Below are positions 1 to 64,000 of a stretch of DNA of 64,000 bases, one piece after another (position 1 is the first letter of the stretch; each line of letters starts with the position of its first letter). Position numbers and translations under genes: made by a program. This DNA comes from JBBIPZ01 sp037442505 [NCBI: Deltaproteobacteria bacterium] (lineage in GTDB: Bacteria > CALINM01). Where the stretch lies: contig JBBIPZ010000005.1 in NCBI GenBank assembly GCA_037442505.1, forward strand, positions 1 through 64,000, in the 5' to 3' direction. The notes beneath the pieces are model-generated. The model saw only the letters and a program-made list of their open reading frames with translations, ran no database searches and was not told the origin of the DNA.

Positions 1-644
1 AGGCGAGCAATATAGCTTTGGAAGGGAAGCAAAAGGTTGAAAGCGCCGTCGATGCAATGACACATATTGCTTCTACAGTTCGGGAGACCTCAGGGACAAT
101 TAATGAACTTGGTAAATCAAGCCAGGAGATAGGCAATATCGTCAGGATTATCAATGATATAGCAGACCAGACAAACCTTTTATCATTAAATGCTGCAATT
201 GAAGCAGCTCGCGCTGGAGAGCAAGGGCGAGGCTTTGCGGTCGTTGCAGACGAAGTGAGGAAGCTTGCTGAACGCACAGGCAAAGCAACCCGCGAGATAG
301 GCGAGATGATAAAAAGGATACAGGAGGAGACCGAGATGTCTGTTCAGAGTATGGAATCGGGTATTGTGGAGGTAGAAAGGGGTGTAATGCTTGCACAGGA
401 TGCATATGCCGCTATGGAAAGAATTGTCAGTGCCGCCAACAATAGCAATGATATGATCCAGCGGATAGCCGTAGCAGCCGAGGAGCAATCTGCGGCATCT
501 GAACAGGTTTCTGCAAATATGGAATCTATAGCTAATGTGATCCGCAACACTGAGGTTGCAACGGCTCAGATACGGTCATCTGCAGAGGACCTTGCACGCA
601 TAGGAACTGAGCTAAGGAATATGGTTGGATGGTTTAAAATTTAG
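1..644 (+). CDS. Methyl-accepting chemotaxis protein, C-terminal part (cut by window edge)
   Basis: The frame is open from the left edge (first full codon at base 3), so any sensor, membrane and HAMP parts lie outside. The roughly 213 visible residues are the cytoplasmic signalling domain of a chemoreceptor, a coiled-coil hairpin that docks CheA and CheW. The hairpin tip is intact ([39 protein letters not shown]) and the return helix carries methylation-type Glu/Ala heptads ([15 protein letters not shown]). The TTG at 18 is internal, not a start. The gene ends 15 bases before the diiron protein gene, so it may be the first member of that signalling operon. Its base composition is richer in G+C than its neighbours (about 48 percent in the first 60 bases), which suggests a different history from the AT-rich receptor at 1453. 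Confidence 0.93.
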
Positions 645-659
645 GGCAGAGGAGGTTAT

Positions 660-1451
660 ATGGTAAAGGCCATAAATGGTGTAGACATTGTAAAAGGAGA
701 AATTTTATATGATGATGGTAAACACAAATTTGTATGGCTTGGCTGGGAAGAGTATGAAGAAGAAGGTCTTGTTCAAGTTAACCAGTATTTAATTGAAAAC
801 AATGGGGTTGGAGTGTTGCTTGATCCAGGTGGAATACATGTGTTTCCAAGAGTTGTTGCTAATATATCGAGGTATATTGAGCTTGAGAGGATAAAGCATA
901 TTTTCTATAGTCATCAAGATCCCGATGTTTCATCAGGAATAGCATTATGGCTAAGTGTTACAAGTGCAAAAATTTATATATCTAAATGGTGGGTAAGGTT
1001 TATCCCCCATTATGGTATCTTTGATATGTCTACAATTGTTGCGATTGATGATAATGGAGCTAAAATTAATCTTCCATCAGGTGATATACTTCAAATAATT
1101 CCAGCCCACTTTTTGCATTCTGTTGCAAACTTTCATGTCTATGATAGCAGTTCTAAAATTTTATTTACTGGTGATCTTGGCGCTGCAATTTTTCCGAAAG
1201 GTGGTAGATATGCCTTTGTTAAAGACTTTAATTCTCACTTAAAATTGATGGAGGCTTTTCACAAAAGGTATATGGCTTCAAATAGTGTATGCAGAAAATA
1301 TGTGAATATGATTTCTAAATACCAGATTAATATGATTGCTCCTCAACATGGTGCAATATTTAATAAAAAAGAGGATGTAAAAAGTTTTTTTGACTGGTTG
1401 GCTAATTTAAAATGTGGTGTTGATATTATTGACGATATTTACAGGGGGTAG
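660..1451 (+). CDS. ODP-type oxygen-binding diiron protein (metallo-beta-lactamase fold)
   Basis: A 263-residue soluble protein with the metallo-beta-lactamase fold of flavodiiron proteins but no flavodoxin domain. Candidate iron ligands are H85, D87 and D89 (SHQDPD), H150 (PAHFLHS), D172 (FTGDLG) and H230 (APQHG). Flavodiiron reductases normally show HxExDH at the first motif. HxDPD is the form I associate with ODP, the oxygen-binding diiron protein of Treponema chemotaxis, which sits beside the receptor it controls. Here too the next gene, starting one base after the stop, is a receptor without membrane segments. A strong RBS (GAGGAGG) precedes ATG 660. The expected role is sensing O2 (or Fe/redox) and passing the state to that receptor. 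The fold is near certain. The sensor role rests on the motif and the gene pairing. A hydrolase or reductase of the same superfamily is the alternative. Confidence 0.82.
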
Positions 1452-1452
1452 T

Positions 1453-2319
1453 ATGTTTGGTTTCAATAAAAACAAGCAAAAGATAGAGAATGTGGATTTG
1501 TTACCTGTAATTAAAAAAATATCAACAGGTCTTATAAAATCAAATGTACTGGGATCAACAGTTAGCACTACTATGGGACTTATTGATAGTAGTTTTGGTA
1601 GTGTTAAGGATGAGACTACATCTGTTGCTACGGCAATGGAAGAAATTGATGCTACAATTCGAGAAATGTCTGGTAATGTAGCTTCTATTAATTCTCAGGT
1701 TCAGACGATGGTCAGAAATAATTCGGAACTTGATATAGAGCTTGTAAAAAGGGTGGAGAAAATATCGGAACAAAAAAACAGAGTATCGAAGATTGTTAAT
1801 AATATAAAAAATTTAGGTGACGCAACTGAAAACATAGGAAACATAATAGTTGCAATTTCAGATATTGCAGATCAAACCAATCTTCTTGCTCTAAATGCAG
1901 CTATTGAGGCAGCGAGAGTTGGAGAAAAAGGTAGAGGCTTTGCAGTTGTTGCTGACGAAGTAAGGAAGCTTTCACAGAGAACAGAGCAACTGACAAAGGA
2001 TATTAAAGTGATTCTTGATGGGCTTAAAGAAAAGGTTTTAGTAGCTGTAAGTGATGTAGGCAAAATATCTGAGATAATAACCACCTTTGAAAATGATATA
2101 AATACCATTAGATCCACCTTTGAAAATTCAAAAGAACTTTCAGATAAAGTTGGTGATTCAATAAACAGCCTATCATCTGCTATAGAGGAACAAAGTCAAG
2201 TTTTAGGAGATGTTACAAAGAGGGTTTCTAATATCGTTCAAACAATTGAAGAGATGCATAGAGTATTTAAAACAGTGACGAAAGTAAATGTAGAGATTAA
2301 TAAACTGATTACTTTTTAA
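1453..2319 (+). CDS. Membrane-free methyl-accepting chemotaxis protein, likely ODP partner
   Basis: A 288-residue chemoreceptor made almost only of signalling domain. There is no signal peptide, no hydrophobic segment and no HAMP, so it is cytosolic. The first ~25 residues ([20 protein letters not shown]) are followed by long helices, the CheA/CheW-binding hairpin tip ([20 protein letters not shown], then [18 protein letters not shown]) and a return helix with EEQSQ-type heptads. I place the start at ATG 1453, one base after the diiron protein stop, because AGGGGG lies just upstream inside that gene's last codons. The upstream in-frame TTG/GTG options would force a longer overlap. The tight coupling means the two proteins are made together, matching the known ODP-receptor arrangement. 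Output could go to a chemotaxis array or to another CheA-like kinase; no cheA or cheW gene is in the window. Confidence 0.88.
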
Positions 2320-2323
2320 AGTT

Positions 2324-5300
2324 ATGTCAAAAAAGGTTAAACTAATAAGCATTTTTACAGTTTTAGTTTACGTAATTTTTATAATAATATCCTACTTTTC
2401 TACGAAAAAGTTTTATCTACAGTTTCTAAATAAAGAGAAGGAGCATGTAACTTTTGTTTTTAAAGAATGCTATAGTTTTTTAGAAAGTTGGTTGAATGAT
2501 CAGAATCAAGACACATATCTATTATTAAATAGCAAGTTTTTTAAAGATGCTTACAAAAAGGCGTTAAAAAATAAAATAGATGCAAATTTTTCTGAATTTT
2601 TGTCCTTTTATAAGCAAAACAATGATATAGATGAAATACTGCTTGTAGACAATACCAAAAAAGTTCTTTATGGTCAGTTTGATGACATTCTCAAAATTGA
2701 GAAACTTGACGTACAATCTTTCACCATATATAAACAATATCAAAATGTTTATTTTGTGCTATCCTATCCTGTAATAGATGAACAGAAAAATGTAGCGGGC
2801 AGTATTTTCTTAATATACGATTTTAAAAAGAGGCTTTATCCATCAATTTCAAAATTTAGTAATAATCAGTTTCAGTTTTATTTTTTACAGTATATTAATG
2901 CAGAGCAAAGATATATAAATATTACTGAACCTGTTCCTTTTGGAACTGACGATAGAAAGCATCTTATTGAAGAGACATTAAAAAAGCATATATTCTTTAA
3001 AACAGATATCAAAACTGTGGATATAGATTCCTCAACTTACTATGTTGTCTCAAAAAATCTGGGCTATTTTGGCAGTTTAGTAATGTTTAAGGAAGTTTCT
3101 AATTTTTTTGCAATGTTCAAAGAAATAAAATATTATATCTTAGCCCTTATATTGATATTCTTATCAATTTCTCTTCTCTGGGGTTTACTGTTATATATAA
3201 TAAAAAACAAGTTTTTAAAGGAACAATTAGAAAGTGAATTCATTTATAAACTTGTCTTAAAAAGTATTGGTGATGGTGTAATAGTAACAGATAAAACAGG
3301 TAAAATTCTTATAATGAATAAAGCAAGTGAGGAACTTACAGGATGGCATGAGAGAGAAACAATAGGAAAAGATATCAATGAAGTTTTTAATATTGTGAAT
3401 GAATTTACTTATGAAAAAGTAGAAAATCCTGTAAAAATAGCACTTTTAGAGGGGAAAATAAGTGGATTAGCCAATCATACCCTATTAATAAGGAAGGATG
3501 GAAGTAAAATTTCAATTGCAGATTCAGCATCACCAATAAGAGATCAACAAGGAGAAACTTTTGGGGCTGTTCTGGTTTTTAGAGATTATACCGATGAGAG
3601 GATGTTTCAGAGCTTAATTGACATTAAAAGTTATTTAGATGAAATAAAGAATGTTCCTGAAACACACGAGATCTTAAAGGACGTGACCATTAAATTATTA
3701 GAATTTTTCCCAGAAAGTATTGTTGTTATTTATCATGGTGACAGCAAAAACGTTCTTAGTTATCAGAATATCACGATTGAAGAAGCGTTTACTTTAATTA
3801 ATGACGAAAATATACAAAACAGATACGAAGATAGATTAATCAGGGAAAGCATAGAAGTTGAAGATGGGAAATTAGTATTTTTAATTATAAATAAAGAACG
3901 CAGATTTAAAATAAAAGAAATTAATGGAGTTAAGACGGTTGCAGCTTTGATAGAAGCACTACTTTATCAGAAAAGTTATGAAAAAAAATTATTGGAGAGC
4001 AAGATTTTTATTGAATCTCTTTTAAATTCTATACCTGCTCCCGTTTTTTATAAAGATAAAAATGGCAGATATCTTGGTTTTAACAGGGCTTTTAAAAATT
4101 TTTATGGAAAGGGTGATGAGTTGATAGGTAAAACAGTTTTTGATTTTGCTCCCTATGAATATGCAAAAAAATATTATGAAATGGATGAGGAGCTTTTTCA
4201 GAAAGGGGGCGTACAGGTTTACGAATTTAAAATTAAAGATGCAAATGGTGAACTCCACGACGTGGTTTTTCATAAGTCACTATTTTTTGATGAACATGGA
4301 AATGTTGAAGGTTTGATAGGAGTGGTAATGGATGAGACGGAACTGAATGTAGTTAGAAAACATTTTAAAAATATGTTCGATAACATGAGTGAGGGGTATG
4401 CTTATCATGAAATGATTTATGATGAAGAGGGCAATCCTAAGGATTATGTCTTTTTAGAAGTTAACCAAGCTTTTGAAAAATTAACAGGTCTTAAAGCAAA
4501 CGATATTGTTGGAAAGAGTGTTTTGGAAGTGATACCTAATTTAGAGCGATTCTGGATAGAAACTTATGGAGAGATAGCAAAAAAATGCTCCTCCAAAAGA
4601 TTTGAATACTTTTCTGAATCACTTAATAAAAAATTTTTTGTAAGTACCTTTAGTTTTGAAAAAGGCAAATTTGCCACTATCTTTTTTGATATAACAGAAA
4701 AAGAAGAAATTAAGAGACAAAGGGATTTGCTATCCCATATACTTGAAAATTCCTTTAATGAAATTTATCTATTCGACAAAGTAACTTTTCAAATTATCTA
4801 TATAAATAAAGCGGCAAAAAAGAATTTGGGTTATGATGAAGAAGAACTTAGAGGTAAAATATTTTTTCATCTCTTAAATGATAGCGATATGAAGCTAAAA
4901 AAAGAAATTGAAAATGCCTTTCGTTTAGGATTAGAAAAGTTAAACTTCAAAACTACTTTTATAAGAAAGAACGGTTCACTATACGATGCCTTTGTAAGTT
5001 TGCAGTATATAAAAGAACCATTCGAAATAATTTGTGGGATTACTATCGATATATCAGAGCAGATAAGAAAAGATATAGAGTTAAAGAAATTAAAATTTGC
5101 AATTGACCAGAGCATCGATGGAATTTTAATGACAGATTCTTTAGGCTACATTACTTACGTAAATAAAGGTTTTGAGCAGATGACAGGCTATCAGACTCAT
5201 GAAGTCATAGGTAAAGATATCAAAAGTATGGTTGAAAGGGAAAGCAAACCCCTTCTTAAAGATATATCAATAAAGTTAAAAAACAAAAAAAGTTGGTTGG

Positions 5301-6589
5301 GAAATATAAATCTATTAAAAAAAGATGGGAAAATATTCAAAGCCTTACTAGCCATAACGCCAACATTTGACAAGGAAAATGAATTTGATAATATTTTAGC
5401 GATAGTCAAAGATATGACAGAATATCATAAACTTGAAGAAAGATATTTGCAGGCACAAAAAATAGAAGCTATTGGAAGACTTACAGGAGGAATAGCTCAT
5501 GATTTTAATAACATGTTGACAGGTATTATTGGTAAAGCTGAAATAGCTTTGCTTAATTATGGAGAATACAGTGATGTTGGTATGACATTTAAAGATATAA
5601 TTAATATTGCAGAGAAAGCAGCAAGCCTTATAGGGCAATTACTGACTTTTTCAAGAAAACAGATAATCAAGCCAAAGGTTCTTAATTTAAATGATGTAAT
5701 TAATGAGACTTTAAAGATGCTTAGAACCGTTTTAGGAGAAAATTTAACAATAATATTAAACTTAGAATCAGCTTTATGGAATGTATTTCTTGATGATACT
5801 CAGCTCCAGCAAGTTTTGGTGAATCTGTTAATAAACGCAAAAGATGCGATAAAAGATTTTGGCAAGATAATTATTGAGACTAAAAACCAAAAAATTGACG
5901 ATCAACTTATAGACTACAATAGTGAGTTTACAGAAAAAGAGTATGTAAAATTAATAATCAGCGATACAGGATGTGGTATGGATAAAGAGACACTTAATCA
6001 TATCTTCGAACCCTTTTTTACCACAAAACCAATTGGACAGGGAACAGGACTTGGATTAGCGACTGTCTATGGAATAGTAAAACAGAATAAAGGAGTTATT
6101 AAAGTTTATAGTGAATTGGGTATGGGAACTTCTTTTCATATTTATTTCCCACGAACTTTAGAAACTGTTAAAAATATAAAAAGTGAAAAGAAATACATAA
6201 AAAAAATTGAGCAACAAAATATTACAGCACTTGTAGTTGAAGACGATGATATAGTGAGAGATCTTTTTGTAAAAATATTAGAAACTATGGATATAAAAAA
6301 TTTAACTGCCACAAGTCCAAAAGAAGCTTTGAAACTGATTGATAGTCATAGAGATGAAAAAATCAAACTGATAATAACAGATATAGTTCTTCCCGATATG
6401 ACTGGACCTATGCTTGTTGAAAAAATAAAAGAATTGCAGTCAGATATAAAAGTTATCTACACTTCTGGCTACACTGAAAATGTTCTTAATAAAATTGATA
6501 TTTCTTTAGAGAATGCAAAGTTTTTACAAAAACCTTTTTCAATTAGTGATGTTACAGATATAATCTGGGAAACATTAGAAGAAACATGA
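2324..6589 (+). CDS. Membrane hybrid histidine kinase with five PAS domains and receiver
   Basis: A 1421-residue sensor kinase. A membrane segment near residues 8-26 and another near 266-292 enclose a ~235-residue outside domain that looks Cache-like. PAS domains follow at about 305-425, 558-675, 675-795, 800-918 and 920-1042, with a poorly defined, perhaps GAF-like, stretch at 430-555. The kinase core has the phospho-acceptor H1059 (GGIAHDFNNML), an ATPase N box (NLLINAKDAI), G1 (SDTGCGMD) and G2 (GQGTGLGLATVYG). A C-terminal receiver has its phospho-acceptor at D1353 (IITDIVLPDMTG). It starts four bases after the receptor gene and overlaps the next kinase by ATGA, so all are translationally coupled. 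The AHDFNN box places it with hybrid kinases that usually feed an Hpt or a separate regulator; the NtrC-type protein at 8938 is the obvious candidate. The ligand is unknown. Confidence 0.93.
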   Translation: MSKKVKLISIFTVLVYVIFIIISYFSTKKFYLQFLNKEKEHVTFVFKECYSFLESWLNDQNQDTYLLLNSKFFKDAYKKALKNKIDANFSEFLSFYKQNNDIDEILLVDNTKKVLYGQFDDILKIEKLDVQSFTIYKQYQNVYFVLSYPVIDEQKNVAGSIFLIYDFKKRLYPSISKFSNNQFQFYFLQYINAEQRYINITEPVPFGTDDRKHLIEETLKKHIFFKTDIKTVDIDSSTYYVVSKNLGYFGSLVMFKEVSNFFAMFKEIKYYILALILIFLSISLLWGLLLYIIKNKFLKEQLESEFIYKLVLKSIGDGVIVTDKTGKILIMNKASEELTGWHERETIGKDINEVFNIVNEFTYEKVENPVKIALLEGKISGLANHTLLIRKDGSKISIADSASPIRDQQGETFGAVLVFRDYTDERMFQSLIDIKSYLDEIKNVPETHEILKDVTIKLLEFFPESIVVIYHGDSKNVLSYQNITIEEAFTLINDENIQNRYEDRLIRESIEVEDGKLVFLIINKERRFKIKEINGVKTVAALIEALLYQKSYEKKLLESKIFIESLLNSIPAPVFYKDKNGRYLGFNRAFKNFYGKGDELIGKTVFDFAPYEYAKKYYEMDEELFQKGGVQVYEFKIKDANGELHDVVFHKSLFFDEHGNVEGLIGVVMDETELNVVRKHFKNMFDNMSEGYAYHEMIYDEEGNPKDYVFLEVNQAFEKLTGLKANDIVGKSVLEVIPNLERFWIETYGEIAKKCSSKRFEYFSESLNKKFFVSTFSFEKGKFATIFFDITEKEEIKRQRDLLSHILENSFNEIYLFDKVTFQIIYINKAAKKNLGYDEEELRGKIFFHLLNDSDMKLKKEIENAFRLGLEKLNFKTTFIRKNGSLYDAFVSLQYIKEPFEIICGITIDISEQIRKDIELKKLKFAIDQSIDGILMTDSLGYITYVNKGFEQMTGYQTHEVIGKDIKSMVERESKPLLKDISIKLKNKKSWLGNINLLKKDGKIFKALLAITPTFDKENEFDNILAIVKDMTEYHKLEERYLQAQKIEAIGRLTGGIAHDFNNMLTGIIGKAEIALLNYGEYSDVGMTFKDIINIAEKAASLIGQLLTFSRKQIIKPKVLNLNDVINETLKMLRTVLGENLTIILNLESALWNVFLDDTQLQQVLVNLLINAKDAIKDFGKIIIETKNQKIDDQLIDYNSEFTEKEYVKLIISDTGCGMDKETLNHIFEPFFTTKPIGQGTGLGLATVYGIVKQNKGVIKVYSELGMGTSFHIYFPRTLETVKNIKSEKKYIKKIEQQNITALVVEDDDIVRDLFVKILETMDIKNLTATSPKEALKLIDSHRDEKIKLIITDIVLPDMTGPMLVEKIKELQSDIKVIYTSGYTENVLNKIDISLENAKFLQKPFSISDVTDIIWETLEET

Positions 6590-8811
6590 AAAATGAAGTA
6601 AATTTAATTTTATTTTTCAAAGAAAAAAAGTTATTAATAATTTTATGGTTATTCTTTTTGATAATATTAGCCTCATATCATATCTATGAGGAATACAAAT
6701 TTGTGTATAAATTTGCATTAGGTGAAGCAAGAGAAAGTTATAATAAATACTTGCTATTTAGAAAATGGGTTGCATCAAAGGGAGGCGTTTATGTACCTAT
6801 AACAGATGATACCCCGCCTAATCCCTACCTTGATGTGCCAGAAAGGGATGTAGAGACAATAAATGGTAAAAAGTTGACACTTATGAATCCTGCATATGTA
6901 ATTAGGCAGGTATTTGAATTAGATTTCAAAGCGACAGGTAATGTATCAAAGATAACAAGTCTTAAACTTCTAAATCCCGTCAATGAATCTGATGAGTGGG
7001 AAAGAGATAAACTTAAAAAATTTAACGATAAAGAAGACGAGTTTTATGAGATAGTTAATCTGAATAATAAAAAGGTTTTAAGATACATTGGAAAACTTGT
7101 TGTAGAAAAACCTTGTCTAAAATGTCATTCAAAACAAGGTTATAAAGAAGGTGATGTAAGAGGTGGTATAAGCATTATAATCCCCTTGGACAATTATTGG
7201 AAATTATTTCTAAATAACATGTTTGGTGTAATTGGTGTAATTTTATCTATATTTATGCTTGGATTGTTATTTATTTATTTTAATTACGAATATTCAAAAG
7301 AGACTGAAGAAAGATTAAGCAATACTTTAAATAACACTTCAACTTCCCTTTTTGAGATTAAATTATTCCCCAAAATACAATTTTTATTTTTTACTAAAAA
7401 TATTAAAGACTTAACTGGTTATAACAGCGAGGAGTTAGCTGGTAATTTATATAAATTCCTTAATTTCGTTCATGAAGATGATAAAACAAAACTTTTAGAT
7501 ACCTTAAATGATATTTCTGGTAAAAGAAAGAGACTAACCTATAGGTTTTATAAAAAAGATGGAACCATAATTTGGCTTGAACATATACTAATACCCATAA
7601 AAAAAGGTGAACAGGTAATTGGTTTTGAAGGTACAATTCATGACATTTCAGAACAAGTTAGAATAGAGGATGAAAAAACTCAATTATCATTACAGTTATC
7701 CCATTCTCAAAGAATAGAAGCTTTAGGACAACTTGCAGCTGGCGTCGCTCATGATTTTAATAATGCTTTGACAGGTATAATTGGTAACGCCGAACTTTTA
7801 AAAATAAATAAAAGTAAAGACAACAGTGACTATATTTTATTGGAAAATATTATAAAAAGCGCTATGCATTCTGCAGAATTGACAAAGAAACTTCTCGTAT
7901 TTAGCAGGAAAATTAAAACAGAGAAAAAGAACTTATCATTAACCAAGCTTCTCTTAGAAATCTTAGAATTTTCAAAAAGTACAATACCTGAAAATATAGA
8001 AATAAAAAGCGGTTTATGTTCTGAGCCCCTTGTGATTTATGCTAATGAAAGTGATTTACACAATGTTTTTATAAACATCATAATTAACGCAAAAGATGCA
8101 ATGCCTTTGGGAGGAACATTAATATTAACTTCAGAAAAATTTAAGCTTGTGAACAATGAGCAAGAAAAATACTATGCAAAAGTTTCGATTACAGATACGG
8201 GTGTTGGAATGACTGAGGAGATAAAACAAAGAATTTTTGAGCCCTTTTTTACAACAAAAGATTATGGCAAGGGAACTGGATTAGGTCTTTCAACAGTATA
8301 TGGAATAATTCACGATTTGAATGGATTAGTTGATGTCGAAAGCGAACCTAATAAGGGCACTACCTTCAGGATATATATACCTTTAGCTGAAGAAGAAATA
8401 ATCGAAGAGAACTTTGAAGACAGGTTTGAAAATATAAAAGCTGCTAAAAGAATACTTATTGTAGAGGATAAAAAAGAAGTGGTAGATTATCTGGCATCCG
8501 TTCTTGAGGCACATAATTATATTGTAAAAGTTGCATACGATGGTGAAGAAGCTCTCAATATTTTTAGAGAAGAAGATGGTATAGACTTAATTATAACAGA
8601 TGTTATGATGCCAAAAATGAATGGTTATGAATTATACAAAAATATCATCCAGTTACAGCCTGACATGAAATTTATTTTCATAACAGGTTACTCAGATAAT
8701 ATTTTGGATAAAAATTTTATCGACAGTGAAGATGTAATTATATTGCACAAACCTTTTAAACCAAAAGAATTATTAAACTTAATAAATAAAGTTTGGGCAA
8801 CACATGCGTAA
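6586..8811 (+). CDS. DUF3365 (heme c-type sensor) hybrid histidine kinase
   Basis: A 741-residue kinase coupled to the previous one by an ATGA overlap. A membrane segment (about 12-33) is followed by a ~170-residue periplasmic DUF3365/Tll0287-like domain that ends in a heme-attachment motif C177-L-K-C180-H181, then the typical KEGDVRGGISI stretch. A second membrane segment lies at about 207-230. Inside are one PAS/PAC domain (245-365), a histidine kinase core with H389 (AGVAHDFNNAL), ATPase boxes (NIIINAKDAM, TDTGVGM, GKGTGLGLSTVYG) and a receiver with D672 (IITDVMMPKMNG). A periplasmic heme in a kinase suggests sensing of redox state, O2, NO or CO. Next to the diiron protein genes, this makes the cluster look like a multi-sensor oxygen/redox module. 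The heme ligand and signal are inferred. Confidence 0.93.
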   Translation: MKNEVNLILFFKEKKLLIILWLFFLIILASYHIYEEYKFVYKFALGEARESYNKYLLFRKWVASKGGVYVPITDDTPPNPYLDVPERDVETINGKKLTLMNPAYVIRQVFELDFKATGNVSKITSLKLLNPVNESDEWERDKLKKFNDKEDEFYEIVNLNNKKVLRYIGKLVVEKPCLKCHSKQGYKEGDVRGGISIIIPLDNYWKLFLNNMFGVIGVILSIFMLGLLFIYFNYEYSKETEERLSNTLNNTSTSLFEIKLFPKIQFLFFTKNIKDLTGYNSEELAGNLYKFLNFVHEDDKTKLLDTLNDISGKRKRLTYRFYKKDGTIIWLEHILIPIKKGEQVIGFEGTIHDISEQVRIEDEKTQLSLQLSHSQRIEALGQLAAGVAHDFNNALTGIIGNAELLKINKSKDNSDYILLENIIKSAMHSAELTKKLLVFSRKIKTEKKNLSLTKLLLEILEFSKSTIPENIEIKSGLCSEPLVIYANESDLHNVFINIIINAKDAMPLGGTLILTSEKFKLVNNEQEKYYAKVSITDTGVGMTEEIKQRIFEPFFTTKDYGKGTGLGLSTVYGIIHDLNGLVDVESEPNKGTTFRIYIPLAEEEIIEENFEDRFENIKAAKRILIVEDKKEVVDYLASVLEAHNYIVKVAYDGEEALNIFREEDGIDLIITDVMMPKMNGYELYKNIIQLQPDMKFIFITGYSDNILDKNFIDSEDVIILHKPFKPKELLNLINKVWATHA

Positions 8812-8890
8812 GCATGTTACAATCTTAATATCTTCTTTTTATATTACTTTTCATGTGAATAAAACATTAAAACTTAAGGATTACAAGCGG

Positions 8891-8906
8891 TGTCAACCTA
8901 TTGACA
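8891..8906. promoter_or_regulatory. Inverted repeat TGTCAA-N4-TTGACA, candidate operator
   Basis: The sequence reads TGTCAACCTATTGACA, a perfect 6-base inverted repeat with a 4-base centre. Written as TGTCA-N6-TGACA it has the 16-base geometry of CRP/FNR-family sites and resembles the CooA-type half site. The right arm is also a consensus -35 (TTGACA). Seventeen bases on, at 8924-8929, is a weak -10 (TAAAAG) just before the ATG at 8938. It lies in the only gap of the 660-10398 signalling cluster, so the regulator gene may have its own control. The function is inferred. Confidence 0.45.
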
Positions 8907-8937
8907 AATATCGTAAATTTTGTTAAAAGAAAAATAT

Positions 8938-10398
8938 ATGAAAAAAATTCTTATTGTAGACGATGATATTTATGTAAGGGATGCTATATCAAACCTTCTT
9001 ATACAAAAAGGTTACTTTGTCGATAAAGCAGTAAATGGTGTAGAGGGTTTTAATCTTATCAAAGAAAATGATTATGACACATTCCTTATTGATTTAGTAA
9101 TGCCTGAAATGGGTGGAATTGAGCTATTGAAGGAGCTAAGTAACCTTAATATATTAACTCCAGCAATAGTGATAACGGCTTATGCTTCTTTAGAGACTGC
9201 TATAGAAGCAATGAAGTTAGGTGCGATAGATTACATAACTAAACCATTTAATGTAGATGAGCTAATAGTTGTTATTGAAAAAGCTATTCAGATAAAACAG
9301 CTTAAAATTCAAAATATAAATTATAAAAAGCAACTCAAGAAAGCTCATGGTTTTGTAAATATTATTGGCAATTCACAAAAAATGCAGGAGATTTTTTCAC
9401 TTATAACTAAGGTTGCTGACAGCGATGCCACAATACTTATAACAGGTGAATCTGGCACTGGTAAGGAACTTATAGCCAAGACCATACATTATAATAGCTA
9501 TCGTTCACAGTATCCTTTTGTCCCCATTAACTGTGGTGCCATCCCTAAAGAACTTTTAGAGTCTGAGTTTTTTGGCTATGAAAAAGGAGCATTTACTGGT
9601 GCTGTTTCATCTAAGAAAGGTAGAGTTGAATTAGCTGACAAAGGCACATTGTTTCTTGATGAAATCGGGGAACTTTTACTACCGTTACAGGTAAAACTTC
9701 TTAGATTTATTCAAGAAAGAGAGTTTGAGAGAGTAGGTGGGGGAAAGACATTAAAAGTCGATGTGAGAATTATAGCTGCTACGAATAGAGATCTCGAAAA
9801 AGATGTTATTGAAGGAAAATTTCGTGAAGACCTTTTTTATAGACTTAATGTTATACCTATTAACATTCCACCTCTTAGAGAAAGAATTGAAGATATTCCG
9901 TTACTTATTGAACATTTTAGTGAAAAGTTCTGTAAAAAAAGGAAAAGACCTGCTCTTAAGTTTGGAAAAGATATCTTGCAATGTCTTATGAGTTATAATT
10001 GGCCTGGAAATATCAGAGAATTAGAAAATCTTTGTGACAGATTGTCAGTCCTTGTTACTGGCAATAAGGTTGAGTTTTCAGATCTGCCAGAAAAAATTTT
10101 GTCAAACAAGAATGTAATTCAATGTGGTAAAAGTGAAAGTATTGATGTTACTAATGCAGATTTTGTATTTCCTGAAAATGGGATCGATTTGTATAAAGTA
10201 ATAGATGATTTTGAGAGAAAGGCTATAATTGAAGCTTTAAAAAGATCTAACGGCATAAAAAGTAAGGCTGCAACTCTTTTAGGTCTAAACAGAACAACTT
10301 TGATTGAAAAGATGAAGAAAATGCGTATTCCCTTTGATATGCCTACCACTGTAACAGAATCTAATTATTCTGATACTGTCACCTCTGCGACAGCTTAA
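8938..10398 (+). CDS. NtrC-family sigma-54-dependent response regulator
   Basis: A 486-residue regulator: receiver (1-115, phospho-acceptor D52 in [12 protein letters not shown], preceded by the acidic VDDD), AAA+ sigma-54 activation domain with Walker A GESGTGKE, the sigma-54-contacting GAFTGA loop and the R-finger stretch [11 protein letters not shown], and a Fis-type helix-turn-helix ([21 protein letters not shown]) near the C-terminus. It activates -24/-12 promoters by ATP hydrolysis when phosphorylated. I prefer ATG 8938 to the in-frame TTG at 8920 because [10 protein letters not shown] is the normal receiver start; the ribosome site is weak in either case. It lies 126 bases after the heme-domain kinase and is the likely output of one or both hybrid kinases. 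I found no -24/-12 target promoter close by, so its regulon is probably elsewhere. Confidence 0.92.
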
Positions 10399-10412
10399 AA
10401 TTGTAACTACAC

Positions 10413-10563
10413 AAAAATCAATTTCAGGTTTACTTTTTAGCGTTGAATTATACATTTTCAAAACTTTAAGAGGAAAATGACTTTTCAAAAGCTAATTATG
10501 ACCTTTGCAAAACCTTTAATAACTTACAACATGAGAGCTGGTGATGAGCTTAAGAAGTTGTGA
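10413..10563 (+). pseudogene. Decayed copy of the glyQ promoter and first codons
   Basis: Bases 10413 to about 10520 match 25574 to about 25685, the promoter and start of glyQ. The first 36 bases differ at 3 positions, the next 20 (TACATTTTCAAAACTTTAAG) are identical, and the first 21 coding bases differ at one (both encode MTFQKLI). Beyond this the copy drifts. The ATG at 10477 opens a 28-codon frame ending at 10563 (MTFQKLIMTFAKP onward) that no longer resembles GlyQ. The -35 is TTTACT instead of TTGACT, and the -10 region (TATACATT) has lost two bases that in glyQ give an extended TG. Most likely the end of a past duplication or rearrangement. Whether it still fires as a promoter, towards the convergent mod-type genes, is unknown. 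Confidence 0.75.
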
Positions 10564-10581
10564 GAAGATAAAAAAGATTTG

Positions 10582-11658
10582 TTAAAACTTGGCCATAAAA
10601 AGGGCTTCTTTTTTCAACATAATCTCACCAGCCATGCCTTCTTTTAAATTAAGTTTTCTGATTACTCCGTAGGGCATGCATATCTCAATAGATTTATCTT
10701 TAATCTGAAAAATAATTTTCGATAGACTCTCCATACGATATATTTCTGATATATAGCCTTCAAGAATATTGTCGAAAAATTCCTTTTTTCTCCCCTCCCG
10801 TATATACATAACCTCATCAGAGCGAATACCGATATAGATTGGCTTTTCTTTCTCGAATTTTGGATATTTGGGTCTTTTTAAAACTTTAATTGATTTAGAA
10901 AAATCTGGAATGAAGACTATAATCTCTTTTTCCGTTTCATCTTCCATTATGCCTTTAAAGATATTTTTTATGCCTAAAAAATTGGCGATTGAGAAGGAAC
11001 GTGGGTAAAAGTAAAGCTCTTGTTTTTTAGATGTCTGGACGAGTTTTCCGTCGATTATCACAGAAATCACATCACCGATAAAAAAGGCTTCATCAAAATT
11101 ATGTGTTACATATAGAAGCGTTTGCTCGAACTCTTTCTGTATCTTTTTTATAAAAAAAAGTATATCTTCTGCTATTGCTTTATCTAAATTTGCCAGTGGC
11201 TCATCTAAAACGATAACGGCAGGCATCATGGCTAAAGCTCTTGCTAATGCTATCCGCTTTTTTTCACCACCACTTGTTTCTGTGATTTTTTTAGATAAAA
11301 GCTTCTGAAGTTCCATAGCTTCGATAATATGAGAGATAAACTCTTTATCGAAATTTTTCGATACTTTTGCTCCGTAACAGATGTTTTCATATACATTCAA
11401 ATGGGGAAATAGCCCTAAATCCTGTGGTACGTAGGCAATTGCCCTTTCATGTGTTGGTTTTTGAGTAACATCTTTTCCATACAAAATAATCTTCCCATTA
11501 TTTATCTTCTTTAAACCAAGGATGCACTCAAGGACGGTAGTCTTACCACTACCAGAAGGACCCATTAATATATGGCATTCTTTGTTTTTCACAGAAAAAC
11601 TAATATTGTGAAGGCTAAAACCTTTAGTAGAGTAGCCAATGTCTTCTACTTTTAACAT
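10582..11658 (-). CDS. modC: Molybdate/tungstate-type ABC transporter ATPase (ModC-like)
   Basis: A 358-residue ATP-binding subunit. Walker A is at residues 33-40 (GPSGSGKT), the Q-loop is VPQDLGLFP, the signature is ETSGGEKKRIALARAL and Walker B is VIVLDEPLANLD. The ATPase domain fills about 1-230. The last ~120 residues form a TOBE/MOP-like regulatory region, as in ModC and related oxyanion transporters, so substrate feedback is possible. The gene is last in a leftward operon, three bases after the permease gene. The set imports molybdate or tungstate; sulfate or another oxyanion cannot be excluded from the ATPase alone. Tungsten or molybdenum would serve the aldehyde oxidoreductase at 50503. 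Confidence 0.8.
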   Translation of the reverse strand: MLKVEDIGYSTKGFSLHNISFSVKNKECHILMGPSGSGKTTVLECILGLKKINNGKIILYGKDVTQKPTHERAIAYVPQDLGLFPHLNVYENICYGAKVSKNFDKEFISHIIEAMELQKLLSKKITETSGGEKKRIALARALAMMPAVIVLDEPLANLDKAIAEDILFFIKKIQKEFEQTLLYVTHNFDEAFFIGDVISVIIDGKLVQTSKKQELYFYPRSFSIANFLGIKNIFKGIMEDETEKEIIVFIPDFSKSIKVLKRPKYPKFEKEKPIYIGIRSDEVMYIREGRKKEFFDNILEGYISEIYRMESLSKIIFQIKDKSIEICMPYGVIRKLNLKEGMAGEIMLKKEALFMAKF

Positions 11659-11661
11659 AGT

Positions 11662-12432
11662 TTAAATTCTCTCGAATTTTTTAAAAAATGTGCTGAAAAC
11701 AACAATACTCCCAATACCCAAGGAGAGTATTATCACTATCAGGACTACAGCCTCTTCTAAGTTTGCGCTTGCAAGACTCATAAAAATAGCTATCGGAAGA
11801 GTTTCAGTTTTCATACTCATTGTTCCTGCGACAGTAATGGTAGCTCCAAATTCTCCAAGAGCTTTAGCCCATACCAGTATAAAAGTTGCCCAGATGCCTT
11901 TTTTTGCCATTGGCAGTGAGACTGTTTTAAATGCTGTAAAAGGTGTTGCCCCGAGTGTTTTAGCCACTTCTTCATAGCGTTTTGGTATCTGATCAAAGGA
12001 AGATTTTAAAAGTCTCGTAGCAATACCAGCGGTAGCTGTGAATTGAGCTACAATTATTCCTAAAAAGGTAAATGTTACATCAAATCCCATTTTTCTAAAA
12101 AAATCTCCAAAGGGAGTATTAAAAAAGATAAGTATCATAGCACCAAGCGCAGCAGGAGAGACAATTAAAGGCAATTCTAAAATCGTATCAATTAATCTCC
12201 TGAAAGGGATATCAAATCGTGAGATGACGTAGCCAGCTGGGATACCAATAATAACAGCAAGAAAGGCTACCATCGTAGCGGTAGCAAGGCTTAAGTTTAG
12301 AGAAAATATAGTTCGTTTGGAGGTTAAAATTTCAAAAAAATGAGTGATGTCAAAGAAGTAAAATAACGAGGAAATTAGCAAAAGATATAAGAAAAGTTGA
12401 ATATATGCGAAGGCAGAGAATATTTTTTTCAT
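11662..12432 (-). CDS. modB: ABC transporter permease, molybdate/tungstate type (ModB-like)
   Basis: A 256-residue inner-membrane permease with about six hydrophobic segments. The cytoplasmic loop that docks the ATPase is clear: EEVAKTLGATPFTAFKTVSLPMAKKG carries the EAA motif spacing (shown here as a landmark around residues 155-180), followed by WAKALGEFGATITVAG, which is characteristic of ModB/CysT-type permeases. It starts 13 bases after the binding-protein gene and ends three bases before the ATPase gene. The family is secure; the exact oxyanion is inferred from the companion genes. Confidence 0.82.
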   Translation of the reverse strand: MKKIFSAFAYIQLFLYLLLISSLFYFFDITHFFEILTSKRTIFSLNLSLATATMVAFLAVIIGIPAGYVISRFDIPFRRLIDTILELPLIVSPAALGAMILIFFNTPFGDFFRKMGFDVTFTFLGIIVAQFTATAGIATRLLKSSFDQIPKRYEEVAKTLGATPFTAFKTVSLPMAKKGIWATFILVWAKALGEFGATITVAGTMSMKTETLPIAIFMSLASANLEEAVVLIVIILSLGIGSIVVFSTFFKKFERI

Positions 12433-12445
12433 GGCTAATTATTTT

Positions 12446-13285
12446 TTACCAGTCTTCTGGTATATTGTAAACTCCACCTATGGGCTTTTTTTCTCCAAGC
12501 CATTTAAAAGCCTCGTCTGGAGAAACAAAATAATGGTGTTTTTTGAAAATAGATTTACCTTCTGCTGACAGTACGAAATCTATAAAAGACTGAGCTAATT
12601 CTTTGTTATTGGTATATCTGGAGATTGCAACAGGAATATAGCCAATTCTTATAATCTCACATGGTTTTAAAGGGATTGTCTCGATTCTATCTGGATCCCA
12701 ATGCTGAAAAACACTCCAGCCAATTACAGCATCAACAGCTTTTAAGGATAGTATAGTAGCAGTTTTTTCACAACTTTCTGTATAGTTTTTTAGATTTTTC
12801 TTGAAGAGTTTTTTTTCTTCATTATTAAAATTTTTTTCTATAATTTCGACGGCATAAAGACCAACACATACACCATCGGGATTTGCTATTGCAACCTTTA
12901 TGTTAGGTCTTGTCAAATCTTTAAGAGATTTTATTTTTTTGGGATTGTCTTTCCATACATTAATTGATGGTACAAGATATACAACCTTTTTTTCTGTTTC
13001 ATGGAAAATCGCCCCTTTTTTCTTTGCAAGCTCCATATAATCTGAAGAGCCGGGAAAGTATAAATCACCCTTTTTGCTCAAAATCATCTGTGCCAGAATA
13101 TAACCGGAGCCACCAAATACAATCTCAACCTTATTTCCAGTCTTTTTTTCATAGGCTTTTGCTAGCTCTTCCAGGGGAGGCTTCGATGCAGCACCGGCAA
13201 AGACTAAAATATAGTCTTGTTTAGCAAAAGAAATATTACATAAAAATAGTGAAATAATTGTAAAAAGAGACACGAAGAATTTCAT
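12446..13285 (-). CDS. modA: Periplasmic oxyanion-binding protein (ModA-like)
   Basis: A 279-residue exported binding protein with a signal peptide (MKFFVSLFTIISLFLCNISFA, cleavage about residue 21). The mature part begins with the beta strand and oxyanion loop typical of ModA (ILVFAGAASKPPLEEL; classical ModA has AAAS here). It continues with GGSGYILAQM, GDLYFPGSSDYMELAKKKG and IKVAIANPDGVCVGLYA, matching the ModA-like branch common in anaerobes. It delivers molybdate or tungstate to the permease. The variant binding loop means the anion could differ. It is first in the operon. A promoter-like pair (TTGCTT at 13317-13322 and TACAAT at 13294-13299, 17 apart) ends only 8 bases before the ATG, so the 5' leader would be almost absent. 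No molybdenum-cofactor riboswitch is visible upstream. Confidence 0.8.
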   Translation of the reverse strand: MKFFVSLFTIISLFLCNISFAKQDYILVFAGAASKPPLEELAKAYEKKTGNKVEIVFGGSGYILAQMILSKKGDLYFPGSSDYMELAKKKGAIFHETEKKVVYLVPSINVWKDNPKKIKSLKDLTRPNIKVAIANPDGVCVGLYAVEIIEKNFNNEEKKLFKKNLKNYTESCEKTATILSLKAVDAVIGWSVFQHWDPDRIETIPLKPCEIIRIGYIPVAISRYTNNKELAQSFIDFVLSAEGKSIFKKHHYFVSPDEAFKWLGEKKPIGGVYNIPEDW

Positions 13286-13293
13286 GTCATTAA

Positions 13294-13322
13294 ATTGTAT
13301 AAAAACTAACCATTTTAAGCAA
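13294..13322 (-). promoter_or_regulatory. Candidate promoter of the mod-type operon
   Basis: On the minus strand, TTGCTT (13322-13317) and TACAAT (13299-13294) are 17 bases apart, a sigma-70 layout. The -10 ends 8 bases before the ATG at 13285, predicting a leader of about two bases. Divergent from the promoter at 13514. Confidence 0.4.
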
Positions 13323-13513
13323 GTTTTTGTTGGATAAGTTGCTTTTTAGCTATTCTAAATGAATTATAGTTTGGGCACATTATGTTCGCAACCGAAGAAT
13401 CTAATATTCAAAATTAAAAACATATAAACTTTACTTCCTTAAGTTTTTAGTAAGGCGGTACTTGGTAAAAAGTGTTTATTTATTGTCTTTTTATTTTCAG
13501 ATTTTTGTGATGC

Positions 13514-13522
13514 TGTTATAAT
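13514..13522 (+). promoter_or_regulatory. Extended -10 element directly before a start codon
   Basis: TGTTATAAT is a perfect extended -10 (TG-N-TATAAT). Only six bases separate it from ATG 13529, so transcription should begin at or next to the A of the start codon. No clear -35 is present at 16-18 bases, as is common for extended -10 promoters. No ribosome-binding site is visible either, which fits a leaderless message. Confidence 0.55.
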
Positions 13523-13528
13523 AAAAAT

Positions 13529-15193
13529 ATGAAGTTTTTATTAAGATTTTTTGCTTTGTTTTTTCTTTTTTTCTCATCTCAAACTCAACTGGTTTTTTCT
13601 GAAGATGCTATACGTGTTGGTATTTCCTCGATGATTACGCCTGTGGATACGGTTAAATATTATGATGATATTGTGAACTATATCGGCAAAAAATTGGGCA
13701 AAAATGTAGTCCTTATTCACAAAAAGAAGTATGAAGAAATGAACAGGCTTATGGAAAGAAGAGAAATTGACATTGCCTTTATTTGCACAGCTGCATATGT
13801 TCAATTGAGTGAGAATGCCCGTGTAGAAATTGTTGCTGCACCTGTAAAGGAAGAAAAAACCTTCTATAAAAGTTATATTATCGTTCACAGAGAAAGTAAC
13901 ATAAATAGTTTTGCCGATTTAAGAGATAAAACCTTTGTCTTCGTAGATCCTCTATCTAATACAGGCTATCTATACCCACTATACAGGCTGTCAAAAATGA
14001 AAGAACGCCCAGAATCATTTTTTAGCAAGACTTCATTTAGTTACAGTCACAATAAGTCTATCGAGCTTGTGGCGAAAAAGTTGGTTGATGGAGCTGCTGT
14101 AGAAAACCTTGTTTTTAATTATATGAGGGAAACAAACTCACCTTATGTCTCACAGGTAAAGATAATCGAAGAATCTATTGACTTTGCTAGCCCTCCCATT
14201 ATCATTCGTTCTGAATTACCTAAGAAGTTTAAAAACGAGATTAAAGATATAATTCTTGATATGCACAATGATAAGGAAGGTAAAGAGATACTGTCAAATA
14301 TGAAAATCAAGAGGTTTGCCTATGTGCGTAAAAAGGATTACAATGTAATTAGACAGATGATGGACATTGTAGAGAAGTCTTTTGAGAAGTTAATAAAGAC
14401 AAAAAGGAAAAACCATCTTGTTTTTGGGATACCGGATAGCAAAAATCCAAGAATTCTTTTTGAAAAGTATCAACCACTTATTGATTATCTTTCTTCTAAA
14501 ACTGGAATGGAGTTTCAACTGGTTATTAAAAATCACAAAGATCTACGAAAATCTTTAATAAACGGAGAGATTGATTCAGGCATTATTGGGTTTCTTGATT
14601 TGTATAATATAAATAGTGAACAGTTAATTGAAGTGATTGGGATACCCAAAAATGGTGAGAACAAAAGTTATTATAAAGTAGCTTTTGTTACAAAGGATAA
14701 AAAGATTAAAAAGTTAGGTGATTTGAATGGCAAACGCGTTGGTTTTGGTCCTGTTAAGTCTGATGAACTTAATTTGATACCAAGACTTATGTTAGCACAG
14801 AGCGGCATGCATTTAGCAGAATTAAAAAAATATAAACATTATGGCTATGAAGATACAATTATTAAAGCTTTGCTAAGAGATGAGATTGATGCAGGTGTCA
14901 TAAGAGATGTCCATAAGGAAAAGATCGAGAGGTTGGGTTTTAGAATAATAGAAATGTCTAAAGATGTGCATTATGGTCCTTTAGTTATGAGAAAAGATCT
15001 TGAAGAGGATTTAAAAAATAAATTTAAAAATATAGTTTTTAATTTGCCTCCAGAAGTACTTAAAGAACTTGACTATGATCTACAGGGCGGTTTTGATAAG
15101 GTTGACGTATCAATTTACAGCTCCATTGAAAAGAGTTATAAGAAAATTCCATCAGGTTGTGGTATAAGATGTCATCCCGGTTCAAAGATTTAA
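13529..15193 (+). CDS. Tandem PhnD-like periplasmic binding protein of a three-component sensor
   Basis: A 554-residue exported protein: signal peptide (about 1-24), then two consecutive PhnD-type (phosphate/phosphonate-like) binding domains, at roughly 27-270 and 300-530. Repeated landmarks are the first strand (AIRVGISSMITPVDTVKYYDD and LVFGIPDSKNPRILFEKYQ), the IDIAFICTAAYVQL/IDSGIIGFLDLYN stretch, and the LRDKTFVFVDPLSNTGYLYP/LNGKRVGFGPVKSDELNLIP loop. In transporters PhnD is a single domain with permease genes nearby. Here a histidine kinase overlaps its 3' end by 25 bases, so it is more likely a periplasmic ligand sensor for that kinase. The last residues, CGIRCHPGSKI, hold a CxxxCH that may be chance. 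The start is fixed by the signal peptide. The ligand is unknown. Confidence 0.86.
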   Translation: MKFLLRFFALFFLFFSSQTQLVFSEDAIRVGISSMITPVDTVKYYDDIVNYIGKKLGKNVVLIHKKKYEEMNRLMERREIDIAFICTAAYVQLSENARVEIVAAPVKEEKTFYKSYIIVHRESNINSFADLRDKTFVFVDPLSNTGYLYPLYRLSKMKERPESFFSKTSFSYSHNKSIELVAKKLVDGAAVENLVFNYMRETNSPYVSQVKIIEESIDFASPPIIIRSELPKKFKNEIKDIILDMHNDKEGKEILSNMKIKRFAYVRKKDYNVIRQMMDIVEKSFEKLIKTKRKNHLVFGIPDSKNPRILFEKYQPLIDYLSSKTGMEFQLVIKNHKDLRKSLINGEIDSGIIGFLDLYNINSEQLIEVIGIPKNGENKSYYKVAFVTKDKKIKKLGDLNGKRVGFGPVKSDELNLIPRLMLAQSGMHLAELKKYKHYGYEDTIIKALLRDEIDAGVIRDVHKEKIERLGFRIIEMSKDVHYGPLVMRKDLEEDLKNKFKNIVFNLPPEVLKELDYDLQGGFDKVDVSIYSSIEKSYKKIPSGCGIRCHPGSKI

Positions 15194-16647
15194 GAAAAAT
15201 TTTAAGCCTCAATATTCGAAAGAAGTTCATACTTATTAATTTATCTATATTTGTTTTTCTGTCCCTTTTTACAAGCCTTTACTTTTTCAATTTTGAGAAA
15301 AAAAATCTTTATAAAAAAATAATATCGGAAGTTAAACTTTTTGGCGAAACTCTGGTAATTCCTATTGTTAACGATTTAATTTATGAAAAACTTGGTCTCG
15401 TAGAAGAAGGTGGACTTCTTGATAACTATATCCAAGAAATTTTCACAGAAAAAAAGCTAAACTTTACCTATATAGCTGTTTTAGATGAAAATGACAGGGT
15501 CGTGTCTCACAGTGATATAGCCCAATATGGTAAAGTTTTTGATGATGAATTGATAAAAAAGGTTAATAATGAGAAAAAGACTTTAGTAAACTTTAAGGAA
15601 GATTTTTTCTTTTGTAATTATGCAGAAGTGCTCGTACCTCTTTTTATAGGAGAAAAAAAGTGGGGGACTTTAAGATTTGGTTTGGATTTTAATAATGAAC
15701 GTAGTGAGTTTTTTGTCGCTATATTTAAAATTTTTCTTATAACCATTTTGTTGGTTTTTTTAGGATATCTGCTCGTGTTATATTTGAGCAATTTATTCGT
15801 AACCCCAATAATCAACCTTGCAAACGCTATGTCAAAGACAGATATGGAAAAGCTGGATACCTATATTCCGGTTAAAGGTTCAGATGAGTTTGCCTATTTA
15901 ACAACTCAGTTTAATAATATGATAGAAAGAATAAAGATTGCTAATGATGAATTGAAAAAAAGAAACCAGATGCTACTCCAATCAGAGAAATTAGCATCCA
16001 TAGGTATTTTAGCTTCTGGTATAGCTCATGAAATAAACAACCCGTTAGGTGGTATATTTAACTGCTTACATATGCTTAATGAGAATAAGGAATTTCAGAA
16101 CTCAGAGTATCTGGAACTTATTAAGGACGGTCTTGAGAGAATAGAGAATACAGTTAAAAAACTTCTCTGGATGTCAAGAAAAGGCGAAGAACAAAAAGAG
16201 GTTGTATATTTTGAAAATTTAATAGATCATGTACTTGAGTTTGTAAGTTATAATCTTTCTAAAAAAAGGATAAAAATAATTAAAGAGGTTGAAAAGGGGT
16301 TAAAAGCCTTTGTTAGCAGGCCTGATCTTGAACAGGTGCTTTTAAATCTTATTATAAATGCTATTCAGGCGATAGATAATGAAGGAAATATCATCATTCG
16401 TTGTAAAGATGGAGAGCAGGTCATTTTCTTTGAAGTAAAGGATGATGGGATTGGAATTGGAGAAGAAAACTTAAGTAAGATTTTTGATCCCTTCTTTACA
16501 ACAAAAAAGCAAGGGGAAGGTACAGGTTTAGGGCTATGGATAACCTATGAGATAATAAAAAATATGGGTGGAGACATATGGGTTGAGAGTAAAAAAGGCT
16601 CTGGAACAAGCATATACTTTACGATAAGAAAGGAGTTAATAAACTAA
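15169..16647 (+). CDS. Membrane sensor histidine kinase (NtrB/HAMP type)
   Basis: A 492-residue kinase. Membrane segment one is at about 20-42, a ~135-residue periplasmic domain follows, then segment two (about 180-205), HAMP (205-260), the dimerisation domain with H287 (SGIAHEINNPLGG) and an ATPase domain (NLIINAIQAI, KDDGIGIG, GEGTGLGLWITYE). The start at ATG 15169 gives MSSRFKDL and overlaps the PhnD-like gene by 25 bases; the upstream in-frame TTG at 15157 is less likely. It is followed directly (stop then ATG with no gap) by its NtrC-type regulator. It probably reads the ligand state of the tandem binding protein across the membrane and phosphorylates that regulator. Confidence 0.93.
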   Translation: MSSRFKDLRKILSLNIRKKFILINLSIFVFLSLFTSLYFFNFEKKNLYKKIISEVKLFGETLVIPIVNDLIYEKLGLVEEGGLLDNYIQEIFTEKKLNFTYIAVLDENDRVVSHSDIAQYGKVFDDELIKKVNNEKKTLVNFKEDFFFCNYAEVLVPLFIGEKKWGTLRFGLDFNNERSEFFVAIFKIFLITILLVFLGYLLVLYLSNLFVTPIINLANAMSKTDMEKLDTYIPVKGSDEFAYLTTQFNNMIERIKIANDELKKRNQMLLQSEKLASIGILASGIAHEINNPLGGIFNCLHMLNENKEFQNSEYLELIKDGLERIENTVKKLLWMSRKGEEQKEVVYFENLIDHVLEFVSYNLSKKRIKIIKEVEKGLKAFVSRPDLEQVLLNLIINAIQAIDNEGNIIIRCKDGEQVIFFEVKDDGIGIGEENLSKIFDPFFTTKKQGEGTGLGLWITYEIIKNMGGDIWVESKKGSGTSIYFTIRKELIN

Positions 16648-17988
16648 ATGTCGGCAAATATATTGATAGTAGAAGATGAAAAGTTAATGAGAATAACACT
16701 TGAAGACTTTCTTAAAAATAATGGTTATGAAGTGTTTTCAACGGATAGTGGCTATGAAGGATTGGAAATATTTGAAAAAACAGAGTTAGATTGTGTGATA
16801 ACAGATGTTAAGTTGCCTGATATTGATGGTATAAACGTTCTTGAAGAGATTAGAAAAAAAGATTTTACCCTGCCAGTAATTATTATCACTGCCTATGGAA
16901 CGATAAAGATGGCAGTATCAGCAATTAAGTCTGGAGCCTTTGATTACATTACCAAGCCATTTTCTTTAGATGAGTTTTTAGTTGTGATAGAAAGAGCATT
17001 GGAGCATAAAAAAATAAAAGATGAAAATATCAGTCTAAAAAGAAAGATTGAAAACTTACTCTCACCTCATAATCTCATAGGTGAAAGCAAGCAGATTAAG
17101 GATATTTATCAAATAGCATACAGGATAGCTAATCTTGATTCTTCAGTACTTATAACAGGCGAGACTGGAACAGGAAAAGAGCTTGTGGCAAATATAATTC
17201 ATTATTCTGGAAACAGAAAGGATAAACCTTTTGTAAAAATAAATTGTGCTGCCATTCCATCAGAGCTTATTGAAAGTGAGCTTTTTGGATATGAAAAAGG
17301 TGCTTTTACAGGTGCAACATCAAGAAAGATTGGTAAATTTGAGCTTGCTAATGGCGGAACGCTCTTTCTTGATGAAATAGGCGAAATACCACTTGGTTTA
17401 CAGCCAAAACTATTGAGAGTTTTGCAGGATAAGACAATAGAAAGAATAGGTGGGCTTAAAAGTATAAAAGTTAATGTAAGAATTATTGCTGCAACTAATA
17501 AAAATCTGGAAGAAGAGGTTAAAAAAGGCAGTTTTAGAGAAGATCTTTTTTACAGATTGTCCGTTATTCCTGTGTACGTTCCCCCTCTCAGGGAAAGAAA
17601 AGAAGATATTCCATTACTTATGGAATATTTTTTAAAAAAGTACAATACAAGGTTTTTAAAAGAGGTTAGACTGTCAAAAGAGCTAATCTTAAAACTTATG
17701 GAATATGACTTTCCAGGTAATGTCCGGGAACTAGAAAATCTTATAGAACGTTTGGTTGCGCTTGCGGGAGAAAGAGAAGAACTTGGTGTAAATTTATTTG
17801 ATAAAATAACAAGCTTGTCACGCAAAACTTTCGATAGAATTTTAACATTAGATGAGTATGTATCAAAAGTTGAACTGAATTATATTAAACGTATTTTAGC
17901 ATTATGTGATGGCAACAAAACAAAGGCGGCAGAATTGCTTGGCATCAGCAGAAAGAACCTGTGGGAAAAGTTAAAACAGGAAATGTAA
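16648..17988 (+). CDS. NtrC-family sigma-54-dependent response regulator
   Basis: A 446-residue regulator with a receiver (D53 in [12 protein letters not shown], acidic VEDE), an AAA+ domain (Walker A GETGTGKE, sigma-54 loop [17 protein letters not shown]) and a Fis-type helix-turn-helix at the end ([20 protein letters not shown]). Its ATG follows the kinase stop without a base between, so both are made together. The ATG has little ribosome-site signal of its own and probably relies on coupling. The pair with the PhnD-like sensor is a complete three-component system. Downstream bases 17989-18339 hold no good GG-N10-GC promoter, so the regulated genes are not evident here. Confidence 0.93.
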
Positions 17989-18339
17989 GGAGTTTGACTT
18001 CCTGAATAAACCTATTGTTACAGGTCTGCGTTGCCATAGATTCTTCGCTTTGTTCAGAAGCACAGCCAACAAAGTTTCTTCATCTTGAGGCTTAAAATGA
18101 CATAAACAGTATTTTTAACCAACGTCATAGAATGACCTCGATTGTTATGTTACTTTTTGGAAAAAGTTAAAACATTTTATGTTACCATAAGGTGAAAATA
18201 ATTTAGGCAAAACTGTAATTGTTCAACAATATCAATTAATTATCAAATTAGTATATGTCTTGCATAAAAATCGATAAATAAAATCTTTGTGTTATTGCGT
18301 TGGTTAATGTTTTTAAATAAAAATAAAATGAGCTAAAAA
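17989..18339. other. Non-coding stretch with repeat-like debris and small inverted repeats
   Basis: No credible gene. Bases around 18036-18110 contain AGATTCTTCGC near 18039, TTCAGAAGC, CATCTTGAGG and two GTCAT/ATGAC words, resembling a worn copy of the intergenic repeats with AGATTCTTCGC-N-CTCAGAATGAC found in many bacteria (from memory). At 18218-18230 is a perfect inverted repeat ATTGTT-C-AACAAT. Just after it, TATCAA occurs twice 11 bases apart (about 18230-18247), one helical turn, which could be a regulator site for the cytochrome gene at 18340. I see no sigma-54 promoter and no terminator. Confidence 0.3.
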
Positions 18340-18684
18340 GTGAAGAGGTTAGTTTTTACAGTGCTACTTTTTGCAACTTATGTTTTTGCAAAAATAGGTG
18401 GCAATAATATTATATTTAAAGTTGGTTTGGGTGATGTTACTTTTAGCCATGAAAAGCATGTAGAGATGGGGTTTTTGTGTAAAGTTTGCCATCACGATCC
18501 CTATCTAATGAAGGGCAAACACAAAAAGGTTTCTATTGCGGGAATGAATAAGGGAAAATCCTGTGGCAAATGTCATAATGGTAAAGAAGCCTTTACAACA
18601 AAAGGCAACTGCAAGATCTGTTATGTTAAAAGCAATAATATGTTGGAGGAAAAAAGCACCAAAATGGGAGATGTTGATAGATAA
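18340..18684 (+). CDS. Small c7-like multiheme cytochrome with one heme site lost
   Basis: A 114-residue exported protein (signal peptide about 1-17) of the triheme c7-like periplasmic cytochrome type. The usual order is VTFSHEKH with axial histidines, CKVCH at 47-51, CGKCH at 75-79, and a final CxxCH. Here the last motif reads C91-K-I-C94-Y95. A single base change (CAT to TAT) would turn the heme histidine into tyrosine, so only two hemes can be attached normally. The tail after it (VKSNNMLEEKSTKMGDVDR) is also longer than I expect. Start is GTG 18340 with no clear ribosome site. It sits alone between a regulator and an EAL relic in a decaying region, and may be on its way to a pseudogene or may still work as a diheme electron carrier. 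Confidence 0.75.
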   Translation: MKRLVFTVLLFATYVFAKIGGNNIIFKVGLGDVTFSHEKHVEMGFLCKVCHHDPYLMKGKHKKVSIAGMNKGKSCGKCHNGKEAFTTKGNCKICYVKSNNMLEEKSTKMGDVDR

Positions 18685-18791
18685 AAAAGGTGCATTATGT
18701 GTCAGGCATTTACAGCTCTTTCTATAGTGATAAGGTAAAGTTAATAAAAGCATATAATAAATAGGATGCTTTAAGCTCACTTTTTAATGCA

Positions 18792-19043
18792 TTTTAATCA
18801 AATAGTTTTTTAAAGGTAATTCCAGCAGAATTTGAGAAGTTAGAGGTGGATTTTGTAAAAAATATAAAATTTAGCAATAAAGACAGATTAATAATTGATG
18901 CTATTGTGGATGTTTGTAAGAAGAGTGATATAAAGATAATAGCCGAATATATCGAGGATATTGAAATATTGAATGAAGCGATGAATAAACAAATAGATTT
19001 TGGACAAGGCTTTTATTTAGATAAGCCCGAAATTGAAATGTAA
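18792..19043 (+). pseudogene. Relic of an EAL-domain (c-di-GMP phosphodiesterase) gene, 3' end only
   Basis: The frame reads SFLKVIPAEFEKLEVDFVKNI, then DRLIIDAIVDVCKKSDIKIIAEYIED and IDFGQGFYLDKPEIEM (landmarks, not continuous). These match the second half of EAL domains (the LK-IDGSFVKNI strand, the IIAEGVE strand and the VDYGQGYYFGKP end). The front half with the E-A-L motif is absent and the frame is closed by a TAA just upstream. Key residues are altered (AEYIE for AEGVE). An in-frame GTG at 18846 could in principle start a 65-residue product, but nothing suggests function. Confidence 0.7.
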
Positions 19044-19227
19044 AAATTTTGTATACCCAGGTATTTTTTGCAAGAGTCTTATGAGTAATTCTGAATCTTA
19101 CCTTGTGTATATGTTTGTTGATTGTCTTCCCGCCCCCATTTATTGAGTTGTTTCATTACTTAATAACTTTACAAAGGTCTTATTTAAATATTTTTGAAGA
19201 GAATAGGTTTATTCTATTTAAAACTTA

Positions 19228-19259
19228 ATTTTTATCTATAAAAACTATTAGATAAAAAT
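19228..19259. repeat. AT-rich perfect inverted repeat
   Basis: ATTTTTATCTA (19228-19238) and TAGATAAAAAT (19249-19259) are perfect 11-base arms around a 10-base spacer, 45 bases before the transglutaminase-like gene. It could be an operator or a weak hairpin in its leader. There is no G+C-rich stem as in a terminator. Confidence 0.35.
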
Positions 19260-19304
19260 GATATCAACAAATATAATCTTACTAAAAACATTCCAGGAGG
19301 TTAT

Positions 19305-20324
19305 ATGTTTAGAAAAAAATTTTTATTCTTTTTAACAGCATTAATAACAGTCTTTACTGTCTTTAGCAATTTGGAAGCGAAAGAGAGAAAAGTAAAAGTT
19401 ACTTTTCAAATTAATTTGAAAGCGCCAGCTGAGTCAAAGAATGTGAAACTATGGATTCCCTACCCTGTTTCAGACGAACATCAAGAAATTACAAACATAA
19501 AGATAAACGGGAACTTCAATTCACAGAATATTTACAAAGAGAGTAAATATGGCAATAACATATTATATGTAGAATGGGATGGATTGAGCACAGAAAGGAC
19601 ATTAACATATTCTTTTATTGTAAAAAGAAAAGAACACACCACAAAAGACTTTTCTAATAAAGAATTATCATTTTCAAAAAAAGAATTTAGTAAGTTCTTA
19701 GAGTTTACACCAAGTTTACCACCCACAGAAAAGGTAAAAAATTATGCCCAGAAGATAACAAAAGGCAAAAAAACAAATCTTGCAAAAGCAAGAGCAATTT
19801 ATGACTGGATAGTCGATAATATGTACAGAGATCCTAATGTAAAAGGTTGTGGACTTGGGATTGTTGATACTCTCCTTGATACAAGAGGGGGAAAATGTGG
19901 AGACATCAGTTCAGTCTTTGTAGCTTTATCAAGGGCTGCTGGCGTTCCAGCAAGAGAAATATTTGGTATCAGAATTCCTCAAGGAATGGAAGGAGATATG
20001 ACAAAGGCACAACACTGTTGGGCTGAGTTTTATCTGCCAGGCTATGGTTGGGTTGTTGTTGATCCAGCAGATGTAAGAAAGGCTATACTTGAGAAAAAAC
20101 TTACATTAGAACAGGCAAAACCTATTAGAGAATACTTCTTTGGAGCTGTAGATGAAAGCAGGATTGCTTATGGTACAGGAAGGGATATCATTTTAAACCC
20201 ACCACAAAAAGGACAACCCCTGAACTATTTTATGTATCCCCATGCAGAGGCTGATGGAAAGCTACTAAACGAAGACCTTTATGGATTTAATCTTGGTTAT
20301 AAAATAACATTTAAGGAGCTGTAA
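19305..20324 (+). CDS. Exported transglutaminase-like (papain-fold) protein
   Basis: A 339-residue protein with a signal peptide (about 1-25) and a transglutaminase-core domain in the second half. The catalytic triad can be placed at C198 (RGGKCGDISS), H237 (AQHCWAEFY) and D253 (VVVDPAD). The N-terminal half (30-135) is a beta-rich domain seen in other bacterial members (KLWIPYP, YVEWDG). In bacteria these proteins are usually peptidases or amidases rather than crosslinkers, acting in the periplasm. A very good ribosome site (CCAGGAGGT) precedes ATG 19305. It is first in a rightward group with a rhodanese, a YdjY-like protein and an Fe-S/TVP38 protein, though 131 bases separate it from the next gene, so its link to them is uncertain. 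Substrate unknown. Confidence 0.85.
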   Translation: MFRKKFLFFLTALITVFTVFSNLEAKERKVKVTFQINLKAPAESKNVKLWIPYPVSDEHQEITNIKINGNFNSQNIYKESKYGNNILYVEWDGLSTERTLTYSFIVKRKEHTTKDFSNKELSFSKKEFSKFLEFTPSLPPTEKVKNYAQKITKGKKTNLAKARAIYDWIVDNMYRDPNVKGCGLGIVDTLLDTRGGKCGDISSVFVALSRAAGVPAREIFGIRIPQGMEGDMTKAQHCWAEFYLPGYGWVVVDPADVRKAILEKKLTLEQAKPIREYFFGAVDESRIAYGTGRDIILNPPQKGQPLNYFMYPHAEADGKLLNEDLYGFNLGYKITFKEL

Positions 20325-20455
20325 AAAAACCAATACAAAACTTACAGATAATATTGACAAGTGGGAAATCACCTCTATGTCTTAGGAAGATAGTTGCTTT
20401 TATTAAGGATACCAAAGCAATTAAAAATATAAAAAAATTAAGAAGGAGGATTTAT

Positions 20456-20869
20456 ATGAAAAGGTTTTTTATATTAACAGTTCTGTATGTCTTTTCACTA
20501 ACCAATTTTGCATTTGCTGCAAATATGGTCAAGCCCGCTCTCTTCAAACAATGGCTTGAAAACAAAAAGCCACTAATAATAGTTGACATTCAGACAGCTG
20601 AAGAATTTTCCAAACATCACTTTGAAGGCTCTATTGAAACCAATGCATTTCCTGCTAAAACAGGCGAAGAAAAAGCAAAAATAGACAAAGCTTATAACAT
20701 AATTAAGAATTCAAGTGATGATGTTGTAATAATCTGTCCAAGAGGTAAAGGTGGGGCTATGAATACTTACGAATATCTAAAATCAAAAGGAGTCGATGAA
20801 AAAAGACTGTATATTCTTGAAGGTGGCATTCAAGGCTGGCCTTACAAAGAGGCACTGAAAGGAAAATAA
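20456..20869 (+). CDS. Exported single-domain rhodanese
   Basis: A 137-residue protein with a signal peptide (MKRFFILTVLYVFSLTNFAFA) and one rhodanese domain. The active-site cysteine is C94 in ICPRGKGG, a loop slightly different from the usual CxxGxRS. The domain start (LENKKPLIIVDIQTAEEFSKHHFEG) and end (LEGGIQGWP) are typical. It would transfer or trap sulfane sulfur (or selenium) in the periplasm. I place the start at ATG 20456, after AAGGAGGA, because this gives a clean signal peptide. The longer open frame from 20354 lacks a ribosome site. It is followed by a YdjY-like gene, and a rhodanese (YnjE) also accompanies ydjXYZ in E. coli, which supports a shared pathway. Confidence 0.88.
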   Translation: MKRFFILTVLYVFSLTNFAFAANMVKPALFKQWLENKKPLIIVDIQTAEEFSKHHFEGSIETNAFPAKTGEEKAKIDKAYNIIKNSSDDVVIICPRGKGGAMNTYEYLKSKGVDEKRLYILEGGIQGWPYKEALKGK

Positions 20870-21040
20870 AGATCAATCAGTTAAGCTTTAAGAATACATC
20901 TATCCAAAATGGGGGCAGATAACTTCAAATTGTTGTTATATGCAAAAAACTGAATTTGGTAAAGCTGCTTATAGTAAAAAAATTATCAAAAGACAAAGGG
21001 CCTAAAAGCTTGTTAAAATAAAGTTTAATGGAGGGTTAGT

Positions 21041-21697
21041 ATGATTAGAAGATTATTTTCAATTTTTCATCTTGTTTTAGTAGTGTTGATAACTATGATT
21101 TATTTATCTTCAAATTCATTTGCCCTAATGCTACCCACAAAAGAAAAACCCCTGATTATTGATGAAAAAAATAAAAGAGTACTCATTTATACAGAAGTTA
21201 ATGAAATGAACGTGCATCAGTCGAATGTTCATTGGGGAGTTGTATTTATTGGAGGTAAATTTCAGGATAGGGCAATTCTTAAATCTTATGCCCATCATCT
21301 TGATTTTCATGATGCACTCATAAAAATAGGTCTGAAACCAGGAAATAACCTTAATAAAAACACAATAGGACAATATGTCCAGGGTGATAGTCTGGAAATA
21401 AAAGCAATTATCCCACCTTCAATGAATGAGTATTATCTTAATGAAATCTTTTATGACGAAGCTGGCAAGGGTTTTAATATCAAATTCGGTGGTAATAGAA
21501 AGGCATCAGGAGAAAATAATACTGGCTGTATCACATGTTTAGAAAGCTGTTGGATAAGTATTACAAGCAATGCAAATTATCCACAGACAGGTTCGATAAA
21601 AAGATTTATTAATCCTAACTCGCGATTTAAAGGTAAGGCAGATGTTTTGCCTTCTGATGGCAAACCTGTAATTTTGATATATAAACTAAAACAATAA
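21041..21697 (+). CDS. YdjY-like exported protein
   Basis: A 218-residue protein with an N-terminal membrane/signal segment (about 8-28). The centre (PLIIDEKNKRVLIYTEVN, VHWGVVFIGGKF, FHDALIKIGLKPGNNL) follows the pattern I know from YdjY-domain proteins. Near the end are three close cysteines, C163, C166 and C170 (GCITCLESC), which might bind metal or an Fe-S cluster. ATG 21041 follows GGAGGG. The next gene starts six bases after its stop. In E. coli ydjY lies between two TVP38-type genes and upstream of the rhodanese ynjE. Here the same three families occur in one short cluster. The biochemical role is unknown; a link to sulfur or selenium oxyanion metabolism is a guess based on that context. 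Confidence 0.65.
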   Translation: MIRRLFSIFHLVLVVLITMIYLSSNSFALMLPTKEKPLIIDEKNKRVLIYTEVNEMNVHQSNVHWGVVFIGGKFQDRAILKSYAHHLDFHDALIKIGLKPGNNLNKNTIGQYVQGDSLEIKAIIPPSMNEYYLNEIFYDEAGKGFNIKFGGNRKASGENNTGCITCLESCWISITSNANYPQTGSIKRFINPNSRFKGKADVLPSDGKPVILIYKLKQ

Positions 21698-21703
21698 AAA
21701 TTT

Positions 21704-23404
21704 ATGACTACCACCCCATTTTTTAACAACTTTTTACAAGATTGTACATCCTGTGGGGCATGCAAAGAGGCATGCCCTTTTTTGGAAAAATTTGGAACTC
21801 CCAACACAATTATTTTATCTAAATCCGAGGATGTGTTTCTCTGCACAAACTGCAAGGCCTGTGATAGCCTGTGTCCTTATGAATTATTACCATCTGAAGC
21901 CCTCTACTCATTAAAAATGGAACTAATAAAGAGTCCAAACCTATCTCATAAAACAAAGGAACTTATTAAATCATCCCAAGCCTTCGTATCGAGAGGGCAT
22001 AGCTTCCCATTCTCTTATTATGCTTATTGTGATGTAGCCTTTTGGCCTGGATGCTCTCTGATGGGCACAAGCCCTGCGCTGGTAAACAAGATTATCGGAT
22101 TATCAAAACGCAAATATGGAAAAATCGGAATTGCCATTGACTGTTGTTTTGATCCCCTATTTCATCATGGAGATTTGGATGCAGTGAAATCTGCATCAGA
22201 AAGAATAAAAGAGAGGCTTAATAGGCATGGAATTAAAAAGCTCATTTTCGGCTGTACAAATTGTAAAAAAATTTTTTCACTATTCATTTCAGAGATAGAA
22301 ACAGAGCATATCCTTGAGGCAATTGAAGATAAAAGGACACTTAATTCATCTCTAAGTTTAAAAAACATCTATCTCCATCATCCCTGTCCTTCTTTTAGAT
22401 TTGATAATATTAGGCAAAAATCAAAAGAAATTGTTTCAAACACTGCTAACATAAGCGGACAATCCAACTTACCATCATGTTGCGGGCTTGGTGGTGGCTC
22501 GCATGCTCTATCAGAAAGCCTTTCAGATGATTTCAGTCATAGGGTCGTCAAAGAGTCAAAAGAAAATCCCATAATTACATACTGCATGGGATGCAAAAAC
22601 AAATTTTTAAAAAATGGCAAAGAAGCATATCATATCCTTGAGTTGATTACAGAATGCAAGCCTTTAAAACAACCTGTTTCTTCAGGCGCCAAATGGGTAA
22701 ATAGATTTATTTTTTCGGTCACTCAGAGATTAAAGAACAAGAAATTTTTACTTGCTATCGCTTTAATTTTTACAATAATGCTTGCTACCTATTTAAGAAA
22801 GATTGGGTATATTTCTGCAGAATTAATTTTTGAATTTATCAAGCAGAATAAACTTCTTGCCCCTGCTTTATTCATTGCAATATATTCAATAGGACCAGGT
22901 TTATTCATACCCAGCCTTCCACTTACTATTGGTGCAGGGGTGTTATGGGGCCCATTTTGGGGAGTTATTTTTTCTATAACAGGTGCTACTATTGGCGCAT
23001 CGGTACCATTTTTAATCTCAAGATATATTTTGGCAGATGCTATAAAAGAGAAATTAAGTTATGCCAAATGGGAATTTTTAAAAGAAAAGGTTGAGCGACA
23101 TGGCTGGAAGGCAGTGGCATTTACAAGAATTGTGCCCATATTCCCCTATCCAGTACTTAATTACCTTTTTGGTATAACTCCCATACCATTTTTACATTAC
23201 CTATGGTCAACTTTTGTTTTTATGCTTCCTGCGTGTATTGCCTATGTTGCTTTTGGTAGCTCAATGGGAGAATTAATACTTAAAGGTAACGTAAAAGGTT
23301 TAGTAACTGGCATACTGATAGCATCAATTGCAATGCTAACACCTTTTTTGATCAAGCCTTTATTCAGAAAAAAATTACATTTTGAAGAAAAAAATAAAGA
23401 TTGA
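21704..23404 (+). CDS. Fusion of an Fe-S/HdrB-like electron-transfer protein with a TVP38/DedA-like membrane protein
   Basis: A 566-residue two-part protein. Residues 10-60 hold two 4Fe-4S motifs (C14, C17, C20, C24 and C47, C50, C53, C57). Residues 60-310 resemble the GlpC/HdrB/HdrD cysteine-rich region (FWPGCSLMG, HHPCPSF, CCGLGGGSH, CMGCKNKF), which in heterodisulfide reductases carries a noncubane cluster or handles thiols. Residues 335-560 are a TVP38/TMEM64 (SNARE-associated, DedA superfamily) membrane domain with about six segments and the family marks FIPSLPLTIGAGVLWGP, the re-entrant AFTRIVPIFPYPVLNYLFG and GATIGASVPF. In E. coli the TVP38 proteins YdjX and YdjZ are separate and lack the Fe-S part. 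The join suggests electrons or thiol chemistry delivered at the membrane. Upstream genes are YdjY-like and a rhodanese. Each domain is clear; the combined function is unknown. Confidence 0.85.
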   Translation: MTTTPFFNNFLQDCTSCGACKEACPFLEKFGTPNTIILSKSEDVFLCTNCKACDSLCPYELLPSEALYSLKMELIKSPNLSHKTKELIKSSQAFVSRGHSFPFSYYAYCDVAFWPGCSLMGTSPALVNKIIGLSKRKYGKIGIAIDCCFDPLFHHGDLDAVKSASERIKERLNRHGIKKLIFGCTNCKKIFSLFISEIETEHILEAIEDKRTLNSSLSLKNIYLHHPCPSFRFDNIRQKSKEIVSNTANISGQSNLPSCCGLGGGSHALSESLSDDFSHRVVKESKENPIITYCMGCKNKFLKNGKEAYHILELITECKPLKQPVSSGAKWVNRFIFSVTQRLKNKKFLLAIALIFTIMLATYLRKIGYISAELIFEFIKQNKLLAPALFIAIYSIGPGLFIPSLPLTIGAGVLWGPFWGVIFSITGATIGASVPFLISRYILADAIKEKLSYAKWEFLKEKVERHGWKAVAFTRIVPIFPYPVLNYLFGITPIPFLHYLWSTFVFMLPACIAYVAFGSSMGELILKGNVKGLVTGILIASIAMLTPFLIKPLFRKKLHFEEKNKD

Positions 23405-23573
23405 TGATTTCAAAAATTGTTTACAATAAATCACAGATATCATCAATGTATAATTCAACTAAAAAGAGTAAATTTCATCATTAAAAATTCCATTAATATG
23501 TTCTATTATCTGGAAATTTTTTTCTCTTCCTCTTTATTACAGTTTATTTTTTCTTTATATAAATTAAGATACC

Positions 23574-24504
23574 TCATCTGATTAACACTTCACAGTCCAT
23601 AAACAAAAGGTTGCTTTTTTTGGAAATTGCTTCTTCTAAACGTTTTACAGAAATTTTAAGATACTCTTCTTCAAGATCAATCCCTACATACTTTCTATTT
23701 AATAACACTGCAGCCACACCTGTGGTTGAACTTCCACAAAAGGGGTCTAAGATTAAATCGCCAACTTTAGTAGAAGCAAGGATTATCATTTTTAATAACT
23801 CGAGAGGTTTTTGTGTAGGATGTTTGCCAAATTTTTTTTCCTCTGCAGAAGGTGCAGAAATTTCCCACAGGTTTCTCATCTGTTTTCCATTATTAAGTTT
23901 TTTTCATTAATTCATAGTTAAAATAATGCTTGCTCTTTTTATTCTTAGCAGCCCATAAAACAATTTCAGTAGAATGAGTAAAATATCTGCAGGAAAGATT
24001 GGGAGGTGCATTCCTCTTATACCAGATAATATCGTTTAATATCTTAAAACCAAGCTCTTGCATTGCAAAGCCAACAGAATAGATAATATGTGTTGTCCCT
24101 GATACCCATATAGTACCATCAGGTTTTAATACACGCTGACATGCCTTTAACCATTGAAGATTAAAATTATGGTTCTCTTTCACCCCTTTAGAGATGTCCC
24201 AAACTCCTTTGTTAACAGAAACCATTTTGCCAGAATGACAGGTAATTCCACCATTAGAAAGAAAATAGGGGGGATCAGCAAAAATCATATCAACAGTATT
24301 TTCTCTTGCCCTGTTCAAAATTTCTATACAATCACCTTTGAGAAGTCTGATAGAGCTTCTTGGTTCATCATAATATATTAGATAATTTCCCTGCTTACTA
24401 GTATTGTAATTTGTACTTTCCTCAGGAACTGAAAAAGCAAAAGGGTCATTCTCTTCTTTTGTAAAATTATAGACATTATTTTTATCTGATTTTTTACTTT
24501 TCAT
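23574..24504 (-). pseudogene. DpnA-like DNA adenine methyltransferase, split by a one-base frameshift
   Basis: The gene reads leftward from ATG 24504. The first 203 codons hold the catalytic FADPPYFLSNGG motif (DPPY) and family marks GKMVSVNKGVWD, IWVSGTTHIIYS and SCRYFTHSTE. The frame then stops at 23893. The rest (GKHPTQKPLELL and the SAM-binding DPFCGSSTTGVAA) continues in another frame to 23574. The two join perfectly (ELMKKLNNGKQMRNLWEI) if one A is removed from a run of seven at 23898-23904. With DPPY before the SAM motif it is a beta-class enzyme, most like the GATC N6-adenine methyltransferases of the DpnA/M.DpnIIB kind. No restriction enzyme gene is adjacent. The shift may be a homopolymer sequencing error, a real mutation or a phase switch. 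Confidence 0.85.
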
Positions 24505-24549
24505 AATTTAGTATTATTTATCAACTGATTTCAGTTTGCAAACAAATAT

Positions 24550-25284
24550 TTATTTTATACTTCTCTTCAGTTGAACAGGTTGAGACTCTTTCCCCCTGAT
24601 TTTTAGATTAAGCATTTCTACAAAAACAGAGAAGCCCATTGCAAAATAAATATATCCTCTTGGTATATGAAACTTAAGTCCATCCCCTACAAGTGCAAAA
24701 CCTACAAGTAAAAGGAAGCTTAATGCTAAAATTTTTATTGTGGGATGTCTATCTACAAAGTCACTTATAAAACCGCTAAATCCCATCATAAAGAAAACTG
24801 CAATTATAACTGCAACAATCATTAGCCATATCTTATTTGCCATACCGATGGCGGTTATTACCGAGTCAAGTGAAAAAACTATGTCAATAATCGCTATTTG
24901 TAGCATAATCAATACAAAAGATGAAAAAACGCCTGCCTTTCTTTCCTCTTCTTTGCCTTCCAGTTTGTTATGAATTTCGAGAGTACTTTTAGCAAGCAAA
25001 AAAAGCCCTCCAGCAACAAGAATTATATCTCTACCAGAAAAATCCCATTTGAAAATAGTAAAAAGAGGAGTGGTAAGTTTCATAAGAAAGGTTAAAGAAA
25101 ATAGCAGAAGTATTCTTGTTATAAGAGCTAAAGTAAGCCCTAAAATTCTACCTTTATTCTGTTTTTCTCGAGGCAACCTTCCTACTAATAGGGAAATGAA
25201 AATTATATTATCAATTCCAAGAACTATTTCAAGTGAAGTCAATGTTACCAGTGCAACAATATCATTAAAACTTACAAACTCCAT
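24550..25284 (-). CDS. TerC-family integral membrane protein
   Basis: A 244-residue membrane protein with seven or so hydrophobic segments. The paired acidic motifs of the TerC/YoaE/Alx family are present: EIVLGIDNIIFISLL in the first segment and IIDIVFSLDSVITAIG in the fourth, with charged residues inside the membrane that are thought to carry metal ions. The family includes manganese exporters and tellurium-resistance proteins; this member has the short form without CBS domains. It is transcribed leftward, away from glyQ. I looked for a manganese (yybP-ykoY) riboswitch upstream and found none. It precedes the methyltransferase relic by 45 bases, but a functional link is unlikely. Confidence 0.88.
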   Translation of the reverse strand: MEFVSFNDIVALVTLTSLEIVLGIDNIIFISLLVGRLPREKQNKGRILGLTLALITRILLLFSLTFLMKLTTPLFTIFKWDFSGRDIILVAGGLFLLAKSTLEIHNKLEGKEEERKAGVFSSFVLIMLQIAIIDIVFSLDSVITAIGMANKIWLMIVAVIIAVFFMMGFSGFISDFVDRHPTIKILALSFLLLVGFALVGDGLKFHIPRGYIYFAMGFSVFVEMLNLKIRGKESQPVQLKRSIK

Positions 25285-25643
25285 AGGCTACCCTCACATT
25301 TTTTATTCGTAGACATTATATATCGGTATGGACATATTTACCAGTTTTAGATTTTAGAAAGATTGTAATATCATATTTTATTTTAAGCAAGTATTCCATC
25401 TGTTTTATTTGCAAACAAAAGAACATATAGGTTAATGACAATTTTAGACTTTTTTAGTTTATAAAAGTATTTTAATCAGTTAATATTACTAACTTTCAGT
25501 ACAATCAAAATTATTATTATCATCTAAAGTTTTTTCTGAAAACTGATCAGTATGACTATACCTATCTTGGGGAAAAAATCAATTTCAAGTTGACTTTTTT
25601 GCGTTGAATGTGTTACATTTTCAAAACTTTAAGGGGGTTTGTA
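25285..25643. other. Divergent intergenic region between the TerC-family gene and glyQ
   Basis: AT-rich and without a credible gene. The right end (25573-25643) is the glyQ promoter and leader, which is duplicated in decayed form at 10413. The left end holds the GAGGG ribosome site of the TerC-family gene. There is no T-box leader (no stem-loop series with a specifier and no terminator before glyQ), and no recognisable riboswitch for either gene. Confidence 0.5.
25590..25619 (+). promoter_or_regulatory. glyQ-glyS-ppdK promoter
   Basis: TTGACT at 25590-25595 and TACATT at 25614-25619 are 18 bases apart, and TG at 25611-25612 gives an extended -10. The ribosome site AAGGGGG follows at 25631-25637, before ATG 25644. 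The existence of a second, decayed copy of exactly this segment supports its being a discrete promoter unit. Confidence 0.6.
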
Positions 25644-26519
25644 ATGACTTTTCAAAAACTAATTTTAACTCTTCAAAACTTTTGGTCAGAGAGAGGTTGC
25701 ATAATTGGGCAGCCATATGATATCGAAGTAGGTGCAGGAACTTCTAATCCACATACTTTTTTGCGAGTTTTGGGGCCTGAACCATGGAATGTAGCTTATG
25801 TTGAACCATCAAGAAGACCTACCGATGGAAGATATGGCGAAAATCCTAACAGACTTCAACATTATTATCAGTTTCAGGTGATTTTAAAGCCATCACCTCT
25901 TGAAATTCAGGAAATATACCTGGATAGTTTAAAAGCCATAGGTATAGATCCATTGGCACATGATATCAGATTTGTAGAGGACGACTGGGAATCACCTACA
26001 TTAGGTGCCTGGGGACTTGGCTGGGAAGTTTGGCTGGATGGTATGGAAATTACTCAGTTTACATACTTTCAACAAGCGGGTGGCATCGATCTCAAACCAA
26101 ATTCTGGAGAGATAACTTATGGATTGGAAAGGATTGCGATGTACTTGCAGGGCGTTGATAACGTTTATGACCTAAAATGGAATGATACTGTGACTTACAG
26201 AGATGTTCATCATAAAGGAGAGGTTGAGTGGTCTTATTATAATTTTGAAAAGGCAGACATTAACGCACTCTTTCAGTTGTTCGGTATTTACGAAGCCGAA
26301 TCAAAGCGTATGATAGAAGAGGGGCTTTGTTTTCCGGCTTATGATTATTGTCTTAAATGTTCTCATACTTTTAATCTCTTAGACGCCAGAAACGCAATAT
26401 CCGTTGCTGAAAGAACAGCATTTATTGGAAGGATAAGAGTGCTTGCAAAGGGGTGTGCTGAGTTATATCTGAAGGGACGAGAAGAGCTTGGTTTTCCTAT
26501 GTTAAAGGGGGATAAATAA
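25644..26519 (+). CDS. glyQ: Glycyl-tRNA synthetase alpha subunit
   Basis: A 291-residue catalytic subunit of the bacterial alpha2-beta2 glycyl-tRNA synthetase, which activates glycine and forms Gly-tRNA with GlyS. The family core is unmistakable ([77 protein letters not shown]). Start ATG 25644 gives the normal [14 protein letters not shown] opening and follows AAGGGGG; the earlier in-frame start would add an unsupported tail. The stop overlaps the glyS start by one base (TAATG). Length is normal. Confidence 0.98.
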
Positions 26520-28585
26520 TGACAAAAGAGTTTCTATTAGAAATTGGAATTGAAGAGATACCCACAGGTTACGTGTCATCCACGTTAAGTCAGATGGAAA
26601 AAAGCTTTGCTAATAAGTTGAATGAATTAAGGATACCTTTCGATACAATAAAGACTTTTGCTACCCCAAGAAGGCTCACATTATATATTGAAAAGCTTGA
26701 AGAAAAACAGCTGGATTACGAAGCAGAAGTTTTGGGGCCACCAAAAAAAGTTTCTGTTGATGAAAAAGGTAACTTTACTAAGGCTGCTGAGGCTTTTGCT
26801 AACTCACAGGGCATATCAGTAAGCGAATTAAAAATTATTTCAAAAGATAAAAAGGAGTATGTTGGTTATACAAAAAAAAGTGTTGGAGAAGAGACCAAGT
26901 CGATTCTACCTGAGGTGATTGTAGATTTTATTTTATCGTTAAATTTTCCTAAAAGTATGCGGTGGGGGAAAGGAGATATAAGATTTGTTAGACCTATTCA
27001 CTGGTTACTTTGTTTGTTTGGTGGAGAGGTTATTGATTTTTCGATTGGTGATATTAAAAGTGGTAGTACTACAAGAGGACACAGGTTTATGGCAAATTTT
27101 GACTTTGCTGTGTCTTCCTTTAGCGAGTATAGAGATGTTTTGTATAAAAACTTTGTGGTTTTGGACACCGAAGAAAGAAAGAAAATTATTATCTCGGAAG
27201 CTGAAAGGTTTGCAGCGGATTTGAATGCTATTATTGATAAGGATGAAGAGTTGTTTGAAACGCTCGCATATTTAGTTGAGTTCCCGGTGCCAATGTTGGG
27301 TCAATTTGAAAATCGATTCTTAAAATTGCCAAAAGAAATCTTGATAAACACAATGAAAAAACATCAAAAATATATTCCAATATTAAAATCTGATGGAGCA
27401 CTATTGCCGTATTTTGTGATTGTTTCTAACACAAGAGTTGATAATCCTCAGGTTGTTATAAACGGCAATAGTAAAGTAATAAGAGCAAGATTTTCTGATG
27501 CGGAGTATTACTTTGAAAAGGATCAAGCAATACCATTGGAGACTCGTATAGAAGCATTGAAAAAGGTTGTTTTTCAGGACAAGCTCGGCAGTTATTACGA
27601 AAAGACAGAAAGGCTTATTCAGCTTGTAGATTTTATTGCCGAACAGATTTTTCCTGAGAACCGAGAAGTTATTAAAAGGGCAGCATTGTTATGCAAGGCA
27701 GATTTAGTGACAGGTATGGTTTATGAGTTCCCTGCATTACAGGGGATAATAGGTGGTGAGTTAGCCCGTTTACAAAAAGAAGATTTGGAAGTTTCAAAGG
27801 CTATTTACGAACATTATCGTCCACAATCCCCTGATGATTCTATCCCTTCAACTTTGTGTGGAGTAATTTTAAGTCTGGCGGACAAAATCGACAGTCTTGT
27901 AGGTTTTTTTAGTATCGGATTTTCACCAAAAGGAACTGCTGACCCTTATGGGTTGAGAAGACAGGCTATCGGTATAATTCGTTTAATTTTAGAGGCTGAA
28001 TTGTCCATTGATTATACTCAATTGATACGATTTGCCTATGAAAATCTAAAGGAAAAAGCAAAGTTGCCTTATGAAAAATTGCTTAATGATGTTACTGATT
28101 TTATAGAGAATCGGTTATATTATCAGATGGAGATGAAAGGATATTCGTCTGACATTATAAACGCAGTTATAGCTACACATCCCGTTAATCTTTTAAATGC
28201 AAAAAAGATTATCGAAATAATGGATAGAGAAAGTAAAGAGTCTTATTTTGCAGACCTCGTACTTGCTTTTAAAAGGGTTGCTAATATTACAAAAAATTTT
28301 GCTGGAACAAAATATTCGCCAGAACTTTTTAAAGAGGAAGTTGAAAATCAATTAAATATTGCGTATATAAAAGCTCTGGATGCTCTAAAGAAAGCCACTT
28401 ATTCTTCTGATTTTGAGTCGATACCTAAAATTTTAGCTCAACTAAAACCTGCGGTTGATAGCTATTTCGAAAAAGTGCTTGTTATGGACAGGGACGAATC
28501 CATCAAAAATAACAGGTTGGCATTTTTAACATCTTTAAAAAATATGTTTGAAAAGATTATGGATATAACGAAAATCCAAATTTAA
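26519..28585 (+). CDS. glyS: Glycyl-tRNA synthetase beta subunit
   Basis: A 688-residue beta subunit, the tRNA-recognising partner of GlyQ. It has the standard opening (KEFLLEIGIEEIPTGY), the central motifs (FVRPIHWLL, TTRGHRFM, FPVPMLGQFENRFLKLP, TMKKHQKYIPI, RADFFYF-like RFSDAEYYFEKD) and the HD-like segment KADLVTGMVYEFPALQGIIGG followed by DPYGLRRQAIGIIR. The C-terminal anticodon-binding region is complete. It overlaps glyQ by one base, ensuring equal synthesis, and is followed after 12 bases by ppdK with its own GGAGGA site. Confidence 0.98.
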   Translation: MTKEFLLEIGIEEIPTGYVSSTLSQMEKSFANKLNELRIPFDTIKTFATPRRLTLYIEKLEEKQLDYEAEVLGPPKKVSVDEKGNFTKAAEAFANSQGISVSELKIISKDKKEYVGYTKKSVGEETKSILPEVIVDFILSLNFPKSMRWGKGDIRFVRPIHWLLCLFGGEVIDFSIGDIKSGSTTRGHRFMANFDFAVSSFSEYRDVLYKNFVVLDTEERKKIIISEAERFAADLNAIIDKDEELFETLAYLVEFPVPMLGQFENRFLKLPKEILINTMKKHQKYIPILKSDGALLPYFVIVSNTRVDNPQVVINGNSKVIRARFSDAEYYFEKDQAIPLETRIEALKKVVFQDKLGSYYEKTERLIQLVDFIAEQIFPENREVIKRAALLCKADLVTGMVYEFPALQGIIGGELARLQKEDLEVSKAIYEHYRPQSPDDSIPSTLCGVILSLADKIDSLVGFFSIGFSPKGTADPYGLRRQAIGIIRLILEAELSIDYTQLIRFAYENLKEKAKLPYEKLLNDVTDFIENRLYYQMEMKGYSSDIINAVIATHPVNLLNAKKIIEIMDRESKESYFADLVLAFKRVANITKNFAGTKYSPELFKEEVENQLNIAYIKALDALKKATYSSDFESIPKILAQLKPAVDSYFEKVLVMDRDESIKNNRLAFLTSLKNMFEKIMDITKIQI

Positions 28586-28597
28586 ACGGAGGAATTT

Positions 28598-31333
28598 ATG
28601 GCAAAAAAGTATGTTTACCTTTTTGGAGGTAAAAAAGCCGATGGTAAGGCTGATATGAAGGAGTTGCTTGGGGGCAAAGGCGCTAATTTGGCTGAAATGT
28701 GTAATCTAAAAATTCCAGTGCCAGCAGGTTTTACTATTACAACGGAGGTTTGCACATACTATTATAAAAACAACAAAAAATATCCTCCAGAGCTAAAAAA
28801 GCAGGTGGACACAGCGTTATCTGAAGTGGAAAAGGTGATGGGGATGAAGTTTGGAGATTCTAAAAATCCCTTGCTCGTTTCTGTTCGTTCTGGTGCGAGA
28901 AGTTCTATGCCTGGTATGATGGAAACGGTTCTAAACATTGGGTTATGTTCAAGGACAATCCCCGGTCTTATTAAGAAAACAAATAATCCTCGTTTCGTTT
29001 ATGATGCTTATCGTCGCCTTATTATGATGTACTCTGATGTAGTAATGGAGAAGGCTGCAGGTATTGAGCCGGAGGAAGGTCATGGCATCAGAACGCAGCT
29101 TGATAAGATGCTTGAAGAGGTAAAGCATAAAAAAGGTTACAAAAGTGATGCAGAATTGACAACTGAAGAACTTATTGATTTGTGTGAAAAGTTTAAAGCT
29201 AAGGTTAAGCAGGTGCTTGGTAAAGAGTTTCCAGACGATGCAAACGAACAGTTGTGGGGTGGTATTGGTGCGGTGTTTGCATCATGGAACGGAAAAAGGG
29301 CTGTCTCATACAGAAGGATAGAAGGAATACCAGATGACTGGGGAACAGCGGTTAATGTTCAAGCTATGGTGTTTGGTAATATGGGCGATACTTCGGCAAC
29401 AGGAGTTGCTTTTACAAGAAACCCGGCTACTGGAGAAAACATTTTTTATGGTGAATGGTTACCCAATGCTCAGGGAGAGGATGTTGTTGCTGGTATCAGA
29501 ACACCTAATCCACTTAACGAAGCTACAAAGAATGAGCACAACAAACATTTACCATCTCTCGAAAAGGCTATGCCTTCTGTTTATAAAGAGTTGCTAAAAA
29601 TAAGGGAAATCCTTGAGAAACATTATAAAGACATGCAGGATATTGAATTTACAATTCAAGAAGGAAGGCTTTGGATGCTTCAGTGCAGAGTAGGAAAAAG
29701 GACAGGAACTGCTGCGCTAAACATGGCTATGGATATGTTAAAAGAAAAGTTAATTACAGAGTCTCAAGCTGTTTTGAGGGTATCTCCGACGCAGTTAGAT
29801 GAGCTTTTACATCCTATCGTTGACCAAAATGTAGAAAAAAATGCAACCATTCTTGCTAAGGGCTTACCAGCTGGACCTGGAGGGGCATGTGGAGAGATTG
29901 TTTTTACAGCAAATGATGCGGTTACAGAAGCCAAAAAAGGCAAAAAGGTGATATTGGTAAGAGAAGAGACAAATCCTGAAGATGTTGAAGGAATGAGAGC
30001 TGCTGTGGGAATACTTACCGCTCGTGGTGGAATGACAAGCCATGCAGCACTGGTAGCAAGAGGTTGGGGAAAATGTTGCATAGTTGGTTGTGGCGCTATC
30101 AAAATTGATATAAAAAAAGGGACTATGCAGATAGGTGATAGAACTTTCAAAAAGGGTGATTTCCTAACCCTTAATGGCACTAAGGGTTATGTCTATGAAG
30201 GCAAGCTTAAGATGGCTGATTCTTCTGAAAATCCAAGATTTGTCAATTTTATGAAGCTTGTTGATAAATTTCGAACACTAAATGTTAGAACTAATGCTGA
30301 TACCCCGGAAGATGCGAGCAAAGCGCTTGAGTTTGGGGCTGAAGGCATTGGACTTTTTAGAACTGAACATATGTTCTATGGCAAAAATTCAGAAGAACCT
30401 CTTTTCAGATTGAGAAAGATGATTATCTCAAAAACAAAAGAAGAACGTATAAATGCACTTAACGAGCTTTTTACTTATGTCAAAAAAGATATAAAAGACA
30501 CGCTGGCTGTGATGAAAGGATTGCCAGTAACGATTCGTCTTTTGGATCCACCACTCCATGAGTTTGTTCCAAACAAAGAAGACGAGAGAAAGAAACTTGC
30601 CAAAAGTTTAGGGATTACTTTTGAAGAATTTGAGAAGCGAGCAGAAGCATTGCACGAGATAAACCCCATGATGGGACATAGAGGAGTAAGATTGGGTATC
30701 AGCTATCCAGAAATAACAGAAATGCAGATAAGAGCTATATTAGAGGCTACAGCAGAGCTGGTTAAGGATAAGAAAAAGGTTTCAGTTGAAATCATGATTC
30801 CAGTAGTTTGCACTAAGGCGGAATTAGATCACCAAAAGGCTATTTTTGATAGAGTTTATACGGAAGTATTAAACAAATACAAACTGAAAAAACTTGATGT
30901 AATGTACGGTACGATGATCGAAATTCCAAGAGCTGCATTAACAGCAGGAAAACTCGCTGAAACGGCTGAATTCTTCTCTTTTGGAACAAATGATCTTACA
31001 CAGATGGGTTTTGGTTTTTCGAGGGATGATTTTGGCTCATTCTTACCTGACTATCTTGACAACAAGATATTGCCTAAAGATCCATTTCAAACATTGGATC
31101 AAGAAGGGATTGGCGAATTAATCATGTTTGGTATCGAAAGAGGACGGAAGACAAGACCTGATTTGAAAGTAGGTATCTGTGGAGAGCATGGTGGAGACCC
31201 TGCATCAGTTGAATTTTGCCACAAAGCTGGATTTAACTATGTTAGCTGTTCTCCTTATAGAGTGCCAGTGGCAAGATTGGCTGCGGCACAGGCTGCAATT
31301 AAGTTCCCATTGAATAAATCAAAAAAGAAATGA
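28598..31333 (+). CDS. ppdK: Pyruvate, phosphate dikinase
   Basis: A 911-residue enzyme that interconverts pyruvate, ATP and phosphate with PEP, AMP and pyrophosphate. The N-terminal nucleotide-binding domain (LGGKGANLAEMCNL, VSVRSGARSSMPGMMETVLN), the swivelling phosphohistidine domain (H482 in GGMTSHAALVARG) and the C-terminal PEP/pyruvate barrel (catalytic C861 in GICGEHGGD, GTMIEIPRAALTA) are all intact. The length matches the family. It lies 12 bases after glyS with an independent GGAGG site, and ends before a strong terminator. In anaerobes it serves gluconeogenesis from pyruvate or PPi-linked glycolysis. Linkage to glyQS is common in related bacteria and need not imply a shared pathway. 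Confidence 0.98.
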   Translation: MAKKYVYLFGGKKADGKADMKELLGGKGANLAEMCNLKIPVPAGFTITTEVCTYYYKNNKKYPPELKKQVDTALSEVEKVMGMKFGDSKNPLLVSVRSGARSSMPGMMETVLNIGLCSRTIPGLIKKTNNPRFVYDAYRRLIMMYSDVVMEKAAGIEPEEGHGIRTQLDKMLEEVKHKKGYKSDAELTTEELIDLCEKFKAKVKQVLGKEFPDDANEQLWGGIGAVFASWNGKRAVSYRRIEGIPDDWGTAVNVQAMVFGNMGDTSATGVAFTRNPATGENIFYGEWLPNAQGEDVVAGIRTPNPLNEATKNEHNKHLPSLEKAMPSVYKELLKIREILEKHYKDMQDIEFTIQEGRLWMLQCRVGKRTGTAALNMAMDMLKEKLITESQAVLRVSPTQLDELLHPIVDQNVEKNATILAKGLPAGPGGACGEIVFTANDAVTEAKKGKKVILVREETNPEDVEGMRAAVGILTARGGMTSHAALVARGWGKCCIVGCGAIKIDIKKGTMQIGDRTFKKGDFLTLNGTKGYVYEGKLKMADSSENPRFVNFMKLVDKFRTLNVRTNADTPEDASKALEFGAEGIGLFRTEHMFYGKNSEEPLFRLRKMIISKTKEERINALNELFTYVKKDIKDTLAVMKGLPVTIRLLDPPLHEFVPNKEDERKKLAKSLGITFEEFEKRAEALHEINPMMGHRGVRLGISYPEITEMQIRAILEATAELVKDKKKVSVEIMIPVVCTKAELDHQKAIFDRVYTEVLNKYKLKKLDVMYGTMIEIPRAALTAGKLAETAEFFSFGTNDLTQMGFGFSRDDFGSFLPDYLDNKILPKDPFQTLDQEGIGELIMFGIERGRKTRPDLKVGICGEHGGDPASVEFCHKAGFNYVSCSPYRVPVARLAAAQAAIKFPLNKSKKK

Positions 31334-31345
31334 TTTTATGTGGGG

Positions 31346-31387
31346 TAGGGGCATAAGATTTTTAAAGATGCCCCTATCTTTATTTTT
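31346..31387 (+). terminator. Rho-independent terminator after ppdK
   Basis: TAGGGGCAT (31346-31354) and ATGCCCCTA (31368-31376) form a perfect 9-base stem with a 13-base loop, followed by TCTTTATTTTT. It closes the glyQ-glyS-ppdK unit. It overlaps the last codons of the convergent rpoN gene; in the leftward direction the stem exists but no T-run follows it. Confidence 0.88.
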
Positions 31388-32783
31388 CTTTGTAGCTTTT
31401 TCTGAGACCAGAAGATAATATGTTCATCGACTCTCTATACTTAGTTACTGTTCGTCTTGCTATATTGTAGCCCTTTGATTTTAAAATATCAGAAATCTCC
31501 TGATCACTGTAAGGTGAATTGGAATTTTCGCCTTCTATAATCTCTTTTATAAGTTCCTTGACTGTTATAGAAGAAACATCCTCACTGCCAATCTTTCTGA
31601 TAGCTGTACCAAAAAAATATTTCATTTCGAATAGCCCAACAGGTGTTAACATAAATTTGTTACTTGTTACTCTGCTTATGGTTGACTCGTGTAATTCTAA
31701 TTCTTCTGCAAGGTCGCGAAGTGTCATTGGTTTCATAAAGCTGACGCCTTTTTCAAAGAAATCCTTTTGTCTTTCAACAATTGCTTTGGCAACCCTTTCT
31801 ACAGTGTTTCCCCTTTGATGGACACTTTTAATAAACCAATAAGCCGCTTTAATTTTGTCTTTGATAAAGTTTTTTGCTTCTGCATCTAAGTCTTTGTTTT
31901 TCAATAACATTTCGTATTTTTTATTAATCCTTAAACTTGGCATTCCATCATAGTTTAGAAAAACTTTATACTCACCGTCTTCTTTAACGACAAACACGTC
32001 TGGTTCAATCATCTGTGTTTCGTATGAAGAGAATTCATAGCCTCTGCCTGGTTTGGGATTTAATGAATTGATATAATTAAATGCGTTTTCAACATCTTGA
32101 GGCGTGATATTCAAGTCTTTAGCAATTTTTTTAAAGTTTTTTCTCGATAGGTCCTCAAGATGGTTTTCTACAATATCTTTAACAAAAGGCAAAGGGGATT
32201 GATAAACTTCCAATTGTATTAAAAGACATTCTTTAAGATTTCTTGCCCCAATGCCAATAGGGTCAAAATGTTGAATAATTTTAAGAACACGTTCTACTTC
32301 GCTGGGTGAAATATTAATTTTTTCGGCAATCTCATTAATGTCAACACGTAAATAGCCGTCTGGATCTATGTTGCCAATGATTTCTTCGCCAATCATTACA
32401 TCATTTTTAGTTATGTTTTCTAAATGTAACTGCCAGAGCAAATGACTATATAGGTCGGGTTTTTTATAAACATAGTTTTCAAAGTTTGTTTCGTCATCTT
32501 CATCATCAGCAACTTTACGAAACGAAAATTTGTCTTTTGCAGCAAAGTCTTCGGATATTTTTGTGTATCCTTCAAAAAACCTATCAAAATCAAAGTTTTC
32601 ATCTTTGGATTCTTTAGAAGTGTTATCCTTAATTTCGAGTAGTGGATTAACCTGAGTTTCCATCTCGATAGACTCTTTTAACTCGAGATGGTTCATTTGA
32701 AGTATCTTTATTGATAACTGAAGTTGTGGCGTTAAGGCAAGTTGTTGAGAAAGTTTAGCCTGTAATTTTAAGTTCAATGCCAT
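31380..32783 (-). CDS. rpoN: RNA polymerase sigma-54 factor
   Basis: A 467-residue sigma-54. The N-terminal activator-interacting region is Gln/Leu rich (LSQQLALTPQLQLSIKILQM), an acidic linker follows, then the core-binding domain (DPIGIGARNLKECLLIQL), the helix-turn-helix (ELELHESTISRVTSNK) and the C-terminal RpoN box (ARRTVTKYRE) that reads the -24 element. It lies two bases after lptB, as rpoN does in many Gram-negative bacteria. It is the partner of the three sigma-54 activators in this window (8938, 16648 and 42941) and should act at the promoter at 44706. Confidence 0.98.
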   Translation of the reverse strand: MALNLKLQAKLSQQLALTPQLQLSIKILQMNHLELKESIEMETQVNPLLEIKDNTSKESKDENFDFDRFFEGYTKISEDFAAKDKFSFRKVADDEDDETNFENYVYKKPDLYSHLLWQLHLENITKNDVMIGEEIIGNIDPDGYLRVDINEIAEKINISPSEVERVLKIIQHFDPIGIGARNLKECLLIQLEVYQSPLPFVKDIVENHLEDLSRKNFKKIAKDLNITPQDVENAFNYINSLNPKPGRGYEFSSYETQMIEPDVFVVKEDGEYKVFLNYDGMPSLRINKKYEMLLKNKDLDAEAKNFIKDKIKAAYWFIKSVHQRGNTVERVAKAIVERQKDFFEKGVSFMKPMTLRDLAEELELHESTISRVTSNKFMLTPVGLFEMKYFFGTAIRKIGSEDVSSITVKELIKEIIEGENSNSPYSDQEISDILKSKGYNIARRTVTKYRESMNILSSGLRKSYKEK

Positions 32784-32785
32784 AC

Positions 32786-33502
32786 CTATATTTTATACCC
32801 CTCTCCTAAATAAGACTTAATAACCTTTTCATCTTTCGATATAAAATCCGGAGGCCCTTCTGCAATAATTTTACCGTTGCTTATAACATAGGCTCTGTCG
32901 CAGATTTTTAAAGCTTCTCTAACATTATGGTCGGTGATTATTACCCCCAACCATTTTTCTTTTAGTTTTTTTATCATACCTTGAATGTCTGAAACGAGAA
33001 TAGGGTCAACTCCAGCAAAAGGCTCATCAAGCAGTATATAACGCGGAGATAAACTTAATGTTCTTGCGATTTCCAAGCGTCTTTTTTCGCCGCCAGAAAG
33101 TAAAGAAGCCTTTTGTCTGGCAAGTTCAGTAATTTTAAATTCTTGTAAGAGTGAATGAGTAATCTCTTCAATCTCTTCTTTGGAGTAACCATTTTCTTCT
33201 AATACAAGCTTGATATTATCTTCAACAGACAAACGTCTAAAAACTGATTGTTCCTGAGGCAGGTAAGATAATCCAAGTTTAGCTCTCTGGTAAATAGGTA
33301 AGTTTGTTATATCTTCATCATCAATCATTATTCTGCCCGCTTCAGGCTTTATAATGCCAGCTATCATATAAAATGTCGTTGTTTTACCCGCACCATTTGG
33401 ACCTAATAATCCAACTATTTCGCCAGGGCTAACATGCAAAGTCACGTTATCAACAGCCTTTTTTTTGCCATAAATTTTTACTAACTCTTTTCCAATAAGC
33501 AC
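32786..33502 (-). CDS. lptB: LPS export ABC transporter ATPase
   Basis: A 238-residue ATPase that powers LPS extraction from the inner membrane with LptF/LptG. Walker A is GPNGAGKTT, the Q-loop LPQEQSVFRRLSVEDN is the LptB form, the signature is LLSGGEKRRLEIARTL and Walker B is YILLDEPFAGVDP. Its end (ILITDHNVREAL-type) is also diagnostic. The gene starts two bases before the end of lptA's spacing and is followed by rpoN after two bases. LptF and LptG are not in the window. Confidence 0.97.
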   Translation of the reverse strand: MLIGKELVKIYGKKKAVDNVTLHVSPGEIVGLLGPNGAGKTTTFYMIAGIIKPEAGRIMIDDEDITNLPIYQRAKLGLSYLPQEQSVFRRLSVEDNIKLVLEENGYSKEEIEEITHSLLQEFKITELARQKASLLSGGEKRRLEIARTLSLSPRYILLDEPFAGVDPILVSDIQGMIKKLKEKWLGVIITDHNVREALKICDRAYVISNGKIIAEGPPDFISKDEKVIKSYLGEGYKI

Positions 33503-33504
33503 GT

Positions 33505-33975
33505 TTAGTCTCCTATTCTAAAGATGACTTTTGGTCTATTGCCTTCAACGACACTTTTGTTTTGCTTTATGTAAAATACAACCTTGTCACCTCGTATCTC
33601 GTTTGTATCACCTTCCTTAACAACTGCTGGCTTCCCTTCTAAAATTATCATATCTTCTTTTTTAAAGTATTTGGCAATATCGCCAGTTGCTACTTTATCA
33701 AGCTGAATTATTTTAACCTTTCCCTCAGCGATCATATAATCAACATCTCTTTTTTTTGTTCTGTCATCTCTTAAATAGTAAACCTGAAGTTTGTCACAAT
33801 ATAGATTGATATTCTGTTTTTTTGCAACTACGTCTCCAGTAAAAAGTATGAGTTTTTTATCGTCGTGCATTTCCATCATGTTAGCATTTATATCAATGAA
33901 ATCCTCTCCAAATACAGGATAACTCAAAAAAAGTATATACATTACGCAAAATAATATTAACTTTGTTTTAGCCAT
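33505..33975 (-). CDS. lptA: LptA-like periplasmic LPS transport protein
   Basis: A 156-residue exported protein with a signal peptide (about 1-23) and an OstA/LptA beta-jellyroll: IDINANMMEMHDDKKLILFTGDVVAKKQNINLYCDKLQVYY, then IAEGKVKIIQLDKVATGDIAKYF and NEIRGDKVVFYI (landmarks). LptA forms the bridge that carries LPS across the periplasm. It overlaps the end of lptC by 19 bases and is followed two bases later by lptB. Sequence conservation in this family is low, but position and pattern make the call firm. Confidence 0.92.
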   Translation of the reverse strand: MAKTKLILFCVMYILFLSYPVFGEDFIDINANMMEMHDDKKLILFTGDVVAKKQNINLYCDKLQVYYLRDDRTKKRDVDYMIAEGKVKIIQLDKVATGDIAKYFKKEDMIILEGKPAVVKEGDTNEIRGDKVVFYIKQNKSVVEGNRPKVIFRIGD

Positions 33976-34481
33976 ACCCTTCCTTCAACTTTATCTAATT
34001 TAAGGTTTTTATCGTTTAAATAATAAACAAAAGAAGTCCCCTTAAAGTTTGCAAATACAGAATGAAATGTAGTTTTAGTAGGGGATGATAAAATCTTTTT
34101 TTCGTTATCAAACTCTAAGATTTCTGTTATTAGTGAGTAATTTTTTGTGTTTAATCTGGCATTGCCATTGAGAGTTAATTTTGATTGTCCTGTAATCTCA
34201 AGATTGTCAGCATCAAAAAAGAGTTTATCTTTATCCCCAGAAAAATTAACTACACCTTTTGGTTGGGTAACCTTGATTGTCGAATTTTTTGTAAGGTTTT
34301 TACCTGATATTAAAATCTCATCGCCTTTTTCTGTTCGTATCGAATAGCTGAACTCATTTACAATTAAAGGATTAGCCAGTTCTTTTGTTTTGTTGACAGT
34401 GTTAGATGTATTAAAGTAGCTGTAAAAAAATATAGCTAAAATTAAAATCTGGAATGCGACAAAGTATATAGCATTTTTCAT
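33957..34481 (-). CDS. lptC: LptC-like LPS export protein
   Basis: A 174-residue protein with one N-terminal membrane anchor (about 5-22) and a periplasmic OstA-like beta domain (FSGDKDKLFFDADNLEITGQSKLTLNG). LptC receives LPS from LptBFG and passes it to LptA. It is first in the leftward lptC-lptA-lptB-rpoN unit, with 101 bases to lexA upstream. On the minus strand an extended -10 (TGGTATATT, 34497-34489) ends 7 bases before the ATG, so this promoter would give an almost leaderless message. Read-through from the SOS genes is the alternative. Confidence 0.88.
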   Translation of the reverse strand: MKNAIYFVAFQILILAIFFYSYFNTSNTVNKTKELANPLIVNEFSYSIRTEKGDEILISGKNLTKNSTIKVTQPKGVVNFSGDKDKLFFDADNLEITGQSKLTLNGNARLNTKNYSLITEILEFDNEKKILSSPTKTTFHSVFANFKGTSFVYYLNDKNLKLDKVEGRVWLKQS

Positions 34482-34488
34482 ACCTAAA

Positions 34489-34497
34489 AATATACCA
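34489..34497 (-). promoter_or_regulatory. Extended -10 element before lptC
   Basis: Minus strand TGGTATATT matches TG-N-TATAAT with one mismatch. Seven bases separate it from the lptC ATG. No good -35. Similar spacing is seen at 13514 and 36585. Confidence 0.4.
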
Positions 34498-34582
34498 TAA
34501 AACTCAAGAAAATAAAATGGTGTTTAATAATCTGGATAAAAAGTTTAAATAATTGAATGTAGTTATAAAGCTAATTTTTTTT

Positions 34583-35167
34583 TCAGAATTTTCTTATCAA
34601 AAATGTAACTTTACCAATGATTTTAAACTCTTTTTTATCAATTTTAATAATGTTATAATTTTCATTCTCGGGATGAAGCTCAATTTTGTTATCTGAAATA
34701 ACTAAACGTTTTAATGTGACTTCGCCATCTAATAATGCTACAACAATGTCCTTGTTGTTAACTGGTTTTTGAGTGTCAACTACAATCATATCACCACTTT
34801 TAATACCCGCATTTATCATACTGTCGCCTTTAACTTTTAACACAAAACTGCTGTCTGTGTTTAGCGGAACAGCTAATTTATCGCCTTCTGTAACGATAGG
34901 ATAAATAGGTTCTCCAGCTGCTACTTCTCCAATTATTGGCAAAATATTGTTTTTTTCAAAATTATCTTTAATTATTATGTTCCTTGCTTTGTTTGCTGTA
35001 ATTTCGATATAACCGCCTTTTTCTAATGCTTTTAGATGTTCATACACTCCATTTGTTGATTTTAGCCCGAAGTGTTCACAAATTTCTCTGATGGTAGGAA
35101 TGTTTCCGTATCTTAGTTTATATTTCTGAATAAAATCTAAAATTTCTTTTCTTCTCTTTGTAAGCAT
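34583..35167 (-). CDS. lexA: LexA, SOS repressor
   Basis: A 194-residue repressor with a winged-helix DNA-binding half (IPTIREICEHFGLKSTNGVYEHLKAL) and a peptidase S24 half. The self-cleavage site is A84-G85 (EVAAGEP), the nucleophile S116 (KGDSMINAG) and the base K153 (EVTLKRL), all present, so it can cleave itself when RecA is activated. I start it at ATG 35167, two bases after the dinB stop; the in-frame upstream codons lie inside dinB. It is last in an operon with dinB and a small gene, under a promoter with a LexA-type box at 36591, so it should repress itself. Confidence 0.96.
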   Translation of the reverse strand: MLTKRRKEILDFIQKYKLRYGNIPTIREICEHFGLKSTNGVYEHLKALEKGGYIEITANKARNIIIKDNFEKNNILPIIGEVAAGEPIYPIVTEGDKLAVPLNTDSSFVLKVKGDSMINAGIKSGDMIVVDTQKPVNNKDIVVALLDGEVTLKRLVISDNKIELHPENENYNIIKIDKKEFKIIGKVTFLIRKF

Positions 35168-35169
35168 AT

Positions 35170-36324
35170 TTAGTACCTTTCTGGCCGCCATGCTGGAGAT
35201 ATAGGTGGCTTATGTTCATATTTATTAAGCAGTATTCCCCATGTTACGGCATTAAATCCCCATTTTCTTCTGATACTATCAATAGCTTCAAGGCGATTTG
35301 TGTTTTTTTGCCCAAAGATGGATAGCTGTTTTGCTGGAGCTAGCTCTGTAACAGAAACACTTAAAAGGCGGATGGGCTTAGTTAATCTGACATTTTTTAA
35401 TAAATCTAATGACCTTTGGTAAATTTCTTGTTCATTATTTGTGTATTGGTAATATTTTTTATCTATACAAAAACCTTCAAAGTCTTTGTAGCGAACGTAT
35501 AACGAAACCTTCTTGCCCCAAAGGTTGTAACACCTTAATCTGAAAGCAACCTTCTCACTTAACTGAAAAATAGCCCGTTGAATATCGTTCCAGCTCCATA
35601 TATCGTGTGGTAGTGTCATGCTATTACTAACTGATTTTGGTGCAGGATGTTTTGGATTTACGGGCTCAGGCAGTTGGCCTAATAATGCCAATTTAAGCCT
35701 TATTCCGTGAATGCCCATAACTTTTTTTAAGACATGCTCTTCCTTGTTAACAAAGTCAGCTATAGTGTTTATTGAGAGTAAGCGAAGTTTAGCAGAACTT
35801 TTTTTACCAATACCACATACTTCATCAATAGGCATATCCCTTATTTTATCAAAAGAGTCTGCTACAAAATAGCCGTCAGGTTTATTTGAACCACTTGCAA
35901 GTTTTGCAATGGTTTTATTTTTACCCACACCTATTGAACACGTTATACCAAACTGTCTTTTTATTTCGCTTTTAATTGACGTTGCTATATAAGATGGGGA
36001 TTCATTGCCAATGTCTATAAATGCCTCATCCACAGAAAAAACCTCTGTTACGCCATATTTTTTAAATATTTCCATAATTTTTTTAGAGGTAGAGGCATAT
36101 TTTTCAAAATTTGCAATTACAATGATAAGATGAGGGCAAACCTTTTTTGCCTCTGGGATTACCATCCCTGTTTTTACGCCAAAGTGCCTTGCCTCATATG
36201 AGGAAGTGATTATTACAGAACGTTTTTCTGAGCCCGTCACTGCGATAGGGCGATTTTTTAAATCAGGATTAGAAGACTGTTCTACTGATGCGAAAAAAGC
36301 ATCCATATCTATATGTAAAATCAT
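35170..36324 (-). CDS. dinB: DNA polymerase IV (Y family)
   Basis: A 384-residue translesion polymerase. The catalytic carboxylates are in HIDMDAFFASVEQ near the start and in FSVDEAFIDIG in the palm. The helix-hairpin-helix of the thumb (CGIGKKSSAKLRLLSI) and the little-finger domain (SVSNSMTLPHDIW) follow. It bypasses damaged bases during the SOS response. The start overlaps the preceding small gene by four bases (ATGA), and lexA follows two bases after its stop. Confidence 0.97.
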   Translation of the reverse strand: MILHIDMDAFFASVEQSSNPDLKNRPIAVTGSEKRSVIITSSYEARHFGVKTGMVIPEAKKVCPHLIIVIANFEKYASTSKKIMEIFKKYGVTEVFSVDEAFIDIGNESPSYIATSIKSEIKRQFGITCSIGVGKNKTIAKLASGSNKPDGYFVADSFDKIRDMPIDEVCGIGKKSSAKLRLLSINTIADFVNKEEHVLKKVMGIHGIRLKLALLGQLPEPVNPKHPAPKSVSNSMTLPHDIWSWNDIQRAIFQLSEKVAFRLRCYNLWGKKVSLYVRYKDFEGFCIDKKYYQYTNNEQEIYQRSLDLLKNVRLTKPIRLLSVSVTELAPAKQLSIFGQKNTNRLEAIDSIRRKWGFNAVTWGILLNKYEHKPPISPAWRPERY

Positions 36325-36578
36325 ACAAAATCTTCCTTTGCTGTAATTTCATGTTTTATGTCCCATACGAAATTTTCTGTATCAAGCTGTAACTGATACA
36401 GTTCACCGTTAGATATAACAGCAAAGTATAAAATCTGACTTCTGCCTTTCCTTTCTTCCCAACGATAAGTTATCTTGTCTATAAGGTATTTATTGTTATT
36501 CCATTCAAACCAGACAGGAGTTATCTTGCCAGCTTTAAATATAACCGCCACTTTGACAAATTTCTTTAACTGTCCCAT
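36321..36578 (-). CDS. Small conserved protein, first gene of the SOS operon
   Basis: An 85-residue basic protein with no signal or membrane segment. The middle (ITPVWFEWNNNKYLIDKITYRWEER, residues 19-43 as a landmark) followed by a beta-rich tail (YFAVISNGELYQLQLD) resembles the small DUF6504-type proteins encoded beside error-prone polymerases; this match is from memory. It overlaps dinB by ATGA and is transcribed from the LexA-controlled promoter. ATG 36578 coincides with the expected transcription start, so its message may be leaderless; GTG 36551 is a possible alternative start. It may help DinB, but no function is established here. Confidence 0.8.
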   Translation of the reverse strand: MGQLKKFVKVAVIFKAGKITPVWFEWNNNKYLIDKITYRWEERKGRSQILYFAVISNGELYQLQLDTENFVWDIKHEITAKEDFV

Positions 36579-36584
36579 AATCTA

Positions 36585-36613
36585 ATTTTACTGAACAAAT
36601 GTTCAGTTGTCAA
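36585..36613 (-). promoter_or_regulatory. SOS promoter with LexA box filling the -35/-10 spacer
   Basis: On the minus strand a consensus -35 TTGACA (36613-36608) and a -10 TAAAAT (36590-36585) are exactly 17 bases apart. The spacer consists of one base plus CTGAAC-N4-GTTCAG (36606-36591), a perfect 6-base inverted repeat that contains GAAC-N4-GTTC, the LexA recognition form of Gram-positive bacteria. A bound LexA dimer would block the polymerase directly. The ATG of the first gene is 6 bases past the -10. Confidence 0.88.
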
Positions 36614-36683
36614 TGTACAATTTACTTAAATTTACAAACTGAGTTACTTCAACAAATTAGAGATGAGTAGGGGAGATTTGTAG

Positions 36684-39032
36684 TTATGCTAATATTTCGC
36701 GAATCTTAGTTAGCAAATTATCAATTTTGAAAGGCTTGCTTATAAAATTTTTTGAGCCCTCTAAAATACCTCTCGCTACAAGTGATTCATCAGTATATCC
36801 AGACATAAACAAAAACTTAATGTCTATACCAGCCTCTTTAAATTTTTCTTCCAATTCCTTTCCACTCATATTTGGCATAACAATGTCAGTGATCACAAGA
36901 TCAATTTTTTGAGTAGTAGTTTTTATAAAATCAAGGGCTTTAGCTGGATTGTCATAGCTAATTACAGTATAACCTTGACCTCTCAGCGCAACTTCTAAAA
37001 AGTTTTTCAGTATATCGTTATCCTCTACTAAAAGGATAGTTTCTGTTCCACTAAGAAAGATAGGTTTTGCCTGTTTTTTTACCTCTGTAGTTGTTGCTTC
37101 CTTTGCAACGGGAAAGTATATCTTAAAAGTTGTTCCAATACCAACTTCACTATATAAGTGGATAGCGGCATTGTGGTCTTTTACTATTCCATACACTGTA
37201 GCCAATCCCAGTCCTGTTCCTTTTCCAACCTCTTTAGTAGTGAAAAAGGGTTCAAAAAGGCGACTTTTAACTTCATCAGTCATACCACAGCCCGTGTCTG
37301 TAACAGATAACATAACATATTCGCCTTGTTTAAGATCAATATAACCCTCTGCTACCGCTTCTGGTATATCAATTAATTTTGTCTCTATAATTAGTTTGCC
37401 ACCCTTTGGCATAGCATCACGTGCATTTACAGCTAAATTAAGTATTATCTGTTCAATCTGAGTTCGATCAGCAATGATAGGCTTTACTTTCTCGTCATTA
37501 ATTATTGTAAGAATTATATCTTCACCAATGATGCGCGTAAGCATTTTTTGAAAATCTAATACCACATCGTTAAGTTTTAAAAGTTCAAATTTTTGTGTCT
37601 TTGACCGGCTAAATAGCATAAGCTGTTGTATTAATCCTTTTGCTTTATCTGAAGCATCCAATATGGTTTTTACATATCCAGCAATTGTTTCTTCGCCTTT
37701 ACATTGCATCAGGATTAGCTCGGAAAAACCTACAATTGCACTCAGAAGGTTATTAAAGTCGTGGGCAATACCACCTGTTAGTCTTCCAATGGCTTCAAGT
37801 TTTTGAGCCTGTAGAAACTGAGATTCCAACTTCTTGCGCTCCGTTATATCAGTAGATATACACACAACACCAGTCAGGTTACCATCTTTGTTAAAAATAG
37901 GTGCTGCATTGGCAGATAGGGTAATTCTACCGCCATCTGGTTTTTCTAAGATAAACTGGGAAAATTTTATCGCATCTTTTCTTATCAAAGCCTTTATCAC
38001 AGGTATTTCTGAATACTGTAATGGATTACCAGATGTATCAAAAATCCTGAAGTTTAACTCACTGAATGTTTTGCCAACAACCTCTTTTTGTTCATATCCG
38101 GTGTCTTTAGAAAATGTCTGGTTGGCATAGATAGCTTTCCCATCTTTATCCAGAACTAATATGCCAGCTGGGCTTATGTTCATAATGCTTATTAATAGTT
38201 CCTTTTCTTTGTTTAATTTCTCTTCTAACAATTTCTTTTCCGTTATATCTGTCCAAGTACCAATTATCTCAACAATATCTCCGGCATCATTTTTTATAGC
38301 TCTTAATTCATCATGGATCCACAAATAATTTCCATCCTTAGCTCTGAATCTGTATTCATGGCTAAATTCACCTTTTTTAAATAAAACATCTAAAACTTTT
38401 AACGTTTCTTCTCTATCTTCTGGATGAACATTATTAAACCACCAGTCGGGAGAAAGAGTTTCTGATGGATCATAACCTGTAAACCATTTGATATTTTCAC
38501 TGATCCATACTGGGATAAATTTTTTTTCTCTTACCTCTAAAGAGTAAGTGATTGAAGGACTCGAACCTAAAAAATGCCTGAATTTTCTGGCAAGTTCTTT
38601 GTATTTTAGTTCACTTATCTGGAGTTGCTGAAGATATATTAACTTTTCACTTTCGAGCTTTTTCTTCTCTATAACATCCTTTATTGTATGTGGTAGAGCA
38701 TTAATATGCTTTTTTAACACATAGTCGTCCGCACCCGCTTTAAGGCATTTTACTGCTACTTCTTCGTTTATAGAACCAGTTAGTACAACAAAAGGAATAT
38801 TGATATCTAAATCTTTGCAGATATTTAAAACGTCAAGTGCCGTAAAGCCTACTAAATTATAGTCTGAAACAATAACATCAGGATTGAAGTTTTTAATAGC
38901 ATCGGCAATCTCATTAATCTTCACAATTGCTTTGTATTCAATTAAAAATCCTTCTCTTTTTAATGATTCTTCTGCAATCACAACATCATCTTCGTTGTCT
39001 TCGATAAAGAGAATCTTTATAGGTTGGTTCAC
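36684..39032 (-). CDS. Hybrid histidine kinase, receiver-PAS-PAS-kinase-receiver
   Basis: A 782-residue soluble kinase (no membrane segments). It has an N-terminal receiver (1-120, D57 in VIVSDYNLVGF), PAS/PAC domains at about 150-272 and 278-400, a kinase core with H424 (GGIAHDFNNLL), ATPase boxes (NLAVNARDAM, TDTGCGM, GKGTGLGLATVYG) and a C-terminal receiver with D716 (VITDIVMPNMSG). It is the last gene of the leftward operon that begins with the KaiC-like ATPase and overlaps the previous kinase by one base. Receivers at both ends suggest it takes phosphate from one partner and passes it to another. No output regulator follows it. Confidence 0.93.
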   Translation of the reverse strand: MNQPIKILFIEDNEDDVVIAEESLKREGFLIEYKAIVKINEIADAIKNFNPDVIVSDYNLVGFTALDVLNICKDLDINIPFVVLTGSINEEVAVKCLKAGADDYVLKKHINALPHTIKDVIEKKKLESEKLIYLQQLQISELKYKELARKFRHFLGSSPSITYSLEVREKKFIPVWISENIKWFTGYDPSETLSPDWWFNNVHPEDREETLKVLDVLFKKGEFSHEYRFRAKDGNYLWIHDELRAIKNDAGDIVEIIGTWTDITEKKLLEEKLNKEKELLISIMNISPAGILVLDKDGKAIYANQTFSKDTGYEQKEVVGKTFSELNFRIFDTSGNPLQYSEIPVIKALIRKDAIKFSQFILEKPDGGRITLSANAAPIFNKDGNLTGVVCISTDITERKKLESQFLQAQKLEAIGRLTGGIAHDFNNLLSAIVGFSELILMQCKGEETIAGYVKTILDASDKAKGLIQQLMLFSRSKTQKFELLKLNDVVLDFQKMLTRIIGEDIILTIINDEKVKPIIADRTQIEQIILNLAVNARDAMPKGGKLIIETKLIDIPEAVAEGYIDLKQGEYVMLSVTDTGCGMTDEVKSRLFEPFFTTKEVGKGTGLGLATVYGIVKDHNAAIHLYSEVGIGTTFKIYFPVAKEATTTEVKKQAKPIFLSGTETILLVEDNDILKNFLEVALRGQGYTVISYDNPAKALDFIKTTTQKIDLVITDIVMPNMSGKELEEKFKEAGIDIKFLFMSGYTDESLVARGILEGSKNFISKPFKIDNLLTKIREILA

Positions 39033-40075
39033 TATCGCCTCTCTAAAAATTCTAAGATAAAGGTGGTACCAGAGTCTTTTGATACTACTTTAATTGAACC
39101 AGCAAGCATGTCAACACATTTTTTAACAATAGTAAGTCCAAGTCCTGTCCCGGGATATTCCTTGTCTGTGTGAAGTCTATAAAAGGGCTTAAAGATCTCT
39201 TCTATCTTAGCATCGGGGATTCCTATACCGTTATCACTTACTTCAATTATCGTGTATTCGCCTCTGCGTAAACCGTTAATTTCAATAACAGGCCTCTTGC
39301 CAGATTCTACAAATTTTATACCATTTTCAATCAGGTTTTTTAGTATTAGCTTTATAAGTTTTTCATCAGTGTTAAATTGGATATCCTGTAACACAGTTAC
39401 AGTCGCCCCTGTCTTATCAAGAATAATATCATTTTCTTCAAGAACTGCCCGAACCAAATATTTAAGGGACAGTGTTTGTTTAACAATACCTTTACAGCCT
39501 ACTGACATAAAGGTGTGGATAGCATCCTGCATATCGTTCATTTTTGTAATAGCCCTTAAAATTCTTTCTAAATAATCTTTGTGTGTATCAGAAAGCAGTT
39601 CATAACAGTCTTGTTTTAGATAGGATGCAAAGGTTTCTATCGATCTTAACGGTGCCTTGAGGTCGTGTCCAATGGCATGTGCCAGTATTTCCATCTCTTC
39701 AAGCCTATTTTTAATCTCCACTGAATATCTCCTTGTCGTTAAAAGCATTTCTATTCGTGCCAATAACTCAATCTTTTCTATAGGTGTAACTATTATATCA
39801 TCTATAACCTTCCAAAGATACCTTGTTGTGTAGCCAATATCCTGTCTGGTCGTGATAAACAAAAAAGGTAAAAAGACAGGATTTGATTCATATTTCAGCA
39901 ATTTAATTTTAACCTGTAATAAATCTAACGAAACTCCATCAACAATAGCCAAGTCAAACTGCTTTGATAAACTATCTTCAGGGGCTAAAGCCAAAATTTC
40001 GTATCTATCGCTTAACATATCTGTCATAAGTTTTTTATTTTGCTCGTTACTTACTAACAGGGCAATCTTTTTCAT
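39032..40075 (-). CDS. Histidine kinase with degenerate N-terminal receiver
   Basis: A 347-residue cytosolic kinase. Residues 1-118 have the receiver fold but lack its chemistry: the acidic pair is replaced (LLVSNEQ) and the conserved Lys-Pro is Thr-Pro (IIVTPIE), although an Asp (AIVDG) remains. The kinase part has H137 (AIGHDLKAPLRS, the form seen in bacteriophytochrome-type kinases) and ATPase boxes (NLIENGIKF, VSDNGIGI, GTGLGLTIVKK). It is nine bases downstream of the small pseudo-receiver and overlaps the hybrid kinase start. This HDLKAP type often works with KaiC-like or phytochrome sensors. Confidence 0.9.
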   Translation of the reverse strand: MKKIALLVSNEQNKKLMTDMLSDRYEILALAPEDSLSKQFDLAIVDGVSLDLLQVKIKLLKYESNPVFLPFLFITTRQDIGYTTRYLWKVIDDIIVTPIEKIELLARIEMLLTTRRYSVEIKNRLEEMEILAHAIGHDLKAPLRSIETFASYLKQDCYELLSDTHKDYLERILRAITKMNDMQDAIHTFMSVGCKGIVKQTLSLKYLVRAVLEENDIILDKTGATVTVLQDIQFNTDEKLIKLILKNLIENGIKFVESGKRPVIEINGLRRGEYTIIEVSDNGIGIPDAKIEEIFKPFYRLHTDKEYPGTGLGLTIVKKCVDMLAGSIKVVSKDSGTTFILEFLERR

Positions 40076-40084
40076 AGCGCGTGC

Positions 40085-40450
40085 CTAAATCATTGCTTTT
40101 ATTAACTCTTTCAGATGTTCAGGAGCTAAAGGTTTTTCTATAATAGAGCTACCTTTTTGTAGTAACTCCTTTTTGCTTTTAATGTCTAACTTAGGCGAAT
40201 ATATGATTATAAAAGGGATATCTTTATCTTCTAAAGAACCAAAAAGTTTGATTATCTCTTTGGAAAAACCAGAAACATCGCAAAGAGCAAGATTAATTTT
40301 TCTGTTAGTTATAATGTCTTCAAAATCATGTATATTCTCTGCTGTCAATAGGTTATATTCTTCATTTTTTAAGAATCTGCATAGCAACTCAAGGTTTTTT
40401 TTATTTGAGTTTACTACCAATAATATTTTATCAAAATTGTTATTAATCAT
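40085..40450 (-). CDS. Stand-alone receiver-like protein with altered active site
   Basis: A 121-residue single receiver domain. The fold pattern is good (KILLVVNSNKKNLELLCRFL, INLALCDVSGF, IPFIIIYSP, IIEKPLAPEHLKELI). The magnesium-binding acidic residues at the end of strand one are replaced by Asn-Ser-Asn, while the candidate phospho-acceptor (CDVSG) and the Lys-Pro remain. Phosphorylation is therefore doubtful and it may act as a protein-interaction module. It overlaps the KaiC-like gene by eight bases and leads into the kinase gene, so it probably links the ATPase to the kinase. Confidence 0.8.
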   Translation of the reverse strand: MINNNFDKILLVVNSNKKNLELLCRFLKNEEYNLLTAENIHDFEDIITNRKINLALCDVSGFSKEIIKLFGSLEDKDIPFIIIYSPKLDIKSKKELLQKGSSIIEKPLAPEHLKELIKAMI

Positions 40451-41873
40451 CCCAATCTGGCGTTCCTTTAAGAATTCCTCTAAGGTTTACGAGAGGGACG
40501 CCAACCTTAATCCCATCTTTTGTTATCTCCAACTCCCTCAAAGTTTTTTCAAAATCGGAAAGTCGCTTTTTTAGTATACCAATTGCCTTTTTTAGTTGAC
40601 CTTTGATTTCGATGTATCGTAGAAACACAATATTGTCAGCTAAATAACTTATCCCGTGCTCTGTTGCTTTAAAATCACCTGTTATTAATTCTGTTTCGTT
40701 GATAATTAAAACTGTAACACCCTTTAGTATTAATGACTTACACAGTGAATGTAGCCTTTGTTGTAGTTCACTACCGCCCCCCATAGCAAGTCTATATCCG
40801 TGAATGCTATCAATCATTACTAAATTAAGATTATACATTTCTACATCCTTTCTAACCTTGTCTGAAAATTCATCAGCAGAGTATAACAAAGGCTCAATAA
40901 ACTCTAATCTTAGTGTTCCCTTTTTAATCATTTCCTTGATAGGTATCTTAATCAACTCGCATCGTTGTGTGAATATGTTAACATTCTCTTCGAATAGATA
41001 TATTGCTGAGTTTTCTCCTCTTGCTGCTGTTTCTTTAGCAAACTGTGTCCCGAGAGTAGTTTTACCTGTACCAGAAGGACCCGTTATAATTGTAATAGTA
41101 TTCTTTTCTATTCCCCCCATTAAAAGTTCATCAATTTCTGGTATACCAGAGGATATTACCTGCCTTTCAACCTCAGGGTAAATTTCTTTCGGGATAATAT
41201 TAGGAAATACTGAAATACCATTTTCCGTAATCTTGACAGTATGTTTACCTTTTAAAAAATCTGAGCCTCTATATTTTGAGATTTCAATTGATCTACCTTT
41301 TTCAGTAGAGAAAGAAAGGGTTATTATACCATCACAAATAAACATAAGGTCATCGTCAGGTGCATCATGGCTATGTTCAGATGTGAAAAGGACAGTAATT
41401 CCATTTTCCTTGATAAATCTCAAAAATGATAAAACCTGCCTTCTATAGTTATAAACATCTGTTGCAAGGTAACGTAGCTGAGTCATCGAATCTATAAAAA
41501 CCCTTTTTGGTTTGAGTGTTTCTGTAGTTTCGACAATCTTTGTCGTCACAGGCTGTCTTTCTACATCAGCGGGAGAAAAGATGTCATAGGTTTCGACTTT
41601 AGAGAAAAACTTACTTTCTGGACTTAAGTCCAAGAAATTTAAGCCATCAATGTCTAAGTTAAGGCTTTTAATATTGTTACGTATATTTTTTTCTGTTTCT
41701 GATAATGTTATAAATAAAACAGTCTCATTATTTTTTATACCTGCGAGCAAAAAATGAATCCCTAAGATAGTTTTTCCGCAACCGGATGCACCACGTACAA
41801 GATATGCCTTTTCTGGCAAAAGACCGCCCAACAGTATCTCATCTAAGCCTGATATACCAGTGGATAATTTCAT
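40443..41873 (-). CDS. KaiC-like double-domain ATPase
   Basis: A 476-residue protein with two RecA/KaiC domains, as in cyanobacterial KaiC. Walker A motifs lie at 28-35 (GASGCGKT) and 265-272 (GPSGTGKT), and the second domain has the paired catalytic glutamates E295/E296 (LFEEN). The CII end (YIEIKGQLKKAIGILKKR, then GILKGTPDWDD) is typical. At the KaiC autophosphorylation sites I align S409 with KaiC S431, but Y410 with T432, and T404 with T426. No kaiA or kaiB gene is in the window. The three genes after it encode a pseudo-receiver and two kinases, so it probably sets the activity of a kinase relay, perhaps in response to ATP state or time. The start follows a GGTGGAGGA site. Confidence 0.9.
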   Translation of the reverse strand: MKLSTGISGLDEILLGGLLPEKAYLVRGASGCGKTILGIHFLLAGIKNNETVLFITLSETEKNIRNNIKSLNLDIDGLNFLDLSPESKFFSKVETYDIFSPADVERQPVTTKIVETTETLKPKRVFIDSMTQLRYLATDVYNYRRQVLSFLRFIKENGITVLFTSEHSHDAPDDDLMFICDGIITLSFSTEKGRSIEISKYRGSDFLKGKHTVKITENGISVFPNIIPKEIYPEVERQVISSGIPEIDELLMGGIEKNTITIITGPSGTGKTTLGTQFAKETAARGENSAIYLFEENVNIFTQRCELIKIPIKEMIKKGTLRLEFIEPLLYSADEFSDKVRKDVEMYNLNLVMIDSIHGYRLAMGGGSELQQRLHSLCKSLILKGVTVLIINETELITGDFKATEHGISYLADNIVFLRYIEIKGQLKKAIGILKKRLSDFEKTLRELEITKDGIKVGVPLVNLRGILKGTPDWDD

Positions 41874-41907
41874 AGGTTTCCTCCACCTATCAATTATTTA
41901 TATTTTG

Positions 41908-41935
41908 ATAATACCGCAAATATTAATGTTGTCAA
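41908..41935 (-). promoter_or_regulatory. Promoter of the KaiC-kinase operon
   Basis: Minus strand TTGACA (41935-41930) and TATTAT (41913-41908) are 16 bases apart. Transcription would start near 41901, giving a leader of about 28 bases that contains the GGTGGAGGA ribosome site. The rest of the gap to 42137 shows no other clear signal. Confidence 0.6.
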
Positions 41936-42136
41936 ATAATTTTTAAATTTTTTAAGATTGTGATTTCTAAAAGCTTCCCCTTCTTTGACAAAAAGTGGGA
42001 AAGGGGGATTTTATTTTTTACAAATCATTTATTTGATTAATTCATATAAAAGTGGTGTTGTTAGAGTTATTAAATAAGCGACATTTTTTTTAGTGGTGTT
42101 TTAGTTTTTTTTGATACTAAACTCTGGAGCGTATTT

Positions 42137-42798
42137 ATGAAAAAATTTATTATTTTGATTTTTGTTGCTTTTTTTGTTAACAGTTGTGCTACATTTGATG
42201 TGCAAATTAATGGCAAATTTGATAAAGAACCGATAAAAAATATTAACGCAAAAAAAGTTAACGTATTGTTTGTTTTCAGACATACCAAGCTACTTGAGGG
42301 ACTTGACGCAATTCCCAAGCTCGTTTCTCCATCCTTTGCGTTAAAAGACTTTAACGACATTTTCCTTGATGCTTTAAAAGAGTTTTCAAATATTCAAGGA
42401 TATGACTTCTTACAGAAACATCTAAAGATATAGAATGGTCTGATAAAGCAAAACGAAAAGAGACTTTAAAGAAAAATAATAGCTATACCATAGAAACAAC
42501 TATTTTGAAGAAAGAATCGTTTACAAGGAACTTTTTGGGAGGTTTTGTTTCTTTAGTTACTCTTTCCTTAGTTCCAGTGTCGTATCCAAAAGAATACTAT
42601 GTTACAGCAAAGGTTTATGATGCTTCGGGAACATTGTTAAAAGAGTATAATAGAAGTGGATTTGTTAAAGATTGGGTTCAACTTGTTATGTTGTACTATT
42701 ATCCATCTCACACACCAGAAAAAGCTACTGAAGAGCTTTATTCAACTATGCTACATGATATTTTTAGGGAGATTGAATACGATAAATTATTAATTTAA
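42137..42798 (+). pseudogene. Lipoprotein gene interrupted by a one-base deletion
   Basis: From ATG 42137 a lipoprotein begins (MKKFIILIFVAFFVNSC, lipidation cysteine C17) and runs to QGYDFL, then goes out of frame to a stop at 42433. Another frame continues without interruption from there: TETSKDIEWSDKAKRK, then KESFTRNFLGGFVSLV, EYYVTAKVYDASGTLLKEYN and WVQLVMLYYYP to the stop at 42798. One missing A near 42411-42415 (TTACAG for TTAACAG) reconciles both into a protein of about 220 residues. The intact protein would be a periplasm-facing outer- or inner-membrane lipoprotein with a short hydrophobic stretch. I do not recognise the family. It may be a sequencing error or a recent pseudogene, since the second part still reads as a clean protein. 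Confidence 0.72.
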
Positions 42799-42940
42799 AG
42801 AATCAAAAAAAACGAATAGTTGTACTTTATTTTTTTGTTGTTCAATAAGCTGGCAAATCAATATATCCAATATTTGCATTCCATCTTGCAAAAAATAAAA
42901 GCTTATGAAAAATTTTTTTTTGATGTAATATTTTTAAATT

Positions 42941-44599
42941 ATGGATAAATTTTTTAAAAATATTTTAACACCGATTATTGTTTTAAATTCAAATGGTGAA
43001 GTTATATTTTTTTCTAAAAAGGCTAAAAGTCTACTTGATGTTAACGAATTAAGCCAAAATGAGAAGCAAATTTTTCATGATTGTGATTTAGATTCTTTTA
43101 AAATCGTAGATTTTAATGGCAAATCTTTAATAGTTTACTGTCATAAATTGGCTTTTGGTAATGATTATTTTACACTATCTCATCTTTTCCTGCTTTCTTA
43201 TTTTGAAGAGAAGATTGTTAAAAATACCGATTGTTATAAAAATGTGATTAAAGATTTAGAATCAATAATTGAAAACGCCTATGATGGTTTATATATAACT
43301 GACGGTAAGGCCAATACCTTAAGAGTAAACGTAGCGTATGAAAGGATAACGGGTATAAAAAGAGAAGAAGTGGTTGGTAAAAATATGAAAGAACTGGTCG
43401 AAAAAGGGGTTTATAACCGCTCAGTAACACTGGAAGTTCTTGAAAAAAAGAAAATTATTACCTTTGTACAGGAAGTAAAAACGGGTAAAAAGGTTATAGT
43501 TACGGGAAATCCCATTTTTAATGAAAAGGGGGAGATAGAAAAAGTTGTGACTACAGTGAGAGATATAACAGAATTAGTTGAACTCAAAGACCAGCTTCAT
43601 GAAAGAGAGTTAGAGCTTAACTGCTATAAAGAAGAACTTGAAAAAATTAAAACATATATGGAGGTAGATGTAAGTTTTGTAACCCTTTCAAAGGCAATGA
43701 ATGATGTTATTGAAAGGGCATACAAAGCTGCTCACTTTGACTCAAACATCTTAATTACTGGAGAGTCGGGAACGGGCAAAGGTTCTCTGTCGAAATTAAT
43801 ACATAACTGGAGTTATAGAAAAAATGGTCCTTTTATTAAGCTAAACTGTGCTGCCATACCTGAAAATCTTTTTGAAAGCGAGTTGTTTGGTTATGAGCCG
43901 GGTGCATTTTCCGGAGCGAGCAATAAAGGCAAAAAAGGGTTATTAGAAATGGCAAACGGTGGCACTCTTTTTTTAGATGAAATTGGTGATATGCCCCTTA
44001 ATTTGCAATCAAAACTATTACAGGTTATTGAAGAAAAGGAGATGATTAGATTAGGTTCTACAAAGCCAATAAAATTGGATATCAGGATAATTGCTGCTAC
44101 CAACCAGGATATAAAATTATTGATAGCAGAAAAAAAATTCAGACAGGATCTTTTCTATCGCATAAGTACAGTCTGGTTGAATTTAAAACCATTGAGAGAA
44201 AGAAAAGAAGATATAATACCACTGGCATTACATTTTTTAGAAAATTTGAACAAGAAATATAACTTAAGCAAGTCTATAACACCTGAGGCTTTGAAAACTC
44301 TTACGCAATATGATTTCCCTGGAAATGTGAGAGAGCTTTCTAATATTATTGAACAGGCCTTTTTGATGAGTGAAGATGGTTTTATAAGAGAAGGTGATCT
44401 GCCTCAAAACGTAAAGAAAATTGAAGAATTTAGCTTATTAAATGAAGGTGACTTAAAGAAGATGCTAAATGACATTGAAATAAAGACTTTAAAAGCTGCA
44501 GTAGAAAAGTATGGAAGTACGAGAAAGGCAGCAAAATATCTTAATATCAGCCAGAGTTCTATAGTTAGAAAACTTAAAAAGTTATCTAATGATGCATAA
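42941..44599 (+). CDS. PAS-domain sigma-54 activator with GAFSGA loop
   Basis: A 552-residue transcription activator with sensory PAS domains instead of a receiver: a first PAS-like region at about 1-95, a clear PAS at 105-225 (ENAYDGLYITDGKANTLRVN), a coiled linker, the AAA+ sigma-54 domain (Walker A GESGTGKG, FLDEIGDMPL, FRQDLFYRIST) and a C-terminal helix-turn-helix (STRKAAKYLNISQSSIVRKLKKL) of the TyrR-like kind. The sigma-54-contacting loop is G321-A-F-S-G-A rather than GAFTGA; serine keeps the hydroxyl and may be active. Inverted repeats overlapping and following its stop, and a -24/-12 promoter beyond, make the transporter/oxidoreductase operon at 44762 its likely target. It probably binds a small metabolite rather than receiving phosphate. 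Confidence 0.92.
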   Translation: MDKFFKNILTPIIVLNSNGEVIFFSKKAKSLLDVNELSQNEKQIFHDCDLDSFKIVDFNGKSLIVYCHKLAFGNDYFTLSHLFLLSYFEEKIVKNTDCYKNVIKDLESIIENAYDGLYITDGKANTLRVNVAYERITGIKREEVVGKNMKELVEKGVYNRSVTLEVLEKKKIITFVQEVKTGKKVIVTGNPIFNEKGEIEKVVTTVRDITELVELKDQLHERELELNCYKEELEKIKTYMEVDVSFVTLSKAMNDVIERAYKAAHFDSNILITGESGTGKGSLSKLIHNWSYRKNGPFIKLNCAAIPENLFESELFGYEPGAFSGASNKGKKGLLEMANGGTLFLDEIGDMPLNLQSKLLQVIEEKEMIRLGSTKPIKLDIRIIAATNQDIKLLIAEKKFRQDLFYRISTVWLNLKPLRERKEDIIPLALHFLENLNKKYNLSKSITPEALKTLTQYDFPGNVRELSNIIEQAFLMSEDGFIREGDLPQNVKKIEEFSLLNEGDLKKMLNDIEIKTLKAAVEKYGSTRKAAKYLNISQSSIVRKLKKLSNDA

Positions 44600-44627
44600 A
44601 AGCATCGATTTGATGCAAATATGCATC
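44591..44627. promoter_or_regulatory. Enhancer-like cluster of GATGC/GCATC inverted repeats
   Basis: Four half sites lie in a row: GATGC (44591), GCATC (44602), GATGCA (44612) and TGCATC (44622). The last two form the perfect repeat GATGCA-N4-TGCATC, the first two GATGC-N6-GCATC. They begin inside the last codons of the activator gene, about 80-115 bases upstream of the -24/-12 element, the normal distance for sigma-54 enhancer sites. They are the natural binding sites for the 42941 activator. Confidence 0.7.
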
Positions 44628-44705
44628 GAAAACTCACTTTTAAATGCTTCTTTAGAAAGCGCAACTAATTGAAAAAAATAAAACATTTTTTTAGAAATTT
44701 TGTTA

Positions 44706-44721
44706 TGGCATATATATTGCG
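44706..44721 (+). promoter_or_regulatory. Sigma-54 (-24/-12) promoter of the liv/oxidoreductase operon
   Basis: TGGCA (44706-44710) and TTGC (44717-44720) are spaced as in the sigma-54 consensus TGGCAC-N5-TTGC, with exactly ten bases between the invariant GG and GC. Transcription should start near 44732, about 30 bases before ATG 44762. The rpoN gene is in the same window. Confidence 0.87.
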
Positions 44722-44761
44722 TTTATATTGGGTGCTAAAAATATTTAAGGGATGAGAGAGT

Positions 44762-46003
44762 ATGAAGAAGCAATTTAAAAAACTTTTTTTGTTTTTGTTT
44801 TCTCTGTTTTTTGTAGCTCAGGGGTATGCCGCAGAGGTAGTTAAAATTGGAGCACTGTATCCAATGTCTGGAAGAGGTGGGCTTTATGGTAAAGACTCAG
44901 AAGCAGCTATAAAAATTGCACTTGATGAGGTTCACAAAAAGGGTCTACCAAAGGGAATTAAATTAGACGTTATAATTATTGATGATCAAAGTAAACCTGA
45001 TTATGCTGTAAGTGTTGCGAAAAGATATATTACAGAGGATAATGTAAAGTTTCTATTTGGTGTGGTATCTTCTTCTGTTGCATTAGCAGTAACTGAAGTT
45101 AGTAAGAATAACAAGGTTATCTTTGTTGGAACAGACCATGCTGCAACAGACTTAACAGCTAATAAATTTCAACCGTACTATTTTAGAGCCAGCAACAATA
45201 CCTTTCAATCTATGATGGCTGGTGCCATGTATTTAAAAGAGTTAAAGGGCTGGAAAAAGATTGCCTATATAGGTCCTGACTATGCTTATGGTAGAGATCA
45301 GTGGATGGAACTAAAATATGCACTTGATAAGTTAGGTGTGAAATACGAAGTAGTAGGCGAGTATTGGCCTAAGCTTTATGAGCCTGATTATACTTCATAC
45401 ATAACTGCAATTATTAATGCTAAACCTGATATATTGGTTGCGGGATTCTGGGGTGGTGACACTGTAGCATTTATAAAACAGGCAAAGGCATATGGACTTT
45501 TCAATAAAATGAAGTATTTTCATCCCGATGCAGGTGGCAATTATGAAGTAATGGCAGCTTTAGGAAAAGAGATGCCAGAAGGGTTAATTATGTCTGCAAG
45601 ACATCACGTAAACTGGCCTGATACTTCTGAAAATAAAACCTTTGTTCAAAAATTTTATAAAGCCACAGGTAGATATCCATCCTACGCAGCTGAAGGAGCC
45701 TATGCTGGTATTCTACTTATTGCAGAAGCAATAAGAAAAGTTGGAAATGCAGATAATACTGAAGCGCTTGTAAAGGCTATGGAAGGGATGAAATTGAGAC
45801 TACCCGAAGATCCAAAGGGCTTTACTTCCTATATTGACCCAAAGACACATCAGATTGTACAGGTTCAAGCAATTGGTGTTACAAAGAAAAATAACAAATT
45901 TCCGCCAGCAGAAGTGATGTTAGGTGACTTTAAAGTTTATGATGCAAATAAACTCTGGCCTGATTTTAAATATATAGAGTATTTAAAAAAGGCTAAAAAA
46001 TAG
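44762..46003 (+). CDS. Liv-type periplasmic substrate-binding protein
   Basis: A 413-residue exported binding protein (signal peptide about 1-23) of the LivJ/LivK type I fold: VVKIGALYPMSGRGGLYGKDSEAAIKIALDEV, DDQSKPDYAVSVAKRYI, FGVVSSSVALAVTEVSKNNKV and GWKKIAYIGPDYAYGRDQW (landmarks). Members bind branched-chain or aromatic amino acids, amides or aromatic acids, so the substrate cannot be read from the sequence. It is first in the sigma-54-controlled operon, with a GGGATGAGAG ribosome site, and is followed by the two permeases and two ATPases of the same transporter. Confidence 0.9.
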   Translation: MKKQFKKLFLFLFSLFFVAQGYAAEVVKIGALYPMSGRGGLYGKDSEAAIKIALDEVHKKGLPKGIKLDVIIIDDQSKPDYAVSVAKRYITEDNVKFLFGVVSSSVALAVTEVSKNNKVIFVGTDHAATDLTANKFQPYYFRASNNTFQSMMAGAMYLKELKGWKKIAYIGPDYAYGRDQWMELKYALDKLGVKYEVVGEYWPKLYEPDYTSYITAIINAKPDILVAGFWGGDTVAFIKQAKAYGLFNKMKYFHPDAGGNYEVMAALGKEMPEGLIMSARHHVNWPDTSENKTFVQKFYKATGRYPSYAAEGAYAGILLIAEAIRKVGNADNTEALVKAMEGMKLRLPEDPKGFTSYIDPKTHQIVQVQAIGVTKKNNKFPPAEVMLGDFKVYDANKLWPDFKYIEYLKKAKK

Positions 46004-46024
46004 AGAAAGAAAGGGTATTAGATA

Positions 46025-46909
46025 ATGGATGTATCCTTTTTAATATCTCAGTTTGTGGGTGGACTTTCTACAGCAATGCTACTTTTTCTTGTTGCAAGTG
46101 GTCTATCATTAATATTTGGTGTGGGCAAGGTTTTTAACTTTGCCCACGGGTCTTTTTATTTACTTGGTTCCTATCTTGCTTTCCAGTTTATAAATTTTTT
46201 CAATAACTTCTGGATCGGTGTTATCTGTGCTATCTTGGGTGCTGGGATGTTTGGTGTTGTTATGGAATTTCTGTTTTTAAGAAGGATTTATGGCAGATCT
46301 GAAGAAGTTAGCTTCCAGATTCTTCTTACTTATTCATTTATTTTGATAATTGACGATATGGTTAAATACATATGGGGTCCTGAGTATAAAACAATTGAAA
46401 AACCTGCTTCTTTAATTGACCAGCTTCAACTGGGTGGTGTCTTAATTCCTAAATACAGCATTTTTATTCTAATATTAGGTTTTGTTATCGTTGTAACCTT
46501 CTGGTTTATTTTAAATAGAACGGAGATGGGTAAAGTCATCAAAGCAACAGCAATTGATAGAGATATGCTAAGCCTTCTTGGAGTAAATGTACCACTGGTT
46601 ATGACACTTATCTTTGGAGTTGCTACAGCTATGGGTGGACTTGCAGGGGCTTTAGCTGCCCCATTAAGGACTGTAACACCTGGTGCAGGAATTGAGGTTA
46701 TTATTGATTCTCTTATAGTTATTGTTCTTGGTGGTTTAGGTAATTTTTGGGGTGCTTTGCTGGGTGCCATAATAATTGGAGAAGTTGTTGCCTTTGGAAT
46801 ATTATGGGTCCCCCAGTGGGCATCACTTCTGAACTTCCTTGTTATGGTTCTGGTTTTAATTTTAAAACCTGAAGGTCTATTTCCACAGAAAAAGAGCGGG
46901 AGAGTATAA
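46025..46909 (+). CDS. livH: Branched-chain amino acid-type ABC permease LivH
   Basis: A 294-residue membrane permease with about eight hydrophobic segments. Family marks are SGLSLIFGVGKVFNFAHGSFYLLGSY near the start, KVIKATAIDRDMLSLLGVN in the docking loop, GGLAGALAAPL and VLGGLGNFWGALLGA. It forms the heterodimeric channel with LivM. It lies 21 bases after the binding protein and touches the livM start (stop, then ATG). Confidence 0.93.
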   Translation: MDVSFLISQFVGGLSTAMLLFLVASGLSLIFGVGKVFNFAHGSFYLLGSYLAFQFINFFNNFWIGVICAILGAGMFGVVMEFLFLRRIYGRSEEVSFQILLTYSFILIIDDMVKYIWGPEYKTIEKPASLIDQLQLGGVLIPKYSIFILILGFVIVVTFWFILNRTEMGKVIKATAIDRDMLSLLGVNVPLVMTLIFGVATAMGGLAGALAAPLRTVTPGAGIEVIIDSLIVIVLGGLGNFWGALLGAIIIGEVVAFGILWVPQWASLLNFLVMVLVLILKPEGLFPQKKSGRV

Positions 46910-47872
46910 ATGAGAAAAAGTAGTAGCTATCTTCCCTGGCTGTCAATTTTAATTGCCTTTTTATTAATTCTCTTTTTACCTATAAGTGAACACAAAGTAC
47001 ATTTAGCTACAAGAATCTTAATTTTTAGTTTATATGCAGTGGCATTCAATATACTCTTTGGCATGACTGGGCTACTTTCACTTGGAAGTGCACTTTTTTA
47101 CGGCTTTGGTGCCTATGTAACAGGTATGCTAACAAAAAGTTATGGAGGTGATTATTTTGTATATCTCTTAATTCTGGGTTCAATTTCTGCATTCATTCTG
47201 GCAATTCCACTTGGGCTTTTATGCTTAAGGCTTACTGATGTCTATTTTACGATGCTTACTTTTGCCTTTGGACAGCTTGTATGGGGAGTTTGTATAAAGC
47301 TTTATAATTTTACCGGTGGAGATGATGGAATACAGGGGATTCCAAGGATGGCTCTTTTAGAGACTACAAAAAGCTATTATATTTTTGTATTTATAATTGT
47401 TTTCATTAGCTTGATATTTTTATGGAGATTAGCCAGTTCACCCTTTGGACTTGTTTTGAATGGCATCAGGCAAAATAGAAACAGAATAACTTTCCTGGGT
47501 ATGAATGTTTATAAACATCAATTATTAGCCTTTTTGATTTCCGCCTTTTTTACCGGACTTGCTGGTGGACTTTATTCCGGACTTGATGGAAGTATTCATC
47601 CCAACATGTTTTTTTGGACTCAATCGGGAAGTATAATTCTAATGGTTATTTTAGGCGGGATAAATAATTTTTTCGGTCCTGTAGTTGGAACTATAATTTT
47701 TATTCTCCTGGAAGATTATATTGGCAAGACCACAGAATACTGGCCATTTTTTCTTGGAACAATCATGCTAATTATGGTTATCATCTTTCCAAAAGGTATT
47801 GTTGGAATTCTCACTCGTTTCTTGAAAGGTCCTCAAACTAAAAAGGAGCTTGCAAATGGAAGCCATTCTTGA
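46910..47872 (+). CDS. livM: Branched-chain amino acid-type ABC permease LivM
   Basis: A 320-residue membrane permease with about nine hydrophobic segments. Marks of the family are NILFGMTGLLSLGSALFYGFGAY, FTGGDDGIQGIP, NGIRQNRNRITFLGMNVYKHQ in the ATPase-docking loop and GGLYSGLDGSIHPNMFFW. It begins directly after livH and its end overlaps livG by 17 bases, so the complex is made stoichiometrically. Confidence 0.92.
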   Translation: MRKSSSYLPWLSILIAFLLILFLPISEHKVHLATRILIFSLYAVAFNILFGMTGLLSLGSALFYGFGAYVTGMLTKSYGGDYFVYLLILGSISAFILAIPLGLLCLRLTDVYFTMLTFAFGQLVWGVCIKLYNFTGGDDGIQGIPRMALLETTKSYYIFVFIIVFISLIFLWRLASSPFGLVLNGIRQNRNRITFLGMNVYKHQLLAFLISAFFTGLAGGLYSGLDGSIHPNMFFWTQSGSIILMVILGGINNFFGPVVGTIIFILLEDYIGKTTEYWPFFLGTIMLIMVIIFPKGIVGILTRFLKGPQTKKELANGSHS

Positions 47873-48608
47873 ACTTAAAGATTTAAATAAGCATTTTGAT
47901 GGTATTTATGTTTCAAAAAACATAGACTTAAAAATCGAAGCAGGAAGCCTTACTGCAATTATTGGACCAAACGGTGCAGGCAAAACCTCACTGTTTAATT
48001 TGATAACAGGTTTTTTAGAAAAAGACTCGGGTAAGATTTTTTTCAAAGGAAGGGATATAACGAACAAAAATCCTGAAGAAATTGCTTCACTTGGTATAGT
48101 TAGAGCCTTTCAGGTTTCAAGTATTTTCCCCTATGAGACGGTATACGATAATTTACTTCTGGCTTCTCTCTCTCATCATAAAAAGAATTTCAATTTCTTT
48201 TCAAATAAATATTCCTTTAAAAACATCTGCGAACACACAAACTTCATATTAAAAAGCATGAATCTTGAGAATAAAAAAAATCTAAAGGCTTCAGAACTTT
48301 CTCATGGAGATCAAAAAATACTTGATATTGCCATGGCTCTGACACTTTCTCCAGCCTTACTCCTTCTTGATGAGCCCACTGCTGGAATGTCTCCAGAGGA
48401 AAGAAAAAATATGGTTCTTATAATCAGAGAGCTACACAAAAAGTTCAAACTTACTACGCTCTTTATAGAACACGATATGGATATAGTCTTTGGTGTTGCA
48501 GAAAAAATAAGGGTTATGGTTCGGGGTGAAATTATCGCAGAAGGCACGTCTGAAGAAATAAAGAATAATCCACTGGTTATTGAGTCATATTTAGGAGCAG
48601 AGGTGTGA
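47856..48608 (+). CDS. livG: Branched-chain amino acid-type ABC ATPase LivG
   Basis: A 250-residue ATPase: Walker A GPNGAGKTSLFN, signature ELSHGDQKILDIAMAL (serine-histidine in place of SGG, common in LivG), Walker B LLLLDEPTAGMSP and the family ending (VMVRGEIIAEGTSEEIKNNPLVIESYLG). I start it at ATG 47856 because AAGGAG stands eight bases before it, inside livM; an in-frame TTG at 47850 is less likely. With LivF it drives uptake through LivH/LivM. Confidence 0.93.
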   Translation: MEAILELKDLNKHFDGIYVSKNIDLKIEAGSLTAIIGPNGAGKTSLFNLITGFLEKDSGKIFFKGRDITNKNPEEIASLGIVRAFQVSSIFPYETVYDNLLLASLSHHKKNFNFFSNKYSFKNICEHTNFILKSMNLENKKNLKASELSHGDQKILDIAMALTLSPALLLLDEPTAGMSPEERKNMVLIIRELHKKFKLTTLFIEHDMDIVFGVAEKIRVMVRGEIIAEGTSEEIKNNPLVIESYLGAEV

Positions 48609-48611
48609 TAA

Positions 48612-49316
48612 ATGAAAAAAATGCTAACTGTTGACAGGATAGACACTTACTATGGTAAAAGCCACATACTCTTTGATGTATCTTTAGAGGTTTTTGAAAA
48701 CGAAATACTCTGTCTTTTAGGTAGAAATGGTGCAGGAAAAACAACAACTTTCAAGTCCATTGTTATGTTAACACGCCCAGCTTCGGGAAAAATTATTTTC
48801 AAAGATGAAGATATAATGGATTTAAAACCATACCAGATTTTTAGAAAGGGTATTGGTCTTGTTCCTGAAGACAGAAAAATATTTGGACCTCTTACAGTGA
48901 AAGAAAATCTATTGTTAGGAGCAAGAGTAAAAAGGAAAGGTATATGGAATCTTGAAGAAGTGTATAAATATTTTTCAGTACTTAAGGAATATGAGTCAAA
49001 GCCCGGTGGGATGCTTTCAGGTGGAGAACAGCAGATGCTAACAATTGCCAGAACACTTATGGGAAATCCTGAACTGATACTACTTGATGAGCCATCGGAA
49101 GGGTTGAGTCCGGTCATGGTTAATACTTTGAAGGAGATTATTTTAAAGCTGAAAAAAGCAGATGTAACAATAATTTTATCAGAACAGCATGTAAAATTTG
49201 CTATGGCTGTTGCCGATAGGGTATGCATTATCGATAAAGGACATATCGTTTATCAATCGGATGTAAATAGCTTTAAAAACAATATGGAGATACAGAAAAA
49301 ATATCTTGCTGTTTAA
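48612..49316 (+). CDS. livF: Branched-chain amino acid-type ABC ATPase LivF
   Basis: A 234-residue ATPase, slightly smaller than LivG as usual. Walker A is GRNGAGKTTTFKS, the Q-loop VPEDRKIFGPLTVKENLL is the LivF form, the signature is MLSGGEQQMLTIARTL and Walker B is LILLDEPSEGLSP. It starts three bases after livG. The next gene starts 16 bases after its stop with an AGGGGG site, so the transporter and the oxidoreductases form one operon. Confidence 0.93.
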   Translation: MKKMLTVDRIDTYYGKSHILFDVSLEVFENEILCLLGRNGAGKTTTFKSIVMLTRPASGKIIFKDEDIMDLKPYQIFRKGIGLVPEDRKIFGPLTVKENLLLGARVKRKGIWNLEEVYKYFSVLKEYESKPGGMLSGGEQQMLTIARTLMGNPELILLDEPSEGLSPVMVNTLKEIILKLKKADVTIILSEQHVKFAMAVADRVCIIDKGHIVYQSDVNSFKNNMEIQKKYLAV

Positions 49317-49332
49317 AAATAGGGGGCAAAAG

Positions 49333-50499
49333 ATGAATAGAAAGGTAACTTTCTTTAAAACTACTCAGAAGGTTATTATAGGGATAGGTAGTATAGATAA
49401 TCTTGCCAATGAAATAAAAGAGCGTGGATTGAAAAATGTCTTTGTGGTCACCGATGAAGGTATTGTAAAATCAGGGATATGCAATGAAGTTATCAATATA
49501 ATAAAAAAATCAGCAAGAAAGATAGAAAATTTTAGTGAAATTCCTCCAGATCCACCCACAGAAACAGCCTATAAATGCTTTGAATTTGCAAAATCTAAGA
49601 AGGTTGATCTCGTTATAGGATTGGGAGGAGGTTCCTGTCTTGATATAGCAAAAATGTTATCCATAATGATAACCAATAACCAGAAAATTGAAGAGTTGTT
49701 CGGGATAAATCTTGTAAGAAAAAGAGGTGTAACTAAATTTTTAATACCAACCACAGCGGGTACAGGTAGCGAAGTCACGCCTATTGCAATTCTATCAGAT
49801 GAAAGAGAGCATCTTAAAAAGGGTGTAGTTTCAGATTACTTATTACCGGAAGTAGCAATATTAGATGGTGAGCTAACAAAAACATTACCACCAAAGCCAA
49901 CAGCATCAAGCGGTATGGATGCCCTTATACATGCCATAGAAGCCTTTACATCAGTAAATGCTACTGACTATACCGACTATCTGGCTGTAAAAGCAATTGA
50001 TATTATCGCAAAAAATTTAAGAAAGGTCTGGACAAATGGTGATAATATTGAAGCAAGGCAACTTATGTTAGAGGGAAGTTTCCTGGCCGGTCAAGCTTTT
50101 GCAAATGCAGGTGTTACAGCAGTGCACGCTTTCGCCTATCCTTTGGGTGGAGAGTTTCACATTCCCCATGGTATAGCTAATACAGTAATGCTTTGTCCTG
50201 TCATGGAGTTTAATATGATGGCTTCCCCGGAAAAATTTGCACGGTTGGGTAAAATATTATATCCTCACAGTAATTCTGGAGATTTAAAAGAACTTGGGTT
50301 ATTGGCTCTCAAGTTTCTCAAAGAACTCATTCTTGACTTAGAACTCCCTTATTCACTAAAAGAGCTGAACATACCCGAAGATGCTATTGAAAGAATGGCA
50401 GAAGGTGCAATGAAGGTATCAAGGCTGCTTGTGAATAATCCCAGAAAAATAAGGTTAAAGGATGCAATTGACATATACAAGAAGGCATATGGTGGCTGA
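49333..50499 (+). CDS. Iron-containing alcohol dehydrogenase
   Basis: A 388-residue NAD(P)-dependent group III alcohol dehydrogenase. The nucleotide-binding loop is GLGGGSCLDIAK, and the metal site can be traced to ILDGELT, GMDALIHAIEAF, and HAFAYPLGGEFHIPHG with its two histidines. Such enzymes interconvert alcohols and aldehydes; substrates range widely. ATG 49333 follows AGGGGGC; an in-frame ATG at 49306 would overlap livF. The aldehyde it makes or consumes could be handled by the aldehyde oxidoreductase that starts three bases after its stop. Confidence 0.92.
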   Translation: MNRKVTFFKTTQKVIIGIGSIDNLANEIKERGLKNVFVVTDEGIVKSGICNEVINIIKKSARKIENFSEIPPDPPTETAYKCFEFAKSKKVDLVIGLGGGSCLDIAKMLSIMITNNQKIEELFGINLVRKRGVTKFLIPTTAGTGSEVTPIAILSDEREHLKKGVVSDYLLPEVAILDGELTKTLPPKPTASSGMDALIHAIEAFTSVNATDYTDYLAVKAIDIIAKNLRKVWTNGDNIEARQLMLEGSFLAGQAFANAGVTAVHAFAYPLGGEFHIPHGIANTVMLCPVMEFNMMASPEKFARLGKILYPHSNSGDLKELGLLALKFLKELILDLELPYSLKELNIPEDAIERMAEGAMKVSRLLVNNPRKIRLKDAIDIYKKAYGG

Positions 50500-50502
50500 T
50501 TT

Positions 50503-52233
50503 ATGAAAGGCTTCTTTTTTAGATACCTTTTAATAGACCTTGATAAAGGTAAAAGTTACATAGAAACTTTAAATGATTCTGTACTCGCAGTGACACTTGG
50601 TGGTAAAGGTCTTGCAACAGAACTTCTTCTAAAATATCAACCTGCAGGTGTTGATTCCTGTTCAAAAGAAAATGTTCTTATATTTACTATTGGTCCTGTC
50701 ACTGATACCCCTCTTTATGGTTCATCAAGGTATGGTGTATATACAAAATCACCCTTAACAGGTTTTTATTGTGAAAGCTATAGTGGTGGCAAGGTACCAG
50801 AAAAGATAAGTAAAACTGGCTTTGATGCTATTGTAATAACTGGTAAAATAGATAAACTTTCCTACCTATTAATAAACCCCGATGGTGTGGAGATTAGAGA
50901 AGCAACAAATCTAAAAGGCTTTAACTGCTATGATACAGAAAAAATATTAAACGAAATGTATCCCTATGCAGGTGTTGTAACAATTGGTCCTGCAGGAGAA
51001 AAGGGGATACCCTTTTCAATAATTAGCAATGATTACTGGCGTTGTGCAGGTAGAGCTGGTGCTGGTGCTGTTATGGGTTTAAAAAATATTAAAGCTATTG
51101 TCTTTTCAGGTGATAGAAATAGAGAAGTTGCTTATCAAGAAGAACTAAAAAAATTCTCTCGAGAAACATTTAATTCAAAAAAAGAGCATCCCACAACCTT
51201 AGCTTATAAAAATTTTGGGACTCCAATGATGGTGGATTTATTAAATAAAGTAAAAGCTTTTCCAACAAAATATTGGCACAAAGGTTTTTTTGAAGATTAT
51301 GAAAAAATAAATGCAGAAGCAATGCAGACGAGGATGGATGTAAAACCAAAGGCATGTGCAAAATGTTTTATGGTATGTGGCAAATTGTCTGTAGTAAAAG
51401 AAGGAAGGCACAAAGGTTTAAAGATAGAAGGTCCTGAATATGAGACAATTTATGCCTTTGGTGGGCTTTGCATGATAAACGATATTACTGAAATTGCTTA
51501 TTTAAACGACTTATGTGATAAATATGGTATAGATACAATAACTACAGGCAATTTGGTTGCTCTGGCTATGGAAGCCTCAGAAAAAGGGATAATCAAAGAA
51601 AAAATTGAATACGGTTCTGTTTTAGATGCAGAAAAAGTAATTAATGACATAGTTGAGAAAAAAGGTATTGGAGCAATACTCGCACAGGGGATAAAAAAAG
51701 CTGCCAGAGATTTAGGAATGGAGCAATTTGCTATTCATGTTAAGGGTTTGGAACCAGCAGGATATGACCCAAGGTTTTTAAAGGGAATGGGGCTATCCTA
51801 TGCAGTTTCCGATAGAGGTGCCTGTCACCTGAGAACGACATTTTACAAAGCAGAACTTTCAGGAATGATAGCCCCAGATACAATTGAAAAAAAGGTTGAA
51901 CTTCTCCTTGATTTCGAAGATAGACTTACTTTGTTTGATTCTTTAATACTTTGCAGGTTTTATAGAGACTTTTACCTCTGGGACGAGCTTTCTGAAATTA
52001 TTCATTTAACAATGGGAAATAGACTGAACAAAGAAGGCTTAAAAAAACTGAGCTCTTTAATTACCGACACAGTCAGAGGATATAACATAAGAGAAGGGCT
52101 AACAGAACAAGATGATAGACTACCAGAAAGGTTCCATACAGAGCCTTTACCAGAATCGGGAAGTATTTTAAAAAAAGGGGAGTTTGAGAAATTGTTGCAA
52201 GATTATTATTATTTAAAAGACTGGAAGCTGTAA
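50503..52233 (+). CDS. Aldehyde:ferredoxin oxidoreductase family (tungsten enzyme)
   Basis: A 576-residue member of the AOR family, which uses a tungsto-bispterin and one 4Fe-4S cluster to oxidise aldehydes to acids with ferredoxin as electron acceptor. Family marks are LGGKGLATELLL, GPVTDTPLYGSSRYGVYTKSPLTG, GRAGAGAVMGLKNIKAI, the cluster motif CAKCFMVC with a later cysteine (LILC), and GLEPAGYDPRFLKGMGLSYAVSDRGACH. Length is normal to slightly short. With the dehydrogenase before it and the transporter, the operon could oxidise an imported amino acid or aromatic compound by way of its aldehyde. The substrate is not known. The tungsten or molybdenum would come through a system like that at 10582. 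Confidence 0.93.
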   Translation: MKGFFFRYLLIDLDKGKSYIETLNDSVLAVTLGGKGLATELLLKYQPAGVDSCSKENVLIFTIGPVTDTPLYGSSRYGVYTKSPLTGFYCESYSGGKVPEKISKTGFDAIVITGKIDKLSYLLINPDGVEIREATNLKGFNCYDTEKILNEMYPYAGVVTIGPAGEKGIPFSIISNDYWRCAGRAGAGAVMGLKNIKAIVFSGDRNREVAYQEELKKFSRETFNSKKEHPTTLAYKNFGTPMMVDLLNKVKAFPTKYWHKGFFEDYEKINAEAMQTRMDVKPKACAKCFMVCGKLSVVKEGRHKGLKIEGPEYETIYAFGGLCMINDITEIAYLNDLCDKYGIDTITTGNLVALAMEASEKGIIKEKIEYGSVLDAEKVINDIVEKKGIGAILAQGIKKAARDLGMEQFAIHVKGLEPAGYDPRFLKGMGLSYAVSDRGACHLRTTFYKAELSGMIAPDTIEKKVELLLDFEDRLTLFDSLILCRFYRDFYLWDELSEIIHLTMGNRLNKEGLKKLSSLITDTVRGYNIREGLTEQDDRLPERFHTEPLPESGSILKKGEFEKLLQDYYYLKDWKL

Positions 52234-52331
52234 TTTTAATAACTTCGTCCACAGTTGGCACACAAAAAACAAGCGAAATGTAAGAAAATCCCTCTTAGTC
52301 CCATATTTTTGCAAAGTGTTAAAATATGATG

Positions 52332-53057
52332 TTAGCCTAACTCTATATTACCATAAGAAAAGATTGTGTCATCTTTTGAAAATCTGAAACTAAATGAGTT
52401 TTCATCAATCTTCCCAACATCACAAACAAGATTATTTATGTTATAAGAGACTTCTCGCTTATATAAAATTTTAAACGACCTAATCGTAAATTTATCTATC
52501 ACGTTAGCAACTGTATCTTCAACTAATTGGGCGTAAATAGTGTTATTTAAATGCCCATTTGTGTCTATATCACAATGCCTTAAAGAATGGTTTTTTGTAA
52601 AAATGGTGTTGAAACTGGAAACTTCAAAATTAGTGTTTTCAGAGTCTATTCCAACGTTTTTTTGTAATTCCCCGTAAAAGTTTTTAACTTCATCAGATAT
52701 TCTTTTTACTTTTTTCTGGATAAAATCTATAAAAAACCATTTAGTTGAGGCAACACCCACACAAGAACCATTTTCATAAATTTCGAACTCTCTTGTAGCT
52801 TTAAATGATTTAAGTTCGTTTGACCATGTTTTTATTTTAAGCAAACTTCTTATTTTAGGCATACTTTTCATCTGTAAGATAAGTTTATTCATAACCCACG
52901 CACAGTTATTTTTTTGCATATATGTCTCATCAAAACCAACGTAAATTGAATGTAAGATTGCCGCTTCTTGTAAATACTGGAGCAGGCAATCAAGCCTAAT
53001 TTCCCCATTGGCTGTCGCATCTTTGTAATATATTTCAAACTGTTTCTCGTAAAGCAT
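52332..53057 (-). CDS. Acyl-ACP thioesterase-like double hotdog protein
   Basis: A 241-residue protein with two hotdog halves, as in bacterial and plant acyl-ACP thioesterases. The first half opens with KQFEIYYKDATANGEIRLDCLLQYLQEAA and contains NKLILQM. The second has RHCDIDTNGHLNNTIYAQLVED (landmarks), where the D-x-N-x-H-x-N-N motif supplies active-site residues. It would release fatty acids from acyl-carrier protein. Leftward and alone, divergent from lysA; 98 bases of unremarkable DNA separate its stop from the aldehyde oxidoreductase stop. Confidence 0.85.
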   Translation of the reverse strand: MLYEKQFEIYYKDATANGEIRLDCLLQYLQEAAILHSIYVGFDETYMQKNNCAWVMNKLILQMKSMPKIRSLLKIKTWSNELKSFKATREFEIYENGSCVGVASTKWFFIDFIQKKVKRISDEVKNFYGELQKNVGIDSENTNFEVSSFNTIFTKNHSLRHCDIDTNGHLNNTIYAQLVEDTVANVIDKFTIRSFKILYKREVSYNINNLVCDVGKIDENSFSFRFSKDDTIFSYGNIELG

Positions 53058-53140
53058 ATTTGTTAATGTTAAAGGTTGATATTTGTGAATTTCATCTCAA
53101 GCAATTATACGCATGCTAAAGCCTATACGTCAAGTTTTTA

Positions 53141-53169
53141 TTGATTTTTAAGCAATATGTTTTTACAAT
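53141..53169 (+). promoter_or_regulatory. lysA-dapF-leuA promoter
   Basis: TTGATT (53141-53146) and TACAAT (53164-53169) are 17 bases apart. Transcription near 53176 would give a short leader with the strong AAAGGAGGT site before the TTG start at 53200. No lysine riboswitch is visible. Confidence 0.6.
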
Positions 53170-53199
53170 TAATAGACAAATTTTGAAAGGAGGTAAATT

Positions 53200-54465
53200 T
53201 TGCATTATTTTAATTACCTTAATGGTGAGTTATATTGCGAAGATGTTCCTTTAAAAGAACTGGTTGAAAAGTATGGTACTCCACTTTATGTGTATAGTGG
53301 CAGGACTATTTTAAGGCATTTCAACGCTTTTGATGGATCTTTTAAATCTCATAACCATCTCATTTGTTACTCTGTTAAAGCTAACAGCAATATTGCGATT
53401 TTAGCAATGCTTGCCAGAGCAGGAAGTGGTTTTGACATTGTTTCCAAAGGTGAACTATACAGGGCAATCAAGGCAGGGGCAGAACCGTCTAAGATAGTGT
53501 TTTCTGGGGTTGGAAAGACTGAAGAAGATATTAAGATGGCTTTAGCCGCCGGCATTCTTATGTTTAATGTCGAGTCGGAAGCAGAGCTTTATTTTATTAA
53601 TGAGATTGCAGGTAGCTTAAATAAAAAGGCACCGGTTTCTTTTAGAATTAATCCTGATGTTAATCCACTTACGCATCCATATATCTCAACAGGACTTAAG
53701 AAAAATAAATTTGGTATTCCTTACGAGAATGCTGTTAAACTTTATGAAAAGGCAAATACCCTCAAAAATATCGATGTTGTTGGTATTGATTGCCATATAG
53801 GTTCACAGATCACTCAGTTGTCGCCTTTTATAGAGGCAGTTGAAAAAATCAAGGTATTAATAGATGAAATTGAAAAAAAAGGTATGCAGATTCAATATGT
53901 TGATTTAGGTGGAGGATTGGGGATAAGTTACAAAGATGAAGAACCACCTCATCCAAATGAATATGGAGAAGTTATTATCAAGCAGTTTGAGGGTATGAAA
54001 AAAATACTCATCTTCGAACCCGGGCGAGTTATTGTTGGAAATGCTGGTGTGATGTTAACAGAAGTATTATATTTAAAGGAAAACAGTGAGAAAAAATTTG
54101 TTATTGTTGACGCCGCTATGAATGATCTGGCTAGACCAGCCCTATACGGCTCTTATCATACGATAACGCCTGTGATTCAAAATGAGGATGCTGAAAATTT
54201 TAGCTGTGATATTGTTGGACCTGTTTGTGAATCTACAGATTACTTTGCTAAGGATAGAGTTATTCATAAGCCAGCAAAAGGCGATATTTTGTGTGTTATG
54301 AGTGCAGGTGCCTATGGGTTTTCTATGGCTTCTAACTATAACTCAAGACAAAAGGCAGCAGAGATTTTAGTTATTGGAGATAAACATTTTGTTATAAGAG
54401 AGCGTGACTCGCTGGAACAGCTTGTTGTGAATGAGATTATTCCCAATTATGAGGGTATTCTATGA
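53200..54465 (+). CDS. lysA: Diaminopimelate decarboxylase
   Basis: A 421-residue PLP enzyme making L-lysine from meso-diaminopimelate. The PLP lysine is in HLICYSVKANSN, the glycine-rich phosphate loop in VDLGGGLGISYKDEE, and the second-subunit cysteine in PVCESTDYFAKDR. The start is TTG 53200, five bases after AAAGGAGGT; no ATG gives the proper opening (HYFNYLNGELYCEDVPL). The stop overlaps the dapF start, so the last two steps of diaminopimelate/lysine synthesis are coupled. Confidence 0.97.
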   Translation: MHYFNYLNGELYCEDVPLKELVEKYGTPLYVYSGRTILRHFNAFDGSFKSHNHLICYSVKANSNIAILAMLARAGSGFDIVSKGELYRAIKAGAEPSKIVFSGVGKTEEDIKMALAAGILMFNVESEAELYFINEIAGSLNKKAPVSFRINPDVNPLTHPYISTGLKKNKFGIPYENAVKLYEKANTLKNIDVVGIDCHIGSQITQLSPFIEAVEKIKVLIDEIEKKGMQIQYVDLGGGLGISYKDEEPPHPNEYGEVIIKQFEGMKKILIFEPGRVIVGNAGVMLTEVLYLKENSEKKFVIVDAAMNDLARPALYGSYHTITPVIQNEDAENFSCDIVGPVCESTDYFAKDRVIHKPAKGDILCVMSAGAYGFSMASNYNSRQKAAEILVIGDKHFVIRERDSLEQLVVNEIIPNYEGIL

Positions 54466-55286
54466 TGGCAGAAAAATTACATTTTTTCAAATTGAGTGGA
54501 TCTGGTAATGACTTTGTTATTGTAGATAATTTTAAATTAAAGCTCCCCTTTGACTTTTATAAGGGGATTGTTACCAAACTTTGCAATAGAAATAACGGTA
54601 TTGGTGCTGACGGCTTGATTGTGTTAAATCAAGGAGAAGGCGTTGATTTTAGATGGGATTTTTTTAACTCTGACGGAAGTGTCGCCGAAATGTGTGGTAA
54701 TGGTTCTCGGTGTGCAGCGAGGCTTTTTGCTAATCTTTACGGTAAACGAAAGATATCTTTTCAAACGCTTGCAGGCGTGATATATGCCGAAGTTAATGAA
54801 AATCTTGTAAAGGTTAAGTTATCCGATTCATCAAATATTGTTGACAATATGGAAATCTACATGGATGGTGAAATGGTGGTTGGCAGTTTCGTTAATACAG
54901 GAGTGCCGCATTTTGTTATTATTGTTGACAACGTAAACGATGTTGATGTTAGAGGATTGGGGAGAAATATCAGGTTTCATGAACGTTTTGAACCGGCTGG
55001 AACGAATGTGAATTTTGTTCAAAAGCTAAATTCTTCTATGATTAAAGTGAGAACCTATGAAAGGGGTGTTGAAGACGAAACCCTTGCGTGTGGAACCGGG
55101 GCGTCCGCTTCTGCGATTATTTGTGGTTATAAAAATCTTACTACTTCTCCGGTAAAGGTTATAACTTCTGGAGGGGAAGAACTTTTTATCTATTTTACGA
55201 TTAATAATTCAAAAGCAACCGAGCTTTTTCTGGAAGGAAATGTTAAGTTAATCTGTGAAGGCGATGTTTTTTTATCAGAGTTATAA
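54462..55286 (+). CDS. dapF: Diaminopimelate epimerase
   Basis: A 274-residue epimerase converting LL- to meso-diaminopimelate for peptidoglycan and lysine. The two catalytic cysteines lie in EMCGNGSRCAARL and LACGTGASASA, and the opening FFKLSGSGNDFVIVD is standard. ATG 54462 (or the directly following ATG 54465) overlaps the lysA stop. leuA follows after 15 bases. Confidence 0.97.
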   Translation: MMAEKLHFFKLSGSGNDFVIVDNFKLKLPFDFYKGIVTKLCNRNNGIGADGLIVLNQGEGVDFRWDFFNSDGSVAEMCGNGSRCAARLFANLYGKRKISFQTLAGVIYAEVNENLVKVKLSDSSNIVDNMEIYMDGEMVVGSFVNTGVPHFVIIVDNVNDVDVRGLGRNIRFHERFEPAGTNVNFVQKLNSSMIKVRTYERGVEDETLACGTGASASAIICGYKNLTTSPVKVITSGGEELFIYFTINNSKATELFLEGNVKLICEGDVFLSEL

Positions 55287-55301
55287 AAATGGAGGTAGGC
55301 G

Positions 55302-56840
55302 ATGAATATTGTCAAAATTTTTGATACTACATTAAGAGATGGTGAACAGGCTCCCGGTGCCACAATGAATCTGGATGAAAAGGTTAGAATCGCCTTACAG
55401 TTAGAAAGGCTTGGTGTTGATATTATTGAGGCTGGTTTCCCCGCATCATCAGATGGTGATTTTGAGGCGGTTAAAGCAGTTGCACAAAATATTACGAAAT
55501 CTGAAGTTGCAGGTCTTGCACGTGCTACGGAATCTGACATCGAAAGGGCATGGGAAGCAGTGAAATACGCTAATAAACCACGTATCCATACGTTTTTAGC
55601 TACTTCTGATATTCATCTAAAATACAAATTGAAGATGAGTAGAAACGAAGCACTCGAAAGGGCTGTTTATGCTGTGAAGTTTGCTAAAAAATTTACAAAT
55701 AATATCGAGTTTTCGGCTGAAGATGCTTGTAGGACCGATCTTAATTTTCTTTGTGATGTTGTGGAAGCGGTAATCGATGCAGGCGCCACAACGGTTAATA
55801 TACCTGATACTGTAGGTTATATCACGCCAAAGGAGTTTTTTGAAATTATCACGACAATTAAGACAAAGGTTAAAAATATTTCAAAGGCTACCATTAGTGT
55901 GCACTGTCACAATGATCTGGGGCTTGCTACTTCCAACTCTCTTTCTGCTTTGTTAGCTGGGGCAAGACAGGTTGAGTGCACCATAAACGGAATAGGGGAA
56001 AGGGCAGGAAACGCATCTATGGAAGAGATAGTAATGGCTTTAAAAACAAGAAAAGACTTTTTTCATCTCTCTACCAGGATTAACACAAAGCATATTTATA
56101 GAACTAGCAAGCTGGTTTCCCAGATAACAGGTATGATGGTTCAGCCTAATAAAGCGATTGTTGGTGCCAACGCCTTTGCTCACGAATCGGGGATACATCA
56201 AGATGGTGTTTTGAAAGAAAGATTAACTTACGAGATAATGACGCCTGAGTCGGTAGGTATTCCTCAAAGCTTGTTAGTATTGGGCAAGCTTTCTGGAAGG
56301 CATGCATTTAAAAAACGCATAGAGGAGATGGGGTATAATTTAACAGATGAGCAGTTAAATAAGGCATTTAAAAGGTTTAAGGAACTGTGTGATCAGAAGA
56401 AACATTTATATGACGAAGACATTGATGCTATTATTTCTGAAGAAGTTGTAAAGATGCCGGAAAAATATCACTTTGTGTATTTGAATGTTGTGTCTGGCAA
56501 TAAAACGACACCTTCTGCTACGGTAGAAATCGAAGTAGATGGCAAGCCTGTTAAAGAGGCTACTTTTGGAAATGGACCTGTTGATGCTGTTTTTAACGCA
56601 ATTAGAAAGGTCACGAAAACTAAAAGCAAGCTCATTAGTTTTGTTATCAGTGCTATCACAGGTGGTACAGATGCACAGGGTGAGGCAACTGTTAAATTAG
56701 AAGAGGCTGGAAAGCAAGTGGTGGGCAAAGGTGTAGATCCTGATGTTCTTGTAGCAAGTGCCAAGGCTTATATTGCAGCGCTAAATAGACTTGCATTTAA
56801 AAAAGAGGTAAACCAGGTAGCTAAAGAGGGGCTACCGTAA
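55302..56840 (+). CDS. leuA: 2-Isopropylmalate synthase
   Basis: A 512-residue enzyme for the first committed step of leucine synthesis (acetyl-CoA plus 2-oxoisovalerate). The catalytic barrel has FDTTLRDGEQAPGATM and the metal-binding HCHNDLGLATSN, followed by the GERAGNASMEE motif. The C-terminal ~130 residues form the allosteric LeuA dimer domain, so leucine feedback is expected. It follows dapF after 15 bases with a GGAGGT site. Citramalate synthase is the main look-alike, but the length and GERAGNA/NAFAHESGIHQDG pattern favour LeuA. Confidence 0.95.
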   Translation: MNIVKIFDTTLRDGEQAPGATMNLDEKVRIALQLERLGVDIIEAGFPASSDGDFEAVKAVAQNITKSEVAGLARATESDIERAWEAVKYANKPRIHTFLATSDIHLKYKLKMSRNEALERAVYAVKFAKKFTNNIEFSAEDACRTDLNFLCDVVEAVIDAGATTVNIPDTVGYITPKEFFEIITTIKTKVKNISKATISVHCHNDLGLATSNSLSALLAGARQVECTINGIGERAGNASMEEIVMALKTRKDFFHLSTRINTKHIYRTSKLVSQITGMMVQPNKAIVGANAFAHESGIHQDGVLKERLTYEIMTPESVGIPQSLLVLGKLSGRHAFKKRIEEMGYNLTDEQLNKAFKRFKELCDQKKHLYDEDIDAIISEEVVKMPEKYHFVYLNVVSGNKTTPSATVEIEVDGKPVKEATFGNGPVDAVFNAIRKVTKTKSKLISFVISAITGGTDAQGEATVKLEEAGKQVVGKGVDPDVLVASAKAYIAALNRLAFKKEVNQVAKEGLP

Positions 56841-56844
56841 AAGA

Positions 56845-57657
56845 TTAGAGTTCCATTACATTTATTGTAGGTTGTTTTTGTATAAAGCCATGTTTTCTGG
56901 CAAGTTTAAAGTATAAATTTAAGCTTTCGATATGGCTTTGGTTTAGTTCAAACGATAGTCTGTCCCAGTATTCTAAGATTGCTTTGTCAGACATCTCGAA
57001 ATTTTGATAGAAACTCTTTGCGAGCTCTTCTTTGTTATTTATAAAATAGCTAAATGACGTGATTAGAGATTTGTAAATAGATTTAATCACTGATAAATCA
57101 GTCAGGCTCTTACTTATTTGCCATAGTGCAAATGTAAAGGGCAGGTTGGTATTTTTATACCAGATCTCTGCAAGATCGTTATTGATAAGATTTTTATTTT
57201 TTTTTAGCTTTAAGGCGGCATCACCTATGTATAACACACCTTCTGCATCTTTTATAAGAGATGGCAAGTTTCTCGTTTCTGGGTCAAATTCCATATACTT
57301 TGCATTTATATCATAAAATTCTCTTAAAATAACCTTTAATAGCAAAACAGATGTGGCTGAATGGGAAGTGACGTAAAAAAGCCCAGTTTTAATGTCTTGA
57401 AGAGGTTTTTTTGTAACTAAAATTATGCTTTTAACGTCAACCTTTCCAGATATTGATAGGTTTGGAAGGATATTATATCCTTTTATTAACTCAACTGAAC
57501 TGGAAGGAGAGATATCAATTTCCCCTCTTTCGAGAAGCTTGTTTAGTTGTGTTGGTGTACCAGATACGATTTTGCCTGCAAAAGGCACTTTTCCTAAAAT
57601 TATAGCACCGTGTACAGGGATACAGTTTAAGTAATTGATATGTCCTAACTTAAACAT
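56845..57657 (-). CDS. mqnA: Chorismate dehydratase, futalosine pathway
   Basis: A 270-residue MqnA: it dehydrates chorismate to 3-enolpyruvyl-benzoate, first step of menaquinone synthesis through futalosine. Family marks are the opening LGHINYLNCIPVHGAI, GTPTQLNKLLERGEIDISPSSSVE and VTSHSATSVLLLKVIL, with YIGDAALK later. Length is typical. It is convergent with leuA (four bases apart) and overlaps the upstream DUF554 gene by eight bases. It indicates menaquinone-based respiration. Confidence 0.94.
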   Translation of the reverse strand: MFKLGHINYLNCIPVHGAIILGKVPFAGKIVSGTPTQLNKLLERGEIDISPSSSVELIKGYNILPNLSISGKVDVKSIILVTKKPLQDIKTGLFYVTSHSATSVLLLKVILREFYDINAKYMEFDPETRNLPSLIKDAEGVLYIGDAALKLKKNKNLINNDLAEIWYKNTNLPFTFALWQISKSLTDLSVIKSIYKSLITSFSYFINNKEELAKSFYQNFEMSDKAILEYWDRLSFELNQSHIESLNLYFKLARKHGFIQKQPTINVMEL

Positions 57658-58330
57658 GACGAAAGATTAATCCATAGACAATTATAAAGATTAGCGAAGG
57701 GAGCATATTCAATGTTTTAATTTGTTTAAGATTTAAGAGGTTTATTGCTATACCAAGCACTAAAATTCCACCTACACCATCAATAAACTCCATCATCTGT
57801 GTTGAAGATAATATTGTTAAGTGTTTGGCAAAGATTGTAATAAAGCCTTGAATAAAAAACACACTCACCACAGAATAGATAACCGAAATTCCATACTTTG
57901 AAGAAAGTATTATTGATGCAAAACCATCCATAACAGACTTTGTTTTTATAAGCAACACATCATCATACAGTCCATCTTTAATAGAACCAATGATTGTCAT
58001 AGAACCAACACAAAAAAGTGTTGTGGCGGCTATAAAACCATCAACATTACTTTGTTTTGATGAAATCTTCCTGCTTAATTTTTCTATCAGATTGGAAGTA
58101 TTTTCTTCTATATTAAGCATTGAGCCAAACACAGTCCCAAGAACGATACAAAACACAACGGGAATGATATCTTTACAGGTTGAAGCCATCTTGATGCCGA
58201 TAAAAAAGGTAAAAAGTCCAAGTGCGTTAAATACACAACTTTTTATTTTTTCGTTAATGTGTTTGCCCAGAAAAAGCCCGATGGTGCTACCAACAAATAC
58301 AAAAATGCTGTTAAGTATATATCCTTTCAT
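57650..58330 (-). CDS. DUF554 membrane protein
   Basis: A 226-residue inner-membrane protein with about seven hydrophobic segments. It opens with NSIFVFVGSTIGLFLGKHINEKIK and carries FCVGSMTIIGSIKDGLYDDVLLIKTKSVMDGFASI (landmark around residues 106-140) and GVGGILVLGIAINLL, the pattern of DUF554/YdfK proteins. No function is established for the family; a small-molecule transporter is often assumed. It is coupled to mqnA by an eight-base overlap. Confidence 0.88.
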   Translation of the reverse strand: MKGYILNSIFVFVGSTIGLFLGKHINEKIKSCVFNALGLFTFFIGIKMASTCKDIIPVVFCIVLGTVFGSMLNIEENTSNLIEKLSRKISSKQSNVDGFIAATTLFCVGSMTIIGSIKDGLYDDVLLIKTKSVMDGFASIILSSKYGISVIYSVVSVFFIQGFITIFAKHLTILSSTQMMEFIDGVGGILVLGIAINLLNLKQIKTLNMLPSLIFIIVYGLIFRHV

Positions 58331-58342
58331 TGCCTGAAGTTT

Positions 58343-58894
58343 TTAACTGTTTTTTTCGAACAGTTTGCAGAGTTTTATATAGTTCTGTGAGTTTAAGTCT
58401 AACTCTTTACACAGCTCGATATCAACTTCTCCCTCTGCCAATTTGGTCGCAAATGCCATACAACTTAAAAAACCACATTTTTTACAATTCGTTTTTGGTA
58501 AATAATTCAATATATCAAATACTTTTGGTGGATTCCATGCGGTAGTATCTGGTTTGATTGTCTCTTTGATGTCGTTTATGTGGTTTAAAAAATCTATTAC
58601 TTCTTTCGCTACCTCTTTTGCTTCTTCGCTATTATTGAATTTTGCGATGATAATTTCATCTTTTTTGATGGCAACATTCCAGTTTCCTTTTTTCTCCGGA
58701 AAACCAGTAAAAGGAAATCTTATCCAGTTAATCTGAGGAAGAAAACGGGCTTTATTTACATATGAATTTAGATATGGTAATAGAGCACTTAAATCACTAT
58801 CAACAGTCATAAAAAGCCTTAAAATACCTGTGCCCGGAAGGCAAACGATATTGTCGATACTCTTAATTTCGTAGTGATTTATTAAGTTTGACAT
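58343..58894 (-). CDS. Fe-S cluster-binding protein with RnfB/ACDS-type 4Fe-4S domain
   Basis: A 183-residue soluble protein. The C-terminal 50 residues hold a four-cysteine 4Fe-4S motif (C137, C140, C145, C162 in LPKTNCKKCGFLSC and IELC) of the kind found in RnfB and in the corrinoid Fe-S protein of acetyl-CoA synthase. The N-terminal 120 residues (IVCLPGTGILRLFMTVDSDLSALLPYLN) match no domain I can name. It is followed 12 bases later by the DUF554 gene and then mqnA. It may deliver electrons or act as a cluster-dependent switch. Function unknown. Confidence 0.8.
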   Translation of the reverse strand: MSNLINHYEIKSIDNIVCLPGTGILRLFMTVDSDLSALLPYLNSYVNKARFLPQINWIRFPFTGFPEKKGNWNVAIKKDEIIIAKFNNSEEAKEVAKEVIDFLNHINDIKETIKPDTTAWNPPKVFDILNYLPKTNCKKCGFLSCMAFATKLAEGEVDIELCKELDLNSQNYIKLCKLFEKNS

Positions 58895-58905
58895 AGTTTT
58901 ATTGG

Positions 58906-60546
58906 CTAATCACACTCTATACGATTTTTTCCCGTTCTTTTTGCACGGTATAAGCGAATATCAGAAAGAACCAGCAGGTCCTGGATATCATTGCTGTCTT
59001 CTGGAAATGCAGCAACTCCAAAGCTTGCTGTAACATGTATAGATGAACCATTAAAATTAAACTCTCTGTTACGTATCAGTCTTCTAATCTTTTCCATACA
59101 TTTACATGTATTTTGTTTATTAGTCTTGGGCATCAGCACAAGAAACTCTTCTCCGCCATAACGACAGATAACATCAGCTTTTCTCATATTCTTTCGCATA
59201 ATCTCTGATATTGCTTTTAACACTTCATCTCCACTTTCATGTCCATAAGTATCGTTAATCTTCTTGAAATCATCAATATCTATCATGACAATAGAGAAAT
59301 CGTATGAATAACGCTTGCTTGCCTCTAACTCGTTAATTAAAAACTCTTCCATGTATCTTCTGTTGTAAAGGTTCGTAAGATGGTCTTTGATTGATAATTT
59401 TACCTGAAATGTTATGTCTTTAAGTATCAGTTGCATAGCTTGTGTATCAGATGGTCTTAAAAAATAGCCAGAAAGCTCAAAATACTTCTCTCCAATTTTT
59501 ATTTGATTTTTTTCGATCCTGTTATTTTTTTTCAGTTGAGAATAATAATCTTTCCACTGTTGTTTTGGTATCAGATGGGTTATTGATTTGTCGATGAGAT
59601 TTTCTCCAAACTCATCTCTTGCCTTTGTGTTACACCATTGAATAACTTCATCGTCACCAATGCTTATTACGTCTATTATAACTTCTGGTAGAAAATTAAG
59701 GATATCTTTCGCAAACTTCAATTTATCTTCGAGAAATCTACTGTAACTACCTTCTAAATTTCTTAAAATATCTCTTTCTGTTATTATACCAACTGGTATG
59801 CCTGAATTATCTTCAATAACGACACGTCTTATACCCTTAGTTTTCAAAAGATTCACAACGTCTTTTAAATCGTTATCCAGCTTAACAGAGTAAATTGGGA
59901 AAGACATAAATTTTGCAACTTTTTGTTTTAAATCTATCTTTTTAGCGGAAAGTTTTAAGATATCTCTTTCAGTGATGATGCCCTCGGCCAAATTTTTGTC
60001 ATTAGTTATGATCACAGAACTGATGTTATTTTTTACCATTGCGCCAAGAGTATTTTTAAGAGAAGTTTTTTTATTAACAGTAACAAGATTTCTAAAACTG
60101 GCAAAAATATGAAAAACTTTCAAATTTTCTTTAGCAAGATCATTCTCTAAAAAATTTATAAGATCTTCCTGATTTAAAACTCCTTTAAAGTTGCCACTAA
60201 AATCTATAACTACGAGCCGGCGGATATTGTTATCAATCATGATGTTTAGGGCAAAAATAATTGTTCGTTGTTCGCTAACAGTAATTAACGATTTTGAGAT
60301 ATGGTTTATTGCCTTTTCCTGTATTGATATACCGTTATAAAGCATCTTTACAACATCTCGTTCTGTAAACACCCCAACTGGCTTTTTTCCCTTAAGCAAG
60401 ACTACCACACCTTTTCCGTTCTCATTCATTTTAGAGATGGCTTGTTCTAATGTGGAGTCATGATTAACGAAAAAACCATCGTGAGTAACAATATTTTTGA
60501 TAGTTAAATTACTCGATATAGAGCTAAACGGCATCTGTTGTTTCAC
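58906..60546 (-). CDS. Diguanylate cyclase with four CBS domains and a PAS domain
   Basis: A 546-residue soluble protein: two CBS pairs at about 18-135 and 148-270 (each with the GIITERDIL or GVFTERDVV ending), a PAS domain at 285-385 and a GGDEF domain at 385-545. The active site is GGEEF (464-468) with the inhibitory RxxD site RKAD at 455-458, five residues before, so it should make c-di-GMP and be product-inhibited. CBS pairs bind adenine nucleotides, which suggests energy or nucleotide control of c-di-GMP synthesis. The start overlaps the sugar kinase end by 23 bases, and the same leftward operon contains nucleotide-sugar genes, pointing to control of a surface polysaccharide. Confidence 0.92.
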   Translation of the reverse strand: MKQQMPFSSISSNLTIKNIVTHDGFFVNHDSTLEQAISKMNENGKGVVVLLKGKKPVGVFTERDVVKMLYNGISIQEKAINHISKSLITVSEQRTIIFALNIMIDNNIRRLVVIDFSGNFKGVLNQEDLINFLENDLAKENLKVFHIFASFRNLVTVNKKTSLKNTLGAMVKNNISSVIITNDKNLAEGIITERDILKLSAKKIDLKQKVAKFMSFPIYSVKLDNDLKDVVNLLKTKGIRRVVIEDNSGIPVGIITERDILRNLEGSYSRFLEDKLKFAKDILNFLPEVIIDVISIGDDEVIQWCNTKARDEFGENLIDKSITHLIPKQQWKDYYSQLKKNNRIEKNQIKIGEKYFELSGYFLRPSDTQAMQLILKDITFQVKLSIKDHLTNLYNRRYMEEFLINELEASKRYSYDFSIVMIDIDDFKKINDTYGHESGDEVLKAISEIMRKNMRKADVICRYGGEEFLVLMPKTNKQNTCKCMEKIRRLIRNREFNFNGSSIHVTASFGVAAFPEDSNDIQDLLVLSDIRLYRAKRTGKNRIECD

Positions 60547-61441
60547 CTATACATTTTTTAGCAATTGCAAAACCGCCACAAATACCAGCATTGTCCTGTA
60601 AAGAAGATACTTTTATTTCAACAGTATTGAAATGTATATCAAATGTGTGTTCTTTAAAACCTTTCCTAATTTGGCTTTGCATAATATCAAACGCCTGACT
60701 AATGCCACCAGCAAGAACAATTAATGAAACATCGGTAATATTTACAATACTTGCAATACCTACACCAAGATGATAAGCAGCCTTATCAAAAATCTTTAAA
60801 GCAGCTTTGTCGCCTTTTTTAGCAAGTTCGTAAATCTCTTTAGGTTCTAACTCTAAAGCTGTTGCTTGAGCAAACTGTCTTTTGATGGCTATGCCAGAAG
60901 AATAAGCCTCCAGACATCCTTTTTTACCACAACCACACACAGGCCCGGAAGGGTGCAGGACTATATGTCCAATCTCTCCGGCCATTCCTTTTGAACCACG
61001 GTAAAGATTGCCATTCAAAAATAGACCACCACCTATACCTGTTCCTAATGTTAAAAGTATGAAGTTATTGATAGCTTTAGCAACACCAAAATAATGCTCA
61101 CCGATAGCAAAAAGATTAGCGTCATTTTCAATAAATACAGGAACACCAAGTGCTTTTATCAATGTTTCACGTAAAGGAAGGTTATTCCATTCTGGAAAAT
61201 TGGGCGAGGTTGTGACAATGCCATCACTGGTTATTAAGCCTGGTACACCAATACCAATAGCAACAATTTCTTTGAATTCTTCAAATCGGTTAAGTTCAGA
61301 AGTAATTGTAGATACAATATTTTCACATTGTTGAAATGATTTTGAACTAAAACGCCATGACTTCTGAATATTTCCATCAACACTAAAAATGCCTATACGA
61401 CAATTAGTTCCGCCAATGTCAATTCCAGCTATATATTCCAA
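60524..61441 (-). CDS. ROK-family sugar kinase (glucokinase-like)
   Basis: A 305-residue kinase: ATP site AGIDIGGTNCRIGIF, catalytic aspartate in VFIENDANLFAIGE, second phosphate loop LGTGIGGGLFLNG and the zinc-binding signature GHIVLHPSGPVCGCGKKGCLEAYSSG (landmark). The zinc motif and EAYSSG are typical of glucokinases in this family, but N-acetyl-mannosamine or fructose kinases look alike. It overlaps the CBS/GGDEF gene and follows the UDP-glucuronate decarboxylase by 18 bases. It could make glucose-6-phosphate that leads to UDP-glucose. Confidence 0.9.
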   Translation of the reverse strand: MEYIAGIDIGGTNCRIGIFSVDGNIQKSWRFSSKSFQQCENIVSTITSELNRFEEFKEIVAIGIGVPGLITSDGIVTTSPNFPEWNNLPLRETLIKALGVPVFIENDANLFAIGEHYFGVAKAINNFILLTLGTGIGGGLFLNGNLYRGSKGMAGEIGHIVLHPSGPVCGCGKKGCLEAYSSGIAIKRQFAQATALELEPKEIYELAKKGDKAALKIFDKAAYHLGVGIASIVNITDVSLIVLAGGISQAFDIMQSQIRKGFKEHTFDIHFNTVEIKVSSLQDNAGICGGFAIAKKCIGETTDAV

Positions 61442-61459
61442 GTTCCCCTCTCTGATTTA

Positions 61460-62395
61460 TTAAAGACATTTTTTAAAATATTCTATTGTATTTTTGAGAC
61501 CTTCTTCAAGTGAAACCTTAGGTTCCCAGCCAAGAATAGTTTTGGCACGAGATATATCAGGTTGGCGAACTTTTGGATCATCTATAGGCAATGGGTGATA
61601 TACAATTTTACTTTTTGAATTGGTAATCTCTATAATCTTTTCAGCTAACTGTTTCACAGTCATTTCGTTAGGATTTCCAATATTCACTGGATAGCAATAA
61701 TTGGACATTAGAAGCTTAAAGATACCATCGACAAGGTCAGAAATGTAACAAAAGCTTCTTGTCTGGCTTCCGTCACCAAAAACCGTGATATCTTCTCCCA
61801 TTAATGCCTGCGAAATAAATGTTGGTATGGCTCTTCCATCGTTTATGCGCATTTTAGGACCATAAGTATTAAAAATACGAACAATACGTGTGTTAACCTT
61901 ATGATAACGATTGTAAGCCATTGTCATCGCTTCTGCAAAACGTTTTGCTTCGTCATATACGCCACGAGGACCTATAGGATTAACATTTCCCCAATAATCT
62001 TCATTTTGTGGATGAACAAGCGGGTCTCCATAAACTTCAGAAGTGGAAGCAAGCAAGAATCTCGCACCTTTTTCTTTTGCTAACCCCAGTGTTTTATGTG
62101 TGCCCAAGGCCCCAACTTTCAATGTCTGGATAGGTAAATTGTTATAATCAATAGGACTTGCTGGTGATGCAAAATGTAAAACGTAGTCAATCTTACCCGG
62201 AACGTGAATATAATTTGTTACATCCTGCTTAATGAACACAAAGTTTTCATTAGAGAAAAGATTTTCGATATTTTTAATGTCACCCGTTAAAAGGTTGTCC
62301 ATGCATATAACTTCAAAACCTTTATTTATAAAATACTCACAAAGGTGAGATCCAATAAACCCAGCACCGCCTGTAACTAATACACGTTTTTTCAA
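61460..62395 (-). CDS. UDP-glucuronate decarboxylase (UDP-xylose synthase)
   Basis: A 311-residue short-chain dehydrogenase of the nucleotide-sugar type: NAD site [37 protein letters not shown] and [29 protein letters not shown] (landmarks), catalytic Tyr/Lys in [11 protein letters not shown], and [14 protein letters not shown]. This combination is typical of UXS, which turns UDP-glucuronate into UDP-xylose. It overlaps ugd by four bases (ATGA), and Ugd makes its substrate, which strengthens the call. Confidence 0.92.
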
Positions 62396-63693
62396 CTATT
62401 TCTCCCTATACCAAAATATTTGAACCCCATCTTTTTCAATTTTTCTTTTGAGTAGATGTTCCTACCATCAAAGATAACAGGATTTTTAAGGATTGACTTT
62501 ATTTTTTCAAAATCAGGGTTTCTAAATTCTCCCCATTCGGTTATTAAAAGTAGTGCATCTGCTCCCTTGAGTGCATCGTAACTATCTAAACATATTTTAA
62601 TTTTATTACCAAATATTTTTTCAGCCTCTTTGGATGCCTTTGGATCGAAAGCCTGTATTTTTGCGCCCAGAGACATTAGATCCTGAATGATAGTGATAGA
62701 AGGCGCCTCTCTCATATCATCTGTGTTTGGTTTAAAAGAAAGCCCCCAGATAGCAAATGTGTATTTTTTTAAATTTTTGCCAAAATAATTAATAACTTTT
62801 GCGGAAAGTTCGTGTTTTTGTCTCTCGTTAACTTCTAATGTAGCCTTTGCTAATTTAAAATCAAATCCAGTAGTATCAGCAAGATGTACAAGTGCCCTCA
62901 CATCTTTTGGAAAGCAAGAACCACCAAAACCAACGCCGGGAAAGAGAAAAGCATAATTTATTCTTTGGTCAGCACCCACACCTTTTCTCACCATTTCCAC
63001 ATCAGCACCCACCTTTTCGCATAACAGAGCCACTTCGTTCATAAACGATATCTTTAGAGCAAGTAGAGCATTGGCGGCATATTTGGTCATTTCGGCACTT
63101 TCGTTATCCATAAAAATGATAGGTCTTTCATTTCTTACAAAAGGGGCGTATAACTCTCGCATCGTTTCAAAGACAAAGTTATCATCAGCTCCAACTACAA
63201 CTCTATCAGGTTTCATAAAATCATCTATCGCCACACCTTCTTTTAAAAATTCAGGATTGGAGCAGACATGGATCTTATATTTACAGTCTTTTACTATTTC
63301 TTTTGCACGTTTTGCTGTGCCAACTGGAACTGTGCTTTTTAAAACTAAAATTTTAGAAGCGTTTGCGTACTTTTTTACTGTCTCAACGCATTCAAAAACG
63401 TATGAAAGATTGCAAGAACCATCATCAGAGGATGGAGTCCCAACGGCAATAAAGATTATGTCAGATTCTTCTACGCCTTTCTTGGCATTTGTTGTAAATA
63501 GCAGACGCTTTTCTTGAAGGTTACGCAAAAGCAGCTCTTCCAAGCCTTTTTCGTATATGGGAGGAATGCCTTTTTTCAACAGATTGATCTTTTCAAAGTC
63601 AACGTCAACGCTTATTATATGATTTCCAGTTTCTGCCAAACACACCGAAGTAACCAAACCTACATATCCAGATCCAAAGACAGAAACTTTCAT
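62392..63693 (-). CDS. ugd: UDP-glucose 6-dehydrogenase
   Basis: A 433-residue enzyme oxidising UDP-glucose to UDP-glucuronate with two NAD. Marks are the NAD site [17 protein letters not shown], the [10 protein letters not shown] strand, the catalytic cysteine in [13 protein letters not shown], and [14 protein letters not shown]. It is first of the leftward operon ugd, UXS, ROK kinase and CBS/GGDEF, with GGGGGAG close before the ATG. The tRNA cluster lies directly upstream on the same strand and may share a transcript. Confidence 0.97.
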
Positions 63694-63716
63694 AACTCCC
63701 CCATATTTACATTGAA

Positions 63717-63801
63717 TGCCTAGGGCGGGACTCGAACCCGCACGGAGCTAAGCTCCAAGGGATTTTAAGTCCCTTGTGTCTGCCAGTTCCACCACCCAGG
63801 C
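63717..63801 (-). tRNA. tRNA-Leu (anticodon TAA)
   Basis: An 85-base tRNA. Acceptor GCCTGGG pairs with CCTAGGC (one G-T pair), the anticodon loop reads CTTAAAA, a long variable arm (GGAGCTTAGCTCC) marks the leucine class, and the T arm is GCGGGTTCGAGTCCCGC. CCA is not encoded. Confidence 0.97.
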
Positions 63802-63812
63802 ATCTCCATTGG

Positions 63813-63883
63813 AGGCACCGACCGGATTCGAACCGGTGATAGTGATTTTGCAGACCACTGCCTTACCACTTGGCGACGGTGCC
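63813..63883 (-). tRNA. tRNA-Cys (anticodon GCA)
   Basis: A 71-base tRNA. Acceptor GGCACCG pairs with CGGTGCC, the anticodon loop is TCTGCAAA, and the T arm is ACCGGTTCGAATCCGGT. CCA is not encoded. It lies 11 bases from tRNA-Leu and 9 from tRNA-Gly, in one leftward cluster. Confidence 0.97.
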
Positions 63884-63892
63884 AAAAAAAAG

Positions 63893-63964
63893 AGCGGGAA
63901 ACGGGATTTGAACCCGCGACCCTCGCCATGGCAAGGCGATGCTCTACCGCTGAGCTATTCCCGC
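63893..63964 (-). tRNA. tRNA-Gly (anticodon GCC)
   Basis: A 72-base tRNA. Acceptor GCGGGAA pairs with TTCCCGC, the anticodon loop is CTTGCCATG, and the T arm is GCGGGTTCAAATCCCGT. CCA is not encoded. It is the most upstream gene of the cluster that is visible; others may lie beyond the window. Confidence 0.97.
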
Positions 63965-64000
63965 AATGTCAAGTATCGAAGTAACTTAAAAAATCTATCA

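What the first reader, a model, noticed from the sequence alone, without database searches (positions are those of the whole stretch)
1..10398. Multi-sensor oxygen/redox signalling cluster joining chemotaxis receptors and hybrid kinases
Receptor, diiron sensor, receptor, five-PAS hybrid kinase, heme-domain hybrid kinase and NtrC-type regulator lie in one direction. Overlaps or gaps of a few bases link the genes from 660 to 8811, and a 126-base gap precedes the regulator. Two different metal sensors (diiron and c-type heme) feed one cluster. I know of no described system with this composition. It may couple movement and sigma-54 transcription to the same oxygen or redox cue.
Basis: inference. 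Interest (0 to 1): 0.8.

Follow-up and report, generated by a model that had tools for sequence, protein, structure and literature searches.

The report
Oxygen chemoreceptor pair beside hybrid kinases
A known oxygen-sensing protein and its partner movement receptor sit in one tight row with two sensor kinases, one of which may detect nitric oxide rather than oxygen; the pair is widespread, but this particular row was seen in no other genome examined.

Summary
The row of genes is real. 660-1451 encodes an ODP diiron protein and 1453-2319 a membrane-free chemoreceptor. 2324-6589 is a five-PAS hybrid kinase, 6586-8811 a hybrid kinase with a Tll0287/DUF3365 c-type-heme sensor, and 8938-10398 an NtrC-type regulator. 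A chemoreceptor fragment (..644) precedes them. Gaps are -4 to 15 bases up to 8811, then 126.

The core is not new. ODP plus a soluble receptor is a published oxygen chemotaxis module, and ODP operons with other signalling genes are reported too. A chemoreceptor flanks ODP in 33 of 42 loci opened with long flanks, and follows it in 29 of 30 Thermotogota loci. The six-gene order is not conserved: none of the 42 had a hybrid kinase or sigma-54 regulator in the same-strand run. The nearest ODPs have c-di-GMP enzymes, other receptors or che genes there. In one other genome a related heme kinase sits beside a kinase and an NtrC-type regulator with no ODP in the locus.

Best reading: a portable ODP-receptor cassette joined to a separate two-component module. 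The heme domain resembles the class that a 2026 preprint finds to bind NO, not O2, so "one oxygen cue" is doubtful. New variant of a known kind; moderate interest.

The parts
3..644 (+). C-terminal 213 codons of a chemoreceptor (MCP1), cut by the window edge; sensor part not visible
   Evidence: PF00015 E=2.5e-50; GC 47.2%, GC3 0.427, the highest of 49 ORFs
660..1451 (+). ODP, oxygen-binding diiron protein (metallo-beta-lactamase fold), 263 aa
   Evidence: PF19583 E=3.5e-78; phmmer to 6qrq 9e-109 and 6qnm 3e-94; H85, D87, D89, H150, D172 and H230 identical in 76 of 76 aligned ODPs, the window's included
1453..2319 (+). membrane-free, sensorless chemoreceptor (MCP2), 288 aa from ATG 1453 (ORF open from GTG 1414)
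   Evidence: PF00015 E=3.5e-36; no transmembrane stretch by hydropathy; same tip-to-EEQS spacing (98) as MCP1; 72-74% identical to the receptor after ODP in four other genomes
2324..6589 (+). HK1: two transmembrane helices, weak CHASE4-like outer region (21.9 bits, under its cut-off), five PAS, HisKA, HATPase, REC
   Evidence: phosphoacceptor motif from residue 1055 and REC Asp motif from 1349
6586..8811 (+). HK2: outer Tll0287-like (sCache_heme) domain with CLKCH at residues 177-181, PAS, HisKA, HATPase, REC; ATGA overlap with HK1
   Evidence: PF11845 E=8.1e-17; TM 16-34 and 212-230, CxxCH at 177; no other Cys in residues 1-235
8812..8937 (+). 126-base AT-rich gap; TTGACA at 8901 is a possible -35, not shown to work
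   Evidence: promoter scan at chance level
8938..10398 (+). NtrC-type response regulator (REC, sigma-54 AAA+ with GAFTGA, Fis-type HTH)
   Evidence: PF00072, PF00158 E=8.8e-74, PF02954; GAFTGA at residue 217

Best explanation
The cluster joins two modules. Module A (MCP1?, ODP, MCP2) is an oxygen/iron chemotaxis module: cytoplasmic ODP binds O2 at its diiron site and acts on MCP2, which has no sensor of its own; MCP2 joins by its conserved hairpin tip an array with CheA/CheW encoded elsewhere and alters CheA output. Module B (HK1, HK2, NtrC-type regulator) is a two-component set: HK2 reads a periplasmic ligand on its c-type heme, most likely NO or redox state, HK1 reads an unknown outer signal plus PAS inputs, and their phosphate reaches the NtrC-type regulator, which activates sigma-54 promoters. 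Tight spacing makes MCP1 to HK2 one likely transcript, so both modules are made together; the regulator may have its own promoter. Shown here: gene order, domains, conserved residues, the heme motif, and that A and B-like sets occur apart in other genomes. Inferred: the ODP-MCP2 action (by homology to T. denticola), the NO ligand, the phosphotransfer partners, and co-transcription. A joint physiological purpose (low-O2 nitrate/nitrite respiration) is a guess.
For: ODP and MCP families and structures. A chemoreceptor flanks ODP in 33 of 42 long-flank loci and follows it in 29 of 30 Thermotogota loci. In the 12 genomes with the closest ODPs (71-80%), a receptor follows ODP in 11, but what comes next varies: an HD-GYP protein, with or without a further receptor, in 4; a GGDEF protein in 7 (one checked by Pfam: PhnD-type, PAS, GAF, GGDEF, EAL); the twelfth has CheA-CheW-MCP-MCP-ODP-CheR-CheD-CheB. 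CheA- and/or CheW-like genes also lie in the ODP loci of G408, G613, G588, G381 and G489. Module B apart: a Tll0287-PAS-HisKA-HATPase-REC kinase (34%) beside a kinase and a REC/sigma-54 regulator in G588, and beside a kinase and a REC protein in G613, with no ODP in the 7.5 and 18 kb read. NO reading; in G295 a Tll0287 kinase and OmpR-type regulator end an ODP run next to a cytochrome c552-family gene.
Against: No expression data. No CheA or CheW was found in the window by tblastn with the G646 proteins (one weak hit, to the HATPase of HK2) and the genome is not held, so the array partners are unseen. PMC7666581 saw no clear position for ODP in the T. [quoted passage not shown] NO binding by this domain class rests on one signalling-type protein in one preprint. 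No Hpt domain matched in the six proteins, so the route from two hybrid kinases to the regulator is unclear. 9 of 42 long-flank loci have no flanking receptor, so ODP probably also works without one. The shared row could mean real cross-talk that this two-module reading understates.
Confidence: 0.6

Rival explanations
1. One reading: one dedicated system in which the receptors and both kinases answer the same oxygen or redox cue and couple movement to sigma-54 transcription.
For: Continuous tight run 3-8811 with an ATGA overlap. In G295, one of the three held genomes nearest by housekeeping genes, a different ODP (47%) also shares a long run with a PAS kinase, a hemerythrin and a Tll0287 kinase.
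Against: 0 of 42 long-flank ODP loci share the order or have any hybrid kinase or sigma-54 gene in the run. A signalling-type heme domain of this class is reported as NO- not O2-binding. Like kinase sets occur without ODP.
Confidence: 0.17
2. Two unrelated modules that merely became neighbours; no joint function beyond shared read-through.
For: The ODP tree places the window's ODP in a clade with the 12 G408-group proteins (99/98), far from the ODPs of G241 and G295, which are nearest by housekeeping genes, so the cassette looks imported or sorted independently. The three nearest held genomes lack the cluster. GC drops from 33% (ODP, MCP2) to 29% (HK1, HK2).
Against: 1- and 4-base junctions with matched strand across the module boundary; GC3 of ODP, MCP2, HK1 and HK2 is alike, 0.23-0.24, so no recent junction shows there.
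Confidence: 0.2
3. The chemoreceptor MCP2, under ODP control, signals directly to HK1 or its REC instead of, or besides, CheA.
For: MCP2 and HK1 are separated by 4 bases; no cheA/cheW found in the 64 kb.
Against: MCP2 keeps the hairpin tip motif and is 72-74% identical to receptors whose loci hold CheB (checked in G408) and, in G408, G613 and G588, CheW- or CheA-like pieces; no precedent seen in the paper searches made.
Confidence: 0.03

Closest known systems
ODP-coupled cytoplasmic chemoreceptor of Treponema denticola (TDE2498/TDE2496) and Thermotoga maritima ODP
   Same: ODP matches the solved ODPs (6qrq 9e-109, 6qnm 3e-94; species of each entry recalled); a receptor without membrane or sensor part sits beside ODP, as described for TDE2496 (PMC7666581 passages)
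   Different: here a second receptor precedes it and two hybrid kinases plus an NtrC-type regulator follow in the row
ODP operons with other signal-transduction genes, as summarised in the TREND paper (PMC7319448 section 8, read)
   Same: ODP encoded in one operon with signalling genes beyond the receptor is already reported as a group
   Different: the summary names no heme hybrid kinase or sigma-54 regulator; its supplement and the original PNAS paper were not read here
sCache_heme (DUF3365/Tll0287) sensor kinases (PMC12889525)
   Same: HK2 has PF11845, a CxxCH between two membrane helices, fusion to PAS-HisKA-HATPase-REC, and no other cysteine in its first 235 residues
   Different: ligand untested here; encoded beside an ODP-receptor pair
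Hybrid kinase plus NtrC-type (sigma-54) two-component sets, as in G588 locus L171
   Same: Tll0287-PAS-HisKA-HATPase-REC kinase next to a second kinase and a REC/sigma-54 regulator
   Different: only 34% identity for HK2; gene order heme kinase, kinase, regulator; the second kinase is a short one, not a five-PAS hybrid; no ODP or receptor in the 7.5 kb contig

Membership tests
ODP (oxygen-binding diiron protein) | PF19583 above cut-off and similarity to solved ODPs | tested here: met
   262.4 bits against a cut-off of 27.2; 6qrq 9e-109, 6qnm 3e-94
ODP (oxygen-binding diiron protein) | metal-ligand type residues H-x-D-x-D, H, D, H (assignment as ligands recalled from flavodiiron proteins) | tested here: met
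   H85, D87, D89, H150, D172, H230 in 76 of 76 aligned ODPs, the window's included
ODP (oxygen-binding diiron protein) | reversible O2 binding at the diiron site | not testable with these tools
   needs purified protein
ODP-coupled cytoplasmic chemoreceptor | MCP signalling domain, no membrane or sensor part, adjacent to ODP | tested here: met
   no TM stretch by hydropathy and 1-base gap; adjacency in 33 of 42 and 29 of 30 other loci
ODP-coupled cytoplasmic chemoreceptor | modulates CheA | not testable with these tools
   no CheA found in the window; genome not held
sCache_heme (DUF3365/Tll0287) sensor | PF11845 with CxxCH in an outer region between two membrane helices | tested here: met
   62.4 bits, cut-off 24.1; TM 16-34, 212-230; CxxCH 177
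sCache_heme (DUF3365/Tll0287) sensor | signalling type: no axial cysteine, NO binding without stable O2 complex | tested here: inconclusive
   no Cys besides 177 and 180 in residues 1-235 fits; gas binding not testable
NtrC-type sigma-54 response regulator | REC, AAA+ with GAFTGA, Fis-type HTH | tested here: met
   an RpoN-like ORF lies at 31380-32783, named from its sequence, no family call made
   0 of 42 long-flank loci; absent from the 3 nearest held genomes

The most novel reading that the evidence does not exclude
A dual-gas unit: a portable O2-sensing ODP-receptor cassette and an NO-sensing heme kinase set are made from one transcript so that flagellar taxis and sigma-54 transcription are tuned together to O2 and NO. 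The heme kinase sharing a run with a second, distant ODP in G295, beside a cytochrome c552-family gene, would be a parallel case.
Probability: 0.2. Interest if true: 0.6.

Novelty: new variant of a known kind. Interest (0 to 1): 0.33.

Why it matters
It shows the ODP-receptor pair as a portable oxygen cassette found in front of different outputs in different bacteria (che genes, c-di-GMP enzymes, here hybrid kinases). If the heme kinase reads NO, the locus would be a testable case of O2 and NO sensing bound into one transcript. It does not by itself reveal a new kind of system.

Tried and rejected
Rejected: that the six-gene order is a conserved system. Rejected: that closeness of genes alone is notable. 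Weakened: that both metal sensors read oxygen.

Led nowhere: the fold of the HK1 outer region, predicted without an alignment, had mean pLDDT 37 and was not searched. HK1 residues 1-480 matched PAS parts (some with a little of the stretch before them), plus one weak 24% match over residues 10-433 in G382, in 25 genomes. Whole HK2 matched in 137 of 293 genomes, but the listed matches start at residue 203 or later, so they are kinase-part matches. The HK2 sensor found no solved structure by phmmer. A sigma-54 promoter pattern gave 34 matches in the window, all with two mismatches, against 24.5 expected (1 of 100 shuffles had as many), and none in the 126-base gap. No ODP relative was confirmed in viral contigs. 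The genome-contig scan gave two loci: a Thermotogaceae one with a receptor after ODP and an archaeal one with no receptor beside it. Plasmid hits (12 records) were under 60% identical; of two opened, one has an annotated chemotaxis protein just before ODP and one a hypothetical protein. Two phyla close by PPDK (35 and 10 genomes) had no ODP match.

Limits. The window's genome is not held. 'Nearest' rests on PPDK identity of 84-85% in G241, G294 and G295 and on shared order glyQ-glyS-ppdK-rpoN-lptB-lptA-lptC: all seven in G241 and G294, six seen in G295 (gene names given from sequence, not from a family call). Only 3 genomes of that phylum are held. The 42 loci come from 41 genomes: 21 of the 24 genomes with a match (G003, G248 and G442 were not opened with long flanks), and 20 of the other 52 with a match, chosen by me mostly from the top of its list. 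One of the 42 (G002) is also in the Thermotogota sample but not among the 30. Several loci are cut by contig ends, and domains were called by blastp to seeds from the window, L001 and L052, so weak domains can be missed. The 30 Thermotogota loci are the best-scoring, with about 1.5 kb on each side, so they say nothing on distant kinases. In one search the run tally lost L130 and L133 to small spurious ORFs; one search repeats it with those ignored and a 300-base limit. In some searches five loci (L141, L144, L145, L146, L115) gave no ODP because of competing ORFs; re-read them. L003, the same place as L001, was left out of the alignment and tree.

The horizontal-transfer reading is not settled: other window genes (19305, 20354, 21704) also have 63-74% matches in G408-group loci, so loss in the three nearest genomes is possible.
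Full report
What is there. Six reading frames on the + strand match the finding. The first is only the last 213 codons of a chemoreceptor. The second (660-1451) is an ODP: PF19583 at 262 bits, and its closest solved relatives are the oxygen-binding diiron proteins 6qrq and 6qnm. The residues H85, D87, D89, H150, D172 and H230 are identical in all 76 ODPs aligned, the window's included; that these are the iron ligands is recalled from flavodiiron proteins. The third is a chemoreceptor with no membrane stretch, whose likely start is ATG 1453. The fourth has two membrane helices, five PAS stretches and a hybrid kinase end. The fifth has a Tll0287-like domain with CLKCH between two membrane helices, then PAS, kinase and REC. 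The sixth, from ATG 8938, is an NtrC-type regulator with GAFTGA. Gaps are 15, 1, 4, -4 and 126 bases. Such spacing is common in this window: 31 of 43 same-strand neighbours lie within 20 bases. No CheA or CheW was found in the window; the only tblastn hit was weak and fell on the HATPase of HK2.

What is known. [quoted passage not shown] denticola, genetically coupled to the receptor TDE2496, which lacks membrane and sensing modules and can modulate CheA; [quoted passage not shown] PMC6978683 (passages seen) says that ODP binds iron and oxygen and contacts its receptors. The original PNAS paper is not held; what I know of it beyond these passages is recall. PMC7319448 (passages, section 8 read in full) says that work found ODPs in operons with receptors in two orders, in operons with other signalling genes, and fused to signalling domains. 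So the core, and even the idea of wider signalling operons, is in print. A search for ODP with hybrid histidine kinase and chemoreceptor found no paper in the held library, nor did one for ODP with chemotaxis, cyclic di-GMP and metallo-beta-lactamase. A looser search listed 15 of 16 papers, of which I opened only PMC7319448. Of PMC10653840, PMC9665402 and PMC12654446 I saw passages only; they add nothing on operons.

Is the order conserved? Among 61 Thermotogota genomes 44 have an ODP match at E<=1e-60. In the 30 best-scoring loci a receptor follows ODP in 29. Housekeeping genes place the window nearest to G241, G294 and G295 (PPDK 84-85%, shared gene order). Two of these three have an ODP match, at 47-48% identity, in a different row: roadblock protein, ODP, HD-GYP protein, PAS kinase and, in G295, further REC proteins, a hemerythrin, a Tll0287 kinase, an OmpR-type regulator and a cytochrome c552-family gene. 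The G241 contig is only 5 kb. The closest ODPs (71-80%) are in 12 genomes of another phylum whose PPDK is 56-66% identical. A tree of 76 ODPs puts the window's protein in a clade with those 12 (99/98) and apart from G241 and G295; its exact place inside is unsure (92/62). In those 12, a receptor follows ODP in 11, 72-74% identical to MCP2 in four and 58-60% in seven. Those four continue with an HD-GYP protein, three of them with a further receptor before it and a kinase after it. The seven continue with a GGDEF protein. The twelfth holds CheA, CheW, two receptors, ODP, CheR, CheD and CheB. Over all 42 long-flank loci: receptor flanking 33, any histidine kinase in the run 8 (in three of them, L112, L127 and L137, it is or includes CheA), c-di-GMP-type enzyme 17, Tll0287 domain 1, hybrid kinase 0, sigma-54 regulator 0.

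The other half. HK2-like kinases of the same domain order occur in G588 and G613 at 34% identity, next to a second kinase and, in G588, a REC/sigma-54 regulator cut by the contig end. No ODP is in the 7.5 and 18 kb read there. So sets like each half occur apart, and the window joins them. HK1 has no close relative of its sensor in the 25 genomes searched; one 24% match covers residues 10-433.

What the heme kinase senses. PMC12889525, a February 2026 preprint (abstract, the whole Results section and other passages seen), renames this domain sCache_heme. It reports that a signalling-type member lacking the axial cysteine binds NO tightly and forms no stable O2 complex, while a stand-alone member looks redox-related. 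HK2 has no cysteine but the two of its CxxCH in residues 1-235. By this analogy HK2 is more likely an NO than an O2 sensor. That is one protein from one preprint, so I hold it at moderate confidence.

How it works, with marks. Shown: gene order, domains, conserved residues, separate occurrence of similar halves. Inferred from known families: ODP with O2 acts on MCP2, and MCP2 acts on CheA made elsewhere; HK2 heme occupancy changes its kinase; the regulator drives sigma-54 promoters. Unknown: which kinase phosphorylates the regulator (no Hpt domain matched in the six proteins), the targets, and whether the two halves talk.

Verdict. It is a new arrangement of known modules, seen so far in this window only.

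Noticed in passing
window 3-644: The receptor fragment is the codon-usage outlier of the window (GC 47%, GC3 0.427 against mean 0.277, sd 0.035), although MCP2 with the same domain has GC3 0.23; possibly a recent import.
   Followed up: partly
window 13529-17988: A protein with two phosphonate-binding-type stretches ending in SGCGIRCHPGSKI (a CX3CH string) overlaps a kinase (15157-16647) that is followed at once by an NtrC-type regulator (16648-17988): a second sensor-kinase-NtrC set.
   Followed up: no
L052 1-11287: In G295 a distant ODP lineage shares a long run with roadblock, HD-GYP, PAS kinase, ParA-type, hemerythrin and Tll0287-kinase genes next to a cytochrome c552-family gene.
   Followed up: partly
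window 19305-23404; L182, L184: Neighbouring genes 19305, 20354 and 21704 have 63-74% matches in G408-group genomes, another possible shared or transferred block.
   Followed up: no
window 36684-41873: REC-PAS-kinase-REC hybrid, a short kinase and a KaiC-like protein (name from sequence only) lie in one direction.
   Followed up: no
window 44706-44721: TGGCATATATATTGCG, a two-mismatch sigma-54-like site shortly before the binding-protein gene at 44762 and after a PAS/sigma-54 regulator (42941-44599); the pattern count in the window is 34 against 24.5 expected, reached in 1 of 100 shuffles.
   Followed up: no
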